Position numbers and translations under genes: made by a program. Below are positions 1-64,000 of a stretch of 64,000 nt of DNA, piece by piece. Each line of letters opens with the position of its first letter. Positions within the stretch are counted from its first letter, which is position 1. The notes under the pieces were generated by a model that was not told the origin of the DNA, did not search any database, and saw nothing but the letters and a program-made list of their open reading frames with translations. This DNA comes from Bordetella parapertussis (GTDB taxonomy: Bacteria; Pseudomonadota; Gammaproteobacteria; Burkholderiales; Burkholderiaceae_C). The stretch covers positions 1 to 64,000 of the forward strand of contig CAMCTC010000015.1 of the NCBI GenBank assembly GCA_945878355.1, in the 5' to 3' direction.

Positions 1-236
1 CCTGAGCTCGATTCAGGCCTCCCAGGCCGGTACTGCACGGCAAAGCAACCACTGCGTCAGCACCGGCTGCGGCGGCCTGGATCCGGCACGAGGACAGGTG
101 CGGGATAGGGGCGCCTCCGGCGGCCCTGCCGGGGGCCTGATCAAGAAAACTCGGCAAACCAGCGGACCGATAGACTGCAGTTTTTGGCCAGATCAACTCA
201 ACCACCGCACAGCATCACTTCACGCCCGCTTCAGGC

Positions 237-962
237 TCATACCTGGATTGGAAAATACTGCGCCGCGCAGTTGGCCGGGGCGATGCAGACGGTTCGCTTG
301 ACCGCGTCGATCACAAACGATTCCCAATGCGCCAGCGCTGCCGGCGCCTCGAGGTTCTCGCCCAGGAAGGATGACAGCGTGAACCGGTTGCTGAGGTAGA
401 AGTAAGCCATCGAAGCGATCATCAGGTAGACGTCGCGGGCGCTGAGTTCGGCCCGGAACAGCGCCTGCTCGGCACCGGCGCGCAGCACGCTGTCGGTGAT
501 CGCAAGCACCGGCGACGAGTACTCTCGCACCCTGGCGCTCTTGGCGATGAACTTGCCGCGGTGCAGATTTTCGGTGTTGAGCAGCGTGATGAATTCGGGG
601 TGCTTCTGGTAGTAACGCCAGACGAAGCGGATCACATCGCTCAGTGCTTGCAGAGGCTGGCTGATGTCCAGCGCCAACGTTTGTTCGGCCTCGTTGAATC
701 GGCGATAGGTGTCTTCCAGCACCGCGACGAACAGCGCTTGCTTGCTGCCGAAGTAGTAATAGATCATGCGGTCGCAGGACTTGGCAGCGGTCGAGATCTG
801 CTCGATCCGCCCGCCTGCGAAACCCTGCTTGGCAAACACCTTGGTTGCCGCGCGCAAGATGTTGTCACGCGTGGCTTGCGCCGCGAGTTCGCGCACACCA
901 GCTTTGCGCCGAGCCGGTAGCGCGGTGGCACCGGCAGGCTTGCTGCGCGCGGTGGTGGCCAT
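237..962 (-). CDS. TetR/AcrR-family transcriptional regulator
   Basis: This 241-residue protein has a TetR-type DNA-binding domain at about residues 27-80. The helix-turn-helix core holds the typical 'GRIEQISTAA' and 'IYYYFGSKQALF' stretches, and a variable ligand-binding C-terminal half follows. A basic, alanine-rich leader of about 25 residues precedes the domain. It lies 22 bp downstream of the ferredoxin-NADP reductase gene on the same strand, so the two probably form one operon divergent from the reductase/transporter/hydroxylase cluster. The likely role is ligand-responsive repression of that cluster; the ligand (nicotinate or a derivative) is inferred from context only. A palindrome in the divergent promoter region (1852-1869) is its best candidate operator. 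Confidence 0.9.
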   Translation of the reverse strand: MATTARSKPAGATALPARRKAGVRELAAQATRDNILRAATKVFAKQGFAGGRIEQISTAAKSCDRMIYYYFGSKQALFVAVLEDTYRRFNEAEQTLALDISQPLQALSDVIRFVWRYYQKHPEFITLLNTENLHRGKFIAKSARVREYSSPVLAITDSVLRAGAEQALFRAELSARDVYLMIASMAYFYLSNRFTLSSFLGENLEAPAALAHWESFVIDAVKRTVCIAPANCAAQYFPIQV

Positions 963-983
963 GACTTGAGGTATGGCCTAGGC

Positions 984-1757
984 CTATTGCTCGACGAAAG
1001 CGCGTTCGATCACGAAGTCGCCGGGCGTTGAGGTATTGCCTTCCTTGAAACCGCGCTGCGCCAGCATTGCTTTGAGGTCTTTGAGCAGCCCCGGGCTGCC
1101 GCAGATCATCACCCGGTCTTGCGCCGGGTCCAACGCGGGCAAGCCGAGGTCGGCCGTGAGCTTGCCCGACTCGACCAGGTCGGTGATGCGGCCGGTGTTG
1201 CGGAAAGCCTCACGCGTGACGGTGGGGTAGTAGCGCAGTTGGGCGCTGACCATCTCGCCCAGGAACTCATGCTGTTGCAACTCGTGGGTCAGGTAGTCGT
1301 GGTAGGCCAGTTCGGCGACCTCGCGCACACCGTGCACCAGGATCACTTGCTCGAAGCGCTCGTAGGTGGCTGGGTCGCGGACGATGCTCATGAAAGGCGC
1401 CATGCCTGTGCCGGTGCTCATCAGGTACAGGCGCTTGCCCGGCAGCAAGTAGTCGATCACCAACGTGCCGGTGGGCTTTCTGCCAACGACGATGCTGTCG
1501 CCGACCTGTATGTGCTGCAGCTTGCTCGTCAGCGGGCCGTCTTGCACCTTGATGCTGAGGAACTCGAGGTGCTCCTCGTAGTTGGCGCTGACGACGCTGT
1601 AAGCCCGCAGCAGCGGCTTGCCGTTGATGCGCAGGCCGATCATCGTGAAGTGGCCGTTCAGGAAGCGCAGCGACGGGTCTCGGGTGGTGGTGAAGGAGAA
1701 CAAGCGGTCTGTCCAGTGGTGGACGCTGAGGACTTGTTCGTCGTTGAATGCGCTCAT
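984..1757 (-). CDS. fpr: Ferredoxin--NADP(+) reductase (Fpr type)
   Basis: The product is 257 residues, the usual length of bacterial Fpr flavoproteins. It has an N-terminal FAD-binding barrel ('LRAYSVVS' is the RxYS FAD motif) and a C-terminal NADP-binding half ('STGTGMAPFMSIV' and 'MICGSPGLLKDL'). The start is placed at the ATG at 1757, which begins the conserved N-terminus; a longer frame upstream adds 18 low-complexity residues. The enzyme exchanges electrons between NADPH and ferredoxin or flavodoxin. It lies immediately upstream of a TetR gene and divergent from a 6-hydroxynicotinate-reductase-like gene. Because the Eubacterium barkeri enzyme uses reduced ferredoxin, this Fpr is a plausible NADPH-linked electron donor; that link is inference. 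Confidence 0.92.
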   Translation of the reverse strand: MSAFNDEQVLSVHHWTDRLFSFTTTRDPSLRFLNGHFTMIGLRINGKPLLRAYSVVSANYEEHLEFLSIKVQDGPLTSKLQHIQVGDSIVVGRKPTGTLVIDYLLPGKRLYLMSTGTGMAPFMSIVRDPATYERFEQVILVHGVREVAELAYHDYLTHELQQHEFLGEMVSAQLRYYPTVTREAFRNTGRITDLVESGKLTADLGLPALDPAQDRVMICGSPGLLKDLKAMLAQRGFKEGNTSTPGDFVIERAFVEQ

Positions 1758-1831
1758 GGTGCTGTGTTGGGTCGCTGCGGGCTGCGAAAGTCGTCGGCGG
1801 TCCGTGCGCAAGCGCGGAATGCCTCCCGCCC

Positions 1832-1860
1832 TTGCGCTGACAGTGCCTTAAATGTAGTAT
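1832..1860 (+). promoter_or_regulatory. Putative sigma70-type promoter for the hnr/transport operon
   Basis: A TTGCGC (1832-1837) and a TAGTAT (1855-1860) are separated by 17 bp, a sensible -35/-10 pair about 135 bp upstream of the ATG at 1996. The -10 hexamer lies inside the palindrome at 1852-1869, so a bound repressor would block polymerase. Hexamer matches are only partial. Confidence 0.35.
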
Positions 1861-1869
1861 CGACTACAT
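1852..1869. promoter_or_regulatory. Candidate TetR operator (inverted repeat)
   Basis: ATGTAGT-ATCG-ACTACAT is a perfect inverted repeat with 7-bp arms and a 4-bp centre, in the 238-bp divergent region between fpr and the hnr-like gene. The half-site ACTACAT recurs at 1885-1891, 22 bp (about two helical turns) downstream, facing a partial ATGT half at 1872-1875. Spacing and symmetry suit a TetR-family dimer, and the neighbouring regulator gene (237-962) is the obvious candidate. Confidence 0.55.
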
Positions 1870-1995
1870 CAATGTTTAGCAGGCACTACATGAAATACGG
1901 AGCCGCGGGTTCAGTCGATATTGTGCCCGAGCATTCGGGTTGTCCCGCAGTTGAGGGTCTGTTGGGTCTGGTGTCAGCCAATGCGGGGTTGGCCC

Positions 1996-3540
1996 ATGGC
2001 TGATGCGGGCGCGCCGCAGCCCGCCTGGATCACACCGGCGCGCAACGAGCGCATGGCTGCACACAAGATCGAGTGCAACGCCTGTCCGGTGCTGTGCCAG
2101 ATCAGCGAGGGCAAGGTTGGCGCCTGCGATCGCTACATCAACCAAGGCGGCGCGCTGCTGCGGGTTGACCCCTTGCTGCTGCTGCGCCAGCGTCTGGACG
2201 CTGGCGATGCCGCTGACGAGGTGCCCGAGTTGGTGGCTTTCCTGGCTGCGGACTCGGCGCCGCTGCCGCTGCTCGCCGGTGAGCCCGAGGTCTTCGTCAC
2301 CGCGGTGGGTGCGTCGACCACTTACCCGGATTACAAGCCTGCGCCTTTCATCGTCTCATCACAGGTCGACGGCGTCGACATGGTCACGGTGGTCACCGAG
2401 GGCATCTTCAGCTACTGCAGCCTGAAGGTGAAGATCGACACCGACCGCTGGCTAGGCCCCGAGCAGGCCAATGTGCGCTGCCAGGGCGAGGTCGTCGGTC
2501 ACGTCACGACAGCCGAGTACGGATCACAGATGCTCAGCCTGGGCGGCGTTCACCACATCACCGGAGGCAGCAAGAAAGAGGGTCGCGTCACGGTCGAGAT
2601 GATGCAGTCGCTGGGCAACAAGCAGCCGGTGACCTTGGCGATCGAGGGTGGCGCCCAGGTGATGGTTCAGGCCGGCCGGGCACCGGTGGTCGACGGCGTG
2701 CCCGAGGTGCGGATGCGCGTGGGCTGCGGCTCGGCCACGGTGGGCATCTTCGCCCAGCAGTTCTGCGACCAGGCCGACGAAGTGGTGGTGGTCGACGACC
2801 ACATCACCGGCGTGCTGACCGAGCATCAAGCCGGCCGCTGCCTTGGCATGCGGCCTTCGGGGCTGAAGATCCGCGGCCGCAAGAGCACGCCGGGGCGTTA
2901 CTTTCAGGTGGCCAACCCGGGTACCGGCTGGGGCGGCACCGACATCGACGACCCGCTGGCCATCATCGAGGGCTGGGATCCGGCGCTGGCTTGGCCGGGA
3001 CAGCGGCTGCTGATGGTCAGCACCACTGGCGAGCATGCGGCCTGGTATGTGCTGGACCAAAACCTGCAGCCGCAGCCCGCGGCGATGCCGGCCGAGGTGC
3101 ACACCATTGTCGAGCGGATCGGCGAGAACTGCGAACCGTCGCTGAGCACGGTTTTGTTCGTCGGCGGCGCAGGCGGCAGCCTGCGTGCTGGCGTGACCGA
3201 AAACCCGGTGCAGCTGACGCGGGCGATCAAGCAAAGCCTGGTCAACGTGACTTGCGGCGGCGCGCCGGCCTATGTCTGGCCGGGCGGCGGCATCACGCTG
3301 ATGGTCGATGTGATGCAGATGCCCGACAACAGTTTCGGTACCGTGCCGACGCCGGCAATCGTCGCGCCGATCGAGTTCAGCCTGCGCCTGGCAGACTTTC
3401 AGGCGCTGGGTGGGCACATGGCTTATGTGCGGCCGCTGGCCCAGGTGTTGGCCACCGGCGGCTGGCACCCGGACGGCGCACCGAGTGCGCGGCGCTTCAT
3501 CGCGCAGGCTGCCGGCAACCCCTGGCCTTTACTGCCGTGA
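1996..3540 (+). CDS. hnr: 6-hydroxynicotinate reductase-like Fe-S protein
   Basis: This 514-residue protein resembles the family annotated as 6-hydroxynicotinate reductase, known from Eubacterium barkeri, where it reduces 6-hydroxynicotinate to 1,4,5,6-tetrahydro-6-oxonicotinate with reduced ferredoxin. A cysteine cluster near the N-terminus ('ECNACPVLCQISEGKVGAC') should hold an Fe-S centre. Further features are a CGSATVG segment (residues 244-250), glycine-rich stretches (VGGAGGS, WPGGGIT) and a conserved TEGIFSYCSLKVKID block. The ATG at 1996 is chosen because the conserved sequence begins just after it; the frame extends upstream to a TTG at 1921. It is the first gene of a rightward operon and overlaps the next gene by GTGA. 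The function is by family resemblance plus context; the exact substrate is not proven. Confidence 0.72.
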   Translation: MADAGAPQPAWITPARNERMAAHKIECNACPVLCQISEGKVGACDRYINQGGALLRVDPLLLLRQRLDAGDAADEVPELVAFLAADSAPLPLLAGEPEVFVTAVGASTTYPDYKPAPFIVSSQVDGVDMVTVVTEGIFSYCSLKVKIDTDRWLGPEQANVRCQGEVVGHVTTAEYGSQMLSLGGVHHITGGSKKEGRVTVEMMQSLGNKQPVTLAIEGGAQVMVQAGRAPVVDGVPEVRMRVGCGSATVGIFAQQFCDQADEVVVVDDHITGVLTEHQAGRCLGMRPSGLKIRGRKSTPGRYFQVANPGTGWGGTDIDDPLAIIEGWDPALAWPGQRLLMVSTTGEHAAWYVLDQNLQPQPAAMPAEVHTIVERIGENCEPSLSTVLFVGGAGGSLRAGVTENPVQLTRAIKQSLVNVTCGGAPAYVWPGGGITLMVDVMQMPDNSFGTVPTPAIVAPIEFSLRLADFQALGGHMAYVRPLAQVLATGGWHPDGAPSARRFIAQAAGNPWPLLP

Positions 3541-4445
3541 GCGTGGCGGCCCAGCGCGCGCAGTTGCCCGGCGGACGCTGGCACTTCCAACACGGGCCGA
3601 TCGACATCGTGATCGCCGCCGAGGGTGAGGCGTCGGCGCTGCGCTGCGCGCACGCCGCGGCCTGGGCCCGCTTCGAGACCGTGCTGTCAGAGCTGGTGGC
3701 CGAATTGCCGCTGTTGCGCCGCCCTTTGTCTCGCGAGACCTGCCCGCTGGCAGGCGAGGTCGCGCGCCGGATGTGGGCTGCCTGCGCGCCGCTGGTGGTC
3801 GAAGCCGACGGCTACATCACGCCGATGGCTGCGGTCGCCGGCGCGGTCGCGCAGTCGCTGATCGGTTCGTACCATCGCGCGGGCATCGCCAGGGCCTGGG
3901 TCAACAACGGTGGCGACATTGCGCTGCACCTCAGCGCTGGCACCCAGGCCAGGGTCGGGCTGTACGCGGACCTCGCGGCATTCGACGTACAGGCCGCTGC
4001 GCGCAGCTTGGCGGGATGTTTGCGCACCGACGCGGGCTTCATGTTGCGCGCCGAGGACCCCGTGCGCGGCGTGGCCACCAGCGGCTGGCGCGGGCGCAGC
4101 CATTCGCGCGGCATCGCCGACAGCGTCACCGTGCTGGCCGGCAGTGCAGCGATGGCTGACGCTGCGGCCACCGTCATCGCCAACGCGGTCGATGCAGAGG
4201 CGCCTGGCATCGTTCGGCGCCCAGCTGACAGCTTGCGTGATGACAGCGACCTGGGTGCGATCGCCGTCACCGTCGCGGTGCCGGCGCTGCCCGACGATGT
4301 CGTGCAAGGCGCGCTGCAGCAAGGCCTGGACTGCGCGCGCCGACTGCAGCGCAGAGGCCTGGTGCATGCGGCGCTGCTGGTCTGTCAGGGTTCCCTCGCT
4401 CGGCTGCAGCCTGCGCAGGCCTTAGAGTCGGCGCTGGTTCAGTGA
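3537..4445 (+). CDS. UPF0280 family protein (ApbE-like fold)
   Basis: This 302-residue product is assigned to the UPF0280/DUF375 family. The GTG at 3537 overlaps the upstream TGA (GTGA), implying translational coupling to the reductase. Visible motifs resemble ApbE flavin transferases: 'WVNNGGDIALHL' parallels the ApbE NxGGDI segment, and 'GIADSVTVLAGSAAMADAAATV' positions match the ApbE region around the DAxSVTV...AD..AT motif. No function has been demonstrated for UPF0280. Coupling to a reductase whose E. barkeri counterpart is reported to be flavin-containing suggests cofactor attachment or maturation, which is inference. Confidence 0.78.
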   Translation: MSVAAQRAQLPGGRWHFQHGPIDIVIAAEGEASALRCAHAAAWARFETVLSELVAELPLLRRPLSRETCPLAGEVARRMWAACAPLVVEADGYITPMAAVAGAVAQSLIGSYHRAGIARAWVNNGGDIALHLSAGTQARVGLYADLAAFDVQAAARSLAGCLRTDAGFMLRAEDPVRGVATSGWRGRSHSRGIADSVTVLAGSAAMADAAATVIANAVDAEAPGIVRRPADSLRDDSDLGAIAVTVAVPALPDDVVQGALQQGLDCARRLQRRGLVHAALLVCQGSLARLQPAQALESALVQ

Positions 4446-4475
4446 TCAATCCATCACCTTGAGAATTCCCCCGCC

Positions 4476-5117
4476 ATGAGCCTGATCGACATTCGCCGCG
4501 TCTTCACCCAGGTCGAAGACATTTACCACGAGGGTGGACCGCGCTCGGCCATGCCCTTGCGCCGTGGCGCGATCGCCGCAGTGCTGACCAACCCCTATGC
4601 AGGTCGCTATGAGCCCGACATCCTGCCCTTGATGGCCGCGCTCAACCCCGTCGGACTGGACTTGGCGCGCCGCTTGCTGGCGGCGCTGGGCGTTGCGGCC
4701 GACCGCATCCAGGGCTATGGCAAGGGCGCGATCATCGGTGCCGCTGGTGAACTCGAGCATGGGGCGCTCTGGCATGTGCCGGGCGGTTATGCGATGCGCG
4801 AGTTGCTGGGGTGGAAGGGTGATGCAGCGGCTTATGCCAAAGGCATCTCCAGTGGCGGCCAAAGCGGCAACGCGCTGGCCCTCGTGCCCAGCACCAAGAA
4901 GGTCGGCGGCCCAGGTGCGACGCTGGATGTACCGCTGACCCACATCAACGCCTGCTATGTGCGCAGCCACTTTGACGCGATGGAAGTGCGGGTGCCCGGT
5001 GCGCCGCGGTCCGACGAGATGGTTGTGTTCCTGGCGATGAGCACCGGGCCTCGGATCCATGCCCGGATCGGCGGTCTGGCCGCAGACGATATTGCCAAGT
5101 GGGACGGCCAACGATGA
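4476..5117 (+). CDS. AA_synth (PF06684/DUF1185) family protein, paralogue 1
   Basis: This 213-residue protein belongs to the 'amino acid synthesis' family, whose name does not rest on demonstrated biochemistry. It shares with its neighbour at 5227-5823 the blocks NPYAGRY, YGKGAIIGAAGELEH, ALVPSTKKVGG, DVPLTH, VRSHFDAMEVRVPGAPR and RIGGL. The invariant Ser-Lys-Lys, His, Arg and Glu residues look catalytic. It lies 30 bp after the UPF0280 gene. In this setting it may act on the reduced lactam made by the upstream reductase, but no family member with that activity is known to me. Confidence 0.82.
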   Translation: MSLIDIRRVFTQVEDIYHEGGPRSAMPLRRGAIAAVLTNPYAGRYEPDILPLMAALNPVGLDLARRLLAALGVAADRIQGYGKGAIIGAAGELEHGALWHVPGGYAMRELLGWKGDAAAYAKGISSGGQSGNALALVPSTKKVGGPGATLDVPLTHINACYVRSHFDAMEVRVPGAPRSDEMVVFLAMSTGPRIHARIGGLAADDIAKWDGQR

Positions 5118-5226
5118 CCTACCTCCTTAGCGCCTGCGGCGCTACCCCTCAAGAGGGCCGAGACCGGACCTGCTGGGTCCAGTGGACACGGCTTGCCAAG
5201 AACACCACCTCTGGAGCCATCGCAAC

Positions 5227-5823
5227 ATGACCGCAAACATCCCGAGCTATGTCCGCAAGATCGTCGTCCAGGTCGACGAGATCCACCGCGAAATGGGCCG
5301 TGACATCGCGCCGCCGACGCGCCGTGCGCTGGCGATGGCGGTGATCGCCAACCCGTACGCCGGCCGCTACGCCGAGAATCTCGATGCGCTGATCGCCATC
5401 GGCGAGGAACTCGGCGGGCTGCTCGGCGACCGCTGCGTGCAGGCGCTGGGCATCACGCCAGCGCAAGCCCAGAGCTACGGCAAGGCGGCGATCGTCGGCG
5501 AGGCTGGCGAACTCGAGCACGCCGCCGCGATCCTGCACCCCAAGCTCGGCGCACCGCTGCGCATCGCGGTTGAAAGAGGCGCTGCGCTGGTGCCTTCGGC
5601 CAAGAAGCAGGGCGGCCTGGGCACCGCAGTGGACGTGCCACTGGGCCACAAGGACGCGGCTTTCGTTCGCAGCCATTTCGACGCGATCGAGGCCCGGATC
5701 GGCGACGCGCCGCGCGCTGGCGAGATCCTGGTCGCCGTGGCCGTGACCGACAGCGGCCGACCCTTGCCGCGCATCGGCGGCCTGCAAGCCCATGAGATCA
5801 AAGGCCAGGACGGTCTGCGCTGA
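5227..5823 (+). CDS. AA_synth (PF06684/DUF1185) family protein, paralogue 2
   Basis: The 198-residue product is a divergent copy of the preceding gene, with the same ordered motifs (NPYAGRY, SYGKAAIVGEAGELEH, ALVPSAKKQGG, DVPLGH, VRSHFDAIEARI, RIGGLQ). It lacks a roughly 15-residue insertion that paralogue 1 has between the GELEH and ALVPS blocks. The ATG at 5227 is preferred over an in-frame ATG at 5182 because conservation begins there. The 109-bp gap after paralogue 1 contains no gene. Two unequal adjacent copies suggest a hetero-oligomer or two consecutive reactions; both ideas are inference. Confidence 0.82.
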   Translation: MTANIPSYVRKIVVQVDEIHREMGRDIAPPTRRALAMAVIANPYAGRYAENLDALIAIGEELGGLLGDRCVQALGITPAQAQSYGKAAIVGEAGELEHAAAILHPKLGAPLRIAVERGAALVPSAKKQGGLGTAVDVPLGHKDAAFVRSHFDAIEARIGDAPRAGEILVAVAVTDSGRPLPRIGGLQAHEIKGQDGLR

Positions 5824-5892
5824 CGCGCAGACCGGGCCGAGCCCATTCGCCCGTGACCGTTGTCTTCAATCTATTTCAAAAAGGTTCACCCC

Positions 5893-7092
5893 ATGACCCG
5901 ACTTCCCCTGACCACTGCGCTGCTGTCTTTGGCGCTGTTGGCTGCCGTGCCCGCCCATGCCCAGGGCGTGATCAAGATCGGTGAGGTCAACAGCTACAAA
6001 GTCCAGCCAGCCTTTCTCGAGCCCTACAAAAAGGGCATGGAACTCGCGGTCGAGGAGATCAACGCCGGCGGTGGCCTCATCGGCAAGAAGCTGGTGCTGA
6101 TCACGCGTGACGACAACGGAGCGCCGGGCGACGCGGTGCGCGCTGCCGAGGAATTGGTCTCGCGCGAGCAGGTCGACGTGCTGACCGGTGGCTTCCTGTC
6201 CAACATCGGCCTGGCGCTGACTGATTTCGCCAAGCAGAAGAAGTTCTTCTACCTTGCTTCGGAGCCCTTGACCGACAAGATCGTCTGGGGCAGTGGCAAC
6301 AAGTACACCTACCGGCTGCGGCCGTCGACCTATATGCAGTCGGCGATGCTGGTGCCCGAGGCCGTCAAGCTGAAGAAGAAGCGCTGGGCCGTCGTCTACC
6401 CCAACTACGAGTACGGCCAGTCGGCGGTGGCTACTTTCAAGGCGCTGCTCAAGGCCGCGCAGCCCGACGTCGAGTTCGTTGCCGAACAAGCGCCGCCATT
6501 GGGCAAACTCGACGCCGGCAGTGTGGTGCAGGCGCTGGCCGACGCCAAGCCCGACGCGATCTTCAATGTGCTGTTTGGCGCCGACCTGTCCAAGTTCGTG
6601 CGTGAGGGCAACACCCGTGGCCTGTTCCAGGGCCGCGAGGTCGTCAGCATGCTGACCGGCGAGCCCGAGTATCTCGATCCGCTGAAGGACGAAACCCCGA
6701 ACGGCTGGATCGTCACCGGCTACCCCTGGTACGGCATCCAGACGCCCGAACACAAGGCCTTCTTCCTGGCCTACCACCGCAAGTACAACGACTATCCGCG
6801 TCTGGGATCGGTGGTGGGCTACGCGGCGATCCAGTCGCTCGCTGCGGGCATCACCAAGGCCAAGAGCACCGACACCGAGAAGCTGGTCGCAGCGTTCAAG
6901 GGGCTGGAACTGATGACGCCGTTTGGCAAGACGGTCTACCGGAAGCAGGACAACCAGTCGACGATGGGAGCCTATGTCGGCAAGACCAAGAACGACAAGG
7001 GCAAGGGCACGATGGTCGACTATGTCTACCTCGATGGCGCGAAGTACCAGCCCAGCGATGCCGAGGTCAAGAAGCTGCGGCCGGCGGACTGA
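5893..7092 (+). CDS. Branched-chain-type ABC transporter substrate-binding protein
   Basis: This 399-residue protein starts with a signal peptide (about residues 1-23, ending in PAHAQG), so it is periplasmic. The rest is a type I periplasmic-binding fold of the LivJ/LivK class ('IKIGEVNSYKVQPAFLEPYKKGMELAVEEINAGGGL', split here as family core; 'LITRDDNGAPGDAVRAAEEL'; 'WAVVYPNYEYGQ'). It precedes the matching permease and ATPases, although a 539-bp spacer intervenes. Family members bind amino acids, amides or aromatic acids; the neighbouring catabolic genes suggest an aromatic N-heterocycle such as nicotinate. The ATG at 5893 is chosen because it starts the signal peptide. Confidence 0.92.
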   Translation: MTRLPLTTALLSLALLAAVPAHAQGVIKIGEVNSYKVQPAFLEPYKKGMELAVEEINAGGGLIGKKLVLITRDDNGAPGDAVRAAEELVSREQVDVLTGGFLSNIGLALTDFAKQKKFFYLASEPLTDKIVWGSGNKYTYRLRPSTYMQSAMLVPEAVKLKKKRWAVVYPNYEYGQSAVATFKALLKAAQPDVEFVAEQAPPLGKLDAGSVVQALADAKPDAIFNVLFGADLSKFVREGNTRGLFQGREVVSMLTGEPEYLDPLKDETPNGWIVTGYPWYGIQTPEHKAFFLAYHRKYNDYPRLGSVVGYAAIQSLAAGITKAKSTDTEKLVAAFKGLELMTPFGKTVYRKQDNQSTMGAYVGKTKNDKGKGTMVDYVYLDGAKYQPSDAEVKKLRPAD

Positions 7093-7631
7093 TGCAGAAC
7101 AGAGTGGGTGAGGCTTGTTGGTGATGGATGCAGGCGGGGCAGGGTGGCTGGGTGCATCGGGCACTTTGCAGTCATTGATGCCTTGCCTCGGGACCCGGCA
7201 TTCAAAGTGCAGTGCGCGAGCATCAGGCCGGACTGGCGTGTTCTGCTCCGTGTCCCCCGCCGTCGGCAAAAACCGCCGACGGCTCCTCCTCTACCGACGC
7301 AGAACACGCCAACCCGTCCTGATGCGCCTCCACTGTCGGTGCCCTGGCACGTCGGTCCCACGACGCAATGCGAGAAGCTGGATGGGCCGAGGGCGCCGAG
7401 TGGCCGGATGCCGGAGGTAAAGGAGGAGCCGGCGGCTGCTCTTGCCGGCGGCGGAGGAAACGGAGGCAGCCGGCCACCCGGTGGCCTCGGCCTCGCTCCA
7501 CCCCAGCAGGCGGCAGCAATCGATCGCTGCCAAAGAAGCAGCCTATCGCAAGGTCTGCTCGGTTCCCCAAGCAGCCCGCACGAACTTGATTTGGGTGTAC
7601 CCAAGCTCTGATTTCTGGACCGCGAAGCGAC
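7093..7631. other. Long structured intergenic spacer inside the ABC operon
   Basis: No gene could be supported in these 539 bp between the binding-protein and permease genes. The open frames here have no recognisable product. The spacer contains a long imperfect inverted repeat (7221-7324) and a second complementary pair (7281-7290 with 7421-7430). A near-palindrome, GGCAGCAATCGATCGCTGCC, lies near 7512-7531. Such structure could limit read-through, giving more binding protein than permease, or could be a remnant of a small mobile palindromic element. Confidence 0.6.
7221..7324. repeat. Large imperfect hairpin (inverted repeat)
   Basis: The outer arms at 7221-7246 and 7299-7324 match in 23 of 26 positions. 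An apical stem GCCGTCGGC (7259-7267) and GCCGACGGC (7275-7283) is a perfect 9-bp pair closing a 7-nt A-rich loop. Weaker symmetry continues outside the arms. The 10-mer GGCTCCTCCT at 7281-7290 can alternatively pair with AGGAGGAGCC at 7421-7430, overlapping the apical stem by 3 nt, so two folds compete in part. Confidence 0.75.
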
Positions 7632-9530
7632 ATGGATTTTTCCGGATTACTCGTCCAACTGCTCAACGGCTTGGCCGGCGCGTCGTCGCTGTTCCTGGTC
7701 GCGGCCGGGCTGTCGCTGATCTTCGGCGTCACGCGCGTCGTCAACTTCGCGCATGGCTCGTTTTTCATGCTGGGCGTCTACATCGCCTACAGCCTGGTGG
7801 AGCGCTTTGGCGCAGGGCTGGGCTTCTGGCCCGCGCTGGCGCTGTCGGCGCTCGCCACGGGTGCGATCGGCGCGCTGGTCGAGGTGGTCGTGCTGCGACG
7901 GATTTACCGTGCGCCCGAGTTGTTCCAACTGCTCGCGACCTTCGCGCTGGTGCTGGTGATCAAGGACGCAGCGCTGTGGCTGTGGGGGCCCGAGGATTTG
8001 CTGGGACCCCGCGCGCCGGGGCTGTCCGGTGCGGTCGACATCCTGGGCCGGCGCTTTCCCAGCTACGATTTGCTGTTGATCGTCGTCGGCCCGCTGGTGC
8101 TGGGCGCGCTGTGGCTGCTGCTCAAGCGCACCCGCTGGGGCATGCTGGTGCGCGCGGCGACGCAGGACCGCGAAATGGTCGGTGCGCTCGGCGTGAACCA
8201 GGCTTGGCTGTTCACCAGCGTGTTCGCACTCGGCGCGATGCTCGCGGGCTTGGGCGGCGCGCTGCAACTGCCGCGCGAGCCGGCTTCGCTCAACCTCGAT
8301 CTATTGACCATTGGCGACGCTTTCGTCGTCGTCGTGGTCGGCGGCATGGGCTCGATCCCGGGGGCTTATGTCGCCGCGCTGCTGATCGCCGAAATCAAGG
8401 CGATGTGCGTCGGGCTGGGCACGGTCCAGGCTTTTGGTGTCGATTTCAGTTTTTCCAAACTCACGCTGGTGGCCGAATTTCTGGTGATGGCTGTCGTGCT
8501 GGTGTGGCGGCCCTGGGGCTTGATGGGGCGGCCGCAGGCGCCCAGCCGAAACAGCGCGGCGATCGAGCCGCCGCTTCGCCCTGCGAGCCGGCTGTTGCTG
8601 GGCGCTGCCGCACTGGCGGCTGTCGGCTTGCTGCTGCTGCCGCTTGCCACGACCGGCAGCCCTTATGTCACGGTGCTCGCGATCGACTTGCTGACCGCCG
8701 CGTTGTTCGCCGCCAGCCTGCACTTCATCATGGGGCCGGCGGGTATGCATTCGTTCGGCCATGCGGCTTACTTCGGGCTGGGGGCTTACGCCGCCGCACT
8801 GCTGATGCTAAAGGCGGCTTGGCCGATGGAGGCCGCGCTCGCAGCCGCACCGCTGGCCGCTGGCTTGGGCGCAGCGGTGTTCGGATGGTTCTGCGTTCGT
8901 TTGTCGGGCGTCTACCTGGCAATGCTCACGCTCGCGTTCGCTCAGATCGTCTGGTCGGTCACCTTCCAGTGGGACGAACTCACCGGTGGCAGCAATGGTC
9001 TGACTGGCGTCTGGCCGGCAGCCTGGCTGGCCGACAAGCGTAGCTATTACTTCCTGACGCTGGCGCTGGTGGCCGGCGGCGTGCTGGCGCTGCGCCGAAT
9101 GCTGTTCTCGCCTTTCGGCTACGCGATGCGTGCTGGTCGCGACTCACCGCTGCGGGCTGACGCGATCGGCATCGACGTGCCGCGCATCCAGTGGGCGGCA
9201 TTCGTCGTCGCGGCGCTGTTTGCCGGGCTGGCCGGTTCGCTCTATGCCTTCAGCAAGGGCAGCCTGTCGCCCGACAGCCTGGGGGTGGGTAAATCGGTCG
9301 ATGGTCTGGTGATGGTCTTGCTGGGCGGGGTGCAGACGCTGGCCGGACCTGTGGTCGGCGCGGTCAGCTTCACCTGGCTGCAAGACACGGTGGCACGCAG
9401 CACCGACTACTGGCGCGCCATGCTGGGCGGCATCGTGTTGCTGCTGGTGTTGGCGTTCCCGCAAGGCATTGCGGGTTTTGTCGGCCAGCTGGCTGATCGA
9501 TTGATCGAGCGCCGCCGGAGCGGCGCATGA
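7632..9530 (+). CDS. Fused LivH-LivM ABC transporter permease
   Basis: At 632 residues this is about the sum of LivH and LivM. Residues 1-300 are LivH-like ('SLIFGVTRVVNFAHGSFFML', 'GMLVRAATQDREMVGALGVN', 'VVGGMGSIPGAYVAALLI'). Residues from about 330 are LivM-like ('AGMHSFGHAAYFGLGAYAAA', 'LSGVYLAMLTLAFAQIVWSV', 'GRDSPLRADAIGIDVPRIQW'). A proline- and arginine-rich linker joins them. Many hydrophobic helices place it in the inner membrane. It overlaps the downstream ATPase gene by ATGA, so the permease and both ATPases are co-translated. It should form the channel for the periplasmic binding protein at 5893-7092. Confidence 0.93.
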   Translation: MDFSGLLVQLLNGLAGASSLFLVAAGLSLIFGVTRVVNFAHGSFFMLGVYIAYSLVERFGAGLGFWPALALSALATGAIGALVEVVVLRRIYRAPELFQLLATFALVLVIKDAALWLWGPEDLLGPRAPGLSGAVDILGRRFPSYDLLLIVVGPLVLGALWLLLKRTRWGMLVRAATQDREMVGALGVNQAWLFTSVFALGAMLAGLGGALQLPREPASLNLDLLTIGDAFVVVVVGGMGSIPGAYVAALLIAEIKAMCVGLGTVQAFGVDFSFSKLTLVAEFLVMAVVLVWRPWGLMGRPQAPSRNSAAIEPPLRPASRLLLGAAALAAVGLLLLPLATTGSPYVTVLAIDLLTAALFAASLHFIMGPAGMHSFGHAAYFGLGAYAAALLMLKAAWPMEAALAAAPLAAGLGAAVFGWFCVRLSGVYLAMLTLAFAQIVWSVTFQWDELTGGSNGLTGVWPAAWLADKRSYYFLTLALVAGGVLALRRMLFSPFGYAMRAGRDSPLRADAIGIDVPRIQWAAFVVAALFAGLAGSLYAFSKGSLSPDSLGVGKSVDGLVMVLLGGVQTLAGPVVGAVSFTWLQDTVARSTDYWRAMLGGIVLLLVLAFPQGIAGFVGQLADRLIERRRSGA

Positions 9531-10294
9531 GCTTGCTCAGCGTCACCGGTCTAGGCAAGTCCTTCGGCGGCAACCGTGCCGTCGATGGCATCGATTTTTC
9601 GGTTGCACCGGGCGAGTTGCTCGCGCTGATTGGCCCCAACGGCGCGGGCAAATCGACGACCTTCAACATGGTCAACGGCCAACTCAAGGCCGACACGGGT
9701 TCGATCCGTCTGGATGGCCAGGAGTTGATCGGTCGCAAGCCGCGCGAGATCTGGAAGCTCGGCGTGGGCCGTACTTTCCAGATCGCCGAGACCTTTGCCT
9801 CTCTGACCGTGGTCGAGAACGTGCAGATGGCGCTAATCTCGGCCGACGCCCGCTTGTTCTCGTTCTGGCGCCGGGCGGCGGCCTATCGCCGCGCTGATGC
9901 GCTGGCCTTGCTCGACCAAGTCGGCATGGCGCCGCAGGCCGACCGACCCTGCAGCGTGCTGGCCTACGGCGATGTCAAGCGGGTCGAGCTGGCGATCGCG
10001 CTGGCCAACAACCCGAAGCTGCTGCTGATGGACGAGCCCACCGCCGGCATGGCGCCGGCCGAGCGCCATGCGTTGATGGCATTGACCAAGCGTCTGGTGG
10101 TCGAGCGTGGCCTGGGCGTGTTGTTCACTGAGCACAGCATGGACGTGGTGTTCGCCCATGCTGACCGGCTGATCGTGCTGGCGCGCGGTCGCTTGATCGC
10201 GCAGGGCCGGCCGGCCGAGATCCGTGACGACCCGCAGGTCCAGGCGGTCTACTTTGGCAGTGGCAAGACCTTCGAGAAGGAGGGCGGCGCATGA
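9527..10294 (+). CDS. livG: ABC transporter ATP-binding protein, LivG type
   Basis: This 255-residue ATPase has Walker A GPNGAGKST (residues 36-44), a Walker B with catalytic Glu in LLLMDEPTAGM and a downstream switch His (TEHSMDVVF). The signature motif region reads 'SVLAYGDVKRVELA', where the usual LSxGQ is replaced by LAYGD, as is common in LivG proteins. It overlaps the permease by 4 bp (ATGA) and the LivF-type gene by 4 bp. It powers the same importer. Confidence 0.93.
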   Translation: MSLLSVTGLGKSFGGNRAVDGIDFSVAPGELLALIGPNGAGKSTTFNMVNGQLKADTGSIRLDGQELIGRKPREIWKLGVGRTFQIAETFASLTVVENVQMALISADARLFSFWRRAAAYRRADALALLDQVGMAPQADRPCSVLAYGDVKRVELAIALANNPKLLLMDEPTAGMAPAERHALMALTKRLVVERGLGVLFTEHSMDVVFAHADRLIVLARGRLIAQGRPAEIRDDPQVQAVYFGSGKTFEKEGGA

Positions 10295-11028
10295 ACCCAG
10301 TGAACGAGGTCTTGCTCGAAGCCAAGCGGCTGTCAGCCTGGTACGGTGCGGCGCAAATCTTGTTCGACGTCGACCTGCAGGTGCGGCGCGGCGAGGTGGT
10401 CGCGCTGATGGGGCGCAACGGCGCGGGCAAGAGCACCACGCTCAAGGCCTTGATGGGTATGCTGGCGCGGCGCGACGGCCAAGTGAGCTTCATGGGCCGC
10501 GACATCAGCAGTGCCGAGCCGCATGTGATCTCCCGCGCCGGTCTCGGTTTCGTGCCGGAGGACAGACGCATCTTCGCCGACCTGACTGTGTTGGAAAACC
10601 TCGAGGTCGCGCGCCAGCCGCCGCGGCGTTGGCCCGACGGCAGTGCTGCGCCGAGCTGGACCCCTGCAGCCTTGTTCGAGCTGTTTCCCAACCTCGGCGA
10701 GATGCCCGACCGTCCTGGAGCGCGCATCAGCGGCGGCGAGCAGCAGATGCTCACGGTCGCAAGAACCCTGATGGGCAATCCCTTGCTGGTGCTGCTAGAC
10801 GAGCCCAGCGAGGGTGTCGCGCCGCTGATCGTCGAGCAGATGGTGCGGATGATCCTGGCGCTCAAGCGCCAGGGCGTCAGCATTCTGCTGTCCGAGCAGA
10901 ACATGCACTTCGCCGAGCTGGTGTCTGACCGTGCCTATGTGCTCGAGAAAGGCCAGATTCGCCACCAGGCCACGATGGCCGATCTGGCTGCGAACGAAGA
11001 GGTGCGCAGGGCGTACCTGTCGATGTGA
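10291..11028 (+). CDS. livF: ABC transporter ATP-binding protein, LivF type
   Basis: The 245-residue product has Walker A GRNGAGKST (residues 41-49), signature ISGGEQQML, Walker B LLVLLDEPSEGVAP and the LivF-like 'LGFVPEDRRIFADLTVLENL' segment. The start overlaps livG by ATGA. It completes a five-component type I importer (binding protein, fused permease, two ATPases). The 2Fe-2S subunit gene of the hydroxylase follows 7 bp later, tying import and the first oxidation step into one transcription unit. Confidence 0.93.
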   Translation: MNPVNEVLLEAKRLSAWYGAAQILFDVDLQVRRGEVVALMGRNGAGKSTTLKALMGMLARRDGQVSFMGRDISSAEPHVISRAGLGFVPEDRRIFADLTVLENLEVARQPPRRWPDGSAAPSWTPAALFELFPNLGEMPDRPGARISGGEQQMLTVARTLMGNPLLVLLDEPSEGVAPLIVEQMVRMILALKRQGVSILLSEQNMHFAELVSDRAYVLEKGQIRHQATMADLAANEEVRRAYLSM

Positions 11029-11035
11029 GTCATCC

Positions 11036-11578
11036 ATGGTTCAGCCGGCAACGCGACCGATCCCCCCATCGATAGCCCTGCGGGTGAACGGCCGGATCGA
11101 ACACCTGGCCGTGGACGGCGCGGTGCCGCTGCTGACCGTGCTGCGCAACGACCTGGGGTACAACGGCCCGAAGTACGGCTGCGGCCTCGGTCAGTGCGGT
11201 GCCTGCATGGTGCTGGTGGACGGCGTGGCCGCGCGTGCCTGCGCGATCCCGCTGGCCGGGGTCGCGGGGCGCGAGGTGATCACGCTAGAAGGCCTGGGCC
11301 GCCTCGCCGGGCTTTGCACCTCAGCTGACGAACTGCACCCTGTGCAAAAAGCCTTCATCGCGACCCAGGCCGCGCAGTGCGGCTACTGCCTCAACGGCAT
11401 GATCATCGCCACCGTCGCGCTGCTGCGTCGCCATCCGCGGCCCACCGAGGCGCAGGCGCGGTCTGCGCTGTCGCACAACCTGTGCCGCTGCGGCAGCCAT
11501 CTCGAGATTCTGGCTGCGGTGCAGCTTGCGGCGCAGTGGATGGCCGAATCGTCGCCAGCGTCGGACCCTGCGCTGTGA
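11036..11578 (+). CDS. nicA: Molybdenum hydroxylase small subunit, 2x[2Fe-2S] (NicA-like)
   Basis: This 180-residue protein has the two-domain layout of xanthine-dehydrogenase-family iron-sulfur subunits: a plant-ferredoxin motif (CGLGQCGACMVLVDG...RAC) and a helical second cluster motif (QCGYCLNGM...NLCRCGSH). It relays electrons from the molybdenum site in the next gene product to its cytochrome c domain. The GTG of the large subunit overlaps its stop. The nearest characterised arrangement is NicAB nicotinate hydroxylase of Pseudomonas putida, in which NicA is the separate Fe-S subunit and NicB carries molybdopterin plus cytochrome domains. Isoquinoline 1-oxidoreductase-type substrates remain possible. 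Confidence 0.85.
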   Translation: MVQPATRPIPPSIALRVNGRIEHLAVDGAVPLLTVLRNDLGYNGPKYGCGLGQCGACMVLVDGVAARACAIPLAGVAGREVITLEGLGRLAGLCTSADELHPVQKAFIATQAAQCGYCLNGMIIATVALLRRHPRPTEAQARSALSHNLCRCGSHLEILAAVQLAAQWMAESSPASDPAL

Positions 11579-14500
11579 TCGCGTCGCCCCGCGTCTGGCG
11601 CAGCCGCGCCGATTTCCGCGCCGCGCCCGATGCGCTGCTGGTGCTGCGCCAGCCACCGGTGCCGCCGCCGCCGACCCCGGGCCAGCCGGCCATCGTCGGG
11701 GCCAATCCGGCCGAGGGGCTGGAGGTCTTGCTCGCGCTGTACGCCGCTGGCGGCGGCCGGGCCGCGGCGATCGCGCTGGTCGGCCATGTCGACCTGGGCA
11801 CCGGCATCGCGACGGCCTATGGCCAGATCGCTGCCGAGGAGCTTGACCTTGCGCCCGACCAGGTCCAAGTGATCCTGGGCGACACGGCGCGCGCGCCCAA
11901 CCAGGGCCCGACGATCGCAAGCACCTCGATCCAGCGCCATGCCGAGCCTTTGCGCCTGGCCGCAGCCCAGGCCAGGGCCTGGTTGGTTGCCGAGGCCGCC
12001 GCGCGCTGGGGCCTGCGGGCGCAGGACTTGCGCAGCGCCGACGGCGTGCTGCACGCACCCGATGGCCGCCGGCTGGCTTACGCGGAGCTGCTGGTCGGCC
12101 GCCATGTCGAGTTGATGCTCGACGACGCGACCGTCACCAAGCCTGAAGCCGATTACCGGGTGGTCGGGCGCTCGATCCCGCGCATCGACCTGACGGTCAA
12201 GGCCAGCGGGGGCGATGTCTATGTCCACGACATGCGGCTGCCCGGCATGTTGCACGGCCGGGTGCTGCGCCCGCCCTATGCCGGGGTAGACGCCGGCGAT
12301 TTCGTTGGCCGATCGCTGCTGAGCGTCGACGAGGCCTCGATCGCCCAGCTGCCGGGCATCGAAAAGCTGGTCGTGATCGGCGACTTCATCGGCATCGTCG
12401 CCGAGCGCGAAGAGCAGGCCGAGGCTGCGGTCCATGCGCTGGCGGTGACCTGGGCGCCATTCACCCCGCTGCCGCCGCTGGCCGATCTGGCCCAGGCGAT
12501 CAGCGCCCACCCCAGCCGACCGCGGATGGTGGCGCAGCATGGCGATGTCGAGTCGGCACTGGACCAGGCGACGCAGCGCCTAGACCGCAGCTATGTCTGG
12601 CCTTACCAGATGCACGCGTCGATCGGACCGTCTTGCGCGCTGGCCGACTGGCGTGGCGATGGGCCTGATGCGCAGGCCACGGTCTGGACCGGCAGCCAGA
12701 ACCCGCATGTGCTGCGCGCCGACCTCGCACTGCTCACCGGTCTGGCCGACACCGCGATCGAGGTGATCCGGCTCGAAGCATCGGGCTGCTACGGTCGCAA
12801 CAGCGCCGACGACGTGGCCGCCGATGCGCTGCTGCTGTCGCGCGCGGTGGGTCGACCGGTGCGGGTGCAGCTCAGCCGCGAGCAAGAACACGCGTGGGAG
12901 CCCAAGGGCGCGGCCCAGCTGATGCAGGTGCGCGGCGGGTTGGCAGCGGATGGCTCGCCTGCGGGTTACGACTTCGCCACCAGCTACCCGAGCAACGGCG
13001 CGCCGACGCTGGCCTTGCTGCTGACCGGCAAGGTCTCGGCTGTTGCGCAGGCCTACGAAATGGGCGACCGCACGTCGGTGCCGCCTTATGCCTATGCCCA
13101 CCAGCGCATCACTGTCAACGACATGGCGCCTATCCTGCGCGCCAGCTGGTTGCGCGGCGTCTCGGCGTTGCCCAACGCCTTCGCCCACGAGAGCCACATC
13201 GACGAGCTCGCCAGCGCTGCCGGTGTCGACCCGGTGGCCTACCGCTTGCGCTACCTGCACGACGATCGCGCTGCCGAGTTGGTTCGCGCCACCGCGGCCA
13301 AGGCCGGCTGGTTGCCGCACAGCGCGCCGCAATTGCGTGCATCGGATGGCGATTGGCTGCAAGGCCAGGGCTTTGCCTATGCCCGCTACATCCACAGCAA
13401 GTTCCCTGGTTTCGGCGCGGCCTGGGCGGCCTGGGTTGCCGATGTGCAGGTCAACCGAGTCACCGGCGAGGTGCATGTCGCGCGGGTGGTGGTGGGCCAC
13501 GACGCCGGGCTGATGATCAACCCCAAGGGCGTCGAGCAGCAAGTCCACGGCAATGTGTTGCAGACCACCAGCCGCGCGCTGATGGAGCAGGTCCGGGTTG
13601 ACCCGGTCACGCGCACGGTGGCAAGCCGGGAGTGGGGCAGCTACCCGATCCTGAGCTTCCGAGAGGTGCCGGTGGTCGAGGTGATGCTGATGCCAAGGCC
13701 CGGCGAAGCGCCGCTGGGTGTCGGTGAATCGGCCTCGGTGCCGGGCACTGCAGCGATCGCCAACGCGATCTTCGACGCCACCGGCGTTCGATTCCGCAAC
13801 CCACCGTTCACGCCCGAGGTGGTTCGTGCGGCGCTCAACCCCTTGCCGCCTCCCGCCGCGCCCACGGTTCCGATCGCAGAGGTGGTGGCGATGGCAAATG
13901 ACCCGCAGCGCCGTCGCAAGCCGCGCTGGGCGCTGGCGGGTGCGATCGCCACCGGGCTGGTCGGGCTGGCGGCGGCAGCGCTGGGTTGGCGAACCGCGAT
14001 CGCGCCGGTGCAGGCCAGCGCGAGCGGTGTCTACAGCGCTGCGCTGGTCGCGCGTGGCCAGCAGCTCGCGGCGGTCGGTAACTGCGTGGCATGCCACACC
14101 GCCGAAGGCAGGCTGCCGGGTGCCGGCGGCCGAGCGCTGGCCACACCCTTTGGCACGGTCTACAGCACCAACCTGACGCCGGATGCAGCCACCGGCATCG
14201 GCCGCTGGTCGTTCTCGGCCTTCCAGCGCGCGATGCGCGAAGGCTTGTCGCGCGACGGCAGCCACCTCTACCCGGCTTTCCCCTACACGGCTTTCACGCA
14301 GACCAGCGACGAGGACTTGACGGCGCTCTACGCTTGGCTGATGTCACGCCCGGCGGTCGCGGCCAGCGTGCCCAAGACCCGGTTGGTTTGGCCTTTCAAC
14401 TGGCGAGCGCTGATGGGTCTGTGGAACGCGGTCTACCTGCAACCCGGCCCGGTCGCGTTGACCGTGCCGCGCAGCGCGCAGTGGCAGCGCGGCGCTGAAC

Positions 14501-15198
14501 TCGTCAATGGCCTGGGCCACTGCAGCGCCTGCCACACGCCGCGTGACGCCTTGGGCGGTGAACGCGCCAGCCGGTCCTACCTGGCCGGTGCGTTGGTCGA
14601 TGGCTGGGAGGCGCCGCCGCTGGGCGCGCTGAGCCGATCGCCACTGCGCTGGACCGAGGCCGCGATGCTGCAATACCTGCGACAGGGCCACCACCCCGAG
14701 CACGGCATCGCCGGCGGATCGATGGCCGAGGTGGTGCGTGGGCTGGCCGGTGCGGCCGAGTCCGATCTGCAGGCGATGGCGCATTACCTGGTGTCGCTGC
14801 AGCCCGACCGCGCGCCGATATTGGCTGCGACGCTGGTGGCGCAGGCCGCAGCGCGTGCCGCTGCGCTGCCGGGCCCGGCCCAGCGATTGTTCGAATCGGC
14901 CTGCGGTGCTTGCCACCACGACGGTGACGGCCCCGAGGTGCTGGGGCTGAACCAGCCGCTCGCGCTCAACACCAATCTGCACAGCGAGCGGCCCGACAAC
15001 CTGATCCGCACGGTGCTCGACGGCATCTGGCAGCCGGCCTATGTCGCGATCGGCCACATGCCGGCTTTCGGTCGGGCGCTGGACGACCAGCAGATCGCCG
15101 AACTCGCTGCGTACTTGCGACTGCGCTTCGCCCCCGACCGGCCAGCCTGGACCGACTTGGCTGGCGTGGTGGCCAGGCTGCGCGAGGCGGGCCGCTAA
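11575..15198 (+). CDS. nicB: Molybdopterin hydroxylase large subunit fused to tri-haem cytochrome c (NicB-like)
   Basis: This 1207-residue fusion starts at a GTG overlapping the nicA stop. Residues 1-760 are a xanthine-dehydrogenase-type molybdopterin domain; Glu718 in GVGESASVPG sits where the family's catalytic Glu is found. A hydrophobic segment (about 782-805) could anchor the protein. The C-terminus has three haem c motifs, CVACH (837), CSACH (983) and CGACH (1110). The domain order and length match NicB of P. putida nicotinate hydroxylase, which passes electrons to the respiratory chain instead of to NAD or O2. Predicted reaction: water-derived hydroxylation of an N-heterocycle such as nicotinate to 6-hydroxynicotinate. 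The substrate is inferred from the neighbouring reductase. Confidence 0.85.
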   Translation: MIASPRVWRSRADFRAAPDALLVLRQPPVPPPPTPGQPAIVGANPAEGLEVLLALYAAGGGRAAAIALVGHVDLGTGIATAYGQIAAEELDLAPDQVQVILGDTARAPNQGPTIASTSIQRHAEPLRLAAAQARAWLVAEAAARWGLRAQDLRSADGVLHAPDGRRLAYAELLVGRHVELMLDDATVTKPEADYRVVGRSIPRIDLTVKASGGDVYVHDMRLPGMLHGRVLRPPYAGVDAGDFVGRSLLSVDEASIAQLPGIEKLVVIGDFIGIVAEREEQAEAAVHALAVTWAPFTPLPPLADLAQAISAHPSRPRMVAQHGDVESALDQATQRLDRSYVWPYQMHASIGPSCALADWRGDGPDAQATVWTGSQNPHVLRADLALLTGLADTAIEVIRLEASGCYGRNSADDVAADALLLSRAVGRPVRVQLSREQEHAWEPKGAAQLMQVRGGLAADGSPAGYDFATSYPSNGAPTLALLLTGKVSAVAQAYEMGDRTSVPPYAYAHQRITVNDMAPILRASWLRGVSALPNAFAHESHIDELASAAGVDPVAYRLRYLHDDRAAELVRATAAKAGWLPHSAPQLRASDGDWLQGQGFAYARYIHSKFPGFGAAWAAWVADVQVNRVTGEVHVARVVVGHDAGLMINPKGVEQQVHGNVLQTTSRALMEQVRVDPVTRTVASREWGSYPILSFREVPVVEVMLMPRPGEAPLGVGESASVPGTAAIANAIFDATGVRFRNPPFTPEVVRAALNPLPPPAAPTVPIAEVVAMANDPQRRRKPRWALAGAIATGLVGLAAAALGWRTAIAPVQASASGVYSAALVARGQQLAAVGNCVACHTAEGRLPGAGGRALATPFGTVYSTNLTPDAATGIGRWSFSAFQRAMREGLSRDGSHLYPAFPYTAFTQTSDEDLTALYAWLMSRPAVAASVPKTRLVWPFNWRALMGLWNAVYLQPGPVALTVPRSAQWQRGAELVNGLGHCSACHTPRDALGGERASRSYLAGALVDGWEAPPLGALSRSPLRWTEAAMLQYLRQGHHPEHGIAGGSMAEVVRGLAGAAESDLQAMAHYLVSLQPDRAPILAATLVAQAAARAAALPGPAQRLFESACGACHHDGDGPEVLGLNQPLALNTNLHSERPDNLIRTVLDGIWQPAYVAIGHMPAFGRALDDQQIAELAAYLRLRFAPDRPAWTDLAGVVARLREAGR

Positions 15199-15216
15199 AG
15201 CCTGCGCCAGCAGGTC

Positions 15217-16698
15217 TCAGCGACCGACTTGGCCGAAAGCCACTGCCCAGGTCAGCGACGCGACCGGGCTGGAGCCGCCGCCGCGCAGCGATGCTGCACG
15301 TCCGAGACCCAGCCGCCATTGCTGAGCGCTGCCCACAGGTGCCAGGCCGGCCCATATCAGGCCCTGGACGATCGCGCCGCTGACGCCTTGAACCCCGGCA
15401 CCGCCCGCACCGCCGACCAACAATTCGGCGCCGACTTGCCAAGGCGCGGGCAGCGAGGTGCTGGCCCAGCCGGCACCGATCAGGCCGACCGAGTAAGCGC
15501 CGGCCTGGCCGCCATAAGCGCTGTGCGCCTGGGCGCTGGCATAGAGCTCGGGCGTCAGCCAGCGGTTCAGGATCAGACCCAGGGTCTGGATCGATGGCTT
15601 GCTGCCGTCGCGACGCGCCACGTCGAACATCTTCTGCAGGCTGCCCGCCCATTCGGTGCGCACGACGGTGCCGCTGCGTCCGGGCGTGGAGGGCAGGGCG
15701 GCCGGCTCGAGGTCGGTGGCAATCCAGAGCTCGGTGACATGCCCGCGCAAGCCCGGGGCCGGTCCTTGGATCCGACCGAACGAGGCGCCAGCCTCCCAGC
15801 CTGGTGCCAGTTTTGCGCTCAGCGTGCCTTCGAGTCTGGCCATCAAGCCGCCGCCCGTGGGGACACCGCCGCCGCCGCCCAAGCCGAGGCTGGCACGTGC
15901 GCCCAAGCGCAATCGCTCTCCCAAGGACAGCTCGCGGCCGACAAAGCCCAGAATTTCCATGTAACCGGCGACGTCCTGCCGCACTGCGGCAGCGGCCGAC
16001 AGGCCCCAGAGATCGCCTTGGTCGTTCAGGCGCTGTGCCGCCCGAGCGCCGACCAGCGGGAAGTCCATCGCCTGGGCAGCGCCGCGCAGCCGGACCTGCG
16101 TGTGGGTCAGCGCGACCTGGTCGAAACCCAGCCCGCTGCGCTGTTCGGCTGGCACCCGTTCGCCGACCCGGCCCAGCGCCTGAACTCTGAAGTCTGTCTG
16201 CCACTGTGCGACCAGACCGACCTGCTGGCTGCGGATCGCGGTGCCAGGAAACTGCACCGCCGACACCGACAAGCCCGCGCGCAGTGGGCCGAAATCCTGT
16301 AGCAGCGAGATCGACGGCCGCAGCATCAAACCATTGCCCACCGGCGCACCGGCGCCGCCGCCGCCGCCCACAGCCAGGCCGGCGAGCAGTTCCAGATCCG
16401 GTCTCAAGGTCCAGCGTTGCTGCAGCTCGGCACCCAGCACGAACAGGCCGCCGCGTTGACCGCTGGCCGCGCCGTAGACCACCGGGCCGAGCCAGATGCC
16501 TGGCCGCAGCTCGAACAAGACCTCAGCGGCGGCCAGCCCCATGCGTTCTCGGCCGGGCAGCTTGAGGGACTCGAAGCCGGTCAGCACCGACACCGGCATG
16601 GCCGAGCCGGCTTCGTTGGCCTGGGCTGGCAGCCCGCACAGCAGGGCCGATGCCAGCGCCAACGACCGGGTCCAGGTCTTGCCGGCGGTCGAGGTCAT
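15217..16698 (-). CDS. Putative secreted/outer-membrane glycine-rich protein, unknown function
   Basis: I do not recognise this 493-residue protein. It begins with a signal peptide (about residues 1-27, ending CGLPAQANEAG). The rest alternates hydrophobic and polar residues with frequent aromatic ends, as in an outer-membrane beta-barrel. Three glycine stretches (VGGGGGAGAPVGNGL, LGGGGGVPTGGGL and VGGAGGAGV) sit in similar contexts about 170 residues apart, suggesting internal duplication. The C-terminus (...LTWAVAFGQVGR) does not end in the usual Phe. It is convergent with nicB, 18 bp away, and 64 bp downstream of the AEC permease gene on the same strand. Confidence 0.6.
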   Translation of the reverse strand: MTSTAGKTWTRSLALASALLCGLPAQANEAGSAMPVSVLTGFESLKLPGRERMGLAAAEVLFELRPGIWLGPVVYGAASGQRGGLFVLGAELQQRWTLRPDLELLAGLAVGGGGGAGAPVGNGLMLRPSISLLQDFGPLRAGLSVSAVQFPGTAIRSQQVGLVAQWQTDFRVQALGRVGERVPAEQRSGLGFDQVALTHTQVRLRGAAQAMDFPLVGARAAQRLNDQGDLWGLSAAAAVRQDVAGYMEILGFVGRELSLGERLRLGARASLGLGGGGGVPTGGGLMARLEGTLSAKLAPGWEAGASFGRIQGPAPGLRGHVTELWIATDLEPAALPSTPGRSGTVVRTEWAGSLQKMFDVARRDGSKPSIQTLGLILNRWLTPELYASAQAHSAYGGQAGAYSVGLIGAGWASTSLPAPWQVGAELLVGGAGGAGVQGVSGAIVQGLIWAGLAPVGSAQQWRLGLGRAASLRGGGSSPVASLTWAVAFGQVGR

Positions 16699-16762
16699 GG
16701 TAGGTCCAATTGTTGAGGGTTTGATAAGGGCCGAGAACGCAAGTTCTGGATGGATTGGGTGT

Positions 16763-17665
16763 TCATCGCCAAGCCGCCAGGCCAGCCAAGGCCAGCGGCA
16801 GGCCTAGCGCGGCCAACAAGGTGGAAACAGTGACCAGCCCTGCAACATAGGCGCCGCTGCCACCCATCCGGACCGCGAGCACATAAGCGCTGCTGGAGGT
16901 GGGCAAGGCCGCGAAGGCGACGATCACCGCTTGCTGTGCCGGCGGCAGCTTCATGCCGACCACCAGCGCGATCGCGAGCAAAGGCAAGGCTGCATGGCGG
17001 ATCGCCAGCAGACCAAGGGCCAGTCTGGGCGCTTCACCCAGCGCGCCCAGGCGAAGTCCCGCGCCCACGGCCATCAGGCCCAATGGCAGTGCAGCGCCCC
17101 CGATGCGCGACAGCGTGATCGACGCCAACTCTGGCAACTGCAGTCCAATCAGGTTGGCCAACAAGCCAGACAAAGTTGCGACGATCAGCGGGTTGCGCAG
17201 CAACTCCTTGAAATATCCTTGGCCGCCTTGTCGTGCCAGCGGCCAGACCGCGGCGATGTTGCAAAGGGGTACGCACAAGGACATCAACATCGCCACCCAG
17301 GCCAGCCCGGGTGCGCCGGCCAAGCGCTCGGACAGCGCCAGTGCGACATAGCTGTTGAATCGGAAGGCGCATTGCGCGCCGCTGGCATGCAGCCTCGCGT
17401 CCACCCCAGGCAATCGACCCAGAGCCCATGCCAGCGCAATGCCGCAGGCGATCACAGCCAGCCCGGCGCTGCCCAAGGCCAACAGGTCGCCGGGATGCAA
17501 CGGGTTGCGTGTGATGGCGTGAAAAAGCAGCAGCGGAAACAGCAAGTAGTACACCAGCCGCTCGACCGCATCCCAGACCGGGCGACCCAGTGCGGTATGG
17601 CGGCAAATCAGGTAACCGAGTGCAATCAGCACAAAGTCGGGCAGCAGTATCAACAGATCGGACAT
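16763..17665 (-). CDS. AEC family transporter (auxin efflux carrier type)
   Basis: This 300-residue inner-membrane protein has about ten hydrophobic segments arranged in two halves, typical of the AEC/MdcF family. Characteristic stretches are 'LPLLLFHAI', 'RFNSYVALAL', 'LRNPLIVATLSGLLANLIG' and 'LPTSSSAYVLAVRMGG'. Members export or import organic acids such as malonate or malate; nothing here fixes the substrate. It is followed by the glycine-rich secreted protein gene on the same strand. Confidence 0.88.
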   Translation of the reverse strand: MSDLLILLPDFVLIALGYLICRHTALGRPVWDAVERLVYYLLFPLLLFHAITRNPLHPGDLLALGSAGLAVIACGIALAWALGRLPGVDARLHASGAQCAFRFNSYVALALSERLAGAPGLAWVAMLMSLCVPLCNIAAVWPLARQGGQGYFKELLRNPLIVATLSGLLANLIGLQLPELASITLSRIGGAALPLGLMAVGAGLRLGALGEAPRLALGLLAIRHAALPLLAIALVVGMKLPPAQQAVIVAFAALPTSSSAYVLAVRMGGSGAYVAGLVTVSTLLAALGLPLALAGLAAWR

Positions 17666-17779
17666 CGCCAGAGTGTGCCAGCGTCGGCCGGCCAGATGCT
17701 GTCGCGAGTGGCGATGAGGTCAGCCGGATGGGTGTCGGCGGCGTTAAGCCTGGACCGACTGGCCTATCCATTGAGCAAC

Positions 17780-18409
17780 ATGATCTCTCGAACCTCCTTG
17801 TCAAGATGCTGCTTGTGGGCCTTTGCCCGACGTCGTCTGCTACTGGCGAGCTTGCTCCTGCCTATCGCGTTGGCTTGCTCTGCTGCTGAAGCGCAGAACC
17901 CGATCGGCGGCATTCGCTTCGACCCCAGCGTTCAACTGGCCGGCCAGGTCTTGCAGCTCAACGGCACCGGGTTACGGGCTCGGTTCTGGATCAAGGCTTA
18001 TGCCGCAGGCCTGTACCTCGGTCAGCGGGCCCAGAGTGCCGATGCGGCGCTGACCCAGCCTGGCGCCAAGCGGCTACAGCTGCGCATGTTGCTGGCGGTG
18101 CCGGCGGCCGAGTTCGTCAAGGCCTTGCATCTGGGCGTTGCGCGCAACAACCCGCCTGAGTTGCAAGCCAGGTTGGCGGAACGGGTAGCGGCGTTCGACG
18201 CGATGCTCACGCCATTGGGCGAGGTCAGGAAGGGCGACACCGTCAACCTCGACTTCCTGCCAGGTCGGGGCTTGCTGTTCTTTCACAACGGTCGCTTGCT
18301 GGGCCCCGCCATCGCCGGCGATGAGTTCTACAACGCGTTGTTGCGCGTCTTCGTCGGCGAGCATGTCAGCGACGAAGGATTGCGCGCTGGACTGCTGGGT
18401 CAGTCCTGA
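17780..18409 (+). CDS. Chalcone isomerase-like secreted protein
   Basis: The 209-residue product begins with a signal peptide (to about residue 37, ending ACSAAEAQ). The mature part matches the bacterial chalcone-isomerase-like family, with 'LQLNGTGLRARFWIKAYAAG' then 'LYLGQ', 'LRMLLAVPAAEF', 'GDTVNLDFLPGRG' and 'GDEFYNALLRVFVGE'. Bacterial members are periplasmic and without proven isomerase activity, so I do not propose catalysis. The ATG at 17780 is chosen because it gives a complete signal peptide. A Bug receptor gene follows 68 bp downstream on the same strand. Confidence 0.85.
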   Translation: MISRTSLSRCCLWAFARRRLLLASLLLPIALACSAAEAQNPIGGIRFDPSVQLAGQVLQLNGTGLRARFWIKAYAAGLYLGQRAQSADAALTQPGAKRLQLRMLLAVPAAEFVKALHLGVARNNPPELQARLAERVAAFDAMLTPLGEVRKGDTVNLDFLPGRGLLFFHNGRLLGPAIAGDEFYNALLRVFVGEHVSDEGLRAGLLGQS

Positions 18410-18477
18410 CCCGCGGCGGCGCACAATCGTGGGCTTAGGGCCAGCAAGGCCTGGTTGAATTTGGAGACTTTCTCGAC

Positions 18478-19440
18478 ATGAAGCGATTTCTGCTGATCAC
18501 TTTGGCCATTGCGGTGGCACCCCTGGCCGTGCTTGCGCAGCCTTATCCCAACAAGCCGGTCAGGCTGGTCGTGCCATTTGCGCCAGGCGGCACCACCGAC
18601 ATCGTTGCCCGGGTGCTGGCCGAAAAAATTGGGCCGGCCTTGGGTCAGCCGCTGATCGTCGAGAACAAGGCCGGTGGCGGTGGTTCGGTCGGTGCCAACG
18701 ACACCGCCAAATCCGTGCCCGATGGTTACGCGCTGGGCATGGCCACGGTGTCTACGACGGCGGCCAATCCGGCGATCAATGCCAAGATTCCGTACAACCC
18801 GATCACCGACTTCACGCCTATCACCAATGTCGCTGCCACACCCAATGTGATCGCTGTCCACCCATCGTTCCCGGCCAGGGATTACAAAGGATTTCTGGCC
18901 GAATTGAAGAAGAACCCAGGCAAGTACAGTTTTGCCAGCTCGGGTACCGGCGGCATCGGTCACCTGCAAATGGAGTTGTTCAAGAACCTGTCGGGCACTT
19001 TTGTCACCCACATCCCGTACCGTGGCGCGGGTCCAGCGCTCAACGACACGGTGGCTGGTCAGGTGCCGATCATTTTCGACAACATGCCTTCGGCGCTGCC
19101 GTTCATCAAGGACGGTCGGCTGGTGGCGATCGTCGTCGCCGCTCCCAGCCGCTTGACGCAACTGCCCAATGTACCGACCTTCAAGGAAGTCGGACTCGAG
19201 CCAGTCAACCGCATGGCTTATTACGGCATTTACGGCCCCAAAGGTCTGTCCAAAGAGGTTGTTGACAAGGTCTACGCGGCGGTCAAGAAGACCACTGAAC
19301 AGGCCGACGTGAAGAAGCGCATCGAGGAAACCGGATCGCTGGTGGTGGCCAACACGCCAGCTGAATTCGCGGCCCAGATCAAGGCTGAATTCGAGGTCTA
19401 CAAGGGTGTGGTCGAAGCCCAGAAACTCAGGCTCGATTGA
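18478..19440 (+). CDS. Bug-family tripartite tricarboxylate transporter receptor
   Basis: This 320-residue periplasmic protein has a signal peptide (about 1-20, ending AVLAQ) followed by the invariant Bug start '[19 protein letters not shown]'. Other family blocks are '[13 protein letters not shown]', '[19 protein letters not shown]' and '[19 protein letters not shown]'. Such TctC-like receptors bind carboxylates, amino acids or aromatic acids and are hugely expanded in Burkholderiales. Like many, it is an orphan without tctAB permease genes nearby, so its partner and ligand cannot be told. Confidence 0.93.
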
Positions 19441-19456
19441 ATCCGATCGGCTGCCA

Positions 19457-20380
19457 ATGCCTCCCCTAGACAACGGTCCCGGCCTGCCACCTGCCAGCCA
19501 GGCTTTGATCGCACGCTTTGTCGATGCTCTGTGGATCGAGGATGGACTGGCCAAGCTCACCCTCGAGGCCTACCGGCGTGACTTGACGCTCTACGCCCAT
19601 TGGCTGTCTGACACTGCGGACCGCGCGATCGTCACCAGTACGGAGTCCGACCTGCTGGCTTACATGGCCCACCGCCATGCAGGCAGCCGGGCGACCAGCG
19701 CGAACCGACGCCTGACGGTGTTCAAGCGCTTCTTTCGCTGGGCGCTGCGCGAGCGCTTGGTGGCCGAGGACGCCAGCCTGCGCCTGGGCAGTGCAAAGAC
19801 GCCGATGCGGGTCCCCAAGGTGTTGTCAGAGGCCCAGGTCGAGGCCTTGCTCGACGCGCCGGACGTGGCTGAACCACTGGGTTTGCGCGACCGTGCGATG
19901 CTCGAGTTGATGTACGCCAGTGGCTTGCGCGTGAGTGAGTTGGTGGGCATCGCCACAGTGCGGGTGGGATTGAGCGAGGGAGTCTTGCGTGTGGTGGGCA
20001 AGGGCAGCAAGGAGCGCCTGGTGCCGTTTGGCGCTGAGGCGCAGGACTGGATCGAGCGCTACCTGTCTCAGGCCCGCGAGGCCATCTTGGGCGGGCAGCG
20101 AAGCGATTCGCTGTTCGTCACGGCGCGCGGTGCAGCGATGACGCGCCAGATGTTCTGGTCACTCGTCAAGCGCCATGCGCTGACCGCGGGTATCCGCGTT
20201 CCCTTGTCGCCGCACACCTTGCGCCACGCGTTTGCCACCCATTTGCTCAACCATGGCGCAGATTTGCGTGCGGTGCAGTTGTTGCTGGGCCATGCGGACA
20301 TTGCCACGACCACCATCTACACCCATGTCGCGCGCGAGCGCCTGCGGCTGCTTCATGCGCAGCACCATCCGCGCGGATAG
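19457..20380 (+). CDS. xerD: Tyrosine recombinase XerD
   Basis: The 307-residue length and single-domain layout match XerD. The N-terminal SAM-like core-binding domain spans about residues 10-105 and the catalytic domain 120-300. The full active-site set is present: Arg158 (SGLRVSE), Lys182 (GKGSKER), His253 and Arg256 (SPHTLRH), His279 (LLGHADI) and nucleophile Tyr288 (TIYTHV). It resolves chromosome dimers at dif with XerC. The ATG at 19457 is chosen for conservation; an upstream in-frame ATG at 19406 would overlap the Bug gene. It is convergent with the RodZ-like gene. Confidence 0.92.
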   Translation: MPPLDNGPGLPPASQALIARFVDALWIEDGLAKLTLEAYRRDLTLYAHWLSDTADRAIVTSTESDLLAYMAHRHAGSRATSANRRLTVFKRFFRWALRERLVAEDASLRLGSAKTPMRVPKVLSEAQVEALLDAPDVAEPLGLRDRAMLELMYASGLRVSELVGIATVRVGLSEGVLRVVGKGSKERLVPFGAEAQDWIERYLSQAREAILGGQRSDSLFVTARGAAMTRQMFWSLVKRHALTAGIRVPLSPHTLRHAFATHLLNHGADLRAVQLLLGHADIATTTIYTHVARERLRLLHAQHHPRG

Positions 20381-20391
20381 CTGTTCAGGTC

Positions 20392-20410
20392 CCGCGGCGA
20401 AAGCTCGCGG
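20392..20410. terminator. Hairpin between convergent xerD and RodZ-like genes
   Basis: CCGCGGC-GAAA-GCTCGCGG forms a 7-bp stem with one bulged T and a stable GAAA tetraloop. It lies in the 36-bp gap between two convergent genes. There is no T-tract, so intrinsic termination is uncertain; it may act with Rho or stabilise the 3' end. Confidence 0.45.
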
Positions 20411-20416
20411 CGAGGT

Positions 20417-21364
20417 TCAGGACGACTCTTTTTCCTGCAGCGTCACGCCCAGCAAGCCATGCGCTGGCAGTCTGATCAACGAGCCTTGAAAGTACAGTTG
20501 CATCTGCGCCAACTGCGGCGAATGCAGTTGCCAAGGCGGTCGTCCGTGAAAGCTCTGGCCTCTTTCCTCACCGAAGACATGGCGCCATGCTTGCCCGCCG
20601 GCGTCGCGCACACAGACCACCTGTCCTGTTGCGCCGACGACGTAGACCATGCCGGCGCCCTTCAAGGCCTTGGGGGCCTGGAGTTCGGCGAAGCCGGCAC
20701 CTGCCATGTCGCATTCGTTGTCGGTCTTGGCCGGCACGGAATCCACGACATGAATCGCCGGTGGAGATTGCACCGTTGGCCCTATCGGGGCACCCTGTGC
20801 GGCAGCGGTGGTCATGACGGGCATCGCAGCGCTCTCGAGCGACGACGGTTCAAGCTTGGTGCGGTCTGATGAAAAGCCGATCACCGTCGCCCAAACACCG
20901 AGCATCAGCAGGGTCAGCCCCGCAGCGCCTGCCAGCTTGAGCTGTCGTGGCAGGCGCGCCTTGATCTCCGTTTGCCCAAGTGAGACAAACACAGAGCGCA
21001 GTCTGACCAAGAACCAACCCTGCCGGTGATGACCCTCGGGCATCGGCACAGGCGCTGCAGAAGTTCCTGCGATGACCACAGCGGGCGTCACCGTCGCTTC
21101 AGGCACACTGACTTCGATCACGCTCTCAGGGTCGGCGCCCAATATCAACGCGACTTTGCGTGCGGCTTGGCGACGAATCGATGCGTTGTAAAACGAACCG
21201 TGGGTGCCGTTTTCCAGTTGCTCTAGCTGCGTGGAGGACAGTGCTGCTCGCTTGGCCAGTTCGGACAGATCGAGTCTCGCCAGCAAACGCAAATCCCGCA
21301 AGCGGTCGCCATTGACGTCCGCCACTTTGGGATCATCCTGATTTGACGGGTCAAGTTCCAACAT
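20417..21364 (-). CDS. RodZ-like helix-turn-helix membrane protein
   Basis: The 315-residue product has a cytoplasmic Cro/C1-type HTH domain (about 18-80: 'LRDLRLLARLDLSELAKRA', 'LEQLENGTHGSFYN'). One transmembrane helix follows (about 147-165, 'AAGLTLLMLGVWATVIGF'), then a periplasmic tail. The tail ends in a beta-rich region around 'LQMQLYFQGSLIRLPAHG' type sequence, resembling the RodZ C-terminal domain. RodZ links MreB to the elongasome. The HTH is less canonical than in standard RodZ and the usual ispG neighbour is missing, so it may be a divergent RodZ-like sensor. Confidence 0.68.
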   Translation of the reverse strand: MLELDPSNQDDPKVADVNGDRLRDLRLLARLDLSELAKRAALSSTQLEQLENGTHGSFYNASIRRQAARKVALILGADPESVIEVSVPEATVTPAVVIAGTSAAPVPMPEGHHRQGWFLVRLRSVFVSLGQTEIKARLPRQLKLAGAAGLTLLMLGVWATVIGFSSDRTKLEPSSLESAAMPVMTTAAAQGAPIGPTVQSPPAIHVVDSVPAKTDNECDMAGAGFAELQAPKALKGAGMVYVVGATGQVVCVRDAGGQAWRHVFGEERGQSFHGRPPWQLHSPQLAQMQLYFQGSLIRLPAHGLLGVTLQEKESS

Positions 21365-21424
21365 GCATCCCGCAGCATTGCTTTGAAAGTTGCGATTGGT
21401 AGTTTAATCATTTTGCCAACTTTT

Positions 21425-21443
21425 TTGGATTTCCGCAATCCAA
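21425..21443. promoter_or_regulatory. Inverted repeat in AT-rich divergent region
   Basis: TTGGATT-TCCGC-AATCCAA is a perfect 7-bp inverted repeat in the 273-bp divergent gap between the RodZ-like gene and the Bug receptor gene. The gap is clearly more AT-rich than its surroundings, with several T runs, and also contains CTCGA...TCGAG at 21445-21461. It may be an operator for either gene; no known motif is recognised. Confidence 0.3.
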
Positions 21444-21637
21444 GCTCGAGTCTTTTTCGAGGCAAAGGTAGAGTTGCAGCCCGAACTTCCACACAAGCAG
21501 TTGCGCTGGGTTCAAAAAATGATGAACCTGCTGAAACAACCGATGGCGTCTGACACGCCAAACCGCCATGCTCTGTCCGTCAAGCCATCGGCGAATCTTG
21601 GGGCGAGCTGGTGGTTCACTTTCATCTGGAGACCGAA

Positions 21638-22615
21638 ATGAGTATTTCTCGCAAGCTGTTCATCTGCGGCGCCACCGCCTGGTTCTCGGCCGCATCGGCC
21701 TGGTCGCAGACCTATCCGACACGCAGCATCACCCTGGTCGTGCCTTTTGCTGCGGGTGGTCCGACTGACGTGGTCGCGCGCACGCTGAGTGCGCCGCTGT
21801 CGCGCGCGCTCGGTCAGACGGTGGTGGTGGAGAACAAGACTGGCGCCGGTGGCACGCTGGCTGCAGCCCAAGTGGCACGCGCGGCACCCGATGGCTATAC
21901 CTTTCTGATACACCACAACGGCATGGCCACAGCCCCTGCGCTCTACCGCAAGCTGAGTTACAACGCGCTGACCGATTTCGAGTATGTCAGCCAGGTGGTG
22001 GACGTTCCGATGACGCTGGTCGCGCGCAAGGACTTGCCCGCAAAGACACTGCCCGAGTTGCTGGCCTACCTCAAGGCTCAGGGCGACAAGGTCAACCTCG
22101 CCCACGCCGGCTTGGGCGCGGTGTCGCACTTGTGCGGCATGGTGTTTCGACAGGCGGTCGGGGTCGAATTGACCACCGTGCCGTACCAGGGAACAGGTCC
22201 GGCGATGGCCGCGTTGCTGGGTGGTCAGGTCGACCTGATGTGCGACCAAACAACCCAGACCGTGCCGCAGATCAAGGCGGGTTCGCTGCGCTTCTACGGC
22301 GTCACCACCGCTCAGCGCATCAAGGCACTGCCCGACGCACCCACGCTGGCCGAGCAAGGACTCAAGGGTTTCGAGGTGATGGTTTGGCACGGGGTCTATG
22401 CGCCAAAGGGCACGCCCAAGGAAGCGACCGAGAAATTCAACGCGGCGCTGCGCGTGGCGCTGAAAGACCCGATGGTGGTGGCTCGGATGGCCGAACTAGG
22501 TGCCGAAATCGTGCCTGACGCCAAGCTCACGCCCGAGGGACTGCGCACCTGGCTCAAGCAGGAGACCGATCGCTGGGGACCGGTGATCAGGTCGGCGGGG
22601 GTGTACGCCGACTGA
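21638..22615 (+). CDS. Bug-family tripartite tricarboxylate transporter receptor
   Basis: This 325-residue periplasmic receptor has a signal peptide to about residue 24 (ending SAWSQ). The Bug blocks follow: 'YPTRSITLVVPFAAGGPTD', 'VVENKTGAGGTLAAAQVARA', 'VNLAHAGLGAVSHLCGMVF', 'VPYQGTGPAMAALLGGQVD'. It is distinct from the copy at 18478-19440 and also lacks linked tctAB genes. The ATG at 21638 directly precedes the signal peptide. Confidence 0.93.
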   Translation: MSISRKLFICGATAWFSAASAWSQTYPTRSITLVVPFAAGGPTDVVARTLSAPLSRALGQTVVVENKTGAGGTLAAAQVARAAPDGYTFLIHHNGMATAPALYRKLSYNALTDFEYVSQVVDVPMTLVARKDLPAKTLPELLAYLKAQGDKVNLAHAGLGAVSHLCGMVFRQAVGVELTTVPYQGTGPAMAALLGGQVDLMCDQTTQTVPQIKAGSLRFYGVTTAQRIKALPDAPTLAEQGLKGFEVMVWHGVYAPKGTPKEATEKFNAALRVALKDPMVVARMAELGAEIVPDAKLTPEGLRTWLKQETDRWGPVIRSAGVYAD

Positions 22616-22631
22616 AGCCCGCGCAATCGAG

Positions 22632-22655
22632 CGCAGCGCAGTGACTTGCGCTGCG
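22632..22655. terminator. Bidirectional hairpin terminator candidate
   Basis: CGCAGCGCA-GTGACT-TGCGCTGCG is a perfect 9-bp stem with a 6-nt loop, 17 bp after the Bug gene stop and 43 bp after the stop of the convergent helix-hairpin-helix gene. No long T-tract follows on either strand. Confidence 0.6.
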
Positions 22656-22697
22656 TGCGAAGTACCGAAGGAAATATAGGCAGACCCGTCGGGATTT

Positions 22698-22955
22698 CTA
22701 CTGTTTCGGGGGCTTTGCCGAAGCGCTCTTGGCTGCGCCCGCGTTGGCTTGCTTGGCGATGAGTTGGCGCTTCAAACCCTCGTACCAACCGGGATCGAGG
22801 ATATTCCTCGTGACCAGTTGGGCCTTGCTGCCATAGGGACGGCTGGCAACAATATTGGCGGCCAGCGCATCGCTGATGCCGGGAAGCTTCTTCAGTTCAG
22901 CCACCGTCGCGGAATTGATGTCGATGACCGAATTCGTGGCGTCGAGTGCTCGCAT
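22698..22955 (-). CDS. Helix-hairpin-helix (ComEA-like) small protein
   Basis: The 85-residue product contains one helix-hairpin-helix DNA-binding motif ('DINSATVAELKKLPGISDAL') and the family segment 'ASRPYGSKAQLVTRNILD', then a lysine/alanine-rich tail. Homologues of this type usually carry a signal peptide. Here the frame is closed by a TAG just upstream, and a signal-peptide-like stretch ('LTAIGLLFSANLCAE') occurs about 130 bp upstream in another frame. The gene may therefore have lost its export signal in the same event that truncated the adjacent cytochrome remnant. A weak AAGG precedes the ATG at 22955. Confidence 0.7.
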   Translation of the reverse strand: MRALDATNSVIDINSATVAELKKLPGISDALAANIVASRPYGSKAQLVTRNILDPGWYEGLKRQLIAKQANAGAAKSASAKPPKQ

Positions 22956-22995
22956 CGAACCCTTCTCAGGCTTTCCAGCCTAGGGCTTGATGCCC

Positions 22996-24059
22996 TCATG
23001 CTTGACGCTGGGCTCTCTGGTCATTTCGGATTGGCAGCGCCATCTCAGCGCAAAGGTTTGCGCTGAACAGAAGGCCAATCGCGGTCAATGAGGCAGAGGT
23101 AAATCGTTGCCTTATGCAGTCTCGTGTGCTGGTCGGTGTGTCGCCAGCAGGAACGAACTTATATCCCAGGTTGAAGGTGTTGACCATCGGCACCGGCGTT
23201 GCCGTCGAGGCAAAGGTGACCGCATTCGGCGTGTTCGTACCCGTGCCTGGCGCACTGCCGCTGATGATGATGCCCAAGCGGTGCGTCAGCGCTGCGTCGT
23301 AGCTCAGGTCGCCCATGTCGGCCTTCTTGGACAGGCCGTCGGCCGAGTCCGTCAGGCTGGCCACAATCGCGGCGGTCTGTGTGATGCCTCGATAAAAGGT
23401 GTACCGGTAGCTGCCATCCCCGTTGTCGACCAGGGTGCCCTGTGTGTCGCTGGCAGGGTCGGTGCCGCACCAAGTCGCACCAGTTGCGGCATTGCATGAA
23501 GAAGTGGCGGGCGTTGCCGTCTTTTCAGCAACGGTTGGCGGGCATGTGACCAGATAGCTGACCCATTTGCTCGGCTCGGCGTTCGCCGTCTTTCCAAATG
23601 CGGAAAGCGTGGTGCCCGGAACCAACTTCGCCGGCGTGAAAGCGATGTTGGTCAGACCGGGAACCGTGGCCGTGGCGCTCTGAGCCTTGCTTGCAAGCCC
23701 TAGAACAGGATTGCCTGCAGCGTCCTTGACGGTGAACTTGACAACCGGCGCGCTCGCGATGGTCACGCTGGTGACGCTGACTTGCGGGGCGGGGGGCCAG
23801 CGCAGCCCAGGCTGTTGATGTCGCGGTGCTTGCCGCCACCGTGCTGCTGCCGACGTTGACCGCCGTGCTGGCGTCCTTGCCATTGCTGCCGTTCGTGCCG
23901 TTGGCTCCGTTCACGCCATTGGTACCATTGGTCCAGTTGCTCCCTGGCGATCCATCGCCGCCGCCGCATCCCGCCAGCGCTGGCCATCAGGGTGGCCATT
24001 GCAAACCGGGTTCAATGCTGTGAAGGGCGGGAACTTGCCGCCTGTCTCGAACACTTCAT
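22996..24059 (-). pseudogene. Broken OmcA/MtrC-type decahaem cytochrome lipoprotein (N-terminal remnant)
   Basis: A good ribosome site (AAAGGAG, 8 nt before the ATG at 24059) starts a frame with a TGA at codon 16 (24012-24014). Downstream 'MATLMAS' and, in a shifted frame, 'ALAGCGGDGSPG' form a lipoprotein signal and lipobox that align if two bases are restored near 23978. A Gly/Asn-rich linker (NGTNGVNGANGTNGSNG) follows, then another frame change at a G-run (23791-23796). The longest piece matches the OmcA/MtrC N-terminal domain ('VVKFTVKDAAGNPVLGL', 'GTLVDNGDGSYRYTF', 'LTHRLGI'). Homology stops near 23119, just before the first haem motif would be expected, and no CXXCH remains. It is therefore a dead extracellular-electron-transfer cytochrome. 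Confidence 0.75.
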
Positions 24060-24290
24060 GAAATTTTCTCCTTTGAAGTTTCGATTGACACCAAGCACCA
24101 TGGCTCCCATGCCAAACCCAAGAAGATTCTTAGATGTTCTTGAGCGGACGGACTTTTGGGGATCAAACACCTTGCTGGTGGTGCGAAGAAGTTGTGAGGC
24201 TTCTCGTTCATCGCCAGCCGCAGGGTGAAAATTACACCTGCACGGCCCAAGCGCGAACCTAGCGTGAAACCATGTCAATGGCCAAGCGGC

Positions 24291-24914
24291 CTATTTCGAA
24301 GGTAAATCGGCTTTGACAGTGGCCTTGGGCTCGACCGGTTCCTGATGCGCAACGCCAGTGTGGCAATCGATGCAGGTGGCCTTGCCAGCGCGGAATTTTT
24401 TGTGTTGCTTGACCGCGTCTTCAGATTGTTTAGAAGTGTTCATGGCCTCATCATCATGGCAGGTTCGACAGTTGGCAGAGTTGTTCTCCCGCATCTCGTC
24501 CCAGACCAAGTTAGCCATGCGCCAGCGCTCGCGGTCAAAACTTTCGCGGGTGGAGATAACGCCGCGCATTTCGGCGAATGCATCGCTGATCCCTGCCTTG
24601 GCCTTGTAGATCAATTTAGCGGGATAGGTGTGCGGCACATGGCAATCGACGCACATAGCGCGGACACCGGTTCTGTTGCTGTAATGTGCCGAGAGCTTGT
24701 GCTCGGGATAGACAAACTTTTCATGCGAGTGACAACTGTTGCCACAGAAGTCGTCGGTGCCTGTGACAGCCAGCGCGACCTGGGTGCCGATCACTGCCAC
24801 TGCGCCAGCCAAGAGACCGACTGTCAGCAGTGCGAACACCGACCAGCGTGCTGACGGCGAAAACAGCCAGCGCAGCAATTGGCGCAAGGTTCCGGGCTTG
24901 CTTGGTTCGGTCAT
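24291..24914 (-). CDS. NapC/NirT-family tetrahaem c-type cytochrome (membrane quinol dehydrogenase)
   Basis: This 207-residue protein has an N-terminal cytoplasmic stretch, one transmembrane anchor (about 24-47) and a periplasmic domain with four haem sites. The sites are CGNSCH (a CX3CH motif), CVDCH, CRTCH and CIDCH. Family members (NapC, NirT, CymA, NrfH) take electrons from quinol and pass them to periplasmic or outer-membrane reductases. Family blocks 'YPEHKLSAHYSNRTGVRAMC' and 'CHVPHTYPAKLIYKAKAG' are intact. Next to an OmcA/MtrC remnant it may have played a CymA-like role; with that partner dead, its present acceptor is unknown. The extra residue in haem site 1 was confirmed at codon level (TGT GGC AAC AGT TGT CAC). 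Confidence 0.88.
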   Translation of the reverse strand: MTEPSKPGTLRQLLRWLFSPSARWSVFALLTVGLLAGAVAVIGTQVALAVTGTDDFCGNSCHSHEKFVYPEHKLSAHYSNRTGVRAMCVDCHVPHTYPAKLIYKAKAGISDAFAEMRGVISTRESFDRERWRMANLVWDEMRENNSANCRTCHDDEAMNTSKQSEDAVKQHKKFRAGKATCIDCHTGVAHQEPVEPKATVKADLPSK

Positions 24915-25086
24915 GCGGCCTCTCCTGGTTGAGTTTATGGTGTTCTGTGCCTTCTCGCCATGATGAGAGAATCAAGCTACAGTAAAATAGATACCCATGA
25001 CCGCTACTCTGGACGGAGGCGACCAAGACCGCAATTGGCAACGAATAGGCGCGATCTGGCGCTGGTCTGGAAAACAAACCAGCGTG

Positions 25087-25389
25087 CTACTTTGCATTCA
25101 AAACGATGGCGGTGATAGCCTTGATGTCGGCGTCGCTGGCTGTGATTTTTTTGTGATCATCTTCGTCACCCACTTTTCCGCCATTCTTGAGTTGCAAGAA
25201 TATCTTGTTGGGTGCGTCTGCATTGCCTTTGTATTTTGTGGCAATTGATGACCAGGAAGGCCCTTTTTTGGTGGTGCTTGCGGTATGGCATTTGCTGCAT
25301 TTTTCTGCGGCAATGATGTCTTCAGCGGAGCCGGCGAACGCCGCACCATGGAACCCTAGCGCGGCGATGATGACAGGCAGAAATTTCAT
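25087..25389 (-). CDS. Small monohaem class I cytochrome c
   Basis: The 100-residue precursor has a signal peptide (about 1-18, MKFLPVIIAALGFHGAAFA) and a haem motif CSKCH. The pattern 'KKGPSWSSIATKYKGN' and a C-terminal helix 'ITASDADIKAITAIVLNAK' fit cytochrome c551/c552-type electron carriers. The usual axial Met is not obvious in the short C-terminus, where most homologues have an M in a PMP-like loop. The ATG at 25389 has an AGAAGGA site upstream. It lies between the NapC-like gene and hypX and could shuttle electrons in the periplasm. Confidence 0.85.
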   Translation of the reverse strand: MKFLPVIIAALGFHGAAFAGSAEDIIAAEKCSKCHTASTTKKGPSWSSIATKYKGNADAPNKIFLQLKNGGKVGDEDDHKKITASDADIKAITAIVLNAK

Positions 25390-25497
25390 GCTCGATCCTT
25401 CTGTTAGGTTTGGCGAAATTCTTTTGAATAGCTGACGAAATTCCACACCGCTATGAAATAAGCTTGGTGCGACCTTGGCGCTGGCCATCAAGTGTTT

Positions 25498-27264
25498 TCA
25501 TTTTGACCCCAGGTGATGCCGCTGTGCTTGACCTGAGTCACGGCTTGCGGGGCTTTCAGGCGCCGGGGACTTGGTGGGTTCTGCTGCGCGATGGATGGCC
25601 AGATGGCGTGGCGTCCAAGACGGCGCGACGCGTCTGACGAAATTTGACCTGGCAATGTGGTAGCTCGGGTCAAAGCCATAGAAATTTTTTCGCATTCGAG
25701 CGAGTTCCTCCGCCCGGTAGGTCGACAGTGGCTTGGCCAACTCGTCGCGCAAGCGGTTCTGCTGCTTGGTCGCCAACAACGCTGGCAATGACGCGCTGGC
25801 TGCCAGCGCTGCCGCCCGGGTCTGCACCTGGACGACAAAGTCTTGCGCCTCGGCGTCGAGGACGGCGTCAACCATCCCCAGTTCGGCGGCTCGGTGGGTC
25901 GACATCGGCAGTCGGTGCTCCATCACCTCGGTCGCGCTGCCTGATGTCAAGCGCCGTGGCAGCAGGTAGGTCCAGTACTCCGAACCGTGCAGGTTGCCCA
26001 TGTTCTTGTAGTGCGGGTTCAGCACCACGTTGCGTTGAGCCCAGACTTGATCGGCTGCCAAGGCCATGAAAACGCCGCCTGCACCCGCATTGCCCTGCAT
26101 CGCAGCAATCACGACGCGATCGGTCGCCAGGATCAATTGCTGCGTCAGGTCGTTCATCGCCAGGATGTTGGCCATTGACTCATCAGCCGGACTGTCTGCG
26201 GCTTCGATCACATTCAGGTGCAGGCCGTTGGACCAGAAGTCCGGTCCGCCCATCAGCAGCAATACCTGCTCGGGCTGGGCCAGAGCCTGGATCACAGCAA
26301 TGCGCAGTCGATGGCATTGCGATGTGCTCATTGCGCCATTGTGGAAATCGAAATGCAGCGTACCGACGCCGTCCTGCGCGTGATAACGGATCTCGCGCCA
26401 TCCTGCATCGCGGTCATCGCCGACTACCAGCCAATCGGGCAGCGCGGCAGCTTCGACTGAAAATGCCAGCGCTGCTGGCAGTTTGAATTGCCCCGGCGCA
26501 TCGGCGCGCCGCACGTGTCCGATCCAGATTGCGCCGTCCACCGTTGCGCGCAGTAAGGCCTCGTCGCGACGCCCGAGCATGCTGCCCGGCATCGCGGGCA
26601 TCGACAGCACCTGCGCGCGGCCATCGAACAGATGGCATGTGACGCCGAACAGGCTGTCGAGCAGACCTGGTGCACCGTCTGCGGCCCTGATCTTTCGCAG
26701 TACCGAGGCGGTGTCGTCGACCTGCCAATCGATGCTGCGGTCGGCTTGGCGCATCATCGATCGCCAATGGCCACTGCGGCTGCCGTTCGTCGGTGGCAAT
26801 GGCCCGACCCCGGCGCTGAAACGCTGCAAAGCGCTTTGCACTGCCCGCACTGCTGCGTTGGTGACCTCGCGGCGGTAGAGGCTTGACTTGGTGGCTTCGC
26901 GCATCGCGAAGGTCTCTGCCGCCCAGACCGGACCGGCATCCATCTGCTCTTCGGCCTGCAGAACCGTCACGCCCCATTCGTGCTGGCCGTCGGCAATGGC
27001 GTGATCGAGTGACGACGGACCGCGGTCTCCGACGATGCCTGGGTGTACCACCAAGCACAAGGTGTTGCGCCAGACTTGTGCTGGTATCGCGCGCTTGAGA
27101 AAGGGAGCGATCACCAGCGCAGGCTGGTACAGCGCCACAGCCTCGATCGTCACCGAATCCGAAATGTCGAGTTCGACACTGATCTCATGGTCCAAAGCGC
27201 TCAGTTCGAGGTAAAGGCGCTGCGCCAGGCTGTTGAAACTGTGGGTCAAGAAAAGGATGCGCAT
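25498..27264 (-). CDS. hypX: Hydrogenase maturation factor HypX (HoxX)
   Basis: This 588-residue protein joins an N-terminal formyl-tetrahydrofolate-binding/formyltransferase-like domain (about 1-270; 'VVHPGIVGDRGPSSLDHAI', 'WGVTVLQAEEQMDAG') to an enoyl-CoA-hydratase-like domain (about 280-550; 'LLLMGGPDFWSNGLHLNVIE', 'AMQGNAGAGGVFMALAADQ'). In Aquifex aeolicus and R. eutropha, HypX makes the active-site CO ligand from formyl-THF via formyl-CoA, supporting [NiFe]-hydrogenase maturation in air. It is the last gene of the hox-hyp operon, 30 bp after hypE, as in R. eutropha. Confidence 0.92.
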   Translation of the reverse strand: MRILFLTHSFNSLAQRLYLELSALDHEISVELDISDSVTIEAVALYQPALVIAPFLKRAIPAQVWRNTLCLVVHPGIVGDRGPSSLDHAIADGQHEWGVTVLQAEEQMDAGPVWAAETFAMREATKSSLYRREVTNAAVRAVQSALQRFSAGVGPLPPTNGSRSGHWRSMMRQADRSIDWQVDDTASVLRKIRAADGAPGLLDSLFGVTCHLFDGRAQVLSMPAMPGSMLGRRDEALLRATVDGAIWIGHVRRADAPGQFKLPAALAFSVEAAALPDWLVVGDDRDAGWREIRYHAQDGVGTLHFDFHNGAMSTSQCHRLRIAVIQALAQPEQVLLLMGGPDFWSNGLHLNVIEAADSPADESMANILAMNDLTQQLILATDRVVIAAMQGNAGAGGVFMALAADQVWAQRNVVLNPHYKNMGNLHGSEYWTYLLPRRLTSGSATEVMEHRLPMSTHRAAELGMVDAVLDAEAQDFVVQVQTRAAALAASASLPALLATKQQNRLRDELAKPLSTYRAEELARMRKNFYGFDPSYHIARSNFVRRVAPSWTPRHLAIHRAAEPTKSPAPESPASRDSGQAQRHHLGSK

Positions 27265-27294
27265 CCCTTGCAGTCAATAAGGGGCGTGCGCAGT

Positions 27295-28356
27295 TCAGCA
27301 GATGCGCGGCAGTTGATCGCCGCTCAGCCAGTCGACGATGCGCTTGCCGCCGAAACGCGTGCTCATCTGAACGAAGTGATGTGGATCGGCCACCACTTCA
27401 CCGATCAACGCGGCATTTCTGCCCAGCGGGTGCGCCAGCATGGTTGACAGCAGCAAGCTGGCATCCTCAGGCGGGACGATCGCGACCAGCTTGCCCTCAT
27501 TGGCCACATACAGCGGGTCAAGCCCGAGCAACTCGCAGGCTGCTGTCACTTGACGCCGCACGGGCACGGCGGCCTCGTCGATCAACATGCCCGCACTCGA
27601 CTGGCTGGCGATCTCATTGAGTGTGGTGGCCAGGCCGCCGCGTGTGGGGTCCCGCAATGCGCGAATCCCTGGCACGGCAGTCACCATCGCAGCCACCAGA
27701 CCATGCAAGGCGGCTGTGTCCGACCGCAAGTCGGTGCCAAAGGCCAGCGATTCGCGCAGCGACATCACCGCCATGCCATGGTCGCCGATGGTGCCAGAGA
27801 CGATGATGCGATCACCCGGTCTCGCCCGGTCGCCCGAGATCTGCAGGCCTTGCGCCACCACGCCGACCCCGGTGGTGGTGATGAAAATGCCATCGCCCTT
27901 GCCAGCCTCGACCACTTTGGTGTCCCCGGTCACGATGGGAACGCCGGCTTCCCGCGCCGCAAGTGCCATCGAGTCGACGATGCGCTTCAGGTCGGCCAGC
28001 GGGAAACCTTCTTCGAGGATGAAGCCTGCGGCAAGCCATAGCGGTCGCGCCCCTGACATCGCCACATCGTTGACCGTGCCGTGTACCGACAGGCAACCGA
28101 TGTCGCCGCCCGGAAAAAACAGCGGCGAGACCACATGACAGTCGGTGGACATCACGATGCGGCCTTCGGGGCGCGGCAGCAAGGCCTGGTCATTGCGTTG
28201 GTCCAACCAAGGGTTGTCAAAGGCGGCGGTGAAGATCTGCTCGACGAGCTGCGCCATCGCGCGGCCCCCAGAGCCATGCGACATGTCGACGCGGCCATGC
28301 TTGAGGTCCAGCGGGCGAATGTAGCCCAGCCGAATGTTGTGCGGTCCGCTGTTCAT
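27295..28356 (-). CDS. hypE: Hydrogenase maturation protein HypE
   Basis: The 353-residue enzyme ends in the diagnostic PRIC, whose cysteine becomes a thiocarboxamide and then the thiocyanate that supplies the active-site cyanide ligands. PurM-like ATP-binding features are present ('HGSGGRAMAQLVEQIF', 'TVNDVAMSGARPLWLA', 'GVPIVTGDTKVVE', 'DPTRGGLATTLNEIA'). The ATG at 28356 overlaps the hypD stop as ATGA; a longer frame reaching 28521 merely overlaps hypD. It works with HypF upstream and HypCD downstream. Confidence 0.96.
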   Translation of the reverse strand: MNSGPHNIRLGYIRPLDLKHGRVDMSHGSGGRAMAQLVEQIFTAAFDNPWLDQRNDQALLPRPEGRIVMSTDCHVVSPLFFPGGDIGCLSVHGTVNDVAMSGARPLWLAAGFILEEGFPLADLKRIVDSMALAAREAGVPIVTGDTKVVEAGKGDGIFITTTGVGVVAQGLQISGDRARPGDRIIVSGTIGDHGMAVMSLRESLAFGTDLRSDTAALHGLVAAMVTAVPGIRALRDPTRGGLATTLNEIASQSSAGMLIDEAAVPVRRQVTAACELLGLDPLYVANEGKLVAIVPPEDASLLLSTMLAHPLGRNAALIGEVVADPHHFVQMSTRFGGKRIVDWLSGDQLPRIC

Positions 28357-29492
28357 GCCGCGACCACGTCGATCTCGCGGAACCTGCCGTAGCTGTAATA
28401 GGCCGCGCAAGCGCCTTCGGACGACACCATGCATGAGCCGATCGGATTTTCGGGCGTGCAGACGGCGCCGAAGACCTTGCAGTCGCGCGGATGCTTCATG
28501 CCGCGAAGGATCGCGCCGCACTCGCAGGCCTTGTTGTCAGCCACCGAGTGGGTGCGCAACTCGAAGCGCCTCTCTGCGTCAAACGTCGCGAACGCCTCAC
28601 GGATTCGCAGCGCGCTGTAAGGCACCTCGCCCAGGCCACGCCATTCGAACGAACGCCGTAACTCGAATACCTCTGACACCACGGCCTGCGCCTTGGCATT
28701 GCCTTCTCGCGTCACCGCGCGACTGAACTCGTTCTCTACCTCGGATCGACCCTGGTTGATCTGGCGCACCAGCATCAAGACCGCTTGCATCACATCGAGC
28801 GGCTCGAAGCCTGCAATCACGACCGGCTTGCGGTATTCCTCTGCGAAGAACTCATAGGGCTGGCTGCCGATGATGATCGAGACATGGGCCGGACCGATGA
28901 AACCGTCGAGCGGCAAGGTGCCGAGCTTGCGCACCTCGGGCGACTCCAGGATGTTGCTGATCGCCGCCGGCGTCAGCACATGGTTGGCCAGCACCGTGAA
29001 GTTGGTCAGTCCCAGCTGCGCCGCCTCCAGGATCACCAGCGCAGTGGGCGGCGTCGTGGTCTCGAAACCGATGGCAAAGAACACCACTTGTCGATCAGGC
29101 TGGGCCAGCGCGATCTTCAGTGCATCGGCCGGCGAATAAACCATGCGCACATCGCCGCCTCTGGCCTTGGCTTTGATCAGCGACAGCTGCTTGGATGCCG
29201 GCACCCGCATGCAGTCACCGTAAGTGCACAGGATCACGCGTTGCTCCAGCGCCAACTGGATCGCCAAGTCGATGCGGCCTATCGGTAGAACGCACACCGG
29301 GCAGCCTGGACCGTGGATCAGGTGCACGGCAGATGGCAGCAGGTCGGCCACGCCGTATCGCGAGATCGCGTGTGTGTGTCCGCCGCAGAACTCCATCAGG
29401 TTGTAGCGCCGGCCCGGGTCGACTTCGGCCTTGATCGCCGTGGCGAGGTTTCGCGCCAGTGCAGCGTCGCGGAATTCAGCGATGTACTTCAC
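28353..29492 (-). CDS. hypD: Hydrogenase maturation protein HypD
   Basis: This 379-residue protein carries the conserved HypD motifs FCGGHTHAI, HGPGCPVCVLP, FFAIGFETTTP and GFEPLDV. A C-terminal cysteine set (CECGAILRG...CKVFGAVC) should bind the [4Fe-4S] cluster. It assembles the Fe(CN)2CO unit on the HypCD complex. The start overlaps hypC as ATGA and the stop overlaps hypE as ATGA, indicating coupled translation. Confidence 0.97.
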   Translation of the reverse strand: MKYIAEFRDAALARNLATAIKAEVDPGRRYNLMEFCGGHTHAISRYGVADLLPSAVHLIHGPGCPVCVLPIGRIDLAIQLALEQRVILCTYGDCMRVPASKQLSLIKAKARGGDVRMVYSPADALKIALAQPDRQVVFFAIGFETTTPPTALVILEAAQLGLTNFTVLANHVLTPAAISNILESPEVRKLGTLPLDGFIGPAHVSIIIGSQPYEFFAEEYRKPVVIAGFEPLDVMQAVLMLVRQINQGRSEVENEFSRAVTREGNAKAQAVVSEVFELRRSFEWRGLGEVPYSALRIREAFATFDAERRFELRTHSVADNKACECGAILRGMKHPRDCKVFGAVCTPENPIGSCMVSSEGACAAYYSYGRFREIDVVAA

Positions 29493-29716
29493 GAGGCCAG
29501 CTCCGCAGGCAACGCAGCGAACATAGCTAGCGTGCGTTCGGCCTCCTCTGGGTCGAGCTTGGCCAGTGCATAGCCGACATGCAGGATCACGTAGTCGCCC
29601 ACTTGGATGCCCGTGACCAGCGCTAGAGATACCTGCTTGCGGATGCCGTCGAGGTCAACGATCGCGGTCGATGCGTCCAGCAACTCGACCACACGTACGG
29701 GAATGGCCAGGCACAT
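29489..29716 (-). CDS. hypC: Hydrogenase maturation chaperone HypC
   Basis: The 75-residue product starts MCLAIP, with the essential Cys2 that binds the iron intermediate. It continues with the HypC signature 'VGDYVILHVGYALAKLDPEEA'. It pairs with HypD to build and deliver the Fe(CN)2CO group to the large-subunit precursor. It follows hypF by 3 bp. A second HypC-family gene (hoxL) lies upstream in the operon. Confidence 0.96.
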   Translation of the reverse strand: MCLAIPVRVVELLDASTAIVDLDGIRKQVSLALVTGIQVGDYVILHVGYALAKLDPEEAERTLAMFAALPAELAS

Positions 29717-29719
29717 GGT

Positions 29720-32074
29720 TCAAGCTCCTTGGTTTTGGCGGCAGATCGCCACCCAGGCTTGGCCCAGGGCAATGCCACCGTCGTTGGGCGGCGCCTGGCG
29801 GGCTGCGAGCACCTGCAGGCCCTGGGCTGTCAGACGAGGCACTAGCAGAGCGGTGAGCAATGCGTTCAGAAAGCAGCCCCCACCGAGCGCGACGCGGCGC
29901 AGACCGGTGGCCTCGGCCGCCGCGATCACCCAGCGCGCCAGCCCGTCGGCGATGGCCTGGTGAAACAGCGCCGCGGCGCGGGCCGGGTCGGCGCCGTGGA
30001 CGGGGTCGGCCAACCAGGCGATCAGCGGCGTGGGGTCTAGCGTGTTGCCAGGTGCTATGGGCACCCAGTCGGCCAACGCAGCGGCCGAAAAAGGCGCGCC
30101 GCCGCTGCCGGCCAATGCCTCGAGCTGCATGGCGGCCTGGCCTTCGTAAGCGCTGGTTTCGCGCACGCAGAGCAGGCCGGCAGCGGCATCGAACCAGCGG
30201 CCCAGGCTGCTGGTGGGCGGGCAGCGCAGGCCGCGCCCCAACATCTGGGCCAATGTCTGGGCATCGGGTTGGCCTGGAAATCTTGCTTTGATGTCGACGC
30301 CTTGGCCGGTGCGCTGCAGCGCGGCGGCGGCCATGCGCCAAGGTGCGCGTGCGGCGGCATCGCCACCGGGCATCGCCAGCGTCGCCAAATGGCCGAGACG
30401 CTGAAAATCGCCACCCTCGATCCGCAGCAACTCGCCACCCCAGGCGCCACCGTCAAGCCCCATGCCGATGCCGTCCAGCGCCAGGCCCAGCAGCGGGCCT
30501 TGCACGCCATGCTCGGCCGCCACCGCCGCCAAATGAGCATGGTGATGTTGCACCGCATGTACCGGCAGCGATCGCCTGGTGGCGAATTCGATCGCGAAGC
30601 GGGTGCTGAAGAAGTCGGGATGCAGGTCGTGCGCGACCGCCTGTGGCTTGACGTCCAGCAATGCGCACAGATGGTCTACCGACTCGACCAGCGCGCGGCA
30701 GTTCTCTGCGTTGTCGAGATCGCCGACATGTGGTGACAAAAAGGCCTCGTCGCCGCGGGTGATGCAGACGGTGTTCTTCAGCCATGCGCCCACGGCCAGC
30801 ACGGTGGGGCCAGCGCGCGGTAGCTTGATCGGCCTGGGTGTGTAGCCGCGGGCACGGCGGATGAACTGGGGTGAGCCGCCGTGCATGATCCGCAACACGC
30901 TGTCATCGCAGCGCGCAACGATGTCGCGGTCGTGCAGCAGCCAGGCGTCAGCGATGCTCTTCAACTGTCGAAGAGCCTCTGGGTTCGTCGTCACCAAGGC
31001 TTCACCGGCCAGGTTGGCGCTGGTCATCACCAGGGCCAACTCCTGCGCTTCGTCCTGCCAGTTAACGCCCACGGGTCGGCCTGCGGCTTCGTGAAACAAC
31101 AGGTACTGAATCGGCGTGCAGGGCAGCATCAGGCCCAGACAGTTCAATCCCGGTGCCACACCAAGCAGTCGGTCTGCGCTGCCGGCCTGCATCGCCAACA
31201 GGACCACCGGCCGCGCGGGCGATTGCAGCAGGGCCCGCTCGGCGTCATTGGTGTTGGACCAGTTTGCGGCTGACGCTAGATTGGCCACCATCACGGCGAA
31301 CGGCTTTTCCTCGCGCGGCTTTCGTTCGCGCAGCAATGCCACTGCGCTGCGGTTGCGGGCGTCGCAAGCCAGATGGAAGCCGCCCAGACCCTTGATGGCG
31401 ACGAGCTTGCCAGCACGCAACAGCATCAAGGTCGCCGCGATTGGGTCGCCGCTGATGCGTTGGCCCTGTGCATCGACGAGCTCGAGCTTTGGCCCGCAGT
31501 CCGGACAAGCGTTGGGTTCGGCATGAAAGCGCCGGCTTGCCGAATCACGGTACTCGGTCAGGCACAGCGCGCACTGCGCAAACGCTGCCATACTGGTCTG
31601 GGCGCGATCGTAGGGCAGGGCGCGTGTCAAGGTGAATCGTGGGCCGCACTGTGTGCAGTTGATGAAGGCGTGGCGGTGGCGCCGGTCGGCCGGGTCAAAC
31701 AATTCGGCCAGGCAGTCGTCGCAGGTGGCGGTGTCGGGTGGTATCGACGTCGTCACTGCCCCCGCGCGGCTGGCCAGGATTCGAAAGTCTTCGTTGCCGT
31801 CGATTGGCGCGCGCGCAGCGGCTTCTAGCCTTTCTACCCTTGCCAGCGGGGGTGCATCTGATGTAAGCCTATGCTCGAAGTTCGCCAGTTCGGCGCTCAC
31901 CCCCTGTACTTCGATGGCCACACCGTCGGCGTCGTTGAAAACCCAGCCCGCCAATCCCAGTTCTTGGGCGAGGCGGTAGACGAATGGCCGAAAGCCCACG
32001 CCTTGCACGTCACCGCGAACGCGAATCGCACGGCGCTCGACGGTGGCTTCCGCCAGGGTCAGCATGACGGTCAC
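29720..32074 (-). CDS. hypF: Carbamoyltransferase HypF
   Basis: The 784-residue length and domain order match HypF. An acylphosphatase domain comes first (about 15-105; 'RVRGDVQGVGFRPFVYRLAQ'). Two zinc-finger pairs follow (CDDC...CTQC and CALC...CPDC), then a YrdC-like domain (about 200-380; 'LVAIKGLGGFHLACDA') and a Kae1-like carbamoyltransferase domain ('HHHAHLAAVAAEHG', 'LALDGIGMGLDGGAWGGE', 'VALGGGCFLNALL'). It uses carbamoyl phosphate and ATP to carbamoylate HypE. A second Met three residues in is an equally possible start. Confidence 0.95.
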   Translation of the reverse strand: MTVMLTLAEATVERRAIRVRGDVQGVGFRPFVYRLAQELGLAGWVFNDADGVAIEVQGVSAELANFEHRLTSDAPPLARVERLEAAARAPIDGNEDFRILASRAGAVTTSIPPDTATCDDCLAELFDPADRRHRHAFINCTQCGPRFTLTRALPYDRAQTSMAAFAQCALCLTEYRDSASRRFHAEPNACPDCGPKLELVDAQGQRISGDPIAATLMLLRAGKLVAIKGLGGFHLACDARNRSAVALLRERKPREEKPFAVMVANLASAANWSNTNDAERALLQSPARPVVLLAMQAGSADRLLGVAPGLNCLGLMLPCTPIQYLLFHEAAGRPVGVNWQDEAQELALVMTSANLAGEALVTTNPEALRQLKSIADAWLLHDRDIVARCDDSVLRIMHGGSPQFIRRARGYTPRPIKLPRAGPTVLAVGAWLKNTVCITRGDEAFLSPHVGDLDNAENCRALVESVDHLCALLDVKPQAVAHDLHPDFFSTRFAIEFATRRSLPVHAVQHHHAHLAAVAAEHGVQGPLLGLALDGIGMGLDGGAWGGELLRIEGGDFQRLGHLATLAMPGGDAAARAPWRMAAAALQRTGQGVDIKARFPGQPDAQTLAQMLGRGLRCPPTSSLGRWFDAAAGLLCVRETSAYEGQAAMQLEALAGSGGAPFSAAALADWVPIAPGNTLDPTPLIAWLADPVHGADPARAAALFHQAIADGLARWVIAAAEATGLRRVALGGGCFLNALLTALLVPRLTAQGLQVLAARQAPPNDGGIALGQAWVAICRQNQGA

Positions 32075-32119
32075 TGCGGGGCTAGGCTTGAGACGAACCC
32101 GGGCCGCTGCTGGCGCAGT

Positions 32120-33136
32120 TCAGGACAAGTGCAGCCGCGCAATCTGAGCCTCCAATTCCGCCACCCGGCCCTGCAGGCTGACCACCTGGCTCAGCCGCTG
32201 CGCACGCGTCGCATGGGCCTCTTGCGCGATCCAGTCCAGCCAACGTTCCATCCCCAAGCCGCTGTTGGCCGATATCTCGATGATGGTGATGGCCGGGTTG
32301 ACGCGGCGAGCATTGGCCAAGCAGGCCGCGACATCGAAGTCCAGGTGTGGCAACAGGTCTATCTTGTTGAGCAGCATCAGCGAGGCGGCTGCAAACATTT
32401 CAGGATATTTAAGTGGTTTGTCTTCGCCTTCGGTCACCGACAACACCAACACCTTGTGCGCCTCGCCCAGGTCAAATCCGGCTGGGCACACCAGGTTGCC
32501 GACGTTTTCAATCATCAGCACCGAATCCAGCTCTGGTGCAAGTCGCTCCAGTGCGGTTTCGATCATCGCGGCATCGAGATGGCAGCCCTTGCCGGTGTTG
32601 ATCTGTATCGCGGCGGTCCCGGTGGCGCGGATGCGGTCGGCGTCGACACTGGTCTGCTGGTCACCTTCGATCACCGCCACCGGCAACCAGCCAGCCAATG
32701 CCTTGATCGTGCGTACCAGCAGCGTCGTTTTGCCCGAGCCGGGACTCGACACCAGGTTGAGCGCGAGGATGCCGCGCTGTGTCAAGCGCTCACGGTTGCG
32801 CTTCGCGATCGCGTCGTTCTTGCTCAAGATGTCGCGCTCGATCTGCACCAGGCGCGACTGCGTCATGCCTGGCGCAGAGTTGCCAGCCGCGCCGGTGCCG
32901 TAGTGCAGATGAGTGGCGGCGTGGCCGAGGTGATGCCCGTGATCGTGCGCGTGGGCTGCGCCGTCGGCATGGCTGTGATCGTGGCCATGCCCATCGTGCG
33001 TGTGTTGATGGCCATGGCTGTGCGTCGTGCCATCGGCATGGCTGTGCGTCGTGCCATCGGCATGGCTGTGCGAATTGGCAGTCTTGTCGCCCTCGACGTG
33101 GGTTTCGCCGGTGCCGCAGCCGCAGGTCAAGCACAT
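32120..33136 (-). CDS. hypB: Hydrogenase nickel incorporation GTPase HypB
   Basis: The 338-residue protein starts with the high-affinity nickel motif CLTCGCG. A histidine/aspartate-rich stretch (about residues 20-80, many SHADGTTH and HGH units) suits nickel storage. The SIMIBI GTPase domain follows with P-loop [11 protein letters not shown], '[15 protein letters not shown]', a metal-site '[11 protein letters not shown]' and 'LLNKIDLLP'. A coiled-coil-like tail ends the protein. It delivers Ni(II) with HypA. The His-rich part is encoded by imperfect 24-bp tandem repeats (33013-33072). Confidence 0.96.
33013..33072. repeat. 24-bp tandem repeat in the hypB His-rich region
   Basis: Two exact 24-bp units (33013-33036, 33037-33060) and half of a third (33061-33072) encode successive SHADGTTH units on the minus strand. 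A more diverged copy lies further toward the 3' end of hypB. Unit length is a multiple of three, so copy changes keep frame. Confidence 0.85.
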
Positions 33137-33152
33137 GATCAGTCTCCTGGTC

Positions 33153-33494
33153 TCATTCGACTTCGATGTCCATCACCCGCATGCGGTCGCCACCGCTGAC
33201 TTGCAACTGGTAGCTGCCGCAATGGAGGCAGGCCTGGCCGCGCTGGGCGATCACCGTCGGCTGCGAACAGCCCATGCACCAAGCACTGCCGTCGACCTCG
33301 ATGATCTCGAGACTGGCGCCCTCGGCCAACGATCCGCGCTTGACCACGTCGAAGGCAAAGCGCATGGCCTGCAACTCGATCTGCGCCAACCGACCAATCT
33401 CAAGTCGAACCCGGGACACGCGGCGAGCGCCGTGGTCACGGGCGGTCTCGTCGACGATCTCACGCACGCTTTCAGCCAGGGACATCTCATGCAT
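33153..33494 (-). CDS. hypA: Hydrogenase nickel metallochaperone HypA
   Basis: The 113-residue product starts MHEMSLAES, with the conserved nickel-binding Met-His-Glu N-terminus; this fixes the ATG at 33494 over a longer upstream frame. Two CxxC pairs (CMGC and CLHC) form the structural zinc site. It hands nickel to the hydrogenase large subunit with HypB. It overlaps the end of hoxV by 8 bp and precedes hypB by 16 bp. Confidence 0.96.
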
Positions 33495-34590
33495 CGTCGA
33501 TCTCGACATGGCAGGCCACACAAGGGTCTAGAGAATGGACCAGTTGTTCGGTGTAGCGCTTGACGGTGGTCAAGTCGAGCGCGGGGGCACCGATCAGCGC
33601 CGAGGCCAGCGGGCCGTCGGGATGGAAGTTCCATTCGGTCGGCGCAACGATGCGGTAACAGGTGATCTGGTCGGCGTCCAGTCGCACCTGGTGCACCAGC
33701 AGGCCGCGCGCGTTCTCGACCCAGGCGATGCCACCGCCCCAGGGCAGGGTGACTGCGCCCGCCTCCGCGCTGACGCGACCCGCCAGCAAATGCGCCAAGC
33801 TCCGCAACCGGGCAACGAAGCGGGCCGGCATGCGAGACGCGGACCGCTCGCGCAGCGCGATCAGCAGCGGATCGGCCTGCCAACGGGCGAGCGCGCCGGT
33901 CTCGGCCGCCGCGCCGCGCCAGGTGGGATGGCGGGAAAATTCCGGGTCATCGTCGCAAGCCTGGGACAGCGCAAGCATCGCGGCGTTGTCAGGGCAGGCG
34001 ATCAACAGCGGCGTGTCGCTGGTCTTCGACAGGGGCACGACCAGGGCCTCGTCGTCAGCACACACCTGACCGATGAAGCGTGCCACGGCGCTGGTGCCGG
34101 CAGCGATCCAGCAGTCGAGTTCGGCCAGCGAGTCCAGCGCCAACCAGTCGTCTGCCGGCATGCCGAACGCGGCCATCGCAATGGCTTGCAGGGCGGGCTG
34201 GACTGGGTCCAGGTCGATCAGTGCCAGCGAGCCGCGTGCGGCGCCTGCGGCTGCCGCGCTAGGTGCCTCGTTGATTCGGACCGGCCAGTCCAGCAGCGTG
34301 CGCCAGGCGCCTTCGCGCACGATCTCGGCGCCCACGGCGTTGCGATGGCGTGCCAGCGTCGCGGCGCTGGGCAACTCGCCGGCCGCAGCAACACAAGCCA
34401 GTTCACCGGCAGCGGTCTGCGAGCGGGCGCAGACCGAAAACAGTCTTGGCAAGACCTTGGTGACCTCGGTCCGGCTGCGGCCTTGCAGCAACTTACGGGC
34501 CAAGTCGGGCCGGGTCGAGTGGACACGGGTGCTGCGAATGCGTTCGTCGGTCACGCACAGCGTGATCTGCAACGCGCCTTCAAGACCCAT
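33487..34590 (-). CDS. hoxV: Hydrogenase expression/formation protein HoxV (HupK)
   Basis: This 367-residue protein belongs to the HupK/HoxV family of scaffold proteins that resemble the [NiFe]-hydrogenase large subunit. The C-terminal 'YTEQLVHSLDPCVACHVEID' mimics the DPCxxC active-site motif. The N-terminal RxCxxC motif of the true large subunit is absent: only 'FSVCARSQTAA' occurs there. In R. eutropha HoxV is thought to carry the Fe(CN)2CO unit on its way to HoxG. It overlaps hoxT by 11 bp and hypA by 8 bp. Confidence 0.9.
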   Translation of the reverse strand: MGLEGALQITLCVTDERIRSTRVHSTRPDLARKLLQGRSRTEVTKVLPRLFSVCARSQTAAGELACVAAAGELPSAATLARHRNAVGAEIVREGAWRTLLDWPVRINEAPSAAAAGAARGSLALIDLDPVQPALQAIAMAAFGMPADDWLALDSLAELDCWIAAGTSAVARFIGQVCADDEALVVPLSKTSDTPLLIACPDNAAMLALSQACDDDPEFSRHPTWRGAAAETGALARWQADPLLIALRERSASRMPARFVARLRSLAHLLAGRVSAEAGAVTLPWGGGIAWVENARGLLVHQVRLDADQITCYRIVAPTEWNFHPDGPLASALIGAPALDLTTVKRYTEQLVHSLDPCVACHVEIDDA

Positions 34591-35143
34591 GGTCGATGCG
34601 CGGCCCGAACAGGAAGCCGCGCTTGCTCAGCGTCGTCCCGGCCGGCGTCGGCGCAGCCACAGCGCTTTCGGAGGGGGACGAGGCCTGCGGGGTGGGGGTC
34701 AACGTGGGCCCGCGACCTGCGTCGCCCGGTTCGCGGCTGGCGACATCGAACAGCGCGTCCAGCGACGCCAGCGCGGTGTCCCGGGCGGCCCGGCCATCGA
34801 CGAAATCGAACATCGGTGAAAACAGCGAGCAGGCCTGGTAGTCGCCGAGCACCGCGTCGCGCCCGCCGATGAATTCGAACACACCGGCCGGAAACACATG
34901 GTGGCGGCTTTCGCGCTCGGCAATAGTCGACCAGGCAGCGTCAATCCGGGGCATCAGCCACAGGTTCATGAACCAGGGCGTGATCAGGATGCCCAGCCAA
35001 TGGTCGCGCCAAGGACGAAAGCCCAAGGCCTCGACCGCCAGCGCGGGGTTGACGATGGGCACATCCTGCATCTGCTGTTGCCAGATGGCCCGGAAGCGCT
35101 GCTCCAGTTCGCTGGCTGGCGAGGGCCGATCGGCTTCGGTCAT
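34580..35143 (-). CDS. hoxT: [NiFe]-hydrogenase assembly chaperone HoxT (HybE/HupJ)
   Basis: The 187-residue product matches the HybE/HupJ family ('VEALGFRPWRDHWLGILITP', 'MNLWLMP', 'FPAGVFEFIGGRDAVLGDYQ', 'CSLFSPMFDF'). A long proline/serine/threonine-rich C-terminal tail (about 140-187) ends 'KRGFLFGP', as in homologues fused or linked to a TorD-like end. Family members help maturation of the large subunit or of its Tat-linked partner. The start is directly adjacent to the hoxR stop. Confidence 0.88.
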   Translation of the reverse strand: MTEADRPSPASELEQRFRAIWQQQMQDVPIVNPALAVEALGFRPWRDHWLGILITPWFMNLWLMPRIDAAWSTIAERESRHHVFPAGVFEFIGGRDAVLGDYQACSLFSPMFDFVDGRAARDTALASLDALFDVASREPGDAGRGPTLTPTPQASSPSESAVAAPTPAGTTLSKRGFLFGPRIDHGS

Positions 35144-35368
35144 TCAGTTGTCAAGCAGCAGGAAGCTGGTCTTCTCAGCCGCGCAGTTGGGGCATGTCCA
35201 GTGCGGCGGCAGGTCGGCAAAAGCGGTGCCGGGCGGGATCTGCCAGACATCGTCGCCGAGTGCCGGGTCATAGACCGCCCAGCAGATGCCGCATTCCAGC
35301 CGCGTCGCGGCGGCCAGGCCAGACAGGCGGTCCGTGCCTGGGCCAATAGGGCGTTTGGGCTCATTCAT
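35144..35368 (-). CDS. hoxR: Rubredoxin HoxR (HupI)
   Basis: The 74-residue rubredoxin has both Fe-binding pairs, CGICWAVYD and CPNCAAEK, and the 'DVWQIPPGTAFADLPPHWTCP' core. The ATG at 35368 gives the usual HupI-type N-terminal extension. In R. eutropha, HoxR is needed for correct assembly or operation of the oxygen-tolerant hydrogenase in air. It sits between hoxQ and hoxT with 4 bp and 0 bp spacing. Confidence 0.93.
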   Translation of the reverse strand: MNEPKRPIGPGTDRLSGLAAATRLECGICWAVYDPALGDDVWQIPPGTAFADLPPHWTCPNCAAEKTSFLLLDN

Positions 35369-35372
35369 CGAT

Positions 35373-36266
35373 TCAGGCCGGGGCCAGCGAATCACCCATC
35401 CACAACACCAGGTCGGCCAGTCGGTCGCGGGTCTCGAGCAGATCCTCATGTGCGGCAATGGCCACTTCGGGCATTTCGACGACCTCGATCGTGTTCAGTA
35501 TCAGCGTCTGCATGTTGTTGAAGTACTGCACGCGCCAGACGTTGCGTGCGGCTGTGCTGCTGATGCGGCAGTTGCCGTAGCCTCGCGACAGGATCACCAC
35601 CGCGCCGCCGTCGAGCAAGGCGTCGAGGTGGGCCGCGTCCTCGGGCGACAGCGGCAGCAGCGTCAGGTTGATCACATGAGCCGGCACGCCGGGACCGCTG
35701 TGGTTGACCGCCTCTTGCAATTCATTCACCAGCGCCGGCACGTTCATCGCGCCAGGCGGCAGTGCGAGCGTGCGCAACACCGTGCTGGCCTGCGCCTGCG
35801 CCAGGGCGCCCACCAGCGGTGGGATAGGCGCAGCCAGCAGGTAGTCGTGCAGCAGCACGCCGGCGGCGGCTAGATGCTGCTCACGCCAGATACCGGAAAA
35901 CACGGTCTCCTGGACGCGGTTTTCGATCCCGGCCGTGGCACCGGTGTCGACGATCGCCGCCACCTCGCCTTCGCCCAGGGTCTCGTTCAGCACCCGCAGC
36001 GCGTCGGGTGGCATTCCGACCAGGTCAAGCCGGGGCGGTTCGCCACCGGCCGTCAGCCAGGCGTCGACCTGCGGCAAGAACGCCTGCAGCACCTCGTGGG
36101 CTCCGGCCAGGTCGTTGCCCGGTCCGGGTTCGGGCAGTTGCGGCATCTCGAAGGTGCTCATCTCGCGCGGCATCGCCATGAACTCGACCGCCTCGGCGGG
36201 CTCGGTCATCAGGCTGCGGATCGGGATGGTGATGGGGAAGGGCGTGTGACTGTTGGCGGGGTTCAT
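35373..36266 (-). CDS. hoxQ: Hydrogenase expression protein HoxQ (HupH)
   Basis: This 297-residue protein matches HupH/HoxQ ('LDLVGMPPDALRVLNETLGEGEV', core shown in part; 'GIENRVQETVFSGIWREQHL'; 'ILSRGYGNCRISSTAARNVW'; 'VQYFNNMQTLILNTIEVVEM'). HoxO and HoxQ are chaperones of the small subunit precursor HoxK, holding it until Fe-S clusters are inserted and before Tat export. It lies 18 bp after hoxO. Confidence 0.93.
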   Translation of the reverse strand: MNPANSHTPFPITIPIRSLMTEPAEAVEFMAMPREMSTFEMPQLPEPGPGNDLAGAHEVLQAFLPQVDAWLTAGGEPPRLDLVGMPPDALRVLNETLGEGEVAAIVDTGATAGIENRVQETVFSGIWREQHLAAAGVLLHDYLLAAPIPPLVGALAQAQASTVLRTLALPPGAMNVPALVNELQEAVNHSGPGVPAHVINLTLLPLSPEDAAHLDALLDGGAVVILSRGYGNCRISSTAARNVWRVQYFNNMQTLILNTIEVVEMPEVAIAAHEDLLETRDRLADLVLWMGDSLAPA

Positions 36267-36284
36267 GCGCAGTCTCCTGGAGCG

Positions 36285-36770
36285 TCAGTGGCAGGGCGGC
36301 TCGGTGGACGGACCTGCCGCCAACACCGGAATGCCGACCGTCGGCGGCCGGCTGGCCTCGGCCGCCAGCAGCCGGGTCAACTCGGCGAGGTAGACGTCCC
36401 AGTCACGAAGGCCGTCGACCGCGCCCAGGTACTGGCCGTCGCGCAGCATCACGAAGGCCGGCCAGCGCGCGAAACCGTAGCGCGAGGCCAGCTTCCGCGA
36501 CGCGGCCGGCGGCAGCAGCGCGACGCGGAACCCGCGGTTCGCGGCGGCGAACAGCTCAGGCACGATGACGGCCAGGTCCAGGGTTTCCTTGAATCGGTCC
36601 GGGTCCTCAGCGAACACGACCATCGCCGCGCCGGGCTGCTGCGCCCAGCCGTCGAAGGTCGACGGGTCGAGCACCGCGGCGCCGGTCTCAGTCACCAGCC
36701 GGGTGAGCAGCGGGTGCAGTGCCGGGCTCAATGTCGAGTTCAGCGCCGGGTCAGCGAGTGAGGGGTTCAT
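36285..36770 (-). CDS. hoxO: Hydrogenase small-subunit chaperone HoxO (HupG/HyaE)
   Basis: The 161-residue product is a thioredoxin-fold HyaE/HupG protein lacking the redox CxxC ('AAMVVFAEDPDRFKETLDLA', 'ASRYGFARWPAFVMLRDGQYLGAVDGLRDW', core in part). The ATG at 36770 overlaps the hoxL stop as ATGA. HoxO binds the twin-arginine signal peptide of HoxK during maturation. Confidence 0.9.
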   Translation of the reverse strand: MNPSLADPALNSTLSPALHPLLTRLVTETGAAVLDPSTFDGWAQQPGAAMVVFAEDPDRFKETLDLAVIVPELFAAANRGFRVALLPPAASRKLASRYGFARWPAFVMLRDGQYLGAVDGLRDWDVYLAELTRLLAAEASRPPTVGIPVLAAGPSTEPPCH

Positions 36771-37084
36771 CCGATGGCCTTTCGGAGGTGGGCGGGCAAG
36801 GTGGGTTGGCGGCCGACCAGGTCGGCAAAGAAGCAGTCCAGGGCTGCGCCGGCGTCGGCATCGCCGCTCAGCACCGCGGCCAGCGCCTGGCGCGCGGCAC
36901 GGGCCTGGGCCGCCTCCAGCGCGCTCATCACCTGGCGGGCGGCGCCGGCAAAGCCCAGTACCCAGGTGCCGGGAGCCTGTTCGCCGATCAAGCGCATGTC
37001 CAGGCGCTCGCGGTCGGGGCCGTCCGCGCACCAGGCAAAGCTGCCCTCGATAGCGACCACTTGCAGCGGCATGCCTATGCACAT
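36767..37084 (-). CDS. hoxL: HypC/HupF-family chaperone HoxL
   Basis: This 105-residue HypC paralogue starts MCIGMPLQV with the key Cys2. It has the HupF-type centre ('ERLDMRLIGEQAPGTWVLGF') and the extended C-terminus typical of HupF/HoxL. In R. eutropha HoxL receives the Fe(CN)2CO unit and is important for making hydrogenase in air. Its ATG overlaps the hoxM stop as TGATG. Confidence 0.94.
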   Translation of the reverse strand: MCIGMPLQVVAIEGSFAWCADGPDRERLDMRLIGEQAPGTWVLGFAGAARQVMSALEAAQARAARQALAAVLSGDADAGAALDCFFADLVGRQPTLPAHLRKAIG

Positions 37085-37755
37085 CAGCCGACCTCCGCAT
37101 ACGGTGCTGGGATCAGAAAACGAGCATCGCCGATGCGGCAGGCCTCGGCCGCCGACGGCCGGCCGGACTCGTAGTCCTGCAGCGCTAGCGCGCCGGGGCT
37201 CAGCGGCTCGGCAGGGGGCTCGGTGCGCGCGGTGGCGGTGATGCCCCAGGCCGCCAACTCAGCCACCGCCAGCACCACCGCTTCGTCCAGGCGGGAGCGC
37301 ACCAGCGGGCTCAGGCTGCCGCCCAGGTCATCCAGCACATCGGGTTGCACGCCGATCAAGGTGATCTTGTCAGGGAAGCGGTCACGCAGCCTGGCCAGCG
37401 AGAGCAATTCCTGAAACGTCGCCTGGTGCAGGCTCATCGCGGCGTCTGACCAGACTGGCACCTCCTGGTCACGCAGCACGCGCAGCGTGCCGGGCGCCAA
37501 GCGGTAGTCGATCGCGTCGAGCACCAGCACCCTGCGGGCCGCGCAGACAGCGGCCAGCAGGTAGAGGCCCTGTGTGCCGCCGTCGACCACCGAAACGTTG
37601 TCGGGCAGTTCATAGCGCTGGTGCAGCAACTCGACGGCGCGCACGCCGAAACCCTCGTCGGCCCACAGCAAGTTGCCGATGCCCAGCACCAGCACAGGTT
37701 CGGCGGTGGACGGCGTCTGATCCTTGGCTGGGTCCAAAGCTGCGGAGATGCTCAC
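37084..37755 (-). CDS. hoxM: Hydrogenase maturation endopeptidase HoxM (HupD)
   Basis: The 223-residue protease has the HyaD/HupD nickel-sensing core: 'VLGIGNLLWADEGFGVRAVE' (Glu), 'LLDAIDYR'-type Asp in 'VLVLDAIDYRLAPGTL' and the His in 'AMSLHQATFQELL'. It removes the C-terminal 15-residue extension of HoxG once nickel is inserted. The last 40 residues are longer than in many homologues. The start overlaps hoxZ by 4 bp. Confidence 0.93.
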   Translation of the reverse strand: MSISAALDPAKDQTPSTAEPVLVLGIGNLLWADEGFGVRAVELLHQRYELPDNVSVVDGGTQGLYLLAAVCAARRVLVLDAIDYRLAPGTLRVLRDQEVPVWSDAAMSLHQATFQELLSLARLRDRFPDKITLIGVQPDVLDDLGGSLSPLVRSRLDEAVVLAVAELAAWGITATARTEPPAEPLSPGALALQDYESGRPSAAEACRIGDARFLIPAPYAEVG

Positions 37756-38438
37756 TTCTTGGACACCCGCCAGCCGTTGATCATCGTGCTGATCACGGTC
37801 TCACCAGAACAGATGTCCTCACGCACCACCATGTAGAGGTGCACGATCGTGAACAGCAGCAGATACCACATGCCGAGGTGGTGAACGGTGTGGGCGTTCT
37901 GGCTGTTCGAAAACAGCGGCAGCACCCAGGACGAGAACAGCTTGAAGGCCCAGCTTTCCCGGCCCAGCCCTTCGCCGTAGAGTGCGAAGCCGGTGAAGAT
38001 CATGAAGACCGTGCCCAGCACAAACATGAAGAACATGCCAGACATCGCCAACGGGTTGTGTCCGGCCCAGGGCCGCACCTCGCGCTTGATGAAGGCGTAG
38101 TGCAACACCTGATCGAACATGCCGCGCAGCCACGCTGGATCGAACATCTTCAACGGCACCAAGAAAATCTCGCGTGAATAGCTGTTGCCAAAAAAAGCCC
38201 AGATCAGCCGTACGGCAAAGGTGATGGAAAAGATGTAGGCCGCCGCGAAGTGTGCGAAGCGGATGTAGCCGAAACCGAAATGCGCGCTCGCCTCACCGCC
38301 CACCGAGGGCAGTGGCGATCCGATCAGGTAACCAGTGATCGCCAGCACGACCATGCAGCCGGCCATCAACCAGTGCCAGATTCGCACCGGGACTTCCCAG
38401 ACGTACAGCGGAAAGACTTCTCTGACTTGTGCGCTCAT
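37752..38438 (-). CDS. hoxZ: Ni/Fe-hydrogenase b-type cytochrome subunit HoxZ (HupC)
   Basis: The 228-residue integral membrane protein has four hydrophobic helices and histidines suited to two b haems ('VRIWHWLMAGCMVVLAITGY', 'RFAHFAAAYIF', 'HTVHHLGMWYLLLFTIVHLY'). It anchors the HoxKG dimer to the periplasmic face and passes electrons from H2 to the quinone pool. The ATG at 38438 begins the conserved 'REVFPLYVWEVPVRIWHW' region. It follows hoxG by 16 bp. Confidence 0.95.
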   Translation of the reverse strand: MSAQVREVFPLYVWEVPVRIWHWLMAGCMVVLAITGYLIGSPLPSVGGEASAHFGFGYIRFAHFAAAYIFSITFAVRLIWAFFGNSYSREIFLVPLKMFDPAWLRGMFDQVLHYAFIKREVRPWAGHNPLAMSGMFFMFVLGTVFMIFTGFALYGEGLGRESWAFKLFSSWVLPLFSNSQNAHTVHHLGMWYLLLFTIVHLYMVVREDICSGETVISTMINGWRVSKK

Positions 38439-38454
38439 GGTCGCCTCCTGCGGG

Positions 38455-40248
38455 TCAGCGGACAGTGACCTGCGTGATCTCGTCACCTTGCGGCGAGATC
38501 ACATGCGTCGAGCAGGCCAGGCAGGGGTCGAAGCTGTGGATCGTTCGCAAGATCTCCAGCGGCTCGTCGGGCTTGGCCATGACCGTGTTCATCAGCGCAG
38601 CCTCGTAGGCGCCGATCTGGTTTTTTGTGTCGCGCGGGCCGGCGTTCCAAGTCGTCGGCACGACGCACTGGTAGTTGTCGATCCGTGTGTCCTTGATCTT
38701 GATCCAGTGGCCGAGCGCACCACGCGGCGCTTCGCAATAGCCCGCGCCTTGGGCCATGGCTGGCCAGGTGCGAGGTTCCCAGCTGTCGATGTTGGCGGTG
38801 GCGAAGTTGCCGGCCTTCAGGTTGCCCAGCAGCTTGTCGAAGAAATAGCGCATCTTGTGCGCGGCCCATGACGCTTCAAGCCCACGCGCCGCGGTACGGC
38901 CCAGTGTGGAGAACAGTGCCGGAAGCGGAACGTCCAGGGTCTTGAGAACCATGTCGACGGGCTCCTTGAACTCGGGATTGCCCATCGCGTAGCCGATCAC
39001 GTAGCGCGCCAGCGGGCCAACTTCCATCGCGTGGCCGCGCCAGCGCGGCGACTTGATCCACGAGTACTTGGCGCTCTCGTCGATGGACTCGATGTTGGTC
39101 TTGGTGCCCTTGGTGCCCTTGCCAAGCACGAAGCTCGGATCGGTGACACCGTCGAAGGGGTGCAGACCCTTGGACTCGTCGGCGTACTTGTACCAGCTGT
39201 GCTTGACGAACTCCTGGACCTGGGCCGGGTCTTTCAGGTCGACCGGCAAGACCTCGCCGAGCTTGCCGTTGATGATCGCGCCACGCGGCATCAGCAGGCT
39301 CTTGTTCGAGTCGTCGTTGGCAATGTCGGGGAACTCGCCGTAGGACAGCAGGTTCTGGCCTGACAGCCCGCCGCCGATCGCGCCCCAGTCTTTGTAGAAC
39401 GAGGCGATCGCCAGCAGATCAGGGATGTAGACCTGGTCGATGAAGGTGATGGTGTCGTCGATGATCTTGGACACCATGTTCAAGCGCTCCATGTTGATCG
39501 CACCGACGGCCCCGGTGGCCTCGAGGTTGATCGAACAGGGCACGCCGCCGACCAACCAGTTCGGGTGCGGGTTCTTGCCGCCGAAGATGGTCTGGATCTT
39601 GACGATCTCCTTCTGGAAATCGAGCGCCTCGAGGTAATGCGCCACGGCCATCAGGTTGGCCTCGGCCGGCAGCTTGTAGGCCGGGTGGCCCCAGTAGCCG
39701 TTGCGGAAGGGGCCGAGCTGACCCGATTCGACGAACTTCTTCAGCCGGTTCTGCAGGTCGCGGAAGTAGCCCGGTGATGACTTCGGCCAAGGGCTGATCG
39801 ACTGCGCCAGCTCCGAGGTGCGCTTCGGGTCGGCCTTGAGCGCGCTGACCACATCGACCCAGTCCAGCGCATGCAGGTGGTAGAAGTGCACCAGATGATC
39901 GTGCGCATACAGCGTCGAATGCATCAGGTTGCGGATGATGTTGGCGTTGTCTGGGATTTTGATCCCCAGCGCGTCCTCGACCGCGCGCACCGACACCAGC
40001 GCATGGGTGCCGGTGCAGACGCCGCAGATGCGCTCGACAAACGCCCAGGCGTCGCGTGGATCTCGGCCCTTGAGAATCACCTCGAGTCCGCGCCACATCG
40101 TGCCGGTAGACACGGCGTTGCGGATGACGTTCTTGTCGTCGAGGTTGACCTCGATCCGCAGGTGGCCCTCGATGCGGGTGACCGGGTCGACGACGATGCG
40201 CTTGCCGCCGTTGTCGAGCTTGAAGCCCTGGGTCTCGATGACGGCCAT
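38455..40248 (-). CDS. hoxG: Uptake [NiFe]-hydrogenase large subunit HoxG
   Basis: This 597-residue group 1 large subunit has both active-site motifs: [10 protein letters not shown] (N-terminal L1) and [11 protein letters not shown] (C-terminal L2), giving the four cysteines that hold Ni and Fe. After the final His a 15-residue peptide ([15 protein letters not shown]) remains for HoxM to cleave. There is no signal peptide; it is exported bound to HoxK. The start is 2 bp after the hoxK stop. Sequence and operon order are closest to the membrane-bound hydrogenase of R. eutropha. Confidence 0.97.
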
Positions 40249-40250
40249 GA

Positions 40251-41360
40251 TCAGTTCTCCACGGTATTGCTGTTATCGGCCTGGGTCTGCGCTTGGGTCT
40301 TGCCCCGGTTGGCAGCGCGCTGGATCGCGCTGACCGCGGCATGCGCCACCACCGCTGCGCCCGCAACACCGGCGGTGGCCAGACCGATCTTGTCGGCATT
40401 GGCCTCGATGCCGAACTGGTTGATGTTGGTGAGCCGGTCGTAGAACGAGCCCTTGTCCCAGAAGCCGTCTTCCGAGCAACCGATGCAGCCGTGGCCCGAC
40501 GCGATCGGGAACGAGACGCCCTCGTTCCAACGTGTGGTCGAGCAGGCGTTGTAGGTGGTTGGCCCCTTGCAGCCCATCTTGTAGAGGCAGTAACCGGCCT
40601 TTGCGCCCTCGTCGTCCCATTGCTCGACGAACTGTCCGGCGTCGAAGTGCGGCCGCCGATAGCATTTGTCGTGGATGCGCTGGCTGTAGAACATCTTGGG
40701 CCGACCTTGGCGGTCGAGCTCGGGGATGCGATCGAAGGTAGCGATGTAGGTGACCACGGCGGTCATCACCTCGGCGATCGGCGGGCAACCCGGCACCTTG
40801 ACGATGGGCTTGTCGGTGATCACCTTGTTGATCGGCACTGCGGTGGTCGGGTTCGGTTTGGCGGCTTGGACGCAGCCCCACGACGCGCAGGAGCCCCAAG
40901 CGATCACAGCCTTGGCATCCTTGGCCACATGTTTGAGCTTTTCGACGAAGGGCTTGCCACCGGGCATGCAGAACATGCCGTCCTCGCCGAGCGGCGGGTT
41001 GCCCTCGACGGCCAGGATGTAATTGCCCTTGTACTCCTTCATCACCTGCTCGAGCGCGGCCTCGGCTTGGTGCCCGGCAGCGGCCATGATGGTGTCGTCG
41101 TAGTCGAGCGAGATCATCGACAGGATCACATCCTTGGCCAACGGGTGTGCCGAGCGTATGAACGATTCGGTGCAGCAAGTGCACTCCAAGCCATGCAGCC
41201 AAAGCACCGGCGTTCGAGGCTTGGTCTCTAGCGCATGGGCGATGGTTGTCGCGAAGGCTGGCGCCATGCCCAGGGAGGCAGCAGTCAGGCTGCAGAACTT
41301 CAAGTAGCTGCGGCGGGTGATCCCTTGCCGGCGCATCACTTCGTAGAAAGTCTCGGTCAT
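40251..41360 (-). CDS. hoxK: Uptake [NiFe]-hydrogenase small subunit HoxK, six-cysteine O2-tolerant type
   Basis: The 369-residue precursor has a twin-arginine signal (RRSYLKF, residues 16-22) and cleavage region near residue 43. It binds three Fe-S clusters. The proximal-cluster segment reads ECTCC (59-63) and GMFCMPGG (Cys131), so both supernumerary cysteines of the [4Fe-3S] cluster are present, the hallmark of oxygen-tolerant group 1d enzymes. Medial and distal cluster ligands are intact ([31 protein letters not shown]). A C-terminal hydrophobic helix (about 325-350) anchors it. The ATG at 41360 is the first gene start of the operon. Confidence 0.97.
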
Positions 41361-41397
41361 TGGGCGTCCCCTGGCTTGTTGGGCTTTGGTGGACGAC

Positions 41398-41411
41398 GCC
41401 AGTCGCTCACC
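41398..41411 (-). promoter_or_regulatory. Weak sigma54-like GG-N10-GC upstream of hoxK
   Basis: On the minus strand a GG and GC are 10 bp apart about 40 bp before the hoxK ATG, in the 180-bp region that also precedes the divergent Coq10-like gene. R. eutropha hoxK is sigma54-dependent, which makes this worth noting. Flanking consensus is poor (CGGTGA...TGGCG), so it is only a candidate. Confidence 0.18.
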
Positions 41412-41539
41412 GTTGACGCATTGCAGTCTGTCTGTTTCGCTGTCCGCCTGTCTGATGCAGGTCAACTTGCACGATGTGGCGCTCCAGCGCAACGATCAGC
41501 GCCGCTACACTTTTACTGGAAACTCTTGGGGTCAGCAGC

Positions 41540-42628
41540 TTGGAAATAAGACGGTCGGTGCTGGTGCCTCATTCGGTGGAGAGCATGTTCGACCTGATTG
41601 AGCAGGCCGAGGCTTACCCTCAGTTCCTGCCTTGGTGCAGCAGCGTTCGAGTGCTGGAGCGAAGCGACGAGTGGGTGGCGGCTCGGATCGAGTTCAGCTA
41701 CCGGCAGCTGCGCTTCGGTTTCGAAACACGCAATCCAAAGCGCCGGCCTGAATGGTTGCAGGTTCGAATGGTTGACGGGCCATTCCGACATTTCCAAGCG
41801 GATTGGCGCCTGACACCGTTGGGCGGTCTGGGTTGCAGGATCAGCTTCGAGCTTTCTTACGAGATATCCAACAGCCTGCTCGACAAGGTGGCGGCCACTG
41901 CGGTAGATCGGGTATCGCGTGCGATGGTCGATGCCTTCGTCAAGCGCGCCGACGAAACTTTGAGCATCAGCGATCTCTCAAGCAAATATGGCTCTGCCAC
42001 TTTGCTTGACCCCCATGGGGGGCGGCCGGCGTCGGCCGGCCTCGGGGCGCTCAAGAGCGCTGATGTCCCATCCGTTTGCTTGTCCATTCCTGTGGTCGCA
42101 GCACTGCCCATCGCCATCAACTGTAGGGAGATTTCCGTGAACACATCCGATACCGACCTGTACGACGCTGTGCGGGCGTGCCCGCTCGCTGAGGACCTCG
42201 ATCCTGCGCAAACGGCGCTACTGGCTGGCCTGCTGGTACTCGAGTCTGTTCAGGCTGGCCAGGTTCTGGCGCATGAAGCCACCACCGACACCAGGCTCTA
42301 CATCGTCGTCGATGGATCATTGAGCGTCATCAGGTCGCTGGGCACGGCGCAGGAGACCTTGATCGCGACACTGACGACGGGTGACTTCGCGCACGAACTC
42401 GGCTTTCTCGACGGCAGCGTTCGTTACGCCTCGCTGGTTGCGGAGACCGATTCTCGTGTGCTGGTTCTCGAGCGTGACAAGTTGGAAAGCCTGATCGAGC
42501 GGCAACCCCAAACACTCTACCGGGTGATGTGCGCGATCGTCCGAGCGGTACACCGGGTCCAGACCCGACTGGCGATGCAAACTTCTGAGCTGACGAACTA
42601 CATTTTCAAGCAGCATGGCAGGTACTGA
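41540..42628 (+). CDS. Coq10/RatA-like START domain plus cyclic-nucleotide-binding domain ORF
   Basis: One uninterrupted frame encodes two domains. Residues about 1-150 are a Coq10/RatA-type START domain ('SVLVPHSVESMFDLIEQAEAY', 'PQFLPWCSS', 'WLQVRMVDGPFRHFQADWRL'). From about residue 205 a cNMP-binding/CRP-like sensory domain follows ('LYIVVDGSLSVIRSLG', 'GDFAHELGFLDGSVRYASLVA') without a DNA-binding domain, ending SELTNYIFKQHGRY. The linker is translated from a GC-palindrome-rich stretch that looks intergenic, so this may be two genes joined by a lost stop. A TTG at 41540 best fits the RatA family start (EIRRSVLV); an ATG at 41474 is an alternative. It diverges from hoxK. Confidence 0.65.
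   Translation: MEIRRSVLVPHSVESMFDLIEQAEAYPQFLPWCSSVRVLERSDEWVAARIEFSYRQLRFGFETRNPKRRPEWLQVRMVDGPFRHFQADWRLTPLGGLGCRISFELSYEISNSLLDKVAATAVDRVSRAMVDAFVKRADETLSISDLSSKYGSATLLDPHGGRPASAGLGALKSADVPSVCLSIPVVAALPIAINCREISVNTSDTDLYDAVRACPLAEDLDPAQTALLAGLLVLESVQAGQVLAHEATTDTRLYIVVDGSLSVIRSLGTAQETLIATLTTGDFAHELGFLDGSVRYASLVAETDSRVLVLERDKLESLIERQPQTLYRVMCAIVRAVHRVQTRLAMQTSELTNYIFKQHGRY
42137..42628 (+). CDS. Alternative separate start: single-domain cyclic-nucleotide-binding protein
   Basis: A GTG at 42137, preceded by TAGGGAGATTT, would give a free 163-residue cNMP-binding protein in the same frame as the longer ORF. Stand-alone proteins of this size with the same C-terminus exist in betaproteobacteria, which favours this reading. 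The linker before it contains GGCCGGCGTCGGCCGGCC-type symmetry uncharacteristic of coding sequence. Both products could be made. Confidence 0.45.
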   Translation: MNTSDTDLYDAVRACPLAEDLDPAQTALLAGLLVLESVQAGQVLAHEATTDTRLYIVVDGSLSVIRSLGTAQETLIATLTTGDFAHELGFLDGSVRYASLVAETDSRVLVLERDKLESLIERQPQTLYRVMCAIVRAVHRVQTRLAMQTSELTNYIFKQHGRY

Positions 42629-42926
42629 TTCGAGGCCATTGGCCTAGATTTAGGTTTTACTTGTCTTCTGTCTTGGGACATCCGGCGATGGCGTGAATGG
42701 GCGCTTCGCTGGTCATTCAAGAGGCTGAGGCACGCGTGAGACGCAGTTCGATGGCGTTGGACCCAGGAGATCTGCAGTCCCAGGTCTGGCCTCGCTGCCG
42801 GTCTTGATCTGGATCATTCGGTACGCCGACCACCGTCCCTAGAGTCAGCCAGGAACAGACGCTGGTGGTCCGTCAGCGGTGGCGCTGCCTCGGGGTTTGG
42901 CACCGGAAGATCGACGGAAGAGGTCC

Positions 42927-44939
42927 ATGAGTCCTGTTGGAATGAGCTTGTTGATGGGGCTGGCCTTTGCCAGTTTCGGGTGGCTTTGCTGGCGCAAGCT
43001 GCAGATCGTGCTGGCCTTGCAGCCAGACCCGCGTTGGGACCAACCTTGGCAACGCCTGCGAACCGTGCTGGTCAATGGCCTGATGCAGCGACGCATGGTT
43101 CAGCGCGAATGGCGACCGGGGCTGATGCATGCGCTGATCTTCCTCGGGTTCATGTCCTTGCTGTTGCGCAAGTTGCAGCTGATCGGCATTGGCTATCAAG
43201 CCTCTTTGGTTTTTCCTGATGCGTTTGGCGGTCCTTTCGCGGCCTTCAAGGATGGCGTGGAGGTCGCGGTGACCTTGGCCGTGCTCTACGCCTTCTACCG
43301 ACGCCTCGTCATCCGACCCGCGCGGCTTGAACCCAACGGCGAAGCGCTGCTGGTGTTGACGCTGATTCTCGCGATCATGGTCACTGACTTCACTTTCGAC
43401 GGCTTGCGCTTCGTGTTGCTGTCTGGCAGCGTTCCCGGTGTGGCGCACGAGCGCGACTTTGCCTTTGTGGGTGGCCACGTGGCCAAGCTGTTTTCGGCTT
43501 GGTCGCCCGAGGCCTTGGCGATGGGCTATCGCCTGGCTTACTGGACCCAAATGGTGGTTGTGTTCTGCTTTCTGGTCTTGCTGCCGATGGGTGAGCACTT
43601 TCACATCGTGACCGCGTTGCCAGCGCTGTTTTTTCGCCGCGGCCGACCTGGCAACCAGGTCCCCAGTGTCGACATCGAAAAGTTGATGGCAGCCACTGAT
43701 GAGGTCGAGATGCGTGCGGGGATTCGCAGCGCGGCGGACCTGGTCTGGAAAGACGGACTCGATGCCTTCAGCTGCACCGAGTGCGGCCGCTGCAAGGACG
43801 CTTGCCCGACCCATTTGACGGGCAAGCCTTTGTCGCTCAAGGCCGTCAACGACAGCTTGAAAGAGCACCTGCTCGAGCATCGAGCGGCGATCGTCACAGG
43901 CGACCCTGGGCAGGTGTTGCCAGCGCTGGTCGGCCCGGTGATCAGCGAGGAAGCGCTGTGGGCTTGCACCACCTGCGGCTATTGCGAGGCGGCATGCCCG
44001 ATCGAGCTTGAGCACCTGGGCAAGTTCTTCCGCATGCGCCAGCACCAGGTGATGATTGCCGGCGAGTTCCCGCATGAGTTGAAAAAGGTCTTCGAGGCCT
44101 ACGAGTCCCAGAGCAACCCATGGGGCCTACAGGCCGACCAGCGCGGCGACTGGGCCCAGGGACTGGGCGTGCTGGTGATCCGCTCGCCAGCAGACATGGC
44201 GGGCCTGGATTACCTGTTTTATGTTGGTTCGGCCATGTCGTTCGACCCACGAGGCCAGAAGATCGCGCGCGCCTTCGTGTCTATCCTGCAAGCCGCTGGC
44301 GTTCGCTTTGGCATCCTCGGTCCTCGCGAAGGTTCTACCGGCGAATGCGTTCGGCGGGTCGGCAACGAGATGCTGTTCCAGCAACTGGCCGGTGAGTTGG
44401 TGGGCACGCTGGGCGAGTTGGGCGCTACGCGCATCGTCACTTGCGACCCCCACGCGTTGAATTCGTTGCGCAATGAATACCCTGAGTTCGGCGGCCATTA
44501 TGAGTTGGTCCACCACACCGAGTTGATTGCCGATCTGCTGGCGAAGGGCAGGGTCCAGGTCAATGCGTCGCTGCAGCAGGTTGTCTACCACGACCCCTGC
44601 TACCTGGGTCGACACAACGGCGAGTTCGATGCGCCGCGGGCTATCCTGGCCCGGTTGTGCAGCGACACACCGCTGGAGATGGATTTGTCGCGCGAAAAAG
44701 CGATGTGTTGCGGCGCCGGCGGCGGCCGCATGTGGCAGGAGGAGACGACCGGCAAGCGCATCAATATCGTTCGCGTCGAGCAGGCCTTGGCCGCGGCGCC
44801 GCTCACGATCGCCACCGCCTGTCCTTATTGCGCGGTGATGATGGCCGACGGTTTGGCCGTTGCCCAGCCCGGTGGCGCGACGCAGTCGCGCGACATCGCC
44901 GAGTTGGTGGCCGAGTCCTTGGTCACCCGATCGGCCTGA
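42927..44939 (+). CDS. Membrane-bound (Fe-S) oxidoreductase, HdrD/GlpC-like
   Basis: This 670-residue protein has an N-terminal membrane part with about five helices, some His-bearing, resembling NarI/HdrE-type cytochrome b. Two [4Fe-4S] motifs follow (CTECGRCKDACP and CTTCGYCEAACP), then two CCG-type domains. The second CCG domain is intact ('HDPCYLGRHNGEF', 'AMCCGAGGGRMW'). The first has lost cysteines ('YVGSAMSFDPRGQK' and 'PREGSTGECVRR', where Cys is expected at the Ser positions). Such proteins link the quinone pool to a cytoplasmic redox partner, often with FixAB or acyl-CoA dehydrogenases; none is adjacent. The ATG at 42927 is chosen over a GTG at 42879. Confidence 0.85.
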   Translation: MSPVGMSLLMGLAFASFGWLCWRKLQIVLALQPDPRWDQPWQRLRTVLVNGLMQRRMVQREWRPGLMHALIFLGFMSLLLRKLQLIGIGYQASLVFPDAFGGPFAAFKDGVEVAVTLAVLYAFYRRLVIRPARLEPNGEALLVLTLILAIMVTDFTFDGLRFVLLSGSVPGVAHERDFAFVGGHVAKLFSAWSPEALAMGYRLAYWTQMVVVFCFLVLLPMGEHFHIVTALPALFFRRGRPGNQVPSVDIEKLMAATDEVEMRAGIRSAADLVWKDGLDAFSCTECGRCKDACPTHLTGKPLSLKAVNDSLKEHLLEHRAAIVTGDPGQVLPALVGPVISEEALWACTTCGYCEAACPIELEHLGKFFRMRQHQVMIAGEFPHELKKVFEAYESQSNPWGLQADQRGDWAQGLGVLVIRSPADMAGLDYLFYVGSAMSFDPRGQKIARAFVSILQAAGVRFGILGPREGSTGECVRRVGNEMLFQQLAGELVGTLGELGATRIVTCDPHALNSLRNEYPEFGGHYELVHHTELIADLLAKGRVQVNASLQQVVYHDPCYLGRHNGEFDAPRAILARLCSDTPLEMDLSREKAMCCGAGGGRMWQEETTGKRINIVRVEQALAAAPLTIATACPYCAVMMADGLAVAQPGGATQSRDIAELVAESLVTRSA

Positions 44940-44951
44940 AGCTGCGCGCGA

Positions 44952-44973
44952 CCCCGGCGTCGCGGGGATTTTT
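44952..44973 (+). terminator. Rho-independent terminator of the HdrD-like gene
   Basis: CCCCG (44952-44956) and CGGGG (44963-44967) pair around a 6-nt loop and are followed by ATTTTT. It lies 12 bp after the stop codon and ends at the stop of the convergent V-ATPase subunit D gene. Confidence 0.7.
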
Positions 44974-45575
44974 CAGCGGGCGAGGCCTTGGCGCATCCAG
45001 ATCGCGTCTTCCTGTTCCAGTTCATCGAGCCGACCCTCGATATCGGTGATCGATCGGTCGAGTTCGGGCAGTATCACGTCCTGTAGCGCTCGGGCGCGCC
45101 GCACCGATCGTTGGTACTCGATTGAAAGGCGCTCAAGGTTGCCTGCCAGCGCCGCGAGCGCTGCAAGCTGGGTCATCAATGTCGCAAAAGCCTGTCTGCA
45201 GGCCTCGGCCTCAGGCGACGGCTGGACAGCCTCTGGCCTGTGGTCGATGCCCGCGACCCACTCGGTCTGCTGCAAGGGCACGCCCATCAGTGAGCGCGCG
45301 GCAATGCGCAGCGTCGCCTGCGCTAGATCGCCTCTGGGGTGAGCCTGCAATCCCTGCAGGCCGTGGCGTGCAACCGCAGCTTGCAGGGCATCCACCGCCT
45401 TGTGTTGAACTTGCAACATTTCGCGCTGCAGTTGCCCGTGCCGGGCGAGCTCTCGCAGGATCTCACCCGCCAGCAGCAGGCACTTTTCGTCGAGAAAAAC
45501 ATAGCCTTCGTGCATGCCTCGGCGGTCATCCTTGAGCTCGATGACGGCGCTGCGGGTTGGGCTGACATCGGTCAC
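44973..45575 (-). CDS. ntpD: V-type ATPase subunit D
   Basis: The 200-residue central-stalk subunit is a long helical hairpin. The N-terminal start 'SPTRSAVIELKDDRRGMHEGYVFLDEKCLLL' (core in part) and the C-terminal 'LERLSIEYQRSVRRARALQDVILPELD' region are typical of V/A-type subunit D. The GTG at 45575 overlaps the subunit B stop as GTGA; an upstream frame to 45659 is spurious. It is the last gene of the ATPase operon, as in Thermus and Enterococcus. Confidence 0.93.
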   Translation of the reverse strand: MTDVSPTRSAVIELKDDRRGMHEGYVFLDEKCLLLAGEILRELARHGQLQREMLQVQHKAVDALQAAVARHGLQGLQAHPRGDLAQATLRIAARSLMGVPLQQTEWVAGIDHRPEAVQPSPEAEACRQAFATLMTQLAALAALAGNLERLSIEYQRSVRRARALQDVILPELDRSITDIEGRLDELEQEDAIWMRQGLAR

Positions 45576-46945
45576 TGGCGCTCCGCGAGGTGCGCTGCGA
45601 TCTGTGCATCCGACAGCCGTGTCAGTTCTCGCTGCGGCAGACCGGCCAGCAGCGACCAACCTATCGCCATGCTCTGCGCCAGCGTGCGCGGTGAGCTCTG
45701 GCTGACCAGCATGGTTTCAAACTCGATGCCAAAGCGCAGGTAGCTTCGGTCTGTCTCGGCCAGGCCTTCGACGCCCACCACGCTGGCCAGCACCCGGGCT
45801 TGGGCGGCGCGGGCATAGGCCGCATAGAGCTGGCTGGCCAGCGCCGGGTGGTCGGGGTGGGTGTATTTCGCGCCGGTGCCGTCCTTCATCAGCCGCGACA
45901 GGCTGGGCAGCACGTTGACCGGCGGGTAGACGCCGCGCCGGTCCAGGTCGCGCGACAACACGATCTGGCCCTCGGTGATGTAGCCGGTCAGGTCGGGGAT
46001 AGGGTGGCCGATGTCGTCGGCCGGCATCGTCAGGATGGACAGCTGGGTCAGCGTGCCAGCGCTGCCGCGCAGGCAGCCGGCGCGCTCGAACAGCGTGGCC
46101 AGGTCGGAATACATGTAACCCGGAAAGCCCTTGCGCGCCGGGATCTCGCCCTTGCTCGACGACACCTCGCGCAGCGCTTCGCAGTAGTTGGTCATGTCGG
46201 TCATGATCACCAGCACATGCTTGCCCTGGTCAAAAGCCAGGTATTCGGCCGCGCTGAGCGCATAGCGCGGCGTCAGCAGTCGCTGGGTGCTGGAGTCGCT
46301 GGCCAGGTTCAGGAACAGCGCCGTGCGCTCCAGCGCGCCGCTGCGCTCCAGGCTGCTGCGGAAGTACTCGGCGCTGTCGTAGGGCACGCCGATGCCGGCG
46401 AAGACGATGACGAAGGCTTCCGAATCGTCGCGCAGCCGGGCATGGCTGGCGATCTCCACCGCGAGCCGGTCGTGCGGCAGGCCGCCGCCCGAGAACAGCG
46501 GCAGTTTCTGGCCACGCACCAGGCTGTTCATCAGGTCCAGCGTGCTGACGCCGGTCTCGATGAAGTCGCGCGGCAGCGCACGCGCCACCGGGTTCATCGG
46601 CAGGCCCTCTATCGCCACCTTGCGGTGCGCGGCCACTGGCGGACCGCCGTCGATCACCTGGCCGACGCCATTGAAGACCCGACCCAGGATGCCGGGCCCG
46701 AGGCCGAAGCTCAGCGCTTCGCCGTGGAAGCGCACCACCGTGCCCTCCAGCGACAGCCCGGCGGTCGATTCCAGCACCTCTATCGTCATGAGCTGCTCGT
46801 CGATGGCCGCAATGCGGCCCAGCCTGGTGCGGCCGTCGGCGCCGCGCACTTCTACCGCGTCGTGCAGGCCGACATCCAAGGTTCGCCGCAAGAACAGCAG
46901 CGGGCCTTCCAGCCGCGTCGCCGCACCTTCAACCGTCAGCAGCAT
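45572..46945 (-). CDS. ntpB: V-type ATPase subunit B (non-catalytic)
   Basis: This 457-residue subunit lacks a P-loop, with 'LFSGGGLPHDRLAVEIA' in its place as in other B subunits. It retains 'VFAGIGVPYDSAEYFRSSLE', 'MTDMTNYCEALREVSSSKGE', 'PARKGFPGYMYSDLATLFER' and 'GYITEGQIVLSRDLDRRGVYPP' (core in part). It alternates with subunit A in the hexameric head. The ATG at 46945 overlaps the end of subunit A by 17 bp. Confidence 0.95.
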   Translation of the reverse strand: MLLTVEGAATRLEGPLLFLRRTLDVGLHDAVEVRGADGRTRLGRIAAIDEQLMTIEVLESTAGLSLEGTVVRFHGEALSFGLGPGILGRVFNGVGQVIDGGPPVAAHRKVAIEGLPMNPVARALPRDFIETGVSTLDLMNSLVRGQKLPLFSGGGLPHDRLAVEIASHARLRDDSEAFVIVFAGIGVPYDSAEYFRSSLERSGALERTALFLNLASDSSTQRLLTPRYALSAAEYLAFDQGKHVLVIMTDMTNYCEALREVSSSKGEIPARKGFPGYMYSDLATLFERAGCLRGSAGTLTQLSILTMPADDIGHPIPDLTGYITEGQIVLSRDLDRRGVYPPVNVLPSLSRLMKDGTGAKYTHPDHPALASQLYAAYARAAQARVLASVVGVEGLAETDRSYLRFGIEFETMLVSQSSPRTLAQSMAIGWSLLAGLPQRELTRLSDAQIAAHLAERQ

Positions 46946-48728
46946 CGCGGCCCTCAGTGACAGGGTTGGCGGCGGAGGGCAGCGCCGGGGCCAGCGCCGC
47001 GAACTCGCACTCAATGCGCGCTTCGAGCTCGGCGAATCGTGGCAGCGCGTCGTCGGCGATCTCCTCGCCCATGCGTTGCAGCGGTCGCAGACAGGCCATG
47101 GAGGCCATGCGTTCAGGCGGCGTGCCGGCCGCCAGCGCCGATTCCGCCAAGTCCATGAAGTGGCCCAGCAGCCGCATCATCGCGCCCTGGCGCGCCGGGC
47201 TGCAGACACGGTCGATCTCGGAGAAGGCCGACTGGCGCAGAAAAGCCTCATTGACCAGTTCAGCACACAGCAGCGTGAGTTGCTGGCGCGCCGGCAGCGC
47301 GTCGCGGCCGATGATGCGCGCCATGCGTTCGAGCTGTGCTTGCTCGTCGAGCAGCGTCAAGAAGCGCCGGCGCAGCACCAACCACTGTGGGTTGCCCTGG
47401 CTCGTCCACCAGGGCGCGAACTCGCCGGCGTCCTCGGCATAGCTCTGCAGCGGGTGGATGGCCGGGTAGAAGCGCGCTTGCGCACGCTTGACATCGAGCG
47501 CCCAGAAGGCCCTGACATAGCGCTTGGTGTGACTGGTCACTGGTTCGGAAAAATCACCGGACGGCGGGCTGATCGCCCCCATCACCGTAACCGATCCGCT
47601 GTCGCCAGCCAGGGTCTCGACCAGCGCTGCGCGCTCGTAGAAATCAGCCAGCCGGCTCGACAGGTAGGCCGGGTAGCCGCCTTCGCCGGGCAGCTCGCCG
47701 AATCGGCCCGAGACCTCGCGCAGCGCCTCGGCCCAGCGACTGGTCGAGTCGGCCATCAGCGCCACCTGCAGGCCTTGGTCGCGGAAATATTCGGCCACAG
47801 TGATCGCGCAGTAGATGCTGGCCTCGCGCGCGGCAACGGGCATGTTGGAGGTGTTGGCGATGATCACCGTGCGCTCCATCAGCGGTCGGCCGCTGCGCGG
47901 ATCGGTCAGTGTCGGAAACTCGTCCAGCACGCCGGCCATCTCGTTGCCTCGCTCGCCGCAACCCAGGTAGACGATCACGTCGGCGTTGCAGCCCTTGGCC
48001 AGCGCCTCGAGCAACACCGTCTTGCCGGTGCCAAAGCCGCCGGGGATCGCCGCCTTGCCGCCCTGGGCCACCGGAAACAGGCAGTCGAGGATGCGCTGGC
48101 CGGTGACCAGCGGCGCGTAAGCCGGCAGGCGTCTGCGCACCGGCCGGGGCTGGCGCACCGGCCAGACATGGCTCATCGCCAGCGCGCGCAGGCTGCCGTC
48201 GGCCTGACGGATGGTGCAGACGGTCGCATCGTCGTCAAAGTCTCCGGGGGATACCACCGACTCGACCACGCCGCCGGCGTCGGGCGGGGCCAGGCAGCGC
48301 TGGCTTCGACCGGCGGCACCCGCGACCGCGCTGGCCTGGCCGATGACCGCTCCCGGCGCCAGCAACGCTCCTGCGACGATCGCGGGCTCGAAATACCGGC
48401 GGCTGGCGGGGGCGCTGCGCATGCCGGGTTGCACGAAGGCCGAAGCCTGATCCGACAGCGGCCGCAGCAAGCCGTCGAAGATATGGCCCAGCAGACCGGG
48501 GCCGAGCCGGATGGCCAGCGGCGAACCGTCGCCTTCTACCTCGGTACCCGGGCGCAGGCCGGTGGTGTCCTCGTAGACCTGGACCACGATCTCGTCGTCG
48601 TGGATGCGCACCACCTCGCCCAGCAGCGACTGGGGCCCGACCCGCACCGATTCGCGCAGCGAGAACGGGCCGAGCTTTTTCGCATGCAGCACAGGCCCTG
48701 CGATCCAACGAACGGTGGCCAGGCTCAT
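46929..48728 (-). CDS. ntpA: V-type ATPase subunit A (catalytic)
   Basis: The 599-residue catalytic subunit has the A-type P-loop GGFGTGKT (residues 230-237) and the catalytic-Glu segment CGERGNEM. The V/A-specific non-homologous insertion is present between the N-terminal barrel and the nucleotide-binding domain (about 110-190). '[18 protein letters not shown]' and '[22 protein letters not shown]' (core in part) confirm V/A type and not F-type beta. The ATG at 48728 begins the barrel. Confidence 0.96.
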
Positions 48729-48798
48729 GAGGCGCCCCAAGCCCTGCTGTGCGGCCTTCCAAGATGGCTCGATCTCATGGGCAGCGACGATGCAACAT

Positions 48799-49407
48799 TC
48801 ATTCGGCGGCCTCTAGCAAACGCAACAGCTGGGATTCGAACTCGCGACGATCGGCCAGCAGCCCGGTCAACGTGCCGTCGATCACATTGCCACCTGAAAC
48901 GATCTTGATGCCAGCGCGGATTGTGGCGTCGGCTTTCAGCCACGGCACACCAACCGCCGACGCGGTCAGTGAACTCGCTGTGGTCTGTTGTTCTGCAACC
49001 GGCCAGTCTGGCGCGTGCACGATGCCCCAATCACCTGGCGGCAGGTGAGCACGTGCCGTTGCCACCACTTTGGCAATCCAGGCGGCGCGCGAATCCGGCC
49101 GCATCCAGGCCGCCAGCAGTTCATCTGGCAGTAGCGCCCAGGCCCGCTGCAGCAGGCTGGCTGTGCGCTGCTGTTCGTTCAACCGGCGCTGGGTGGCCAG
49201 CCTGGCTTGCGCCGCGGCGAGGGCATCGTGCCGTCTAGACCGCTGCTGTGCAAACGCCTCGCGCAAATGCGTCAGCGCTTCGGCCCTTGCATGCGACTCC
49301 AGTGATTCGGCCTGCGCTTGAGCTGGCTCCAGGATTTGCGCGCACTGGCGAACGCAGTCGGCTTCGACAAGGGCCAGCAGCGCGCAGGTCTGTTGCGCTA
49401 AATTCAT
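48799..49407 (-). CDS. ntpE: V-type ATPase subunit E (peripheral stalk)
   Basis: The 202-residue protein is mostly an N-terminal alpha-helical, Ala/Gln/Arg-rich coiled coil (about 10-95), then a globular C-terminal part with 'GIKIVSGGNVIDGTLTGLLADRREFESQLLRLL' (core in part), the hallmark of subunit E. It forms peripheral stalks with the small helical subunit encoded at 52805-53185. It lies 70 bp before subunit A and 22 bp after subunit F. Confidence 0.85.
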   Translation of the reverse strand: MNLAQQTCALLALVEADCVRQCAQILEPAQAQAESLESHARAEALTHLREAFAQQRSRRHDALAAAQARLATQRRLNEQQRTASLLQRAWALLPDELLAAWMRPDSRAAWIAKVVATARAHLPPGDWGIVHAPDWPVAEQQTTASSLTASAVGVPWLKADATIRAGIKIVSGGNVIDGTLTGLLADRREFESQLLRLLEAAE

Positions 49408-49429
49408 CGAGTTTTACCCGAAGAACTGC

Positions 49430-49726
49430 TCATGCATCCAGACCCAGCTGTTTGCGTATTCTGGTGGCGAGGTCAGGCAACGCCGACTCGCCACGCAGGT
49501 CGGGCACGACCAGCGCCAACGGCGCCAGTGCTGATAACGCAACGCGCAAGGCGAGGGCATCGACGCCTGCCGCAACCGAGGTCGACAGCAGGACCAGTGG
49601 CGCTTGTGTCCTTGCCCAGGCCAGCGCCGCGGTTTCGTCGCCGGCTTTCGGAATGCGCACTGTGGCGCCCGCCAACCGGTAGCCGGCGGCGCTGACCTCG
49701 TCACCCAAGTAGACAGGTGGTTTCAT
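49430..49726 (-). CDS. V-type ATPase subunit F
   Basis: This 98-residue protein has the small Rossmann-like subunit F pattern: 'VYLGDEVSAAGYRLAGA' at the start, 'LVLLSTSVAAGV' in the middle and a helical 'LATRIRKQLGLD' end. It sits in the central stalk with subunit D. The ATG at 49726 fits the family; a longer upstream frame does not. It is more diverged than A, B and D. Confidence 0.82.
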   Translation of the reverse strand: MKPPVYLGDEVSAAGYRLAGATVRIPKAGDETAALAWARTQAPLVLLSTSVAAGVDALALRVALSALAPLALVVPDLRGESALPDLATRIRKQLGLDA

Positions 49727-49793
49727 GAGGCACCTTTCCTGGTCGGTGCGGCGTGATTGGGTCGCGTCGGCGAACGGGTGCCGCAAGCTCGCA

Positions 49794-50165
49794 TCACACC
49801 AACCGGTTGAGCATCAGGATCGAGACGATCAATCCATAAATCGCGATCCCCTCGGCCAGTCCGATGAAAATCATCAAGCGTCCGAAAAGTTCGGGTCTCT
49901 CGGCCAGCGCACCGACCGCCGCTGTGCCGACTTTTGCGACAGCCAGTCCGGCACCCAGCGAGGACATGCCGGTGGCCAATGCGGCGCCCAGAAAGATCCA
50001 GCTGTTGTCCAGCCTGCCAGCGTTGCCTGCCACTGCGTCGGTTGCAGCCTGGGCATTTGGCGCCCAAAGCAGCAACGCGCTGGCGGCAAGCCCCAGCAGC
50101 AGGGTCGCCGCCATCAGTGCGATGGGCAAGCCAGGTGTGTTGAGGTCGCTAGTGCCTTCTTTCAT
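49794..50165 (-). CDS. ntpK: V-type ATPase proteolipid subunit K (c ring)
   Basis: The 123-residue product has an extra N-terminal hydrophobic helix (about 13-35), possibly a signal or membrane segment, followed by one helical hairpin ('IFLGAALATGMSSLGAGLAV' and 'LFGRLMIFIGLAEGIAIYGL'). The Glu of LAEGIAIYG is the ion-carrying carboxylate. No Gln or Thr/Ser typical of Na+ coordination is obvious near it, which tentatively favours H+. A single hairpin per subunit resembles Thermus and F-type c more than the duplicated Enterococcus NtpK. It overlaps subunit I by 4 bp. Confidence 0.88.
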   Translation of the reverse strand: MKEGTSDLNTPGLPIALMAATLLLGLAASALLLWAPNAQAATDAVAGNAGRLDNSWIFLGAALATGMSSLGAGLAVAKVGTAAVGALAERPELFGRLMIFIGLAEGIAIYGLIVSILMLNRLV

Positions 50166-52012
50166 GGTGTTTTCTCCGATGGGGTGAAAGGCGGTGCCGG
50201 CAGGCGATGGAATGCGCGGCCCTGACCTTGCATGAAGCGCGTGAAAAATTCGAACAACACCAGCCTGGTGGTCTGTATCGCCACCACCATCACCTCCAGC
50301 ACGATCACGACCGCGTTGCCCAGCATCATCACCACGACCTTGGCGACCAGACTGTCGGCGGCATCCATCAATGCGACGATCGCTGACGACAACCCGGCAT
50401 GGGCCAGCGCGAAAGCCCCGACGCGGGCGAACGACAGGGTGTTGATCAGCAACTGCAGCGTTTTCTCGACCAGTTCGCCCAGCGCTTTCGGCGCGGCTTT
50501 CAAGCGGCGGCTCGAGACCGCGTGCCCGCCGCAGAACGCCATGGTGCCAACGACCACCAACACCCAAGCAGTCGGCGTGAAGAAGGCACAGAGCAAGCCG
50601 ATGTAGACGACGATCAACCAGGCATCGGTCATCAGCCAACGCTGCATGGCGCCGCGCCACCAAGCTGCCAACGCGTCCAACGCCAACCCAAGGGTCAGCA
50701 GCATGGCGCCACCGGCCAGCGGTGCCAGCAGCACAGGCAGTGGCGAGCTCAACGGTTGCAACCACCAGGCTGGCATCAGATGATGCAGGCCAAAAACACT
50801 GCCAAACAGCAGTCCAAAGAAGGCCGCGGACAGGCCGCCGACCATCAGCAGGCGGGCGACCGCGAAGCGATCGCGAAACCACCACGCTGCGCCCGCCAGC
50901 AGCAAGCCCTGGCCGACGTCACCGAACATGTATCCGAACATCAGCGGCACGATGATCGCTAGCAGCGGCGTTGGGTCGGCCTCGCTGGCCGAAGGCATGC
51001 CCAGCGCTCGGCTGAAAATCTCGAAAGGTCGCGCCCAGGGCGGGTTGCGCAGCAGCAGCGGCGCTTGCAGGCCAACAGGTGGCTGCGCGTAGTGAAGCAG
51101 CGCGCGTGCCGAGCAGGCTTGCAGCGCTCTTGCCAGCGCGTCTGCCTCAGCATGGCTCGACCAGCCCGTGATCCAACAAAACAGATTGCCCGCTTCCAAG
51201 GATTGGACGTTGTTCAACAACCAATCCAGCCTATAGACGTCGCCGAGCATGCCTGGCAGCGAGTGGCGCTGGCTGATGGCCAATAGTGCGGTCTGCTGCG
51301 AGGATTGTTCGGCGACCACTGCGGTCAGCATATTTGAGATGTGGGTACGGTTGGCCGCCGCATCGGCGCCCAGCCCGATCGGCACCAAATGACCGCTGCC
51401 CTTGAGGCTGCTCACGCGCTGCGCCATCGCCTGCAACACCGCAGGCGGCCCAGTTGCCAACAAGTGGGGCTGTTCATCGATCAACAGCACCGTGGTCAGC
51501 GCCTTCATGCCTGCGGTCGCCAAGTCAGGCAAGGATTCTGTGTCGGTGCCGGCCGGCAGCACGAACAACTGCACCGACAGCAACGGGCCGGCGGCAGCCA
51601 GACGGCTGAGATCCAGCCCCGAAGCCGCCAGCGCTTCGAGCACGCGCTGCCAGCGCTGCAACTCAGAGACTTCGTCCTGACAACGCTGCAGGCGGCGTAT
51701 CACCGGTTCGGCGTCCTGCGTCCAGATCCGAAGCGCCTCCAGGCAACGCTGCATCGTTGCAGCAGGAGCCTCTGGGGTGGCGGAAGGACGGCAATCCTGT
51801 GGCCTTGGCCAATAGGCCTGGTAGCGAGACTTGAGTTCGAGAAACTGCGCCAGCAGCGCCATCACTGGGCCTCGATCGGCGCTCACACCGTCACGCCCGG
51901 CGCGAGATTCGAGCTCGACCGCGCCAGTGCTTGCGAGCGCCTCCAGCACGAGCGTGGTGTCGTCGCGCGCAGCGAGAACCTCGAACCAGCGAGCGGGGCT
52001 TGGGCGCAGCAT
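50162..52012 (-). CDS. ntpI: V-type ATPase subunit I (a subunit)
   Basis: The 616-residue protein has a cytoplasmic N-terminal half with helical hairpins (about 1-320) and a membrane half of about seven or eight helices. The Arg pair of the ion path is visible in 'LSFARVGAFALAHAGLSSAI' (about residue 530) and 'QTTRLVLFEFFTRF' (about 583). 'IVPLMFGYMFGDVGQGLLL' is the other highly conserved family segment. It forms the half channels beside the c ring. The start codon shares one base with the stop of the preceding gene. Confidence 0.92.
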   Translation of the reverse strand: MLRPSPARWFEVLAARDDTTLVLEALASTGAVELESRAGRDGVSADRGPVMALLAQFLELKSRYQAYWPRPQDCRPSATPEAPAATMQRCLEALRIWTQDAEPVIRRLQRCQDEVSELQRWQRVLEALAASGLDLSRLAAAGPLLSVQLFVLPAGTDTESLPDLATAGMKALTTVLLIDEQPHLLATGPPAVLQAMAQRVSSLKGSGHLVPIGLGADAAANRTHISNMLTAVVAEQSSQQTALLAISQRHSLPGMLGDVYRLDWLLNNVQSLEAGNLFCWITGWSSHAEADALARALQACSARALLHYAQPPVGLQAPLLLRNPPWARPFEIFSRALGMPSASEADPTPLLAIIVPLMFGYMFGDVGQGLLLAGAAWWFRDRFAVARLLMVGGLSAAFFGLLFGSVFGLHHLMPAWWLQPLSSPLPVLLAPLAGGAMLLTLGLALDALAAWWRGAMQRWLMTDAWLIVVYIGLLCAFFTPTAWVLVVVGTMAFCGGHAVSSRRLKAAPKALGELVEKTLQLLINTLSFARVGAFALAHAGLSSAIVALMDAADSLVAKVVVMMLGNAVVIVLEVMVVAIQTTRLVLFEFFTRFMQGQGRAFHRLPAPPFTPSEKTP

Positions 52013-52812
52013 CAGGCGGCTTGGGTGTGTGGCACGCCGGTAAACAGCGCACGCAGCAGCAGTTCACCTCGAAGCCGCTCCAGATCGAGCCCGCACAGCG
52101 CGATGTGGATGAAGGCTGCTGACGGATCCAGCATGGCCCGGCGCAGCAACTGCGACAGATGCGTCCCCAATGACTGTCGCAACAAGTTGCCTGAGCCAGG
52201 TGGCGCAGCGGCAAACGCCGAAGCATGGGCGTGCAGCGCGGCCTCGACCCAGGCAAGCTTGTCGTCCGTCTCGCTGGACCGCCGCGGCAACCGGCGCCGC
52301 CATTCAGCGTGCCAAGCGAAGAGCCAGGCCGAAGGCTGTGCGCCGGCCGATGTCTGTTGCGCCGACCAGGCCATCGCCAATGCGGCAAGGCGGCTAGCCG
52401 ACAACACGGCGAGGCGTGCGCCGCTGGGTGCATCGCACAGTGCGCGGTGCTCGGGGTCATCGAGCATCGCGGCGCTGACCTCACCGTCGCAAGCCAGGTG
52501 CTGTAGCAGCGGCAAGTCGGGCAGCACGGCACACCAGGACAGCGCGGCCTGCCATCGCGCAGGCATCCAGCCAACGACCTCGACCACCGTCATGCGCCAT
52601 TGGCTTCGCAGCGCCGCCTCGATCTGGCGCGCGCTGGCCGTCGCGGTAAGGCCGAGAACCCAGGGTTGTAGCGACGTGCCACGCGCAGTCTCCAACAACG
52701 CGGCGAACTCACGCACTGTCTCGAGCCGTTGCCAGGTCGATTCGTCAGCGCGCTGGCCGTGGCGCGCGTGCAACCGGGCGTGGGTAAACTCAAGGCTGCC
52801 GCAATCAATCAC
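52012..52812 (-). CDS. Probable V-type ATPase subunit C (d-like)
   Basis: This 266-residue, Ala/Leu/Arg-rich, mainly helical protein has no motif I recognise with certainty. Its position between the small stalk subunit and subunit I, and its length, suit a divergent subunit C, the socket between central stalk and c ring, which the operon would otherwise lack. The GTG at 52812 is preferred: it overlaps the preceding gene by 8 bp and avoids reading the 15-bp repeats (an in-frame ATG at 52851 would add a repetitive YLVSV leader). Identity is inferred from position. Confidence 0.6.
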   Translation of the reverse strand: MIDCGSLEFTHARLHARHGQRADESTWQRLETVREFAALLETARGTSLQPWVLGLTATASARQIEAALRSQWRMTVVEVVGWMPARWQAALSWCAVLPDLPLLQHLACDGEVSAAMLDDPEHRALCDAPSGARLAVLSASRLAALAMAWSAQQTSAGAQPSAWLFAWHAEWRRRLPRRSSETDDKLAWVEAALHAHASAFAAAPPGSGNLLRQSLGTHLSQLLRRAMLDPSAAFIHIALCGLDLERLRGELLLRALFTGVPHTQAA

Positions 52813-53185
52813 GAGGTACACCGATACGAGGTACACCGATACGAGGTACACCGATCATCGCGTGCACCACCTCGCGCAGGGTTTTATCCAGCGTTTCGAT
52901 ATCGCCTTCGCTGAGTGGTTTCGGTCTGTTGAAGGTTGCGGATTGGGCTTCGATCTCCGCCAAGCGCTGGGCCAAGTCGCGATCGAAGCCGATGACCAAG
53001 CTGCGGATGCGGTGTTCAGTCCGCTCGGTCAGTCGCCTGGCGCGGGCGCGAGCAGCCTCGACGATCCGATCCGCCTCGTTGCGTGCAGCGTCGATCGCCA
53101 ACAACGCAGCTTGTTCCGCTCGCAAGACTTCAGCGATGGCCTCGCCGACAGGATCCTGGATGGGCTGGCCTGGGCGCCCGTCCAC
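52805..53185 (-). CDS. Probable V-type ATPase subunit H/G (peripheral stalk helix)
   Basis: The 126-residue product is a long charged alpha-helix ('AIDAARNEADRIVEAARARA', 'RRLTERTEHRIRSLVIGFDR'), like the G/H subunits that pair with subunit E. No ATG exists in the frame ahead of the helix, so the GTG at 53185, 7 bp after the hemerythrin gene, is the likely start. The C-terminus carries three IGVPR units encoded by 15-bp tandem repeats. It is the first ATPase gene of the operon, as in Enterococcus and Thermus. Confidence 0.72.
   Translation of the reverse strand: MDGRPGQPIQDPVGEAIAEVLRAEQAALLAIDAARNEADRIVEAARARARRLTERTEHRIRSLVIGFDRDLAQRLAEIEAQSATFNRPKPLSEGDIETLDKTLREVVHAMIGVPRIGVPRIGVPRD
52811..52855. 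repeat. 15-bp tandem triplication at the subunit H/C gene junction
   Basis: Three exact copies of ACGAGGTACACCGAT run head to tail. On the minus strand they encode IGVPR three times at the C-terminus of the stalk subunit. The GTG start of the next gene lies at the boundary of the last copy, so changes in copy number lengthen only the upstream protein. Confidence 0.95.
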
Positions 53186-53192
53186 GAGGATT

Positions 53193-53687
53193 TCAGCCCG
53201 GCTCGCGCCGACTGGCCGGGTAAACGATCGCTTCCTCGAGTGCGATGTGCTCTCGGTAGAGTTCGGTGAAGACCGGGATCGCCGAGCGCAGCACGTCGAG
53301 GTCGTACCAGCTATAGCCCTCAGAAATCGCTTTGAGCTGTGGCGACAGCTCGAGCCAGTCTTCCTCCAGCCAGCCATGGTCTTGTTGCAAGCGGTGAACA
53401 TGGTGTATCAGCAATGCATCGCTGCCGTTCAGGAGCCGCGGGAAGACGAACGACTCTTCGGCCAGGTGATGGGCTTGTGCCGTGCCATCGAAGAAGCGGC
53501 AGATCTCGCCGGCCATTCGGCGGGCTGTGTCATCGACGCCATTTGCTTCAAGGTGGGCCTCCAGCGTCGACAACTTCGCCAGTGTCTGCATGACCTGACG
53601 ATGGGTCAGGTCCAGCGACTCGAACGAAGGCAGTGATGGGACGGCGGGCCGGGCTGGACGGGGGACTCTCGTTTTGGCGCTTGACAT
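53193..53687 (-). CDS. Hemerythrin HHE-domain protein
   Basis: The 164-residue protein has the hemerythrin cation-binding pattern, with histidines in 'LTHRQVMQTL', 'AQAHHLAEESFVFP', 'IHHVHRLQQDHGWLEED' and 'LYREHIALEEAIVYP', expected to hold a di-iron site. Such proteins sense or buffer O2, NO or iron. The N-terminus is basic and Pro-rich. The ATG at 53687 has a CAGGAG site. It lies 7 bp before the ATPase operon and 100 bp after the 2-oxoacid oxidoreductase operon, all on the same strand. Confidence 0.9.
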   Translation of the reverse strand: MSSAKTRVPRPARPAVPSLPSFESLDLTHRQVMQTLAKLSTLEAHLEANGVDDTARRMAGEICRFFDGTAQAHHLAEESFVFPRLLNGSDALLIHHVHRLQQDHGWLEEDWLELSPQLKAISEGYSWYDLDVLRSAIPVFTELYREHIALEEAIVYPASRREPG

Positions 53688-53787
53688 GTCAACTCCTGCT
53701 GTATGCGTTCGATTCTTAGTTGTTGCGTGTTGCCACGCTTGGGCTACATCAATCGCGGGCGCATTGAATTTCCTTCCACTCAAGCCC

Positions 53788-55416
53788 TCAGACAATCTCT
53801 GGCCGCATCTCAATTGCTCCGCAAGGGCATTCGGCGGCGCAGATGCCGCAACCTTTGCAGTAATCCAGATTGAACTCGAAGCGCTTGCCGGGACCCAGCT
53901 TGATCACCGCGTTGTCGGGGCAGACTCCGTAGCAGTTGTCGCACTCGAAACAGTTGCCGCAGCTCAGACAGCGCCTGGCTTCGAACAACGCGTTGTCCTC
54001 GGTCAGCCCACCCTGCACCTCGTCGAAACTGCTGGTGCGGCGCGCGAGGTCGAGTTGCGGGCGCATCTGCTTGGGCGCGTCGCTGTAATACCAAGGGTTG
54101 AGCTGCTCGAACAGCGCCGGTGCATGAGGCGGCTGCGGCGCCAACCGGGTGCCGCGCAGCCAGGCGTCGATGTGACGCGCAGCTTTCTTGCCATGGCCTA
54201 TGGCCACCGTCACGTTGCGTTCGGCCGGCACCATGTCACCACCGGCGAACAGGCCTGGGTAGCCGGTCATCATCGTCGCCGGATCGACCTGGACCACGCC
54301 GTTGTGGATCAGCAAGTCGGGCACGCTGTCGAGCAGCGACAAGTCGACTTCCTGGCCCAATGCCAGCACCAGCGAGTCGGCCGCCAGGGTCTCGAACTCG
54401 CCGGTAGGCTGTGGCACGCCTTGGTCGTCCAACCTCATTTTCTCGATCTTGAGCGCCCCGTCGCCGGCCTGCTTGATGGTCGACAGCCACTTGACCAGCA
54501 CCCCTTCCTGCAAAGCCTCTTCGACTTCGCTGTCGTGGGCCGGCATGCGCTCGCGGTTGCGGCGGTAGACGATGATGGCCTCGGTCGCCCCCAAGCGCTT
54601 GGCGGTGCGGGCAACGTCGACCGCGGTGTTGCCACCGCCATAGACGACGACCCGACGACCCAGCATCGGCTGTTCCTGGCCTTCCATCGATCGCAGCAAA
54701 GCCAGCGCGTCGAGGATGCGAGACGAGTCCTTGGCGGGGATGTACGCCCGCTTGGCGATGTGCGCGCCAACGGCCAAGAAACTCGCGTCAAAATGCCCCT
54801 GGGCCATCGTCTTCGACACGTCGCTGACCTTGGTCTCGAGATTGAGCGTGATCCCCATCGCGACGATGCGGGCGATCTCGGCGTCGAGTACATCGCGAGG
54901 CAACCGGTATTTGGGGATGCCGAATCGCATCATGCCGCCCAACATCGGACCGGCCTCGACCAATGTGACGGCGTGGCCCAGCCGGCGCAGTTGGTAAGCG
55001 GCCGACAACCCCGATGGGCCACCGCCGACCACCAGCACGCGCTTGCCGCTGTCGGGGCCGGCTTCCGGCAAAGCCCAGCCGCGCTTGATGGCCTCATCGC
55101 CGAGAAAGCGCTCGACCGAGTTGATGCCGACCGCAGCGTCTAGCTTGCTGCGATTGCAGGCGCCTTCGCAGCTGTGGTAGCAGACCCGCCCCATCACTGC
55201 AGGGAGAGGGTTGTCGCGGGTCAGGTGACGCCAGGCGGCCTCGTAGTTGCCCGACTCGGCTTGGTAGAGCCAACCCTGAATGTCTTCGCCGGCAGGGCAT
55301 TGGGCATTGCATGGCGGCAGCCGGTCGACATAGACCGGGCGCTCGGTGCGCCAGCTGCCGGTCTTGTTGGCCAGCGATGAGCCAGGGTCGAGCGTGATCG
55401 CAAAAGGCTTTTCCAC
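53788..55416 (-). CDS. GltD-like NAD(P)H flavoprotein fused to 2x[4Fe-4S] ferredoxin domain
   Basis: This 542-residue protein starts with the GltD-type Fe-S region (CNAQCPAG...CYHSCEGACNR). FAD (VLVVGGGPSGLSAAYQL) and NAD(P) (VVVYGGGNTAVDVAR) binding motifs follow. The C-terminus has two 4Fe-4S motifs (CFECDNCYGVCP and CKGCGICAAECP). It should connect the associated 2-oxoacid oxidoreductase to NAD(P)H, like PadH of the phenylglyoxylate enzyme or the NADPH-linked subunit of Azoarcus/Thauera 2-oxoglutarate oxidoreductase. The built-in ferredoxin domain would replace a separate delta subunit. It follows the beta-subunit gene by 3 bp. Confidence 0.88.
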   Translation of the reverse strand: MEKPFAITLDPGSSLANKTGSWRTERPVYVDRLPPCNAQCPAGEDIQGWLYQAESGNYEAAWRHLTRDNPLPAVMGRVCYHSCEGACNRSKLDAAVGINSVERFLGDEAIKRGWALPEAGPDSGKRVLVVGGGPSGLSAAYQLRRLGHAVTLVEAGPMLGGMMRFGIPKYRLPRDVLDAEIARIVAMGITLNLETKVSDVSKTMAQGHFDASFLAVGAHIAKRAYIPAKDSSRILDALALLRSMEGQEQPMLGRRVVVYGGGNTAVDVARTAKRLGATEAIIVYRRNRERMPAHDSEVEEALQEGVLVKWLSTIKQAGDGALKIEKMRLDDQGVPQPTGEFETLAADSLVLALGQEVDLSLLDSVPDLLIHNGVVQVDPATMMTGYPGLFAGGDMVPAERNVTVAIGHGKKAARHIDAWLRGTRLAPQPPHAPALFEQLNPWYYSDAPKQMRPQLDLARRTSSFDEVQGGLTEDNALFEARRCLSCGNCFECDNCYGVCPDNAVIKLGPGKRFEFNLDYCKGCGICAAECPCGAIEMRPEIV

Positions 55417-55419
55417 GCT

Positions 55420-56457
55420 TCAGTCTCCTGGCTGCTGCGCTGCGTCGAGCAGCTGGTAGCGGCGGATGTTGGCGTCGGCTGTGGCCTGGATGCGGTCGAT
55501 CATCGCTTGCCGAGATGGGGTGCCGAACAGGTGAGCGAAGCGCTTTTGTGGGCGCAGATAGTCCTCGACCGGCAGCTGACGGCGGATCTTGCTGACTTGG
55601 GTCAGCTCGCCGTTCTCGGCCTCAAAGACCGGAAAAAGTCCGGTCTCACAGGCCAGCCTGGCCAGGCGGACGGTGTCATGGCTGGCCGACCCCCAGCCCA
55701 GCGGGCAAGGCACCAGCACATGCAGATAGCGAGCGCCATGCAGGCTCATCGCTTTCTCGACCTTGGCTTCCAGGTCGCGCAGGTCGGCCACGGTGGCGGT
55801 GGCTACATAGGGGATTTCGTGCGCCATCGCGATCCGTGGCAGATTTTTGCCTTGGCCAAATTCGGCGCCGGGTTGCGGGCCCAGCGCCATCGTCGTGGCG
55901 GTGCGAGCGCCGGCTGGTGTTGCGGAACTGCGCTGCACGCCGGTGTTCATGTAGGCCTCGTTGTCGTAGCAGATGTAGAGCACGTCGTCGTTGCGCTCGA
56001 ACATGCCCGACAAACAGCCGAAACCGATGTCGGTGGTGCCGCCGTCGCCGCCTTGGGCGATGACCCGAACCGCGCTGCGTGCTGGGCCCGTTGCGCTTGC
56101 TTGCTTGGATGCCTTGACCTTGAGCGCAGCAGCGATGCCCGTGCCCACTGCGGCAGCGTTGCCGAACAGCGAGTGGATCCAGGGCAGCTGCCAAGAGGTC
56201 TCGGGGTAGGGCGTCGAGAACACCTCCAGGCAGCCGGTGGCGTTGGCGGCGATCAGCTGATTGCCTGTGGCACGCATCGCGGCGTCGACCGCATAGCGCG
56301 CGCCCAGCGCCTCTCCGCAACCCTGGCAGGCACGGTGGCCTGAGTTCAATGAATTGCTGCGGTCGGCCGACGACTGCACGCTGCGCTGCTCGGGCGCGAG
56401 CAGGCGGTTGCCGACCGTGAACGTGCCGGTCTGGTAGAACTTCACGGGCTGGCTCAT
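55420..56457 (-). CDS. porB: 2-oxoacid:acceptor oxidoreductase beta subunit (TPP-binding, PorB-like)
   Basis: The 345-residue subunit binds thiamine diphosphate ('GGDGGTTDIGFGCLSGMFER', 'YDNEAYMNTGVQRSSATPAG') and a [4Fe-4S] cluster ('HRACQGCGEALGAR', with 'NATGCLEVFSTPYPETSW'). These stretches are closest to pyruvate-type PorB, although phenylglyoxylate enzyme PadI is related. It decarboxylates a 2-oxoacid to the acyl-CoA with low-potential electrons. The start is directly after the alpha-subunit stop. Confidence 0.88.
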   Translation of the reverse strand: MSQPVKFYQTGTFTVGNRLLAPEQRSVQSSADRSNSLNSGHRACQGCGEALGARYAVDAAMRATGNQLIAANATGCLEVFSTPYPETSWQLPWIHSLFGNAAAVGTGIAAALKVKASKQASATGPARSAVRVIAQGGDGGTTDIGFGCLSGMFERNDDVLYICYDNEAYMNTGVQRSSATPAGARTATTMALGPQPGAEFGQGKNLPRIAMAHEIPYVATATVADLRDLEAKVEKAMSLHGARYLHVLVPCPLGWGSASHDTVRLARLACETGLFPVFEAENGELTQVSKIRRQLPVEDYLRPQKRFAHLFGTPSRQAMIDRIQATADANIRRYQLLDAAQQPGD

Positions 56458-57711
56458 CTAATTGACTTTCGACGCGACCGTGCCAATGTCGCGCAACAGG
56501 TTCTCGGCGATCGGCCCGCTGCGTCGTACCGTGGCCTCTCGCTCGAGTTGGCGCTTGACGATGCGCCAGTCCAGGTCCATGAAGGTCAGTGGCGCCAACT
56601 GGTCAGCAATGGCTTCGCGCAGCGTGCGGTGTAGCGAGGCCTTGGTGATGGCCCGTCCACCCAACCCGGCGATCACTGTGTAGCCATGCTGGCCCAGGCG
56701 ATGCAGCGCAAGCCGGACGTCGGTCGAGACCACGCCGCCCAAGCCGACCGAGAAGCTCTTCTCCAACACCACCACTCGCTGCGCGGCCTGCAGCGCTGCG
56801 CGCACCGCTGCCAGCGGGAAGGGACGGAATGACTGGATGCCCAGCACGCCGATCTTCAGGCCGTCGTCGCGCATCTCATCGATCGTGTCCTTCAAGGTGC
56901 CGAGCACTGAACCGAGTGCGACGACGATGGTCTCAGCGCCTTCGGTGCGGTAAGGCCGCACCAGCCCGCCTGAGCGACGGCCGAACCGTGACTCGAACTC
57001 GTCGGCGATGCGCGGGATCACTTCCAAGGCCGAGAGCTGTTTGGCGTGCGCCAGGTAACGCACCTCCATGAAGGCCTCGGGCCCGACCATCGCGCCTATC
57101 GAGACCGGATCGGCAGGGTCGAGCAACTGGCGTGGCTCGTATGGCGGCAAGAAGGCATCGACATCGGCCTGGGTCGGCATGTCGACCCGCTCATAGGCAT
57201 GGGTCAGGATGAAGCCGTCCATGCAGACCATCACCGGCATCGACAACTCTTCGGCCAGCTTGAAAGCCTGGATGTGCAGGTCCAGCGCTTCCTGGTTGCT
57301 CTCGGCGAAGAGTTGGATCCAGCCGCAGTCGCGCTGGCTCATGCTGTCGCTGTGGTCGTTCCAGATGTTGATCGGCGCGCCGATGGCCCGGTTAGCCACC
57401 GTCATCACGATCGGCAAGCCCAGGCCCGAGGCGTTGTACACCGCCTCGGCCATGAACAGCAGACCTTGGCTGGCGGTGGCGGTGTAGGCGCGAGCGCCGG
57501 CAGCGCTCGCGCCTATGGCCACACTCATCGCCGCGAACTCGCTCTCGACGTTGATGAACTCGCAGGGTTGCAGGTCGCCGCGCTTGACCCGCTCACCAAG
57601 CGCTTCGACGATGTGGGTCTGGGGTGAGATCGGGTAGGCGCAGATCACCTCGGGACGGCACAAGGCCACGGCCTCGGCAACGGCTTGTGAGCCTTCAGTC
57701 TGTTTGAGCAT
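56458..57711 (-). CDS. porA: 2-oxoacid:acceptor oxidoreductase alpha subunit (PorA-like)
   Basis: This 417-residue subunit has the PorA start 'EGSQAVAEAVALCRPEVICAYP', 'INVESEFAAMSVAIGASAAG', 'TATASQGLLFMAEAVYNASG' and 'MSQRDCGWIQLFAESNQEAL'. The C-terminal domain II follows ('IGVLGIQSFRPFPLAAVRAAL' region). The ATG at 57711 is chosen for the family start and overlaps the gamma gene by 17 bp; an upstream extension to 57813 is in a different frame of that gene. Confidence 0.9.
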   Translation of the reverse strand: MLKQTEGSQAVAEAVALCRPEVICAYPISPQTHIVEALGERVKRGDLQPCEFINVESEFAAMSVAIGASAAGARAYTATASQGLLFMAEAVYNASGLGLPIVMTVANRAIGAPINIWNDHSDSMSQRDCGWIQLFAESNQEALDLHIQAFKLAEELSMPVMVCMDGFILTHAYERVDMPTQADVDAFLPPYEPRQLLDPADPVSIGAMVGPEAFMEVRYLAHAKQLSALEVIPRIADEFESRFGRRSGGLVRPYRTEGAETIVVALGSVLGTLKDTIDEMRDDGLKIGVLGIQSFRPFPLAAVRAALQAAQRVVVLEKSFSVGLGGVVSTDVRLALHRLGQHGYTVIAGLGGRAITKASLHRTLREAIADQLAPLTFMDLDWRIVKRQLEREATVRRSGPIAENLLRDIGTVASKVN

Positions 57712-58279
57712 AGGCCGTTGCCTGCGTCTGTTGGCGGACGAACTCAAAGGCCTCGGTCGCTGCAGCGACATTGGCCTCGGCGACCTTGGCGCTGAACTTG
57801 TGGCGGATGGCATGCGCCACTGCCGCCAGCGTGATCAAGCTCGACAGCGCGGCAAAACCACCCAGCATCACTGCGTTGGGCAGCGGGCGGCCCAGATGTC
57901 TGATCGCGATCTCGGTCGCGGGTACGCTGCACCAGTGCGCATTTTCCTGCGCGATGTCAGCTAGGCCGAGCGCATGGAAATCGCGCTGACTGTTGATCAG
58001 CACATAGCCATCGGGCTGCAAGCCCTGGAACACATCGACCTGGTGCAGCAGCGTTGGGTCCTGCACGATCAGCACGTCGGGCGCCAGGATCGGTTCGCGG
58101 AGTCGGATTTCGCGGTCGGCGATGCGGCAAAACGCCACCACCGGGGCGCCAGTACGCTCGGAGCCGAAGCTCGGGAACGCCTGGGCATGGCGACCTTGCG
58201 CGAAGGCCGCGATGGACAGCAGTTCTGCTGCGGTCACCACGCCCTGACCGCCGCGGCCGTGAATCCTGATCTGAAGCAT
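57695..58279 (-). CDS. porG: 2-oxoacid:acceptor oxidoreductase gamma subunit (PorG-like)
   Basis: The 194-residue product begins 'QIRIHGRGGQGVVTAAELLS', the defining gamma-domain motif, and contains 'FPSFGSERTGAPVVAFCRI' and 'PNAVMLGGFAALSSL'. It is the first gene of the four-gene leftward operon (gamma, alpha, beta, GltD/ferredoxin fusion). The ATG at 58279 is chosen because it directly precedes the motif. Substrate is undetermined; pyruvate or an aromatic or branched 2-oxoacid is possible. Confidence 0.9.
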   Translation of the reverse strand: MLQIRIHGRGGQGVVTAAELLSIAAFAQGRHAQAFPSFGSERTGAPVVAFCRIADREIRLREPILAPDVLIVQDPTLLHQVDVFQGLQPDGYVLINSQRDFHALGLADIAQENAHWCSVPATEIAIRHLGRPLPNAVMLGGFAALSSLITLAAVAHAIRHKFSAKVAEANVAAATEAFEFVRQQTQATAYAQTD

Positions 58280-58402
58280 GACCTTCGCCCTTGTGGCAAC
58301 TTGCACCGGGGTCATGCTCGGTGGCTCTGGCGCCACCAGGGTTGAGTCAGGTCAAACTGCGGCCGGGTCGTTCGCCGACCCGCACCGCCAGCACCTCATC
58401 GA

Positions 58403-58963
58403 TTAAAGCGCAGCGTCTTTGAGCTTCTTCAGCGCGCGTGTCTTGATCTTGGTCGACGCAGGCTTGGCGGCGAAGGTTCTCAAAGCGCCGCTGAACGGGT
58501 CCTTGCCGAGGCGCTTTTTCTTGGCTGGGACGTGGTGCGCGCTGATCTTGAGCAGCCCTGGCAGCGTGAACGCGCCAAGACCTTTCTTGTGCACCGACGC
58601 CAACACGGTGGCCTCGAGCGCGGCGAGCACGGCTTTGGTGGCCTTGGCATCGACCCCGGATTGCTCGGCCAGATGCGTGTTGAGCGATGTCTTCGTGAAT
58701 GCGGTCTTGATCGGCTTGAACGCGGTCACTGGCTTGGCGGCCACGGTCTTGGCCGTTGCTGCGGCCTTCACAGGCGCTGCTTTTTTGACGACTGACTTGG
58801 CAACTGTCTTGGCGGGCGCTTTGGCAGCTGCTGCGGGCTTGAGAGCGGGTTTGACCACGGCCTTGACAGGCGACTTGGCCAGCAGGGTCACCGCTTTCTT
58901 CGCGGGTACCTGGGGCGCTTTTTTGGCAGGGGCAGCGGATGTTGTCTTCTTTGTGGTTGCCAT
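58403..58963 (-). CDS. HU-like DNA-binding protein with histone H1-like Lys/Ala tail
   Basis: The 186-residue protein combines a long N-terminal Lys/Ala/Pro-rich region (about 1-95, repeated PAKKA, KAAP and KTVA units, as in bacterial H1-like proteins) with a C-terminal HU/IHF-like domain ('FTKTSLNTHLAEQSGVDAKA', 'GLGAFTLPGLLKISAHHVPA', 'GKDPFSG'). Such proteins are common in Burkholderiales and compact the nucleoid. The ATG at 58963 starts the basic tail. It is divergent from the carboxylase genes. Confidence 0.85.
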   Translation of the reverse strand: MATTKKTTSAAPAKKAPQVPAKKAVTLLAKSPVKAVVKPALKPAAAAKAPAKTVAKSVVKKAAPVKAAATAKTVAAKPVTAFKPIKTAFTKTSLNTHLAEQSGVDAKATKAVLAALEATVLASVHKKGLGAFTLPGLLKISAHHVPAKKKRLGKDPFSGALRTFAAKPASTKIKTRALKKLKDAAL

Positions 58964-59125
58964 GGGGTTTCCCGTGTTGTGTTCAAGGCGTTGCCGCGGC
59001 TGCGACAAGCGGGGTCAATTCTAGAGGCGTAGCCTTGCGGCCCACGCAGTCATCAGCCACTCGGCGCAAGACGCTGGCTCGTGCCGGGCCTACGCTGCGC
59101 CTCACTCCGTAGTTCACCGCATCCC

Positions 59126-60748
59126 ATGGCCCACATCGAATCGACCTTGTCCCCCGGCAGCCAGGCCTATCGCGCCAACCGCGAGCACATGCTCGCGCTG
59201 ATCGACCGCGTTCGTGAGTACGAGCGGCGCACACTGGCCAAGTCGGCCGCCTCACGCGGGCGTTTCGAGAAGCGCCAACAACTGCTGCCGCGGGAGCGGC
59301 TGTCGCTGCTGCTCGATCCGGGCGCGCCGTTCCTGGAGTTGTGCTCGCTGGCGGGGCTGGGTCTAGACACGCCGGATCTCGACAAGAGCGTGCCTGGCGG
59401 CGGTGTGATCGCCGGCATCGGCTTCGTCTCGGGTCGGCGCTGCATGGTGATGGCGTCAGACTCGGGTATCGACGCCGGCGCGATGCAACCCATGGGGCTG
59501 GACAAGGTGCTGAGGGTGCAGGAGCTGGCGCTGGAGAACAAGTTGCCATTCGTGCAACTGGTTGAGAGCGCGGGTGCCAACCTGATGGCGTACCGGGTCG
59601 AGGATTTCATTCGCGGCGGCAATTCGTTCCGCAACCTCGCGCTGATGTCGGCCGCGGGTCAGCCGGTGGTCACGGTCACGCATGGCTCTTCAACCGCTGG
59701 CGGTGCTTACCAGACCGGGTTGTCGGACTACATCATCCTGGTGCGCGGGCGCTCGCGCGCCTTCCTGGCTGGCCCACCGCTGCTGATGGCCGCCACTGGC
59801 GAGGTCGCCACCGAGGAAGAGCTGGGCGGTGCCGAGATGCACACCAGCGTGTCAGGGCTGGGCGACTACTTGGCCGAGGACGACCCCGATGGCTTGCGAA
59901 TCGCGCGCGAAATCATGGCCCAAATCGACTGGGACCTGAACACGCCTGTGCCGGCTGCAAGGGCTTTCAAGCCGCCGCGCTTCGACGCCGAGGAGTTGCT
60001 CGCGGTGATGCCGATGGACCACAAGCGCCCGGTCGACATGCGGCAGGTGATCGCTCGCATCGCCGACGACTCCGACTTTCTTGAATTCGGCCAGAACTAC
60101 GGCTCGGCCACGGTCTGCGGCCACTTCAAGATCGAGGGCTGGCCGGTGGGCGTGATCACCAACAACGGGCCGATCGACCCCGACGGCGCGGCCAAGGCCA
60201 CCCACTTCATCCAGGCTTGCTGCCAGAGCCGCACGCCCATTCTCTACCTCAATAACACGACAGGCTTCATGGTCGGCAAGGCCTACGAGGAGGCCGGCAT
60301 CATCAAGCACGGCTCGAAGATGATCCAAGCCGTGACCAACGCGACAGTGCCGCAGATCACGATCTACTGCGGCGCCTCATTCGGTGCCGGCAACTACGGC
60401 ATGTGCGGTCGCGGTTTTCATCCGCGTTTTTGCTTCTCCTGGCCAAATGCGAAGACCGCAGTGATGGGCGGCGAGCAGGCCGCGGGCACGATGGTCATCG
60501 TCACCGAGGCGGCGATGCGGCGCAAGACCGGTGAGGTCGACCAGGCCAAGCTCGACGCGATGCGCGAGGCCATCATCGAGCGCTTCGATCGCCAGATGAG
60601 CGTGTTCACGACCAGCGCACAGCTGCTAGACGACGGCGTGATCGACCCGCGCGACACCCGGGCAGTGCTGTCCAAGGTGCTGGCAGTGTGCCGCGAGGCC
60701 GATGCGCGCGAGCCCCAGAAGATGCAGTTCGCCGTCGCCCGGCCTTGA
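59126..60748 (+). CDS. Acyl-CoA carboxylase, carboxyltransferase (beta) subunit
   Basis: This 540-residue subunit has the two crotonase-like halves of biotin-dependent carboxyltransferases: 'RERLSLLLDPGAPFLELCSL' at the front, 'GSSTAGGAYQTGLSDYIILV' in the N half, and 'GAGNYGMCGRGFHPRFCFSW' with 'AVMGGEQAAGTMVIV' in the C half. Length and motifs fit methylcrotonyl-CoA or geranyl-CoA carboxylase (MccB/AtuC) better than propionyl-CoA carboxylase. The choice cannot be settled from sequence alone. The biotin carboxylase gene follows 22 bp downstream. Confidence 0.88.
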   Translation: MAHIESTLSPGSQAYRANREHMLALIDRVREYERRTLAKSAASRGRFEKRQQLLPRERLSLLLDPGAPFLELCSLAGLGLDTPDLDKSVPGGGVIAGIGFVSGRRCMVMASDSGIDAGAMQPMGLDKVLRVQELALENKLPFVQLVESAGANLMAYRVEDFIRGGNSFRNLALMSAAGQPVVTVTHGSSTAGGAYQTGLSDYIILVRGRSRAFLAGPPLLMAATGEVATEEELGGAEMHTSVSGLGDYLAEDDPDGLRIAREIMAQIDWDLNTPVPAARAFKPPRFDAEELLAVMPMDHKRPVDMRQVIARIADDSDFLEFGQNYGSATVCGHFKIEGWPVGVITNNGPIDPDGAAKATHFIQACCQSRTPILYLNNTTGFMVGKAYEEAGIIKHGSKMIQAVTNATVPQITIYCGASFGAGNYGMCGRGFHPRFCFSWPNAKTAVMGGEQAAGTMVIVTEAAMRRKTGEVDQAKLDAMREAIIERFDRQMSVFTTSAQLLDDGVIDPRDTRAVLSKVLAVCREADAREPQKMQFAVARP

Positions 60749-60770
60749 GACCCACAGAGAAGCCTGCCCC

Positions 60771-62762
60771 ATGACAAGCCCCTTCACGAAGATCCTGATC
60801 GCCAACCGTGGCGAGATCGCACTGCGCGTGATGCGCAGCGCCCGCGCGCTGGGCTACCGAACCGTAGCGGTCTACTCCAGCGCCGACGCCGACGCCCGCC
60901 ATGTGCGCGAGGCCGACCAGGCGCTGTGCATAGGCGGGCCACTGCCGGCCCAGTCTTACCTCAACATCCCGGCGCTGATCGAGGCCGCGAAGAAGAGCGG
61001 GGCCGATGCGGTCCATCCCGGCTATGGTTTTCTGGCCGAAAATGCGGCCTTCGCAGCGGCCTGCCGCGACGCCGGTCTGGTCTTCATCGGACCGTCTCCC
61101 GAGGCCATCCTGGCGATGGGCCACAAAGCCGGCGCCAAGCGCTTGATGATGGATGCCGGCGTGCCCTGCATCCCGGGCTACCAGGGCGAAGACCAGAGCG
61201 CTGAGCGCCTGCAAGCCGAGGCCACGCGAATTGGCTACCCGGTGATGATCAAAGCCACCGCCGGCGGCGGCGGTCGCGGCATGCGGTTGGTGGCCGCAGC
61301 CGACGAATTCGCCGACTTGTTGCGCAGCGCGCAGTCTGAGGCCTTGAATGCGTTCGGCGACGCCGAGGTGATCCTGGAGCGGGCAATTGTCGAGCCGCGC
61401 CACATCGAGATCCAGGTCTTTGCTGACCGCCATGGGCAAGCGATTCACCTCGGCGAGCGCGACTGCTCGGTGCAGCGTCGCCACCAGAAGTTGATCGAGG
61501 AAGCGCCATCGCCCGCGGTCAACGCCGACCTGCGTGCACGCATGGGCGCGACAGCGGTCGCTGCGGTCAAGGCGATCGCCTACGAAGGTGCGGGAACACT
61601 CGAGTTCTTACTCGACGCCCAGGGCCACTTCTACTTCATGGAGATGAACACCCGACTCCAGGTCGAGCATCCGGTGACCGAAGCGATCACCGGGTTGGAC
61701 CTGGTCGAGCTGCAGCTTCGGGTGGCCGCTGGCGAGCCGCTGCCACTGACGCAAGACCAGGTGCACTTCTCAGGCCATGCGATCGAGGTCAGGCTGTGCG
61801 CCGAGGATACCGACCGCGGTTTCATGCCGCAGAGCGGCACGGTCGCGTTGTGGCAGATGCCCGAAGCTGGCCCTGGCGCGCTGCGCGTCGAGCATGCGCT
61901 GGCCAGCGGCGCCGAGATCCCGCCTTACTACGATTCGATGATCGCCAAGTTCATCAGCCACGGCAGCCACCGCGAAGACGCGCGGCGTCGCTTGATCGCT
62001 GGCTTGGAGGACGCAGTGGCGCTGGGCGTGACGACCAACCAGGTGTTCCTGACGCGCTGCCTGGCGCATCCGGTGTTCGCCGCTGGCGGCGCGACCACGG
62101 CCTTCATCGCCCAGCATCAGGCCGAACTGCTGCAACCCGATATCCAAGCCTTGCAGCGCGCCAGCGCGCTGGCTGCGCTGTTGTTGTTCGAGACCAATGG
62201 CGGCTTGCGATCTGCTGCCGAGCACCGTCGGCTGACCCATACGCTGCCGATCAAACTGCGCTTCGACATCAACGGTGGCGCTTGCAGCGTCTCGCTGACA
62301 CAGCGCGCCGCGCACAGCTTCGAAATCCAGGTCGAAAGCCAGGTGTTCGAGCTGGTACTGGTCTCGATTGCCGAAGGTGAGATCCGCTACGCCTGCGACG
62401 GTCTGGTCGAGCGCGCCGTCTACCGGCGCGACGGCCACAGCCTGTTGCTGCACCAAGGCGGGCGTCCCTACCGGATCGACGACCGCACCCGCAGCGCCTC
62501 GGCCAGGCAAGGCCAGGCCGCGGGCGGCGACGGCAAGCTGCGCTCGTCGATGAACGGCCGCGTCGTCGCGGTGGCGGTGGCGGTGGGTGAGCGCGTGATC
62601 GCAGGCCAGGCCTTGGTCACGCTCGAGGCGATGAAGATGGAGCATGTCCATGCCGCGCCGCTGGCCGGCCTGGTGATCGCGCTGCACGTGGCAACCGGCG
62701 AGCAAGTGCCGGCGAACCGGGTGCTGGTCGAGATCGAAGCGGAGTCCCCGCTGCCAGCCTGA
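60771..62762 (+). CDS. Acyl-CoA carboxylase, biotin carboxylase/BCCP (alpha) subunit
   Basis: The 663-residue protein has an ATP-grasp biotin carboxylase domain (about 5-450; 'KILIANRGEIALRVMRSARA', 'ADAVHPGYGFLAENAAF', '[15 protein letters not shown]', 'FYFMEMNTRLQVEHPVTEAI'). A BT linker region follows, then a C-terminal biotinyl domain with the lysine in LEAMKMEH. It carboxylates biotin with ATP and bicarbonate and passes it to the upstream beta subunit. The length matches MccA or AtuF. Confidence 0.93.
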   Translation: MTSPFTKILIANRGEIALRVMRSARALGYRTVAVYSSADADARHVREADQALCIGGPLPAQSYLNIPALIEAAKKSGADAVHPGYGFLAENAAFAAACRDAGLVFIGPSPEAILAMGHKAGAKRLMMDAGVPCIPGYQGEDQSAERLQAEATRIGYPVMIKATAGGGGRGMRLVAAADEFADLLRSAQSEALNAFGDAEVILERAIVEPRHIEIQVFADRHGQAIHLGERDCSVQRRHQKLIEEAPSPAVNADLRARMGATAVAAVKAIAYEGAGTLEFLLDAQGHFYFMEMNTRLQVEHPVTEAITGLDLVELQLRVAAGEPLPLTQDQVHFSGHAIEVRLCAEDTDRGFMPQSGTVALWQMPEAGPGALRVEHALASGAEIPPYYDSMIAKFISHGSHREDARRRLIAGLEDAVALGVTTNQVFLTRCLAHPVFAAGGATTAFIAQHQAELLQPDIQALQRASALAALLLFETNGGLRSAAEHRRLTHTLPIKLRFDINGGACSVSLTQRAAHSFEIQVESQVFELVLVSIAEGEIRYACDGLVERAVYRRDGHSLLLHQGGRPYRIDDRTRSASARQGQAAGGDGKLRSSMNGRVVAVAVAVGERVIAGQALVTLEAMKMEHVHAAPLAGLVIALHVATGEQVPANRVLVEIEAESPLPA

Positions 62763-62820
62763 TCTCTCGCCTGCGGTCAAAATCCGCTCGGCATCATTGC
62801 CCACACAACAGGAGAAACAA

Positions 62821-64000
62821 TGGACTTCCAGCACAGTGAGCGCTCGATCGCGCTGCAGCAGCGCGTCCAGGCCTTCATGGACGAGTTTGTCATGCCGGCG
62901 CAAGCGACGTATCACGCCGAAGTGCGTGCCGGGGGCCACGCGGTGCCGCCGGTGCTGCAGTCGCTCAAGCAGCGCGCCCGCGATGCTGGGCTGTGGAACC
63001 TGTTTCTCAGCGGCGCCCATGGCTCAGGCCTGAGCAACCTGGAGTACGCGCCAGTCAAGGAGATCATGGGCCGGGTGTTGTGGGCGCCCGAGGTCTTCAA
63101 CTGCTCGGCGCCCGATGCCGGCAACATGGAGGTGCTGGCGCAGTACGGCACGCCGGCGCAGCAACGCGATTGGCTGGTGCCGCTGCTGGCCGGCGAGATC
63201 CGTTCGGCTTTCGCGATGACCGAGCCTGCGGTGGCGTCCAGCGATGCGACCAACATCCAGACCACGATCCGCCGCGACGGTGACGACTACGTGATCGACG
63301 GCCGCAAGTGGTACACCTCGGGTGCGATGAACGAGAGCTGCCAGCTGTTGATCGTGATGGGCAAGACCGACCCCGACAACCCCGACCGCCACCGCCAGCA
63401 GTCGATGATCCTGGTGCCGCGGCATGCGCCCGGCGTTCAGGTGCTGCGCGACATGGCGGTGTTCGGCTTCGACGATGGCCCAGGCGGTCACCCCGAGCTG
63501 GTGTTCAACTCGGTGCGGGTGCCCGCGAGCAACATGTTGCTCGGCGAGGGCAGGGGCTTCGAGATCGCCCAAGGGCGGCTGGGGCCGGGACGCATCCATC
63601 ACTGCATGCGCTTGATCGGCTGCGCCCAGCGTGCGCTGGAGCTGATGTGCAAGCGTGCGACCAGCCGGGTCGCTTTTGGTCGGTCGCTGGCCGAGCAGGG
63701 CTCGGTGCGCGAAGACATCGCACACTCGTTCTGCGAGATCGCCCAGGCCCGCTTGCTGACGCTGCAAGCCGCCGACAAGATGGACCGCGAAGGCAACAAG
63801 GCCGCGCGCGACCTGATCGCCGCAGCCAAGATCGTCGTCCCCAGCATGGCCGCGCGGGTGATCGACCGCGCGATCCAGATCCACGGCGCTGCAGGCGTCT
63901 CACAGGACACCTTCCTGGCCGAGGCCTACACCTACGCACGTTTCATCCGCATCGGTGACGGGCCCGACCAGGTCCACCTGTCGGCGCTCGGCAAGCAACA
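62821..64000 (+). CDS. Acyl-CoA dehydrogenase, ACAD10/11-like (partial, runs off right edge)
   Basis: At least 393 codons are present and the frame is open at the right edge. The N-terminus '[20 protein letters not shown]' and the segment '[18 protein letters not shown]' mark the ACAD10/11-like clade. FAD-contact motifs are visible ('[20 protein letters not shown]', 'WYTSGAMNE', '[13 protein letters not shown]', '[15 protein letters not shown]'). It oxidises an acyl-CoA at the alpha-beta position. A ribosome site (ACAGGAGA) lies 5 nt before the ATG. Clustering with an MccAB/AtuCF-like carboxylase suggests branched-chain acyl or terpenoid acyl-CoA breakdown. Confidence 0.9.

Follow-up and report, generated by a model that had tools for sequence, protein, structure and literature searches.

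A probable Azorhizobium-type reductive nicotinate gene cluster in a putative Burkholderiales genome, and the recurrent gene partners of its Hnr

Results and Discussion

We analyzed a 64 kb stretch of DNA, referred to here as the window, and found that positions 237-15198 hold 12 genes with intact reading frames, among them a cytochrome-c-type two-subunit molybdenum (Mo) hydroxylase, a homologue of 6-hydroxynicotinate reductase (Hnr), an Fpr-type reductase, and an ABC importer. With good confidence, we interpret this cluster as encoding the Azorhizobium-type reductive nicotinate pathway, which comprises import, respiratory hydroxylation at C6, Fpr/Hnr-driven reduction to 1,4,5,6-tetrahydro-6-oxonicotinate (THON), and ring opening by enamidase. 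The sequence-only reading had proposed an unrecognized hybrid route, and this novelty is not supported. Catabolism of nicotinate via 6-hydroxynicotinate and THON is the published route of Azorhizobium caulinodans (Kitts 1989, 1992, as cited in PMC3511419 and PMC9304392), a gene cluster of this type was described in 2012 (PMC3511419), and the window matches the ORS571 locus gene by gene except for tetR. The pathway itself is thus already known, and the cluster is a further example of it. The other element of that reading, a reductive route that is oxygenase-free after respiratory hydroxylation in an aerobic-type host, is supported.

The cluster extends this vitamin B3 pathway, whose biochemistry comes from an aerobic rhizobium and whose genetics come from a few Bradyrhizobiaceae, to probable Burkholderiales. 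It occurred in 49 of 299 sampled genomes of one family, which suggests that the pathway is common in this group. Pseudaquabacterium pictum (G415) is a cultured relative that probably has the cluster too.

Gene content of the cluster

The features of the cluster are as follows.

237..962, minus strand: TetR-family regulator, likely repressing the cluster (Pfam TetR_N, TetR_C_29)
984..1757, minus strand: Fpr-type ferredoxin/flavodoxin-NADP reductase (Pfam NAD_binding_1 and FAD_binding_6), probable electron supply of Hnr
1852..1869, no strand: perfect palindrome with a TGTAG-N6-CTACA core in the fpr-hnr gap, operator candidate
1996..3540, plus strand: 6-hydroxynicotinate reductase homologue (Hnr), 514 aa, by homology
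3537..4445, plus strand: UPF0280 protein with an ApbE-like predicted fold, GTG start overlapping the hnr stop (NCBIfam, AlphaFold2, Foldseek)
4476..5117, plus strand: AA_synth (PF06684, formerly DUF1185) protein 1 (Pfam E=6.3e-69; PDB 3byq_A E=1.5e-51)
5227..5823, plus strand: AA_synth protein 2, a paralogue (Pfam E=9.4e-70 on the ORF 5182-5823; start re-set to the ATG at 5227)
5893..7092, plus strand: periplasmic binding protein of a branched-chain-type ABC importer (Peripla_BP_6; 66% identity to Azorhizobium)
7632..9530, plus strand: fused LivH-LivM-type permease, 632 aa (BPD_transp_2 in two stretches; 56% to the Azorhizobium fusion)
9527..10294, plus strand: LivG-type ATPase (60% to Azorhizobium)
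10291..11028, plus strand: LivF-type ATPase (59% to Azorhizobium)
11036..11578, plus strand: NicA-type [2Fe-2S] small subunit of the Mo hydroxylase (Fer2, Fer2_2; 60% to Azorhizobium)
11575..15198, plus strand: NicB-type Mo large subunit (MoCoBD_1, MoCoBD_2, three CxxCH motifs; 59% over 1170 aa to Azorhizobium)

The genes described by the sequence-only reading are present where it placed them, and its list omitted the TetR regulator, the UPF0280 protein, and both AA_synth proteins. Rfam gave no hits in the window at gathering scores.

The same gene set recurs in other genomes. On the chromosome of A. caulinodans ORS571, 11 of the 12 window proteins, all but TetR, have matches with 51-68% identity, enamidase and fpr genes adjoin the matching cluster, and the genome yields one Hnr match and one enamidase match.

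Proposed pathway

In the proposed scheme, the ABC importer, whose genes together span 5893-11028, would take in nicotinate or a close relative; (6-hydroxy)nicotinate is its probable cargo judging from homology, and its binding protein was detected near hnr in 72 of 109 related loci, many of which are short. The two-subunit Mo hydroxylase with its three c-type heme motifs would then hydroxylate C6 with water and deliver the resulting electrons to the respiratory chain. The Fpr-type protein, reduced by NADPH, would feed the Fe-S reductase Hnr either directly or via ferredoxin, and Hnr would convert 6-hydroxynicotinate to THON. Finally, an enamidase, probably encoded outside the window, would hydrolyze THON to 2-formylglutarate and ammonia, with glutarate following. 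The choice of nicotinate as the substrate draws on what has been published about Azorhizobium and about strain SG-6C.

The large Mo subunit carries CxxCH motifs at residues 837, 983, and 1110, in its C-terminal part, preceded by a hydrophobic segment at residue 786. Its membrane topology is only a guess, since this top-scoring segment (mean hydrophobicity 1.89) barely exceeds the runner-up at residue 51, which lies inside the Mo domain (1.77). The large subunit scored well short of the cut-off in all 16 NCBIfam models listed, and because all NCBIfam names for the Mo subunits were under cut-off, they were not used to name the substrate. In related loci, the hydroxylase partnering Hnr is of the cytochrome type in 46 of 109 cases and of the FAD type in 53.

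Across 498 aligned columns, the Hnr homologue shares 62% identity with the Hnr of A. caulinodans, and its cysteines 27, 30, 34, 44, 244, and 379 are invariant across 55 sequences. No Pfam or NCBIfam model matches it. Several of its 120 listed relatives bear the source name “6-hydroxynicotinate reductase,” the rest being “hypothetical protein” or unnamed. The structure model of Hnr is fair (pLDDT 80, pTM 0.72), and no solved fold matches it, as none of the 600 PDB matches listed reached E<=0.001. Its sequence matches to PDB entries, the best of them to gp41 constructs over 84 query residues (E 9.1e-5), were implausible and were set aside as chance hits. Hnr is therefore a predicted reductase for which no solved structural relative was found.

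The best NCBIfam model for the Fpr-type reductase, PRK10926 for ferredoxin--NADP(+) reductase, gave 155 bits (E=1.7e-45), under its cut-off of 390. This protein is 67% identical to the Azorhizobium copy, and fpr was detected near hnr in 52 of the 109 related loci, again with many loci short.

Regulation: The TetR protein is 92% and 90% identical to its counterparts in the two closest genomes (loci L157 and L158). It has no match in the Azorhizobium nicotinate region, where a MarR gene is present. Palindromes of the type found at 1852-1869 occur in 9 of 21 homologous fpr-hnr gaps, the window counted, where mononucleotide shuffles would lead one to expect 0.02; these gaps are related and hence not independent. 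The TetR protein probably acts as a repressor on this candidate operator between fpr and hnr.

Ring opening

The absence of an enamidase gene, noted by the sequence-only reading, holds for the window and fails for the lineage. Searches by tblastn with two enamidase queries found none in the 64 kb, and no enamidase N-terminus appeared in bases 1-330 of the minus strand read in three frames. In contrast, within the probable genus of the window, all 17 genomes with Hnr carried enamidase, a count that includes an 80-residue piece in G848 and a gene cut at the contig end in G833, and none of the four genomes without Hnr did. This genus is that of G690, chosen by comparing the carboxylase at 59081-60748 in 42 genomes (best 84%, G690; then 83%, G503, whose genus consists of one genome). 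The enamidase of the closest plasmid relative matched PDB 2vun, “enamidase,” at E=2.4e-111, and the copy in L157 did so at 6.3e-109.

The tetR gene ends 236 bases from the window edge. In L157 and L158, the two closest genomes reaching this spot, enamidase lies directly behind tetR and starts 58-79 bases past the tetR match; an N-terminus was expected within bases 1-236 and was not found there. DNA alignments of the first 1200 bases of the window with 10 relatives all start between bases 264 and 301, which shows that conservation does not reach past tetR, including in relatives where enamidase comes next. Because the start present in L157 and L158 is missing from the first 236 bases, the enamidase of this strain would be displaced, located farther away, or lost.

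In 20 of the 23 loci L128-L150, tetR is immediately followed by enamidase. Displacement does occur among relatives: G835 and G839 carry the gene on a separate contig, with none in the 3.4 and 1.4 kb visible beyond tetR, and spacers of about 0.5 kb (L160) and 2 kb (L165) separate the two genes elsewhere. The missing gene looks like an effect of the window edge, with enamidase probably encoded outside it.

In other lineages, the ring opener itself has apparently been exchanged. HyuAB, of the hydantoinase/oxoprolinase type, takes the place of enamidase in 12 of the 109 related loci, mainly in Rhizobiaceae. One TGA was counted inside several hyuA matches, and the matched hyuA stretch is stop-free in L003 and L006-L014, L006 being a Neorhizobium locus. 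HyuAB was found neither in the first 20 kb of the window nor among the 50 ORFs scanned.

UPF0280 and AA_synth proteins

The UPF0280 protein scored 365 bits against NCBIfam PRK04334.1-2 (cut-off 290), and its AlphaFold2 model has a pLDDT of 92. Foldseek matched the model to 2o34 (E 6.2e-12) and to E. coli Ftp, an ApbE FMN transferase (2.6e-6), with moderate TM-scores of 0.39-0.70. The predicted fold is that of ApbE flavin transferases. What we take to be the ApbE motif, H-H/N-I-x-D-P or D-P-x-T-G, is present in none of 55 UPF0280 sequences, and for this reason UPF0280 is treated as no more than a possible flavin transferase.

UPF0280 and AA_synth genes both stand directly behind hnr in 93 of 102 related loci, namely those of the 109 examined in which the sequence continues for 3.5 kb or more past hnr; together with the 11 window proteins matched in A. 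caulinodans, this places the gene set far beyond chance. UPF0280 and the AA_synth pair are near-constant companions of Hnr, perhaps serving its cofactor or forming a complex with it. We tentatively suggest, as a possibility somewhat short of likely, that hnr-UPF0280-AA_synth-AA_synth forms one functional unit in which UPF0280 and the AA_synth pair are unrecognized parts of the 6-hydroxynicotinate reductase system, which could deliver flavin or another cofactor or build a complex that enables a reductive Fe-S enzyme to work in aerobes. The adjacent ring-opening step would be exchangeable, filled by enamidase in most lineages seen and by HyuAB in Rhizobiaceae and some other Alphaproteobacteria. 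We infer that the three conserved genes include the two proteins of unknown function named in PMC3511419. These proposals provide testable functions for UPF0280, with its ApbE fold, and for the two Hnr-linked AA_synth proteins.

Alternative explanations

The cluster might degrade another N-heteroaromatic compound, such as a substituted pyridine carboxylate, through the same chemistry of hydroxylation, reduction, and hydrolysis. This would agree with the lack of a curated model that names the substrate, including the 16 under-scoring NCBIfam models, with the pairing of Hnr in relatives with Mo hydroxylases of two different types, and with the entry of 6-chloronicotinate into the same pathway in strain SG-6C, according to PMC3511419. 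We consider it unlikely, given that Hnr, the enamidase of the relatives, the importer, Fpr, and the hydroxylase are orthologous to those of A. caulinodans, a known nicotinate user with a single match each for Hnr and enamidase.

Two other explanations concern the fate of nicotinate in the host. A nicCDEFX route encoded beyond the 64 kb examined could degrade it, leaving the cluster as a side function or relic; the intact frames and the good conservation in the closest genomes (94% for Hnr, for example) speak against a relic, and the 50 ORFs scanned include no evident NicC-like monooxygenase, which makes this very improbable. One ORF considered as NicC-like (53788-55416) showed FAD_binding_3 below the cut-off (E=1.6e-4) and is a Fer4_20/Pyr_redox_2 protein. 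We give slightly less credence still to a hybrid without enamidase, as the sequence-only reading had it, in which the host opens the ring with another enzyme. The negative tblastn result and the start missing from bases 1-236 would suit it, and the HyuAB loci indicate that the step can proceed otherwise; against it stand the enamidase in every Hnr-bearing genome of the genus, the displaced or spaced enamidase genes of G835, G839, L160, and L165, and the absence of HyuAB from the regions scanned. The Azorhizobium-type pathway completed by an enamidase outside the window is the reading we retain.

Comparison with known systems

The ORS571 cluster (AZC_2804 to AZC_2790) and the clusters of Bradyrhizobiaceae (PMC3511419) share with the window the cytochrome-c Mo hydroxylase, Hnr, UPF0280, two AA_synth proteins, the fused-permease ABC importer, and Fpr. 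The ORS571 enamidase has a counterpart in the genus of the window and none inside the window, and the two clusters differ in gene order and in their regulator, MarR in ORS571 and TetR in the window. Plasmid CP099606 of Comamonadaceae bacterium OTU4NAUVB1 (L001) keeps the order of the window from tetR/fpr to the large Mo subunit, and its proteins are 58-82% identical to their best reference protein (the small Mo subunit was left out of the window comparison). Unlike the window, that cluster is plasmid-borne and has enamidase directly behind tetR.

Pseudomonas putida NicA/NicB represents the same hydroxylase type, with three cytochrome c motifs that we take to be the architecture of its NicB. 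In contrast to the oxygenase route of P. putida, the Pfam scan of 50 window ORFs gave no evident NicC- or NicX-like protein, and the window points to a reductive route instead. The lower nicotinate pathway of Eubacterium barkeri is fermentative, and its Hnr and enamidase (2vun) steps are common to the lineage of the window. The E. barkeri hydroxylase is a selenium-containing Mo enzyme with a split large subunit (PMC5746545), whereas the window encodes a single Mo chain fused to cytochrome c.

Gene content of the cluster

Twelve closely packed genes occupy the left end of the window, running from tetR to the gene for the large subunit of a molybdenum (Mo) hydroxylase, and each of the 12 frames contains a single, terminal stop. 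The sequence-only reading had described a NicAB-like hydroxylase beside a 6-hydroxynicotinate reductase homologue (Hnr), a ferredoxin-NADP reductase and an importer. Gene calls confirm that set, which is correct as far as it goes and left out tetR, UPF0280 and the AA_synth pair.

Genes of the cluster (coordinates, strand, gene or product)
237-962, minus, tetR
984-1757, minus, fpr (Fpr-type ferredoxin/flavodoxin-NADP reductase)
1996-3540, plus, hnr
3537-4445, plus, UPF0280
4476-5117, plus, AA_synth-1
5227-5823, plus, AA_synth-2
5893-7092, plus, periplasmic binding protein
7632-9530, plus, fused permease
9527-10294, plus, ABC ATPase, first of two
10291-11028, plus, ABC ATPase, second of two
11036-11578, plus, Mo hydroxylase small subunit
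11575-15198, plus, Mo hydroxylase large subunit

The large subunit combines a Mo domain with three CxxCH haem motifs. Ahead of the first motif lies a hydrophobic stretch (residue 786), but another one, inside the Mo domain, scores almost as high, so that placing the Mo domain in the cytoplasm and the haems in the periplasm would be only a guess.

Between the binding-protein and permease genes lies an apparently non-coding element of 540 bases (7093-7631) with long inverted repeats. At L159, one of the hnr-bearing loci of relatives (L-numbers), a 400-base stretch 89% identical to it stands between the same two genes in reversed orientation, which suggests that the element may have flipped.

Accessory proteins and Hnr

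Of the 109 loci examined, 102 extend 3.5 kb or more past hnr. In these, UPF0280 directly follows hnr in 95, at least one AA_synth gene in 94 and both in 93, counts that are not independent because the loci are related; two AA_synth genes are present in at least 73. The nine exceptions are L024, L029, L035, L036, L049, L052, L061, L064 and L068. Some alphaproteobacterial and Granulosicoccus loci (L024, L036, L052, L061) carry UPF0280 and AA_synth upstream of hnr instead.

The UPF0280 model (pLDDT 92) matched 41 PDB chains at E<=0.001: two chains of 2o34 as well as FMN transferases of the ApbE type. TM-scores were moderate, and the ApbE motif (H-H/N-I-x-D-P or D-P-x-T-G) occurred in 0 of 55 UPF0280 sequences. 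The AA_synth relatives in the PDB, 3byq and 2qtp, are both uncharacterised, and the title of PMC2954203 suggests a role for the family in amino-acid metabolism. According to PMC7913881, a dehydrogenase in Acinetobacter baylyi is stimulated by a homologue, TgnF, and comparable stimulation could not be seen for HcdD. In the literature search on UPF0280/DUF1185, the matches listed made no mention of "UPF0280". The Hnr model (pLDDT 80) had no PDB match at E<=0.001; cysteines 27, 30, 34, 44, 244 and 379 are invariant across 55 sequences, a pattern consistent with an Fe-S enzyme.

Regulation

The fpr-hnr gap contains ATGTAGTATCGACTACAT (1852-1869), a candidate TetR operator. Of 21 homologous gaps, the window counted, 9 have the pattern TGTAG-N4..8-CTACA, where mononucleotide shuffles predict 0.02. 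It is missing from the remaining 12, among which L140 shows no half site at all. Three loci (L130, L132, L143) were excluded from this set because fpr was not found there.

Probable location of the enamidase

Enamidase hydrolytically opens the ring of 1,4,5,6-tetrahydro-6-oxonicotinate (THON). Its gene is indeed absent from the 64 kb window, as had been remarked, but comparison with relatives points to an edge effect as the most likely cause. The Comamonadaceae plasmid CP099606 has the gene order of the window, with an enamidase (PDB 2vun "enamidase", E=2.4e-111) following tetR. Enamidase lies directly behind tetR in 20 of the 23 loci L128-L150, 22 of them from the family of genome G214 and L130 from the phylum sample. 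In L130 it lies between livF and the Mo genes, L128 ends short of the spot, and the genome of L135 (G596) has one about 20 kb away on the same contig, outside the locus stretch.

The window's nearest genomes (Hnr identity 94, 94 and 92%) belong to the genus of G690, as does G415. Hnr was found in 17 of its 21 genomes, and enamidase in all 17 of these (an 80-residue piece in G848, cut by a contig end in G833) and in 0 of the 4 without Hnr (E<=1e-20). Across the 12 loci L157-L168 of this genus, enamidase stands behind tetR in eight, starting 58-79 bases past the tetR match in L157 and L158 and separated by about 0.5 and 2 kb in L160 and L165, respectively. L161 and L168 lack it there and their genomes (G839, G835) carry it on another contig; L159 and L163 stop before the spot. 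Window bases 1-236, behind tetR, contain no enamidase start and align with none of the relatives examined. The host very probably has an enamidase outside the window.

HyuAB variant in relatives

In L003-L014, outside the window, HyuAB hydantoinase/oxoprolinase-type genes occupy the place of enamidase. With thresholds of at least 45% identity for enamidase and at least 60% for hydantoinase-A, the surroundings of hnr in 109 loci gave enamidase in 67, hydantoinase-A in 12 and both in none; the 61 loci with at least 9 kb on each side gave 40, 12 and, with neither, 9. Twenty whole genomes were then considered: eight with the hyuA cluster (L007-L014), nine with neither gene and three enamidase controls. 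Enamidase was absent from seven of the eight; the other, G853, encodes one elsewhere (58% identity), which counts against a strict swap. Seven of the nine "neither" genomes have enamidase elsewhere, while G860 and G863 have none and carry hyuA at 71% and 51%, respectively; no hyuA above 45% was found in the controls or those seven. HyuAB may thus be a THON-opening enzyme pair in these relatives. Among the literature matches listed, none mentioned "hydantoinase".

Distribution of hnr and other genes in the window

In a sample of 398 genomes from the phylum of G002, 34 gave an Hnr match (two weak, E 2e-4 and 3.7e-4; one, G023, spread over two frames); the corresponding figures were 49 of 299 for the family of G214 and 44 of 149 for the family of Xanthobacter G002. 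Plasmids carry the gene too, so it may move between lineages: of the 26 such records, from Sulfitobacter, Rhizobium, Comamonadaceae and other groups, one is predicted to be conjugative and two to be mobilizable.

Elsewhere, 25498-41492 encodes a NiFe hydrogenase with cytochrome b, HypB/D/E/F-type proteins and a formyltransferase-enoylhydratase fusion that we take to be HypX-like, suggesting a potential for hydrogen oxidation. At 45572-52012 this betaproteobacterial-looking genome has what look like genes of a V/A-type ATPase (an alpha/beta-type subunit, a subunit I-like protein and subunit c), and 2-oxoacid:ferredoxin oxidoreductase-type genes at 53788-57813 adjoin an Fe-S flavoprotein gene, presumably of the GltD type.

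Comparison with the Azorhizobium cluster

The sequence-only reading had proposed a hybrid of an aerobic first step and a fermentative second one. The outline of a reductive route stands, but the route is not an unrecognised one. According to PMC3511419 (2012), reduction of 6-hydroxynicotinate to THON was known from an anaerobe, and strain SG-6C has a homologue of the E. barkeri Hnr (42% identity). The cluster around such a homologue recurs in A. caulinodans (AZC_2804-2790) and in further proteobacteria; besides the genes for steps one to three, it encodes a putative importer and two proteins whose function is unknown. PMC9304392 describes these steps in both E. barkeri and A. caulinodans and terms the route anaerobic. 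In its genome paper (PMC2443382), A. caulinodans is called an aerobic bacterium.

At the A. caulinodans ORS571 locus (genome G705), 11 of the 12 window proteins have matches (E<=1e-5; best-match identity 51-68%), TetR being the sole exception. In ORS571, fpr and enamidase adjoin the Mo genes. We infer the substrate, electron path and accessory roles of the window cluster; judged by its genes, it is the already known Azorhizobium-type pathway cluster.
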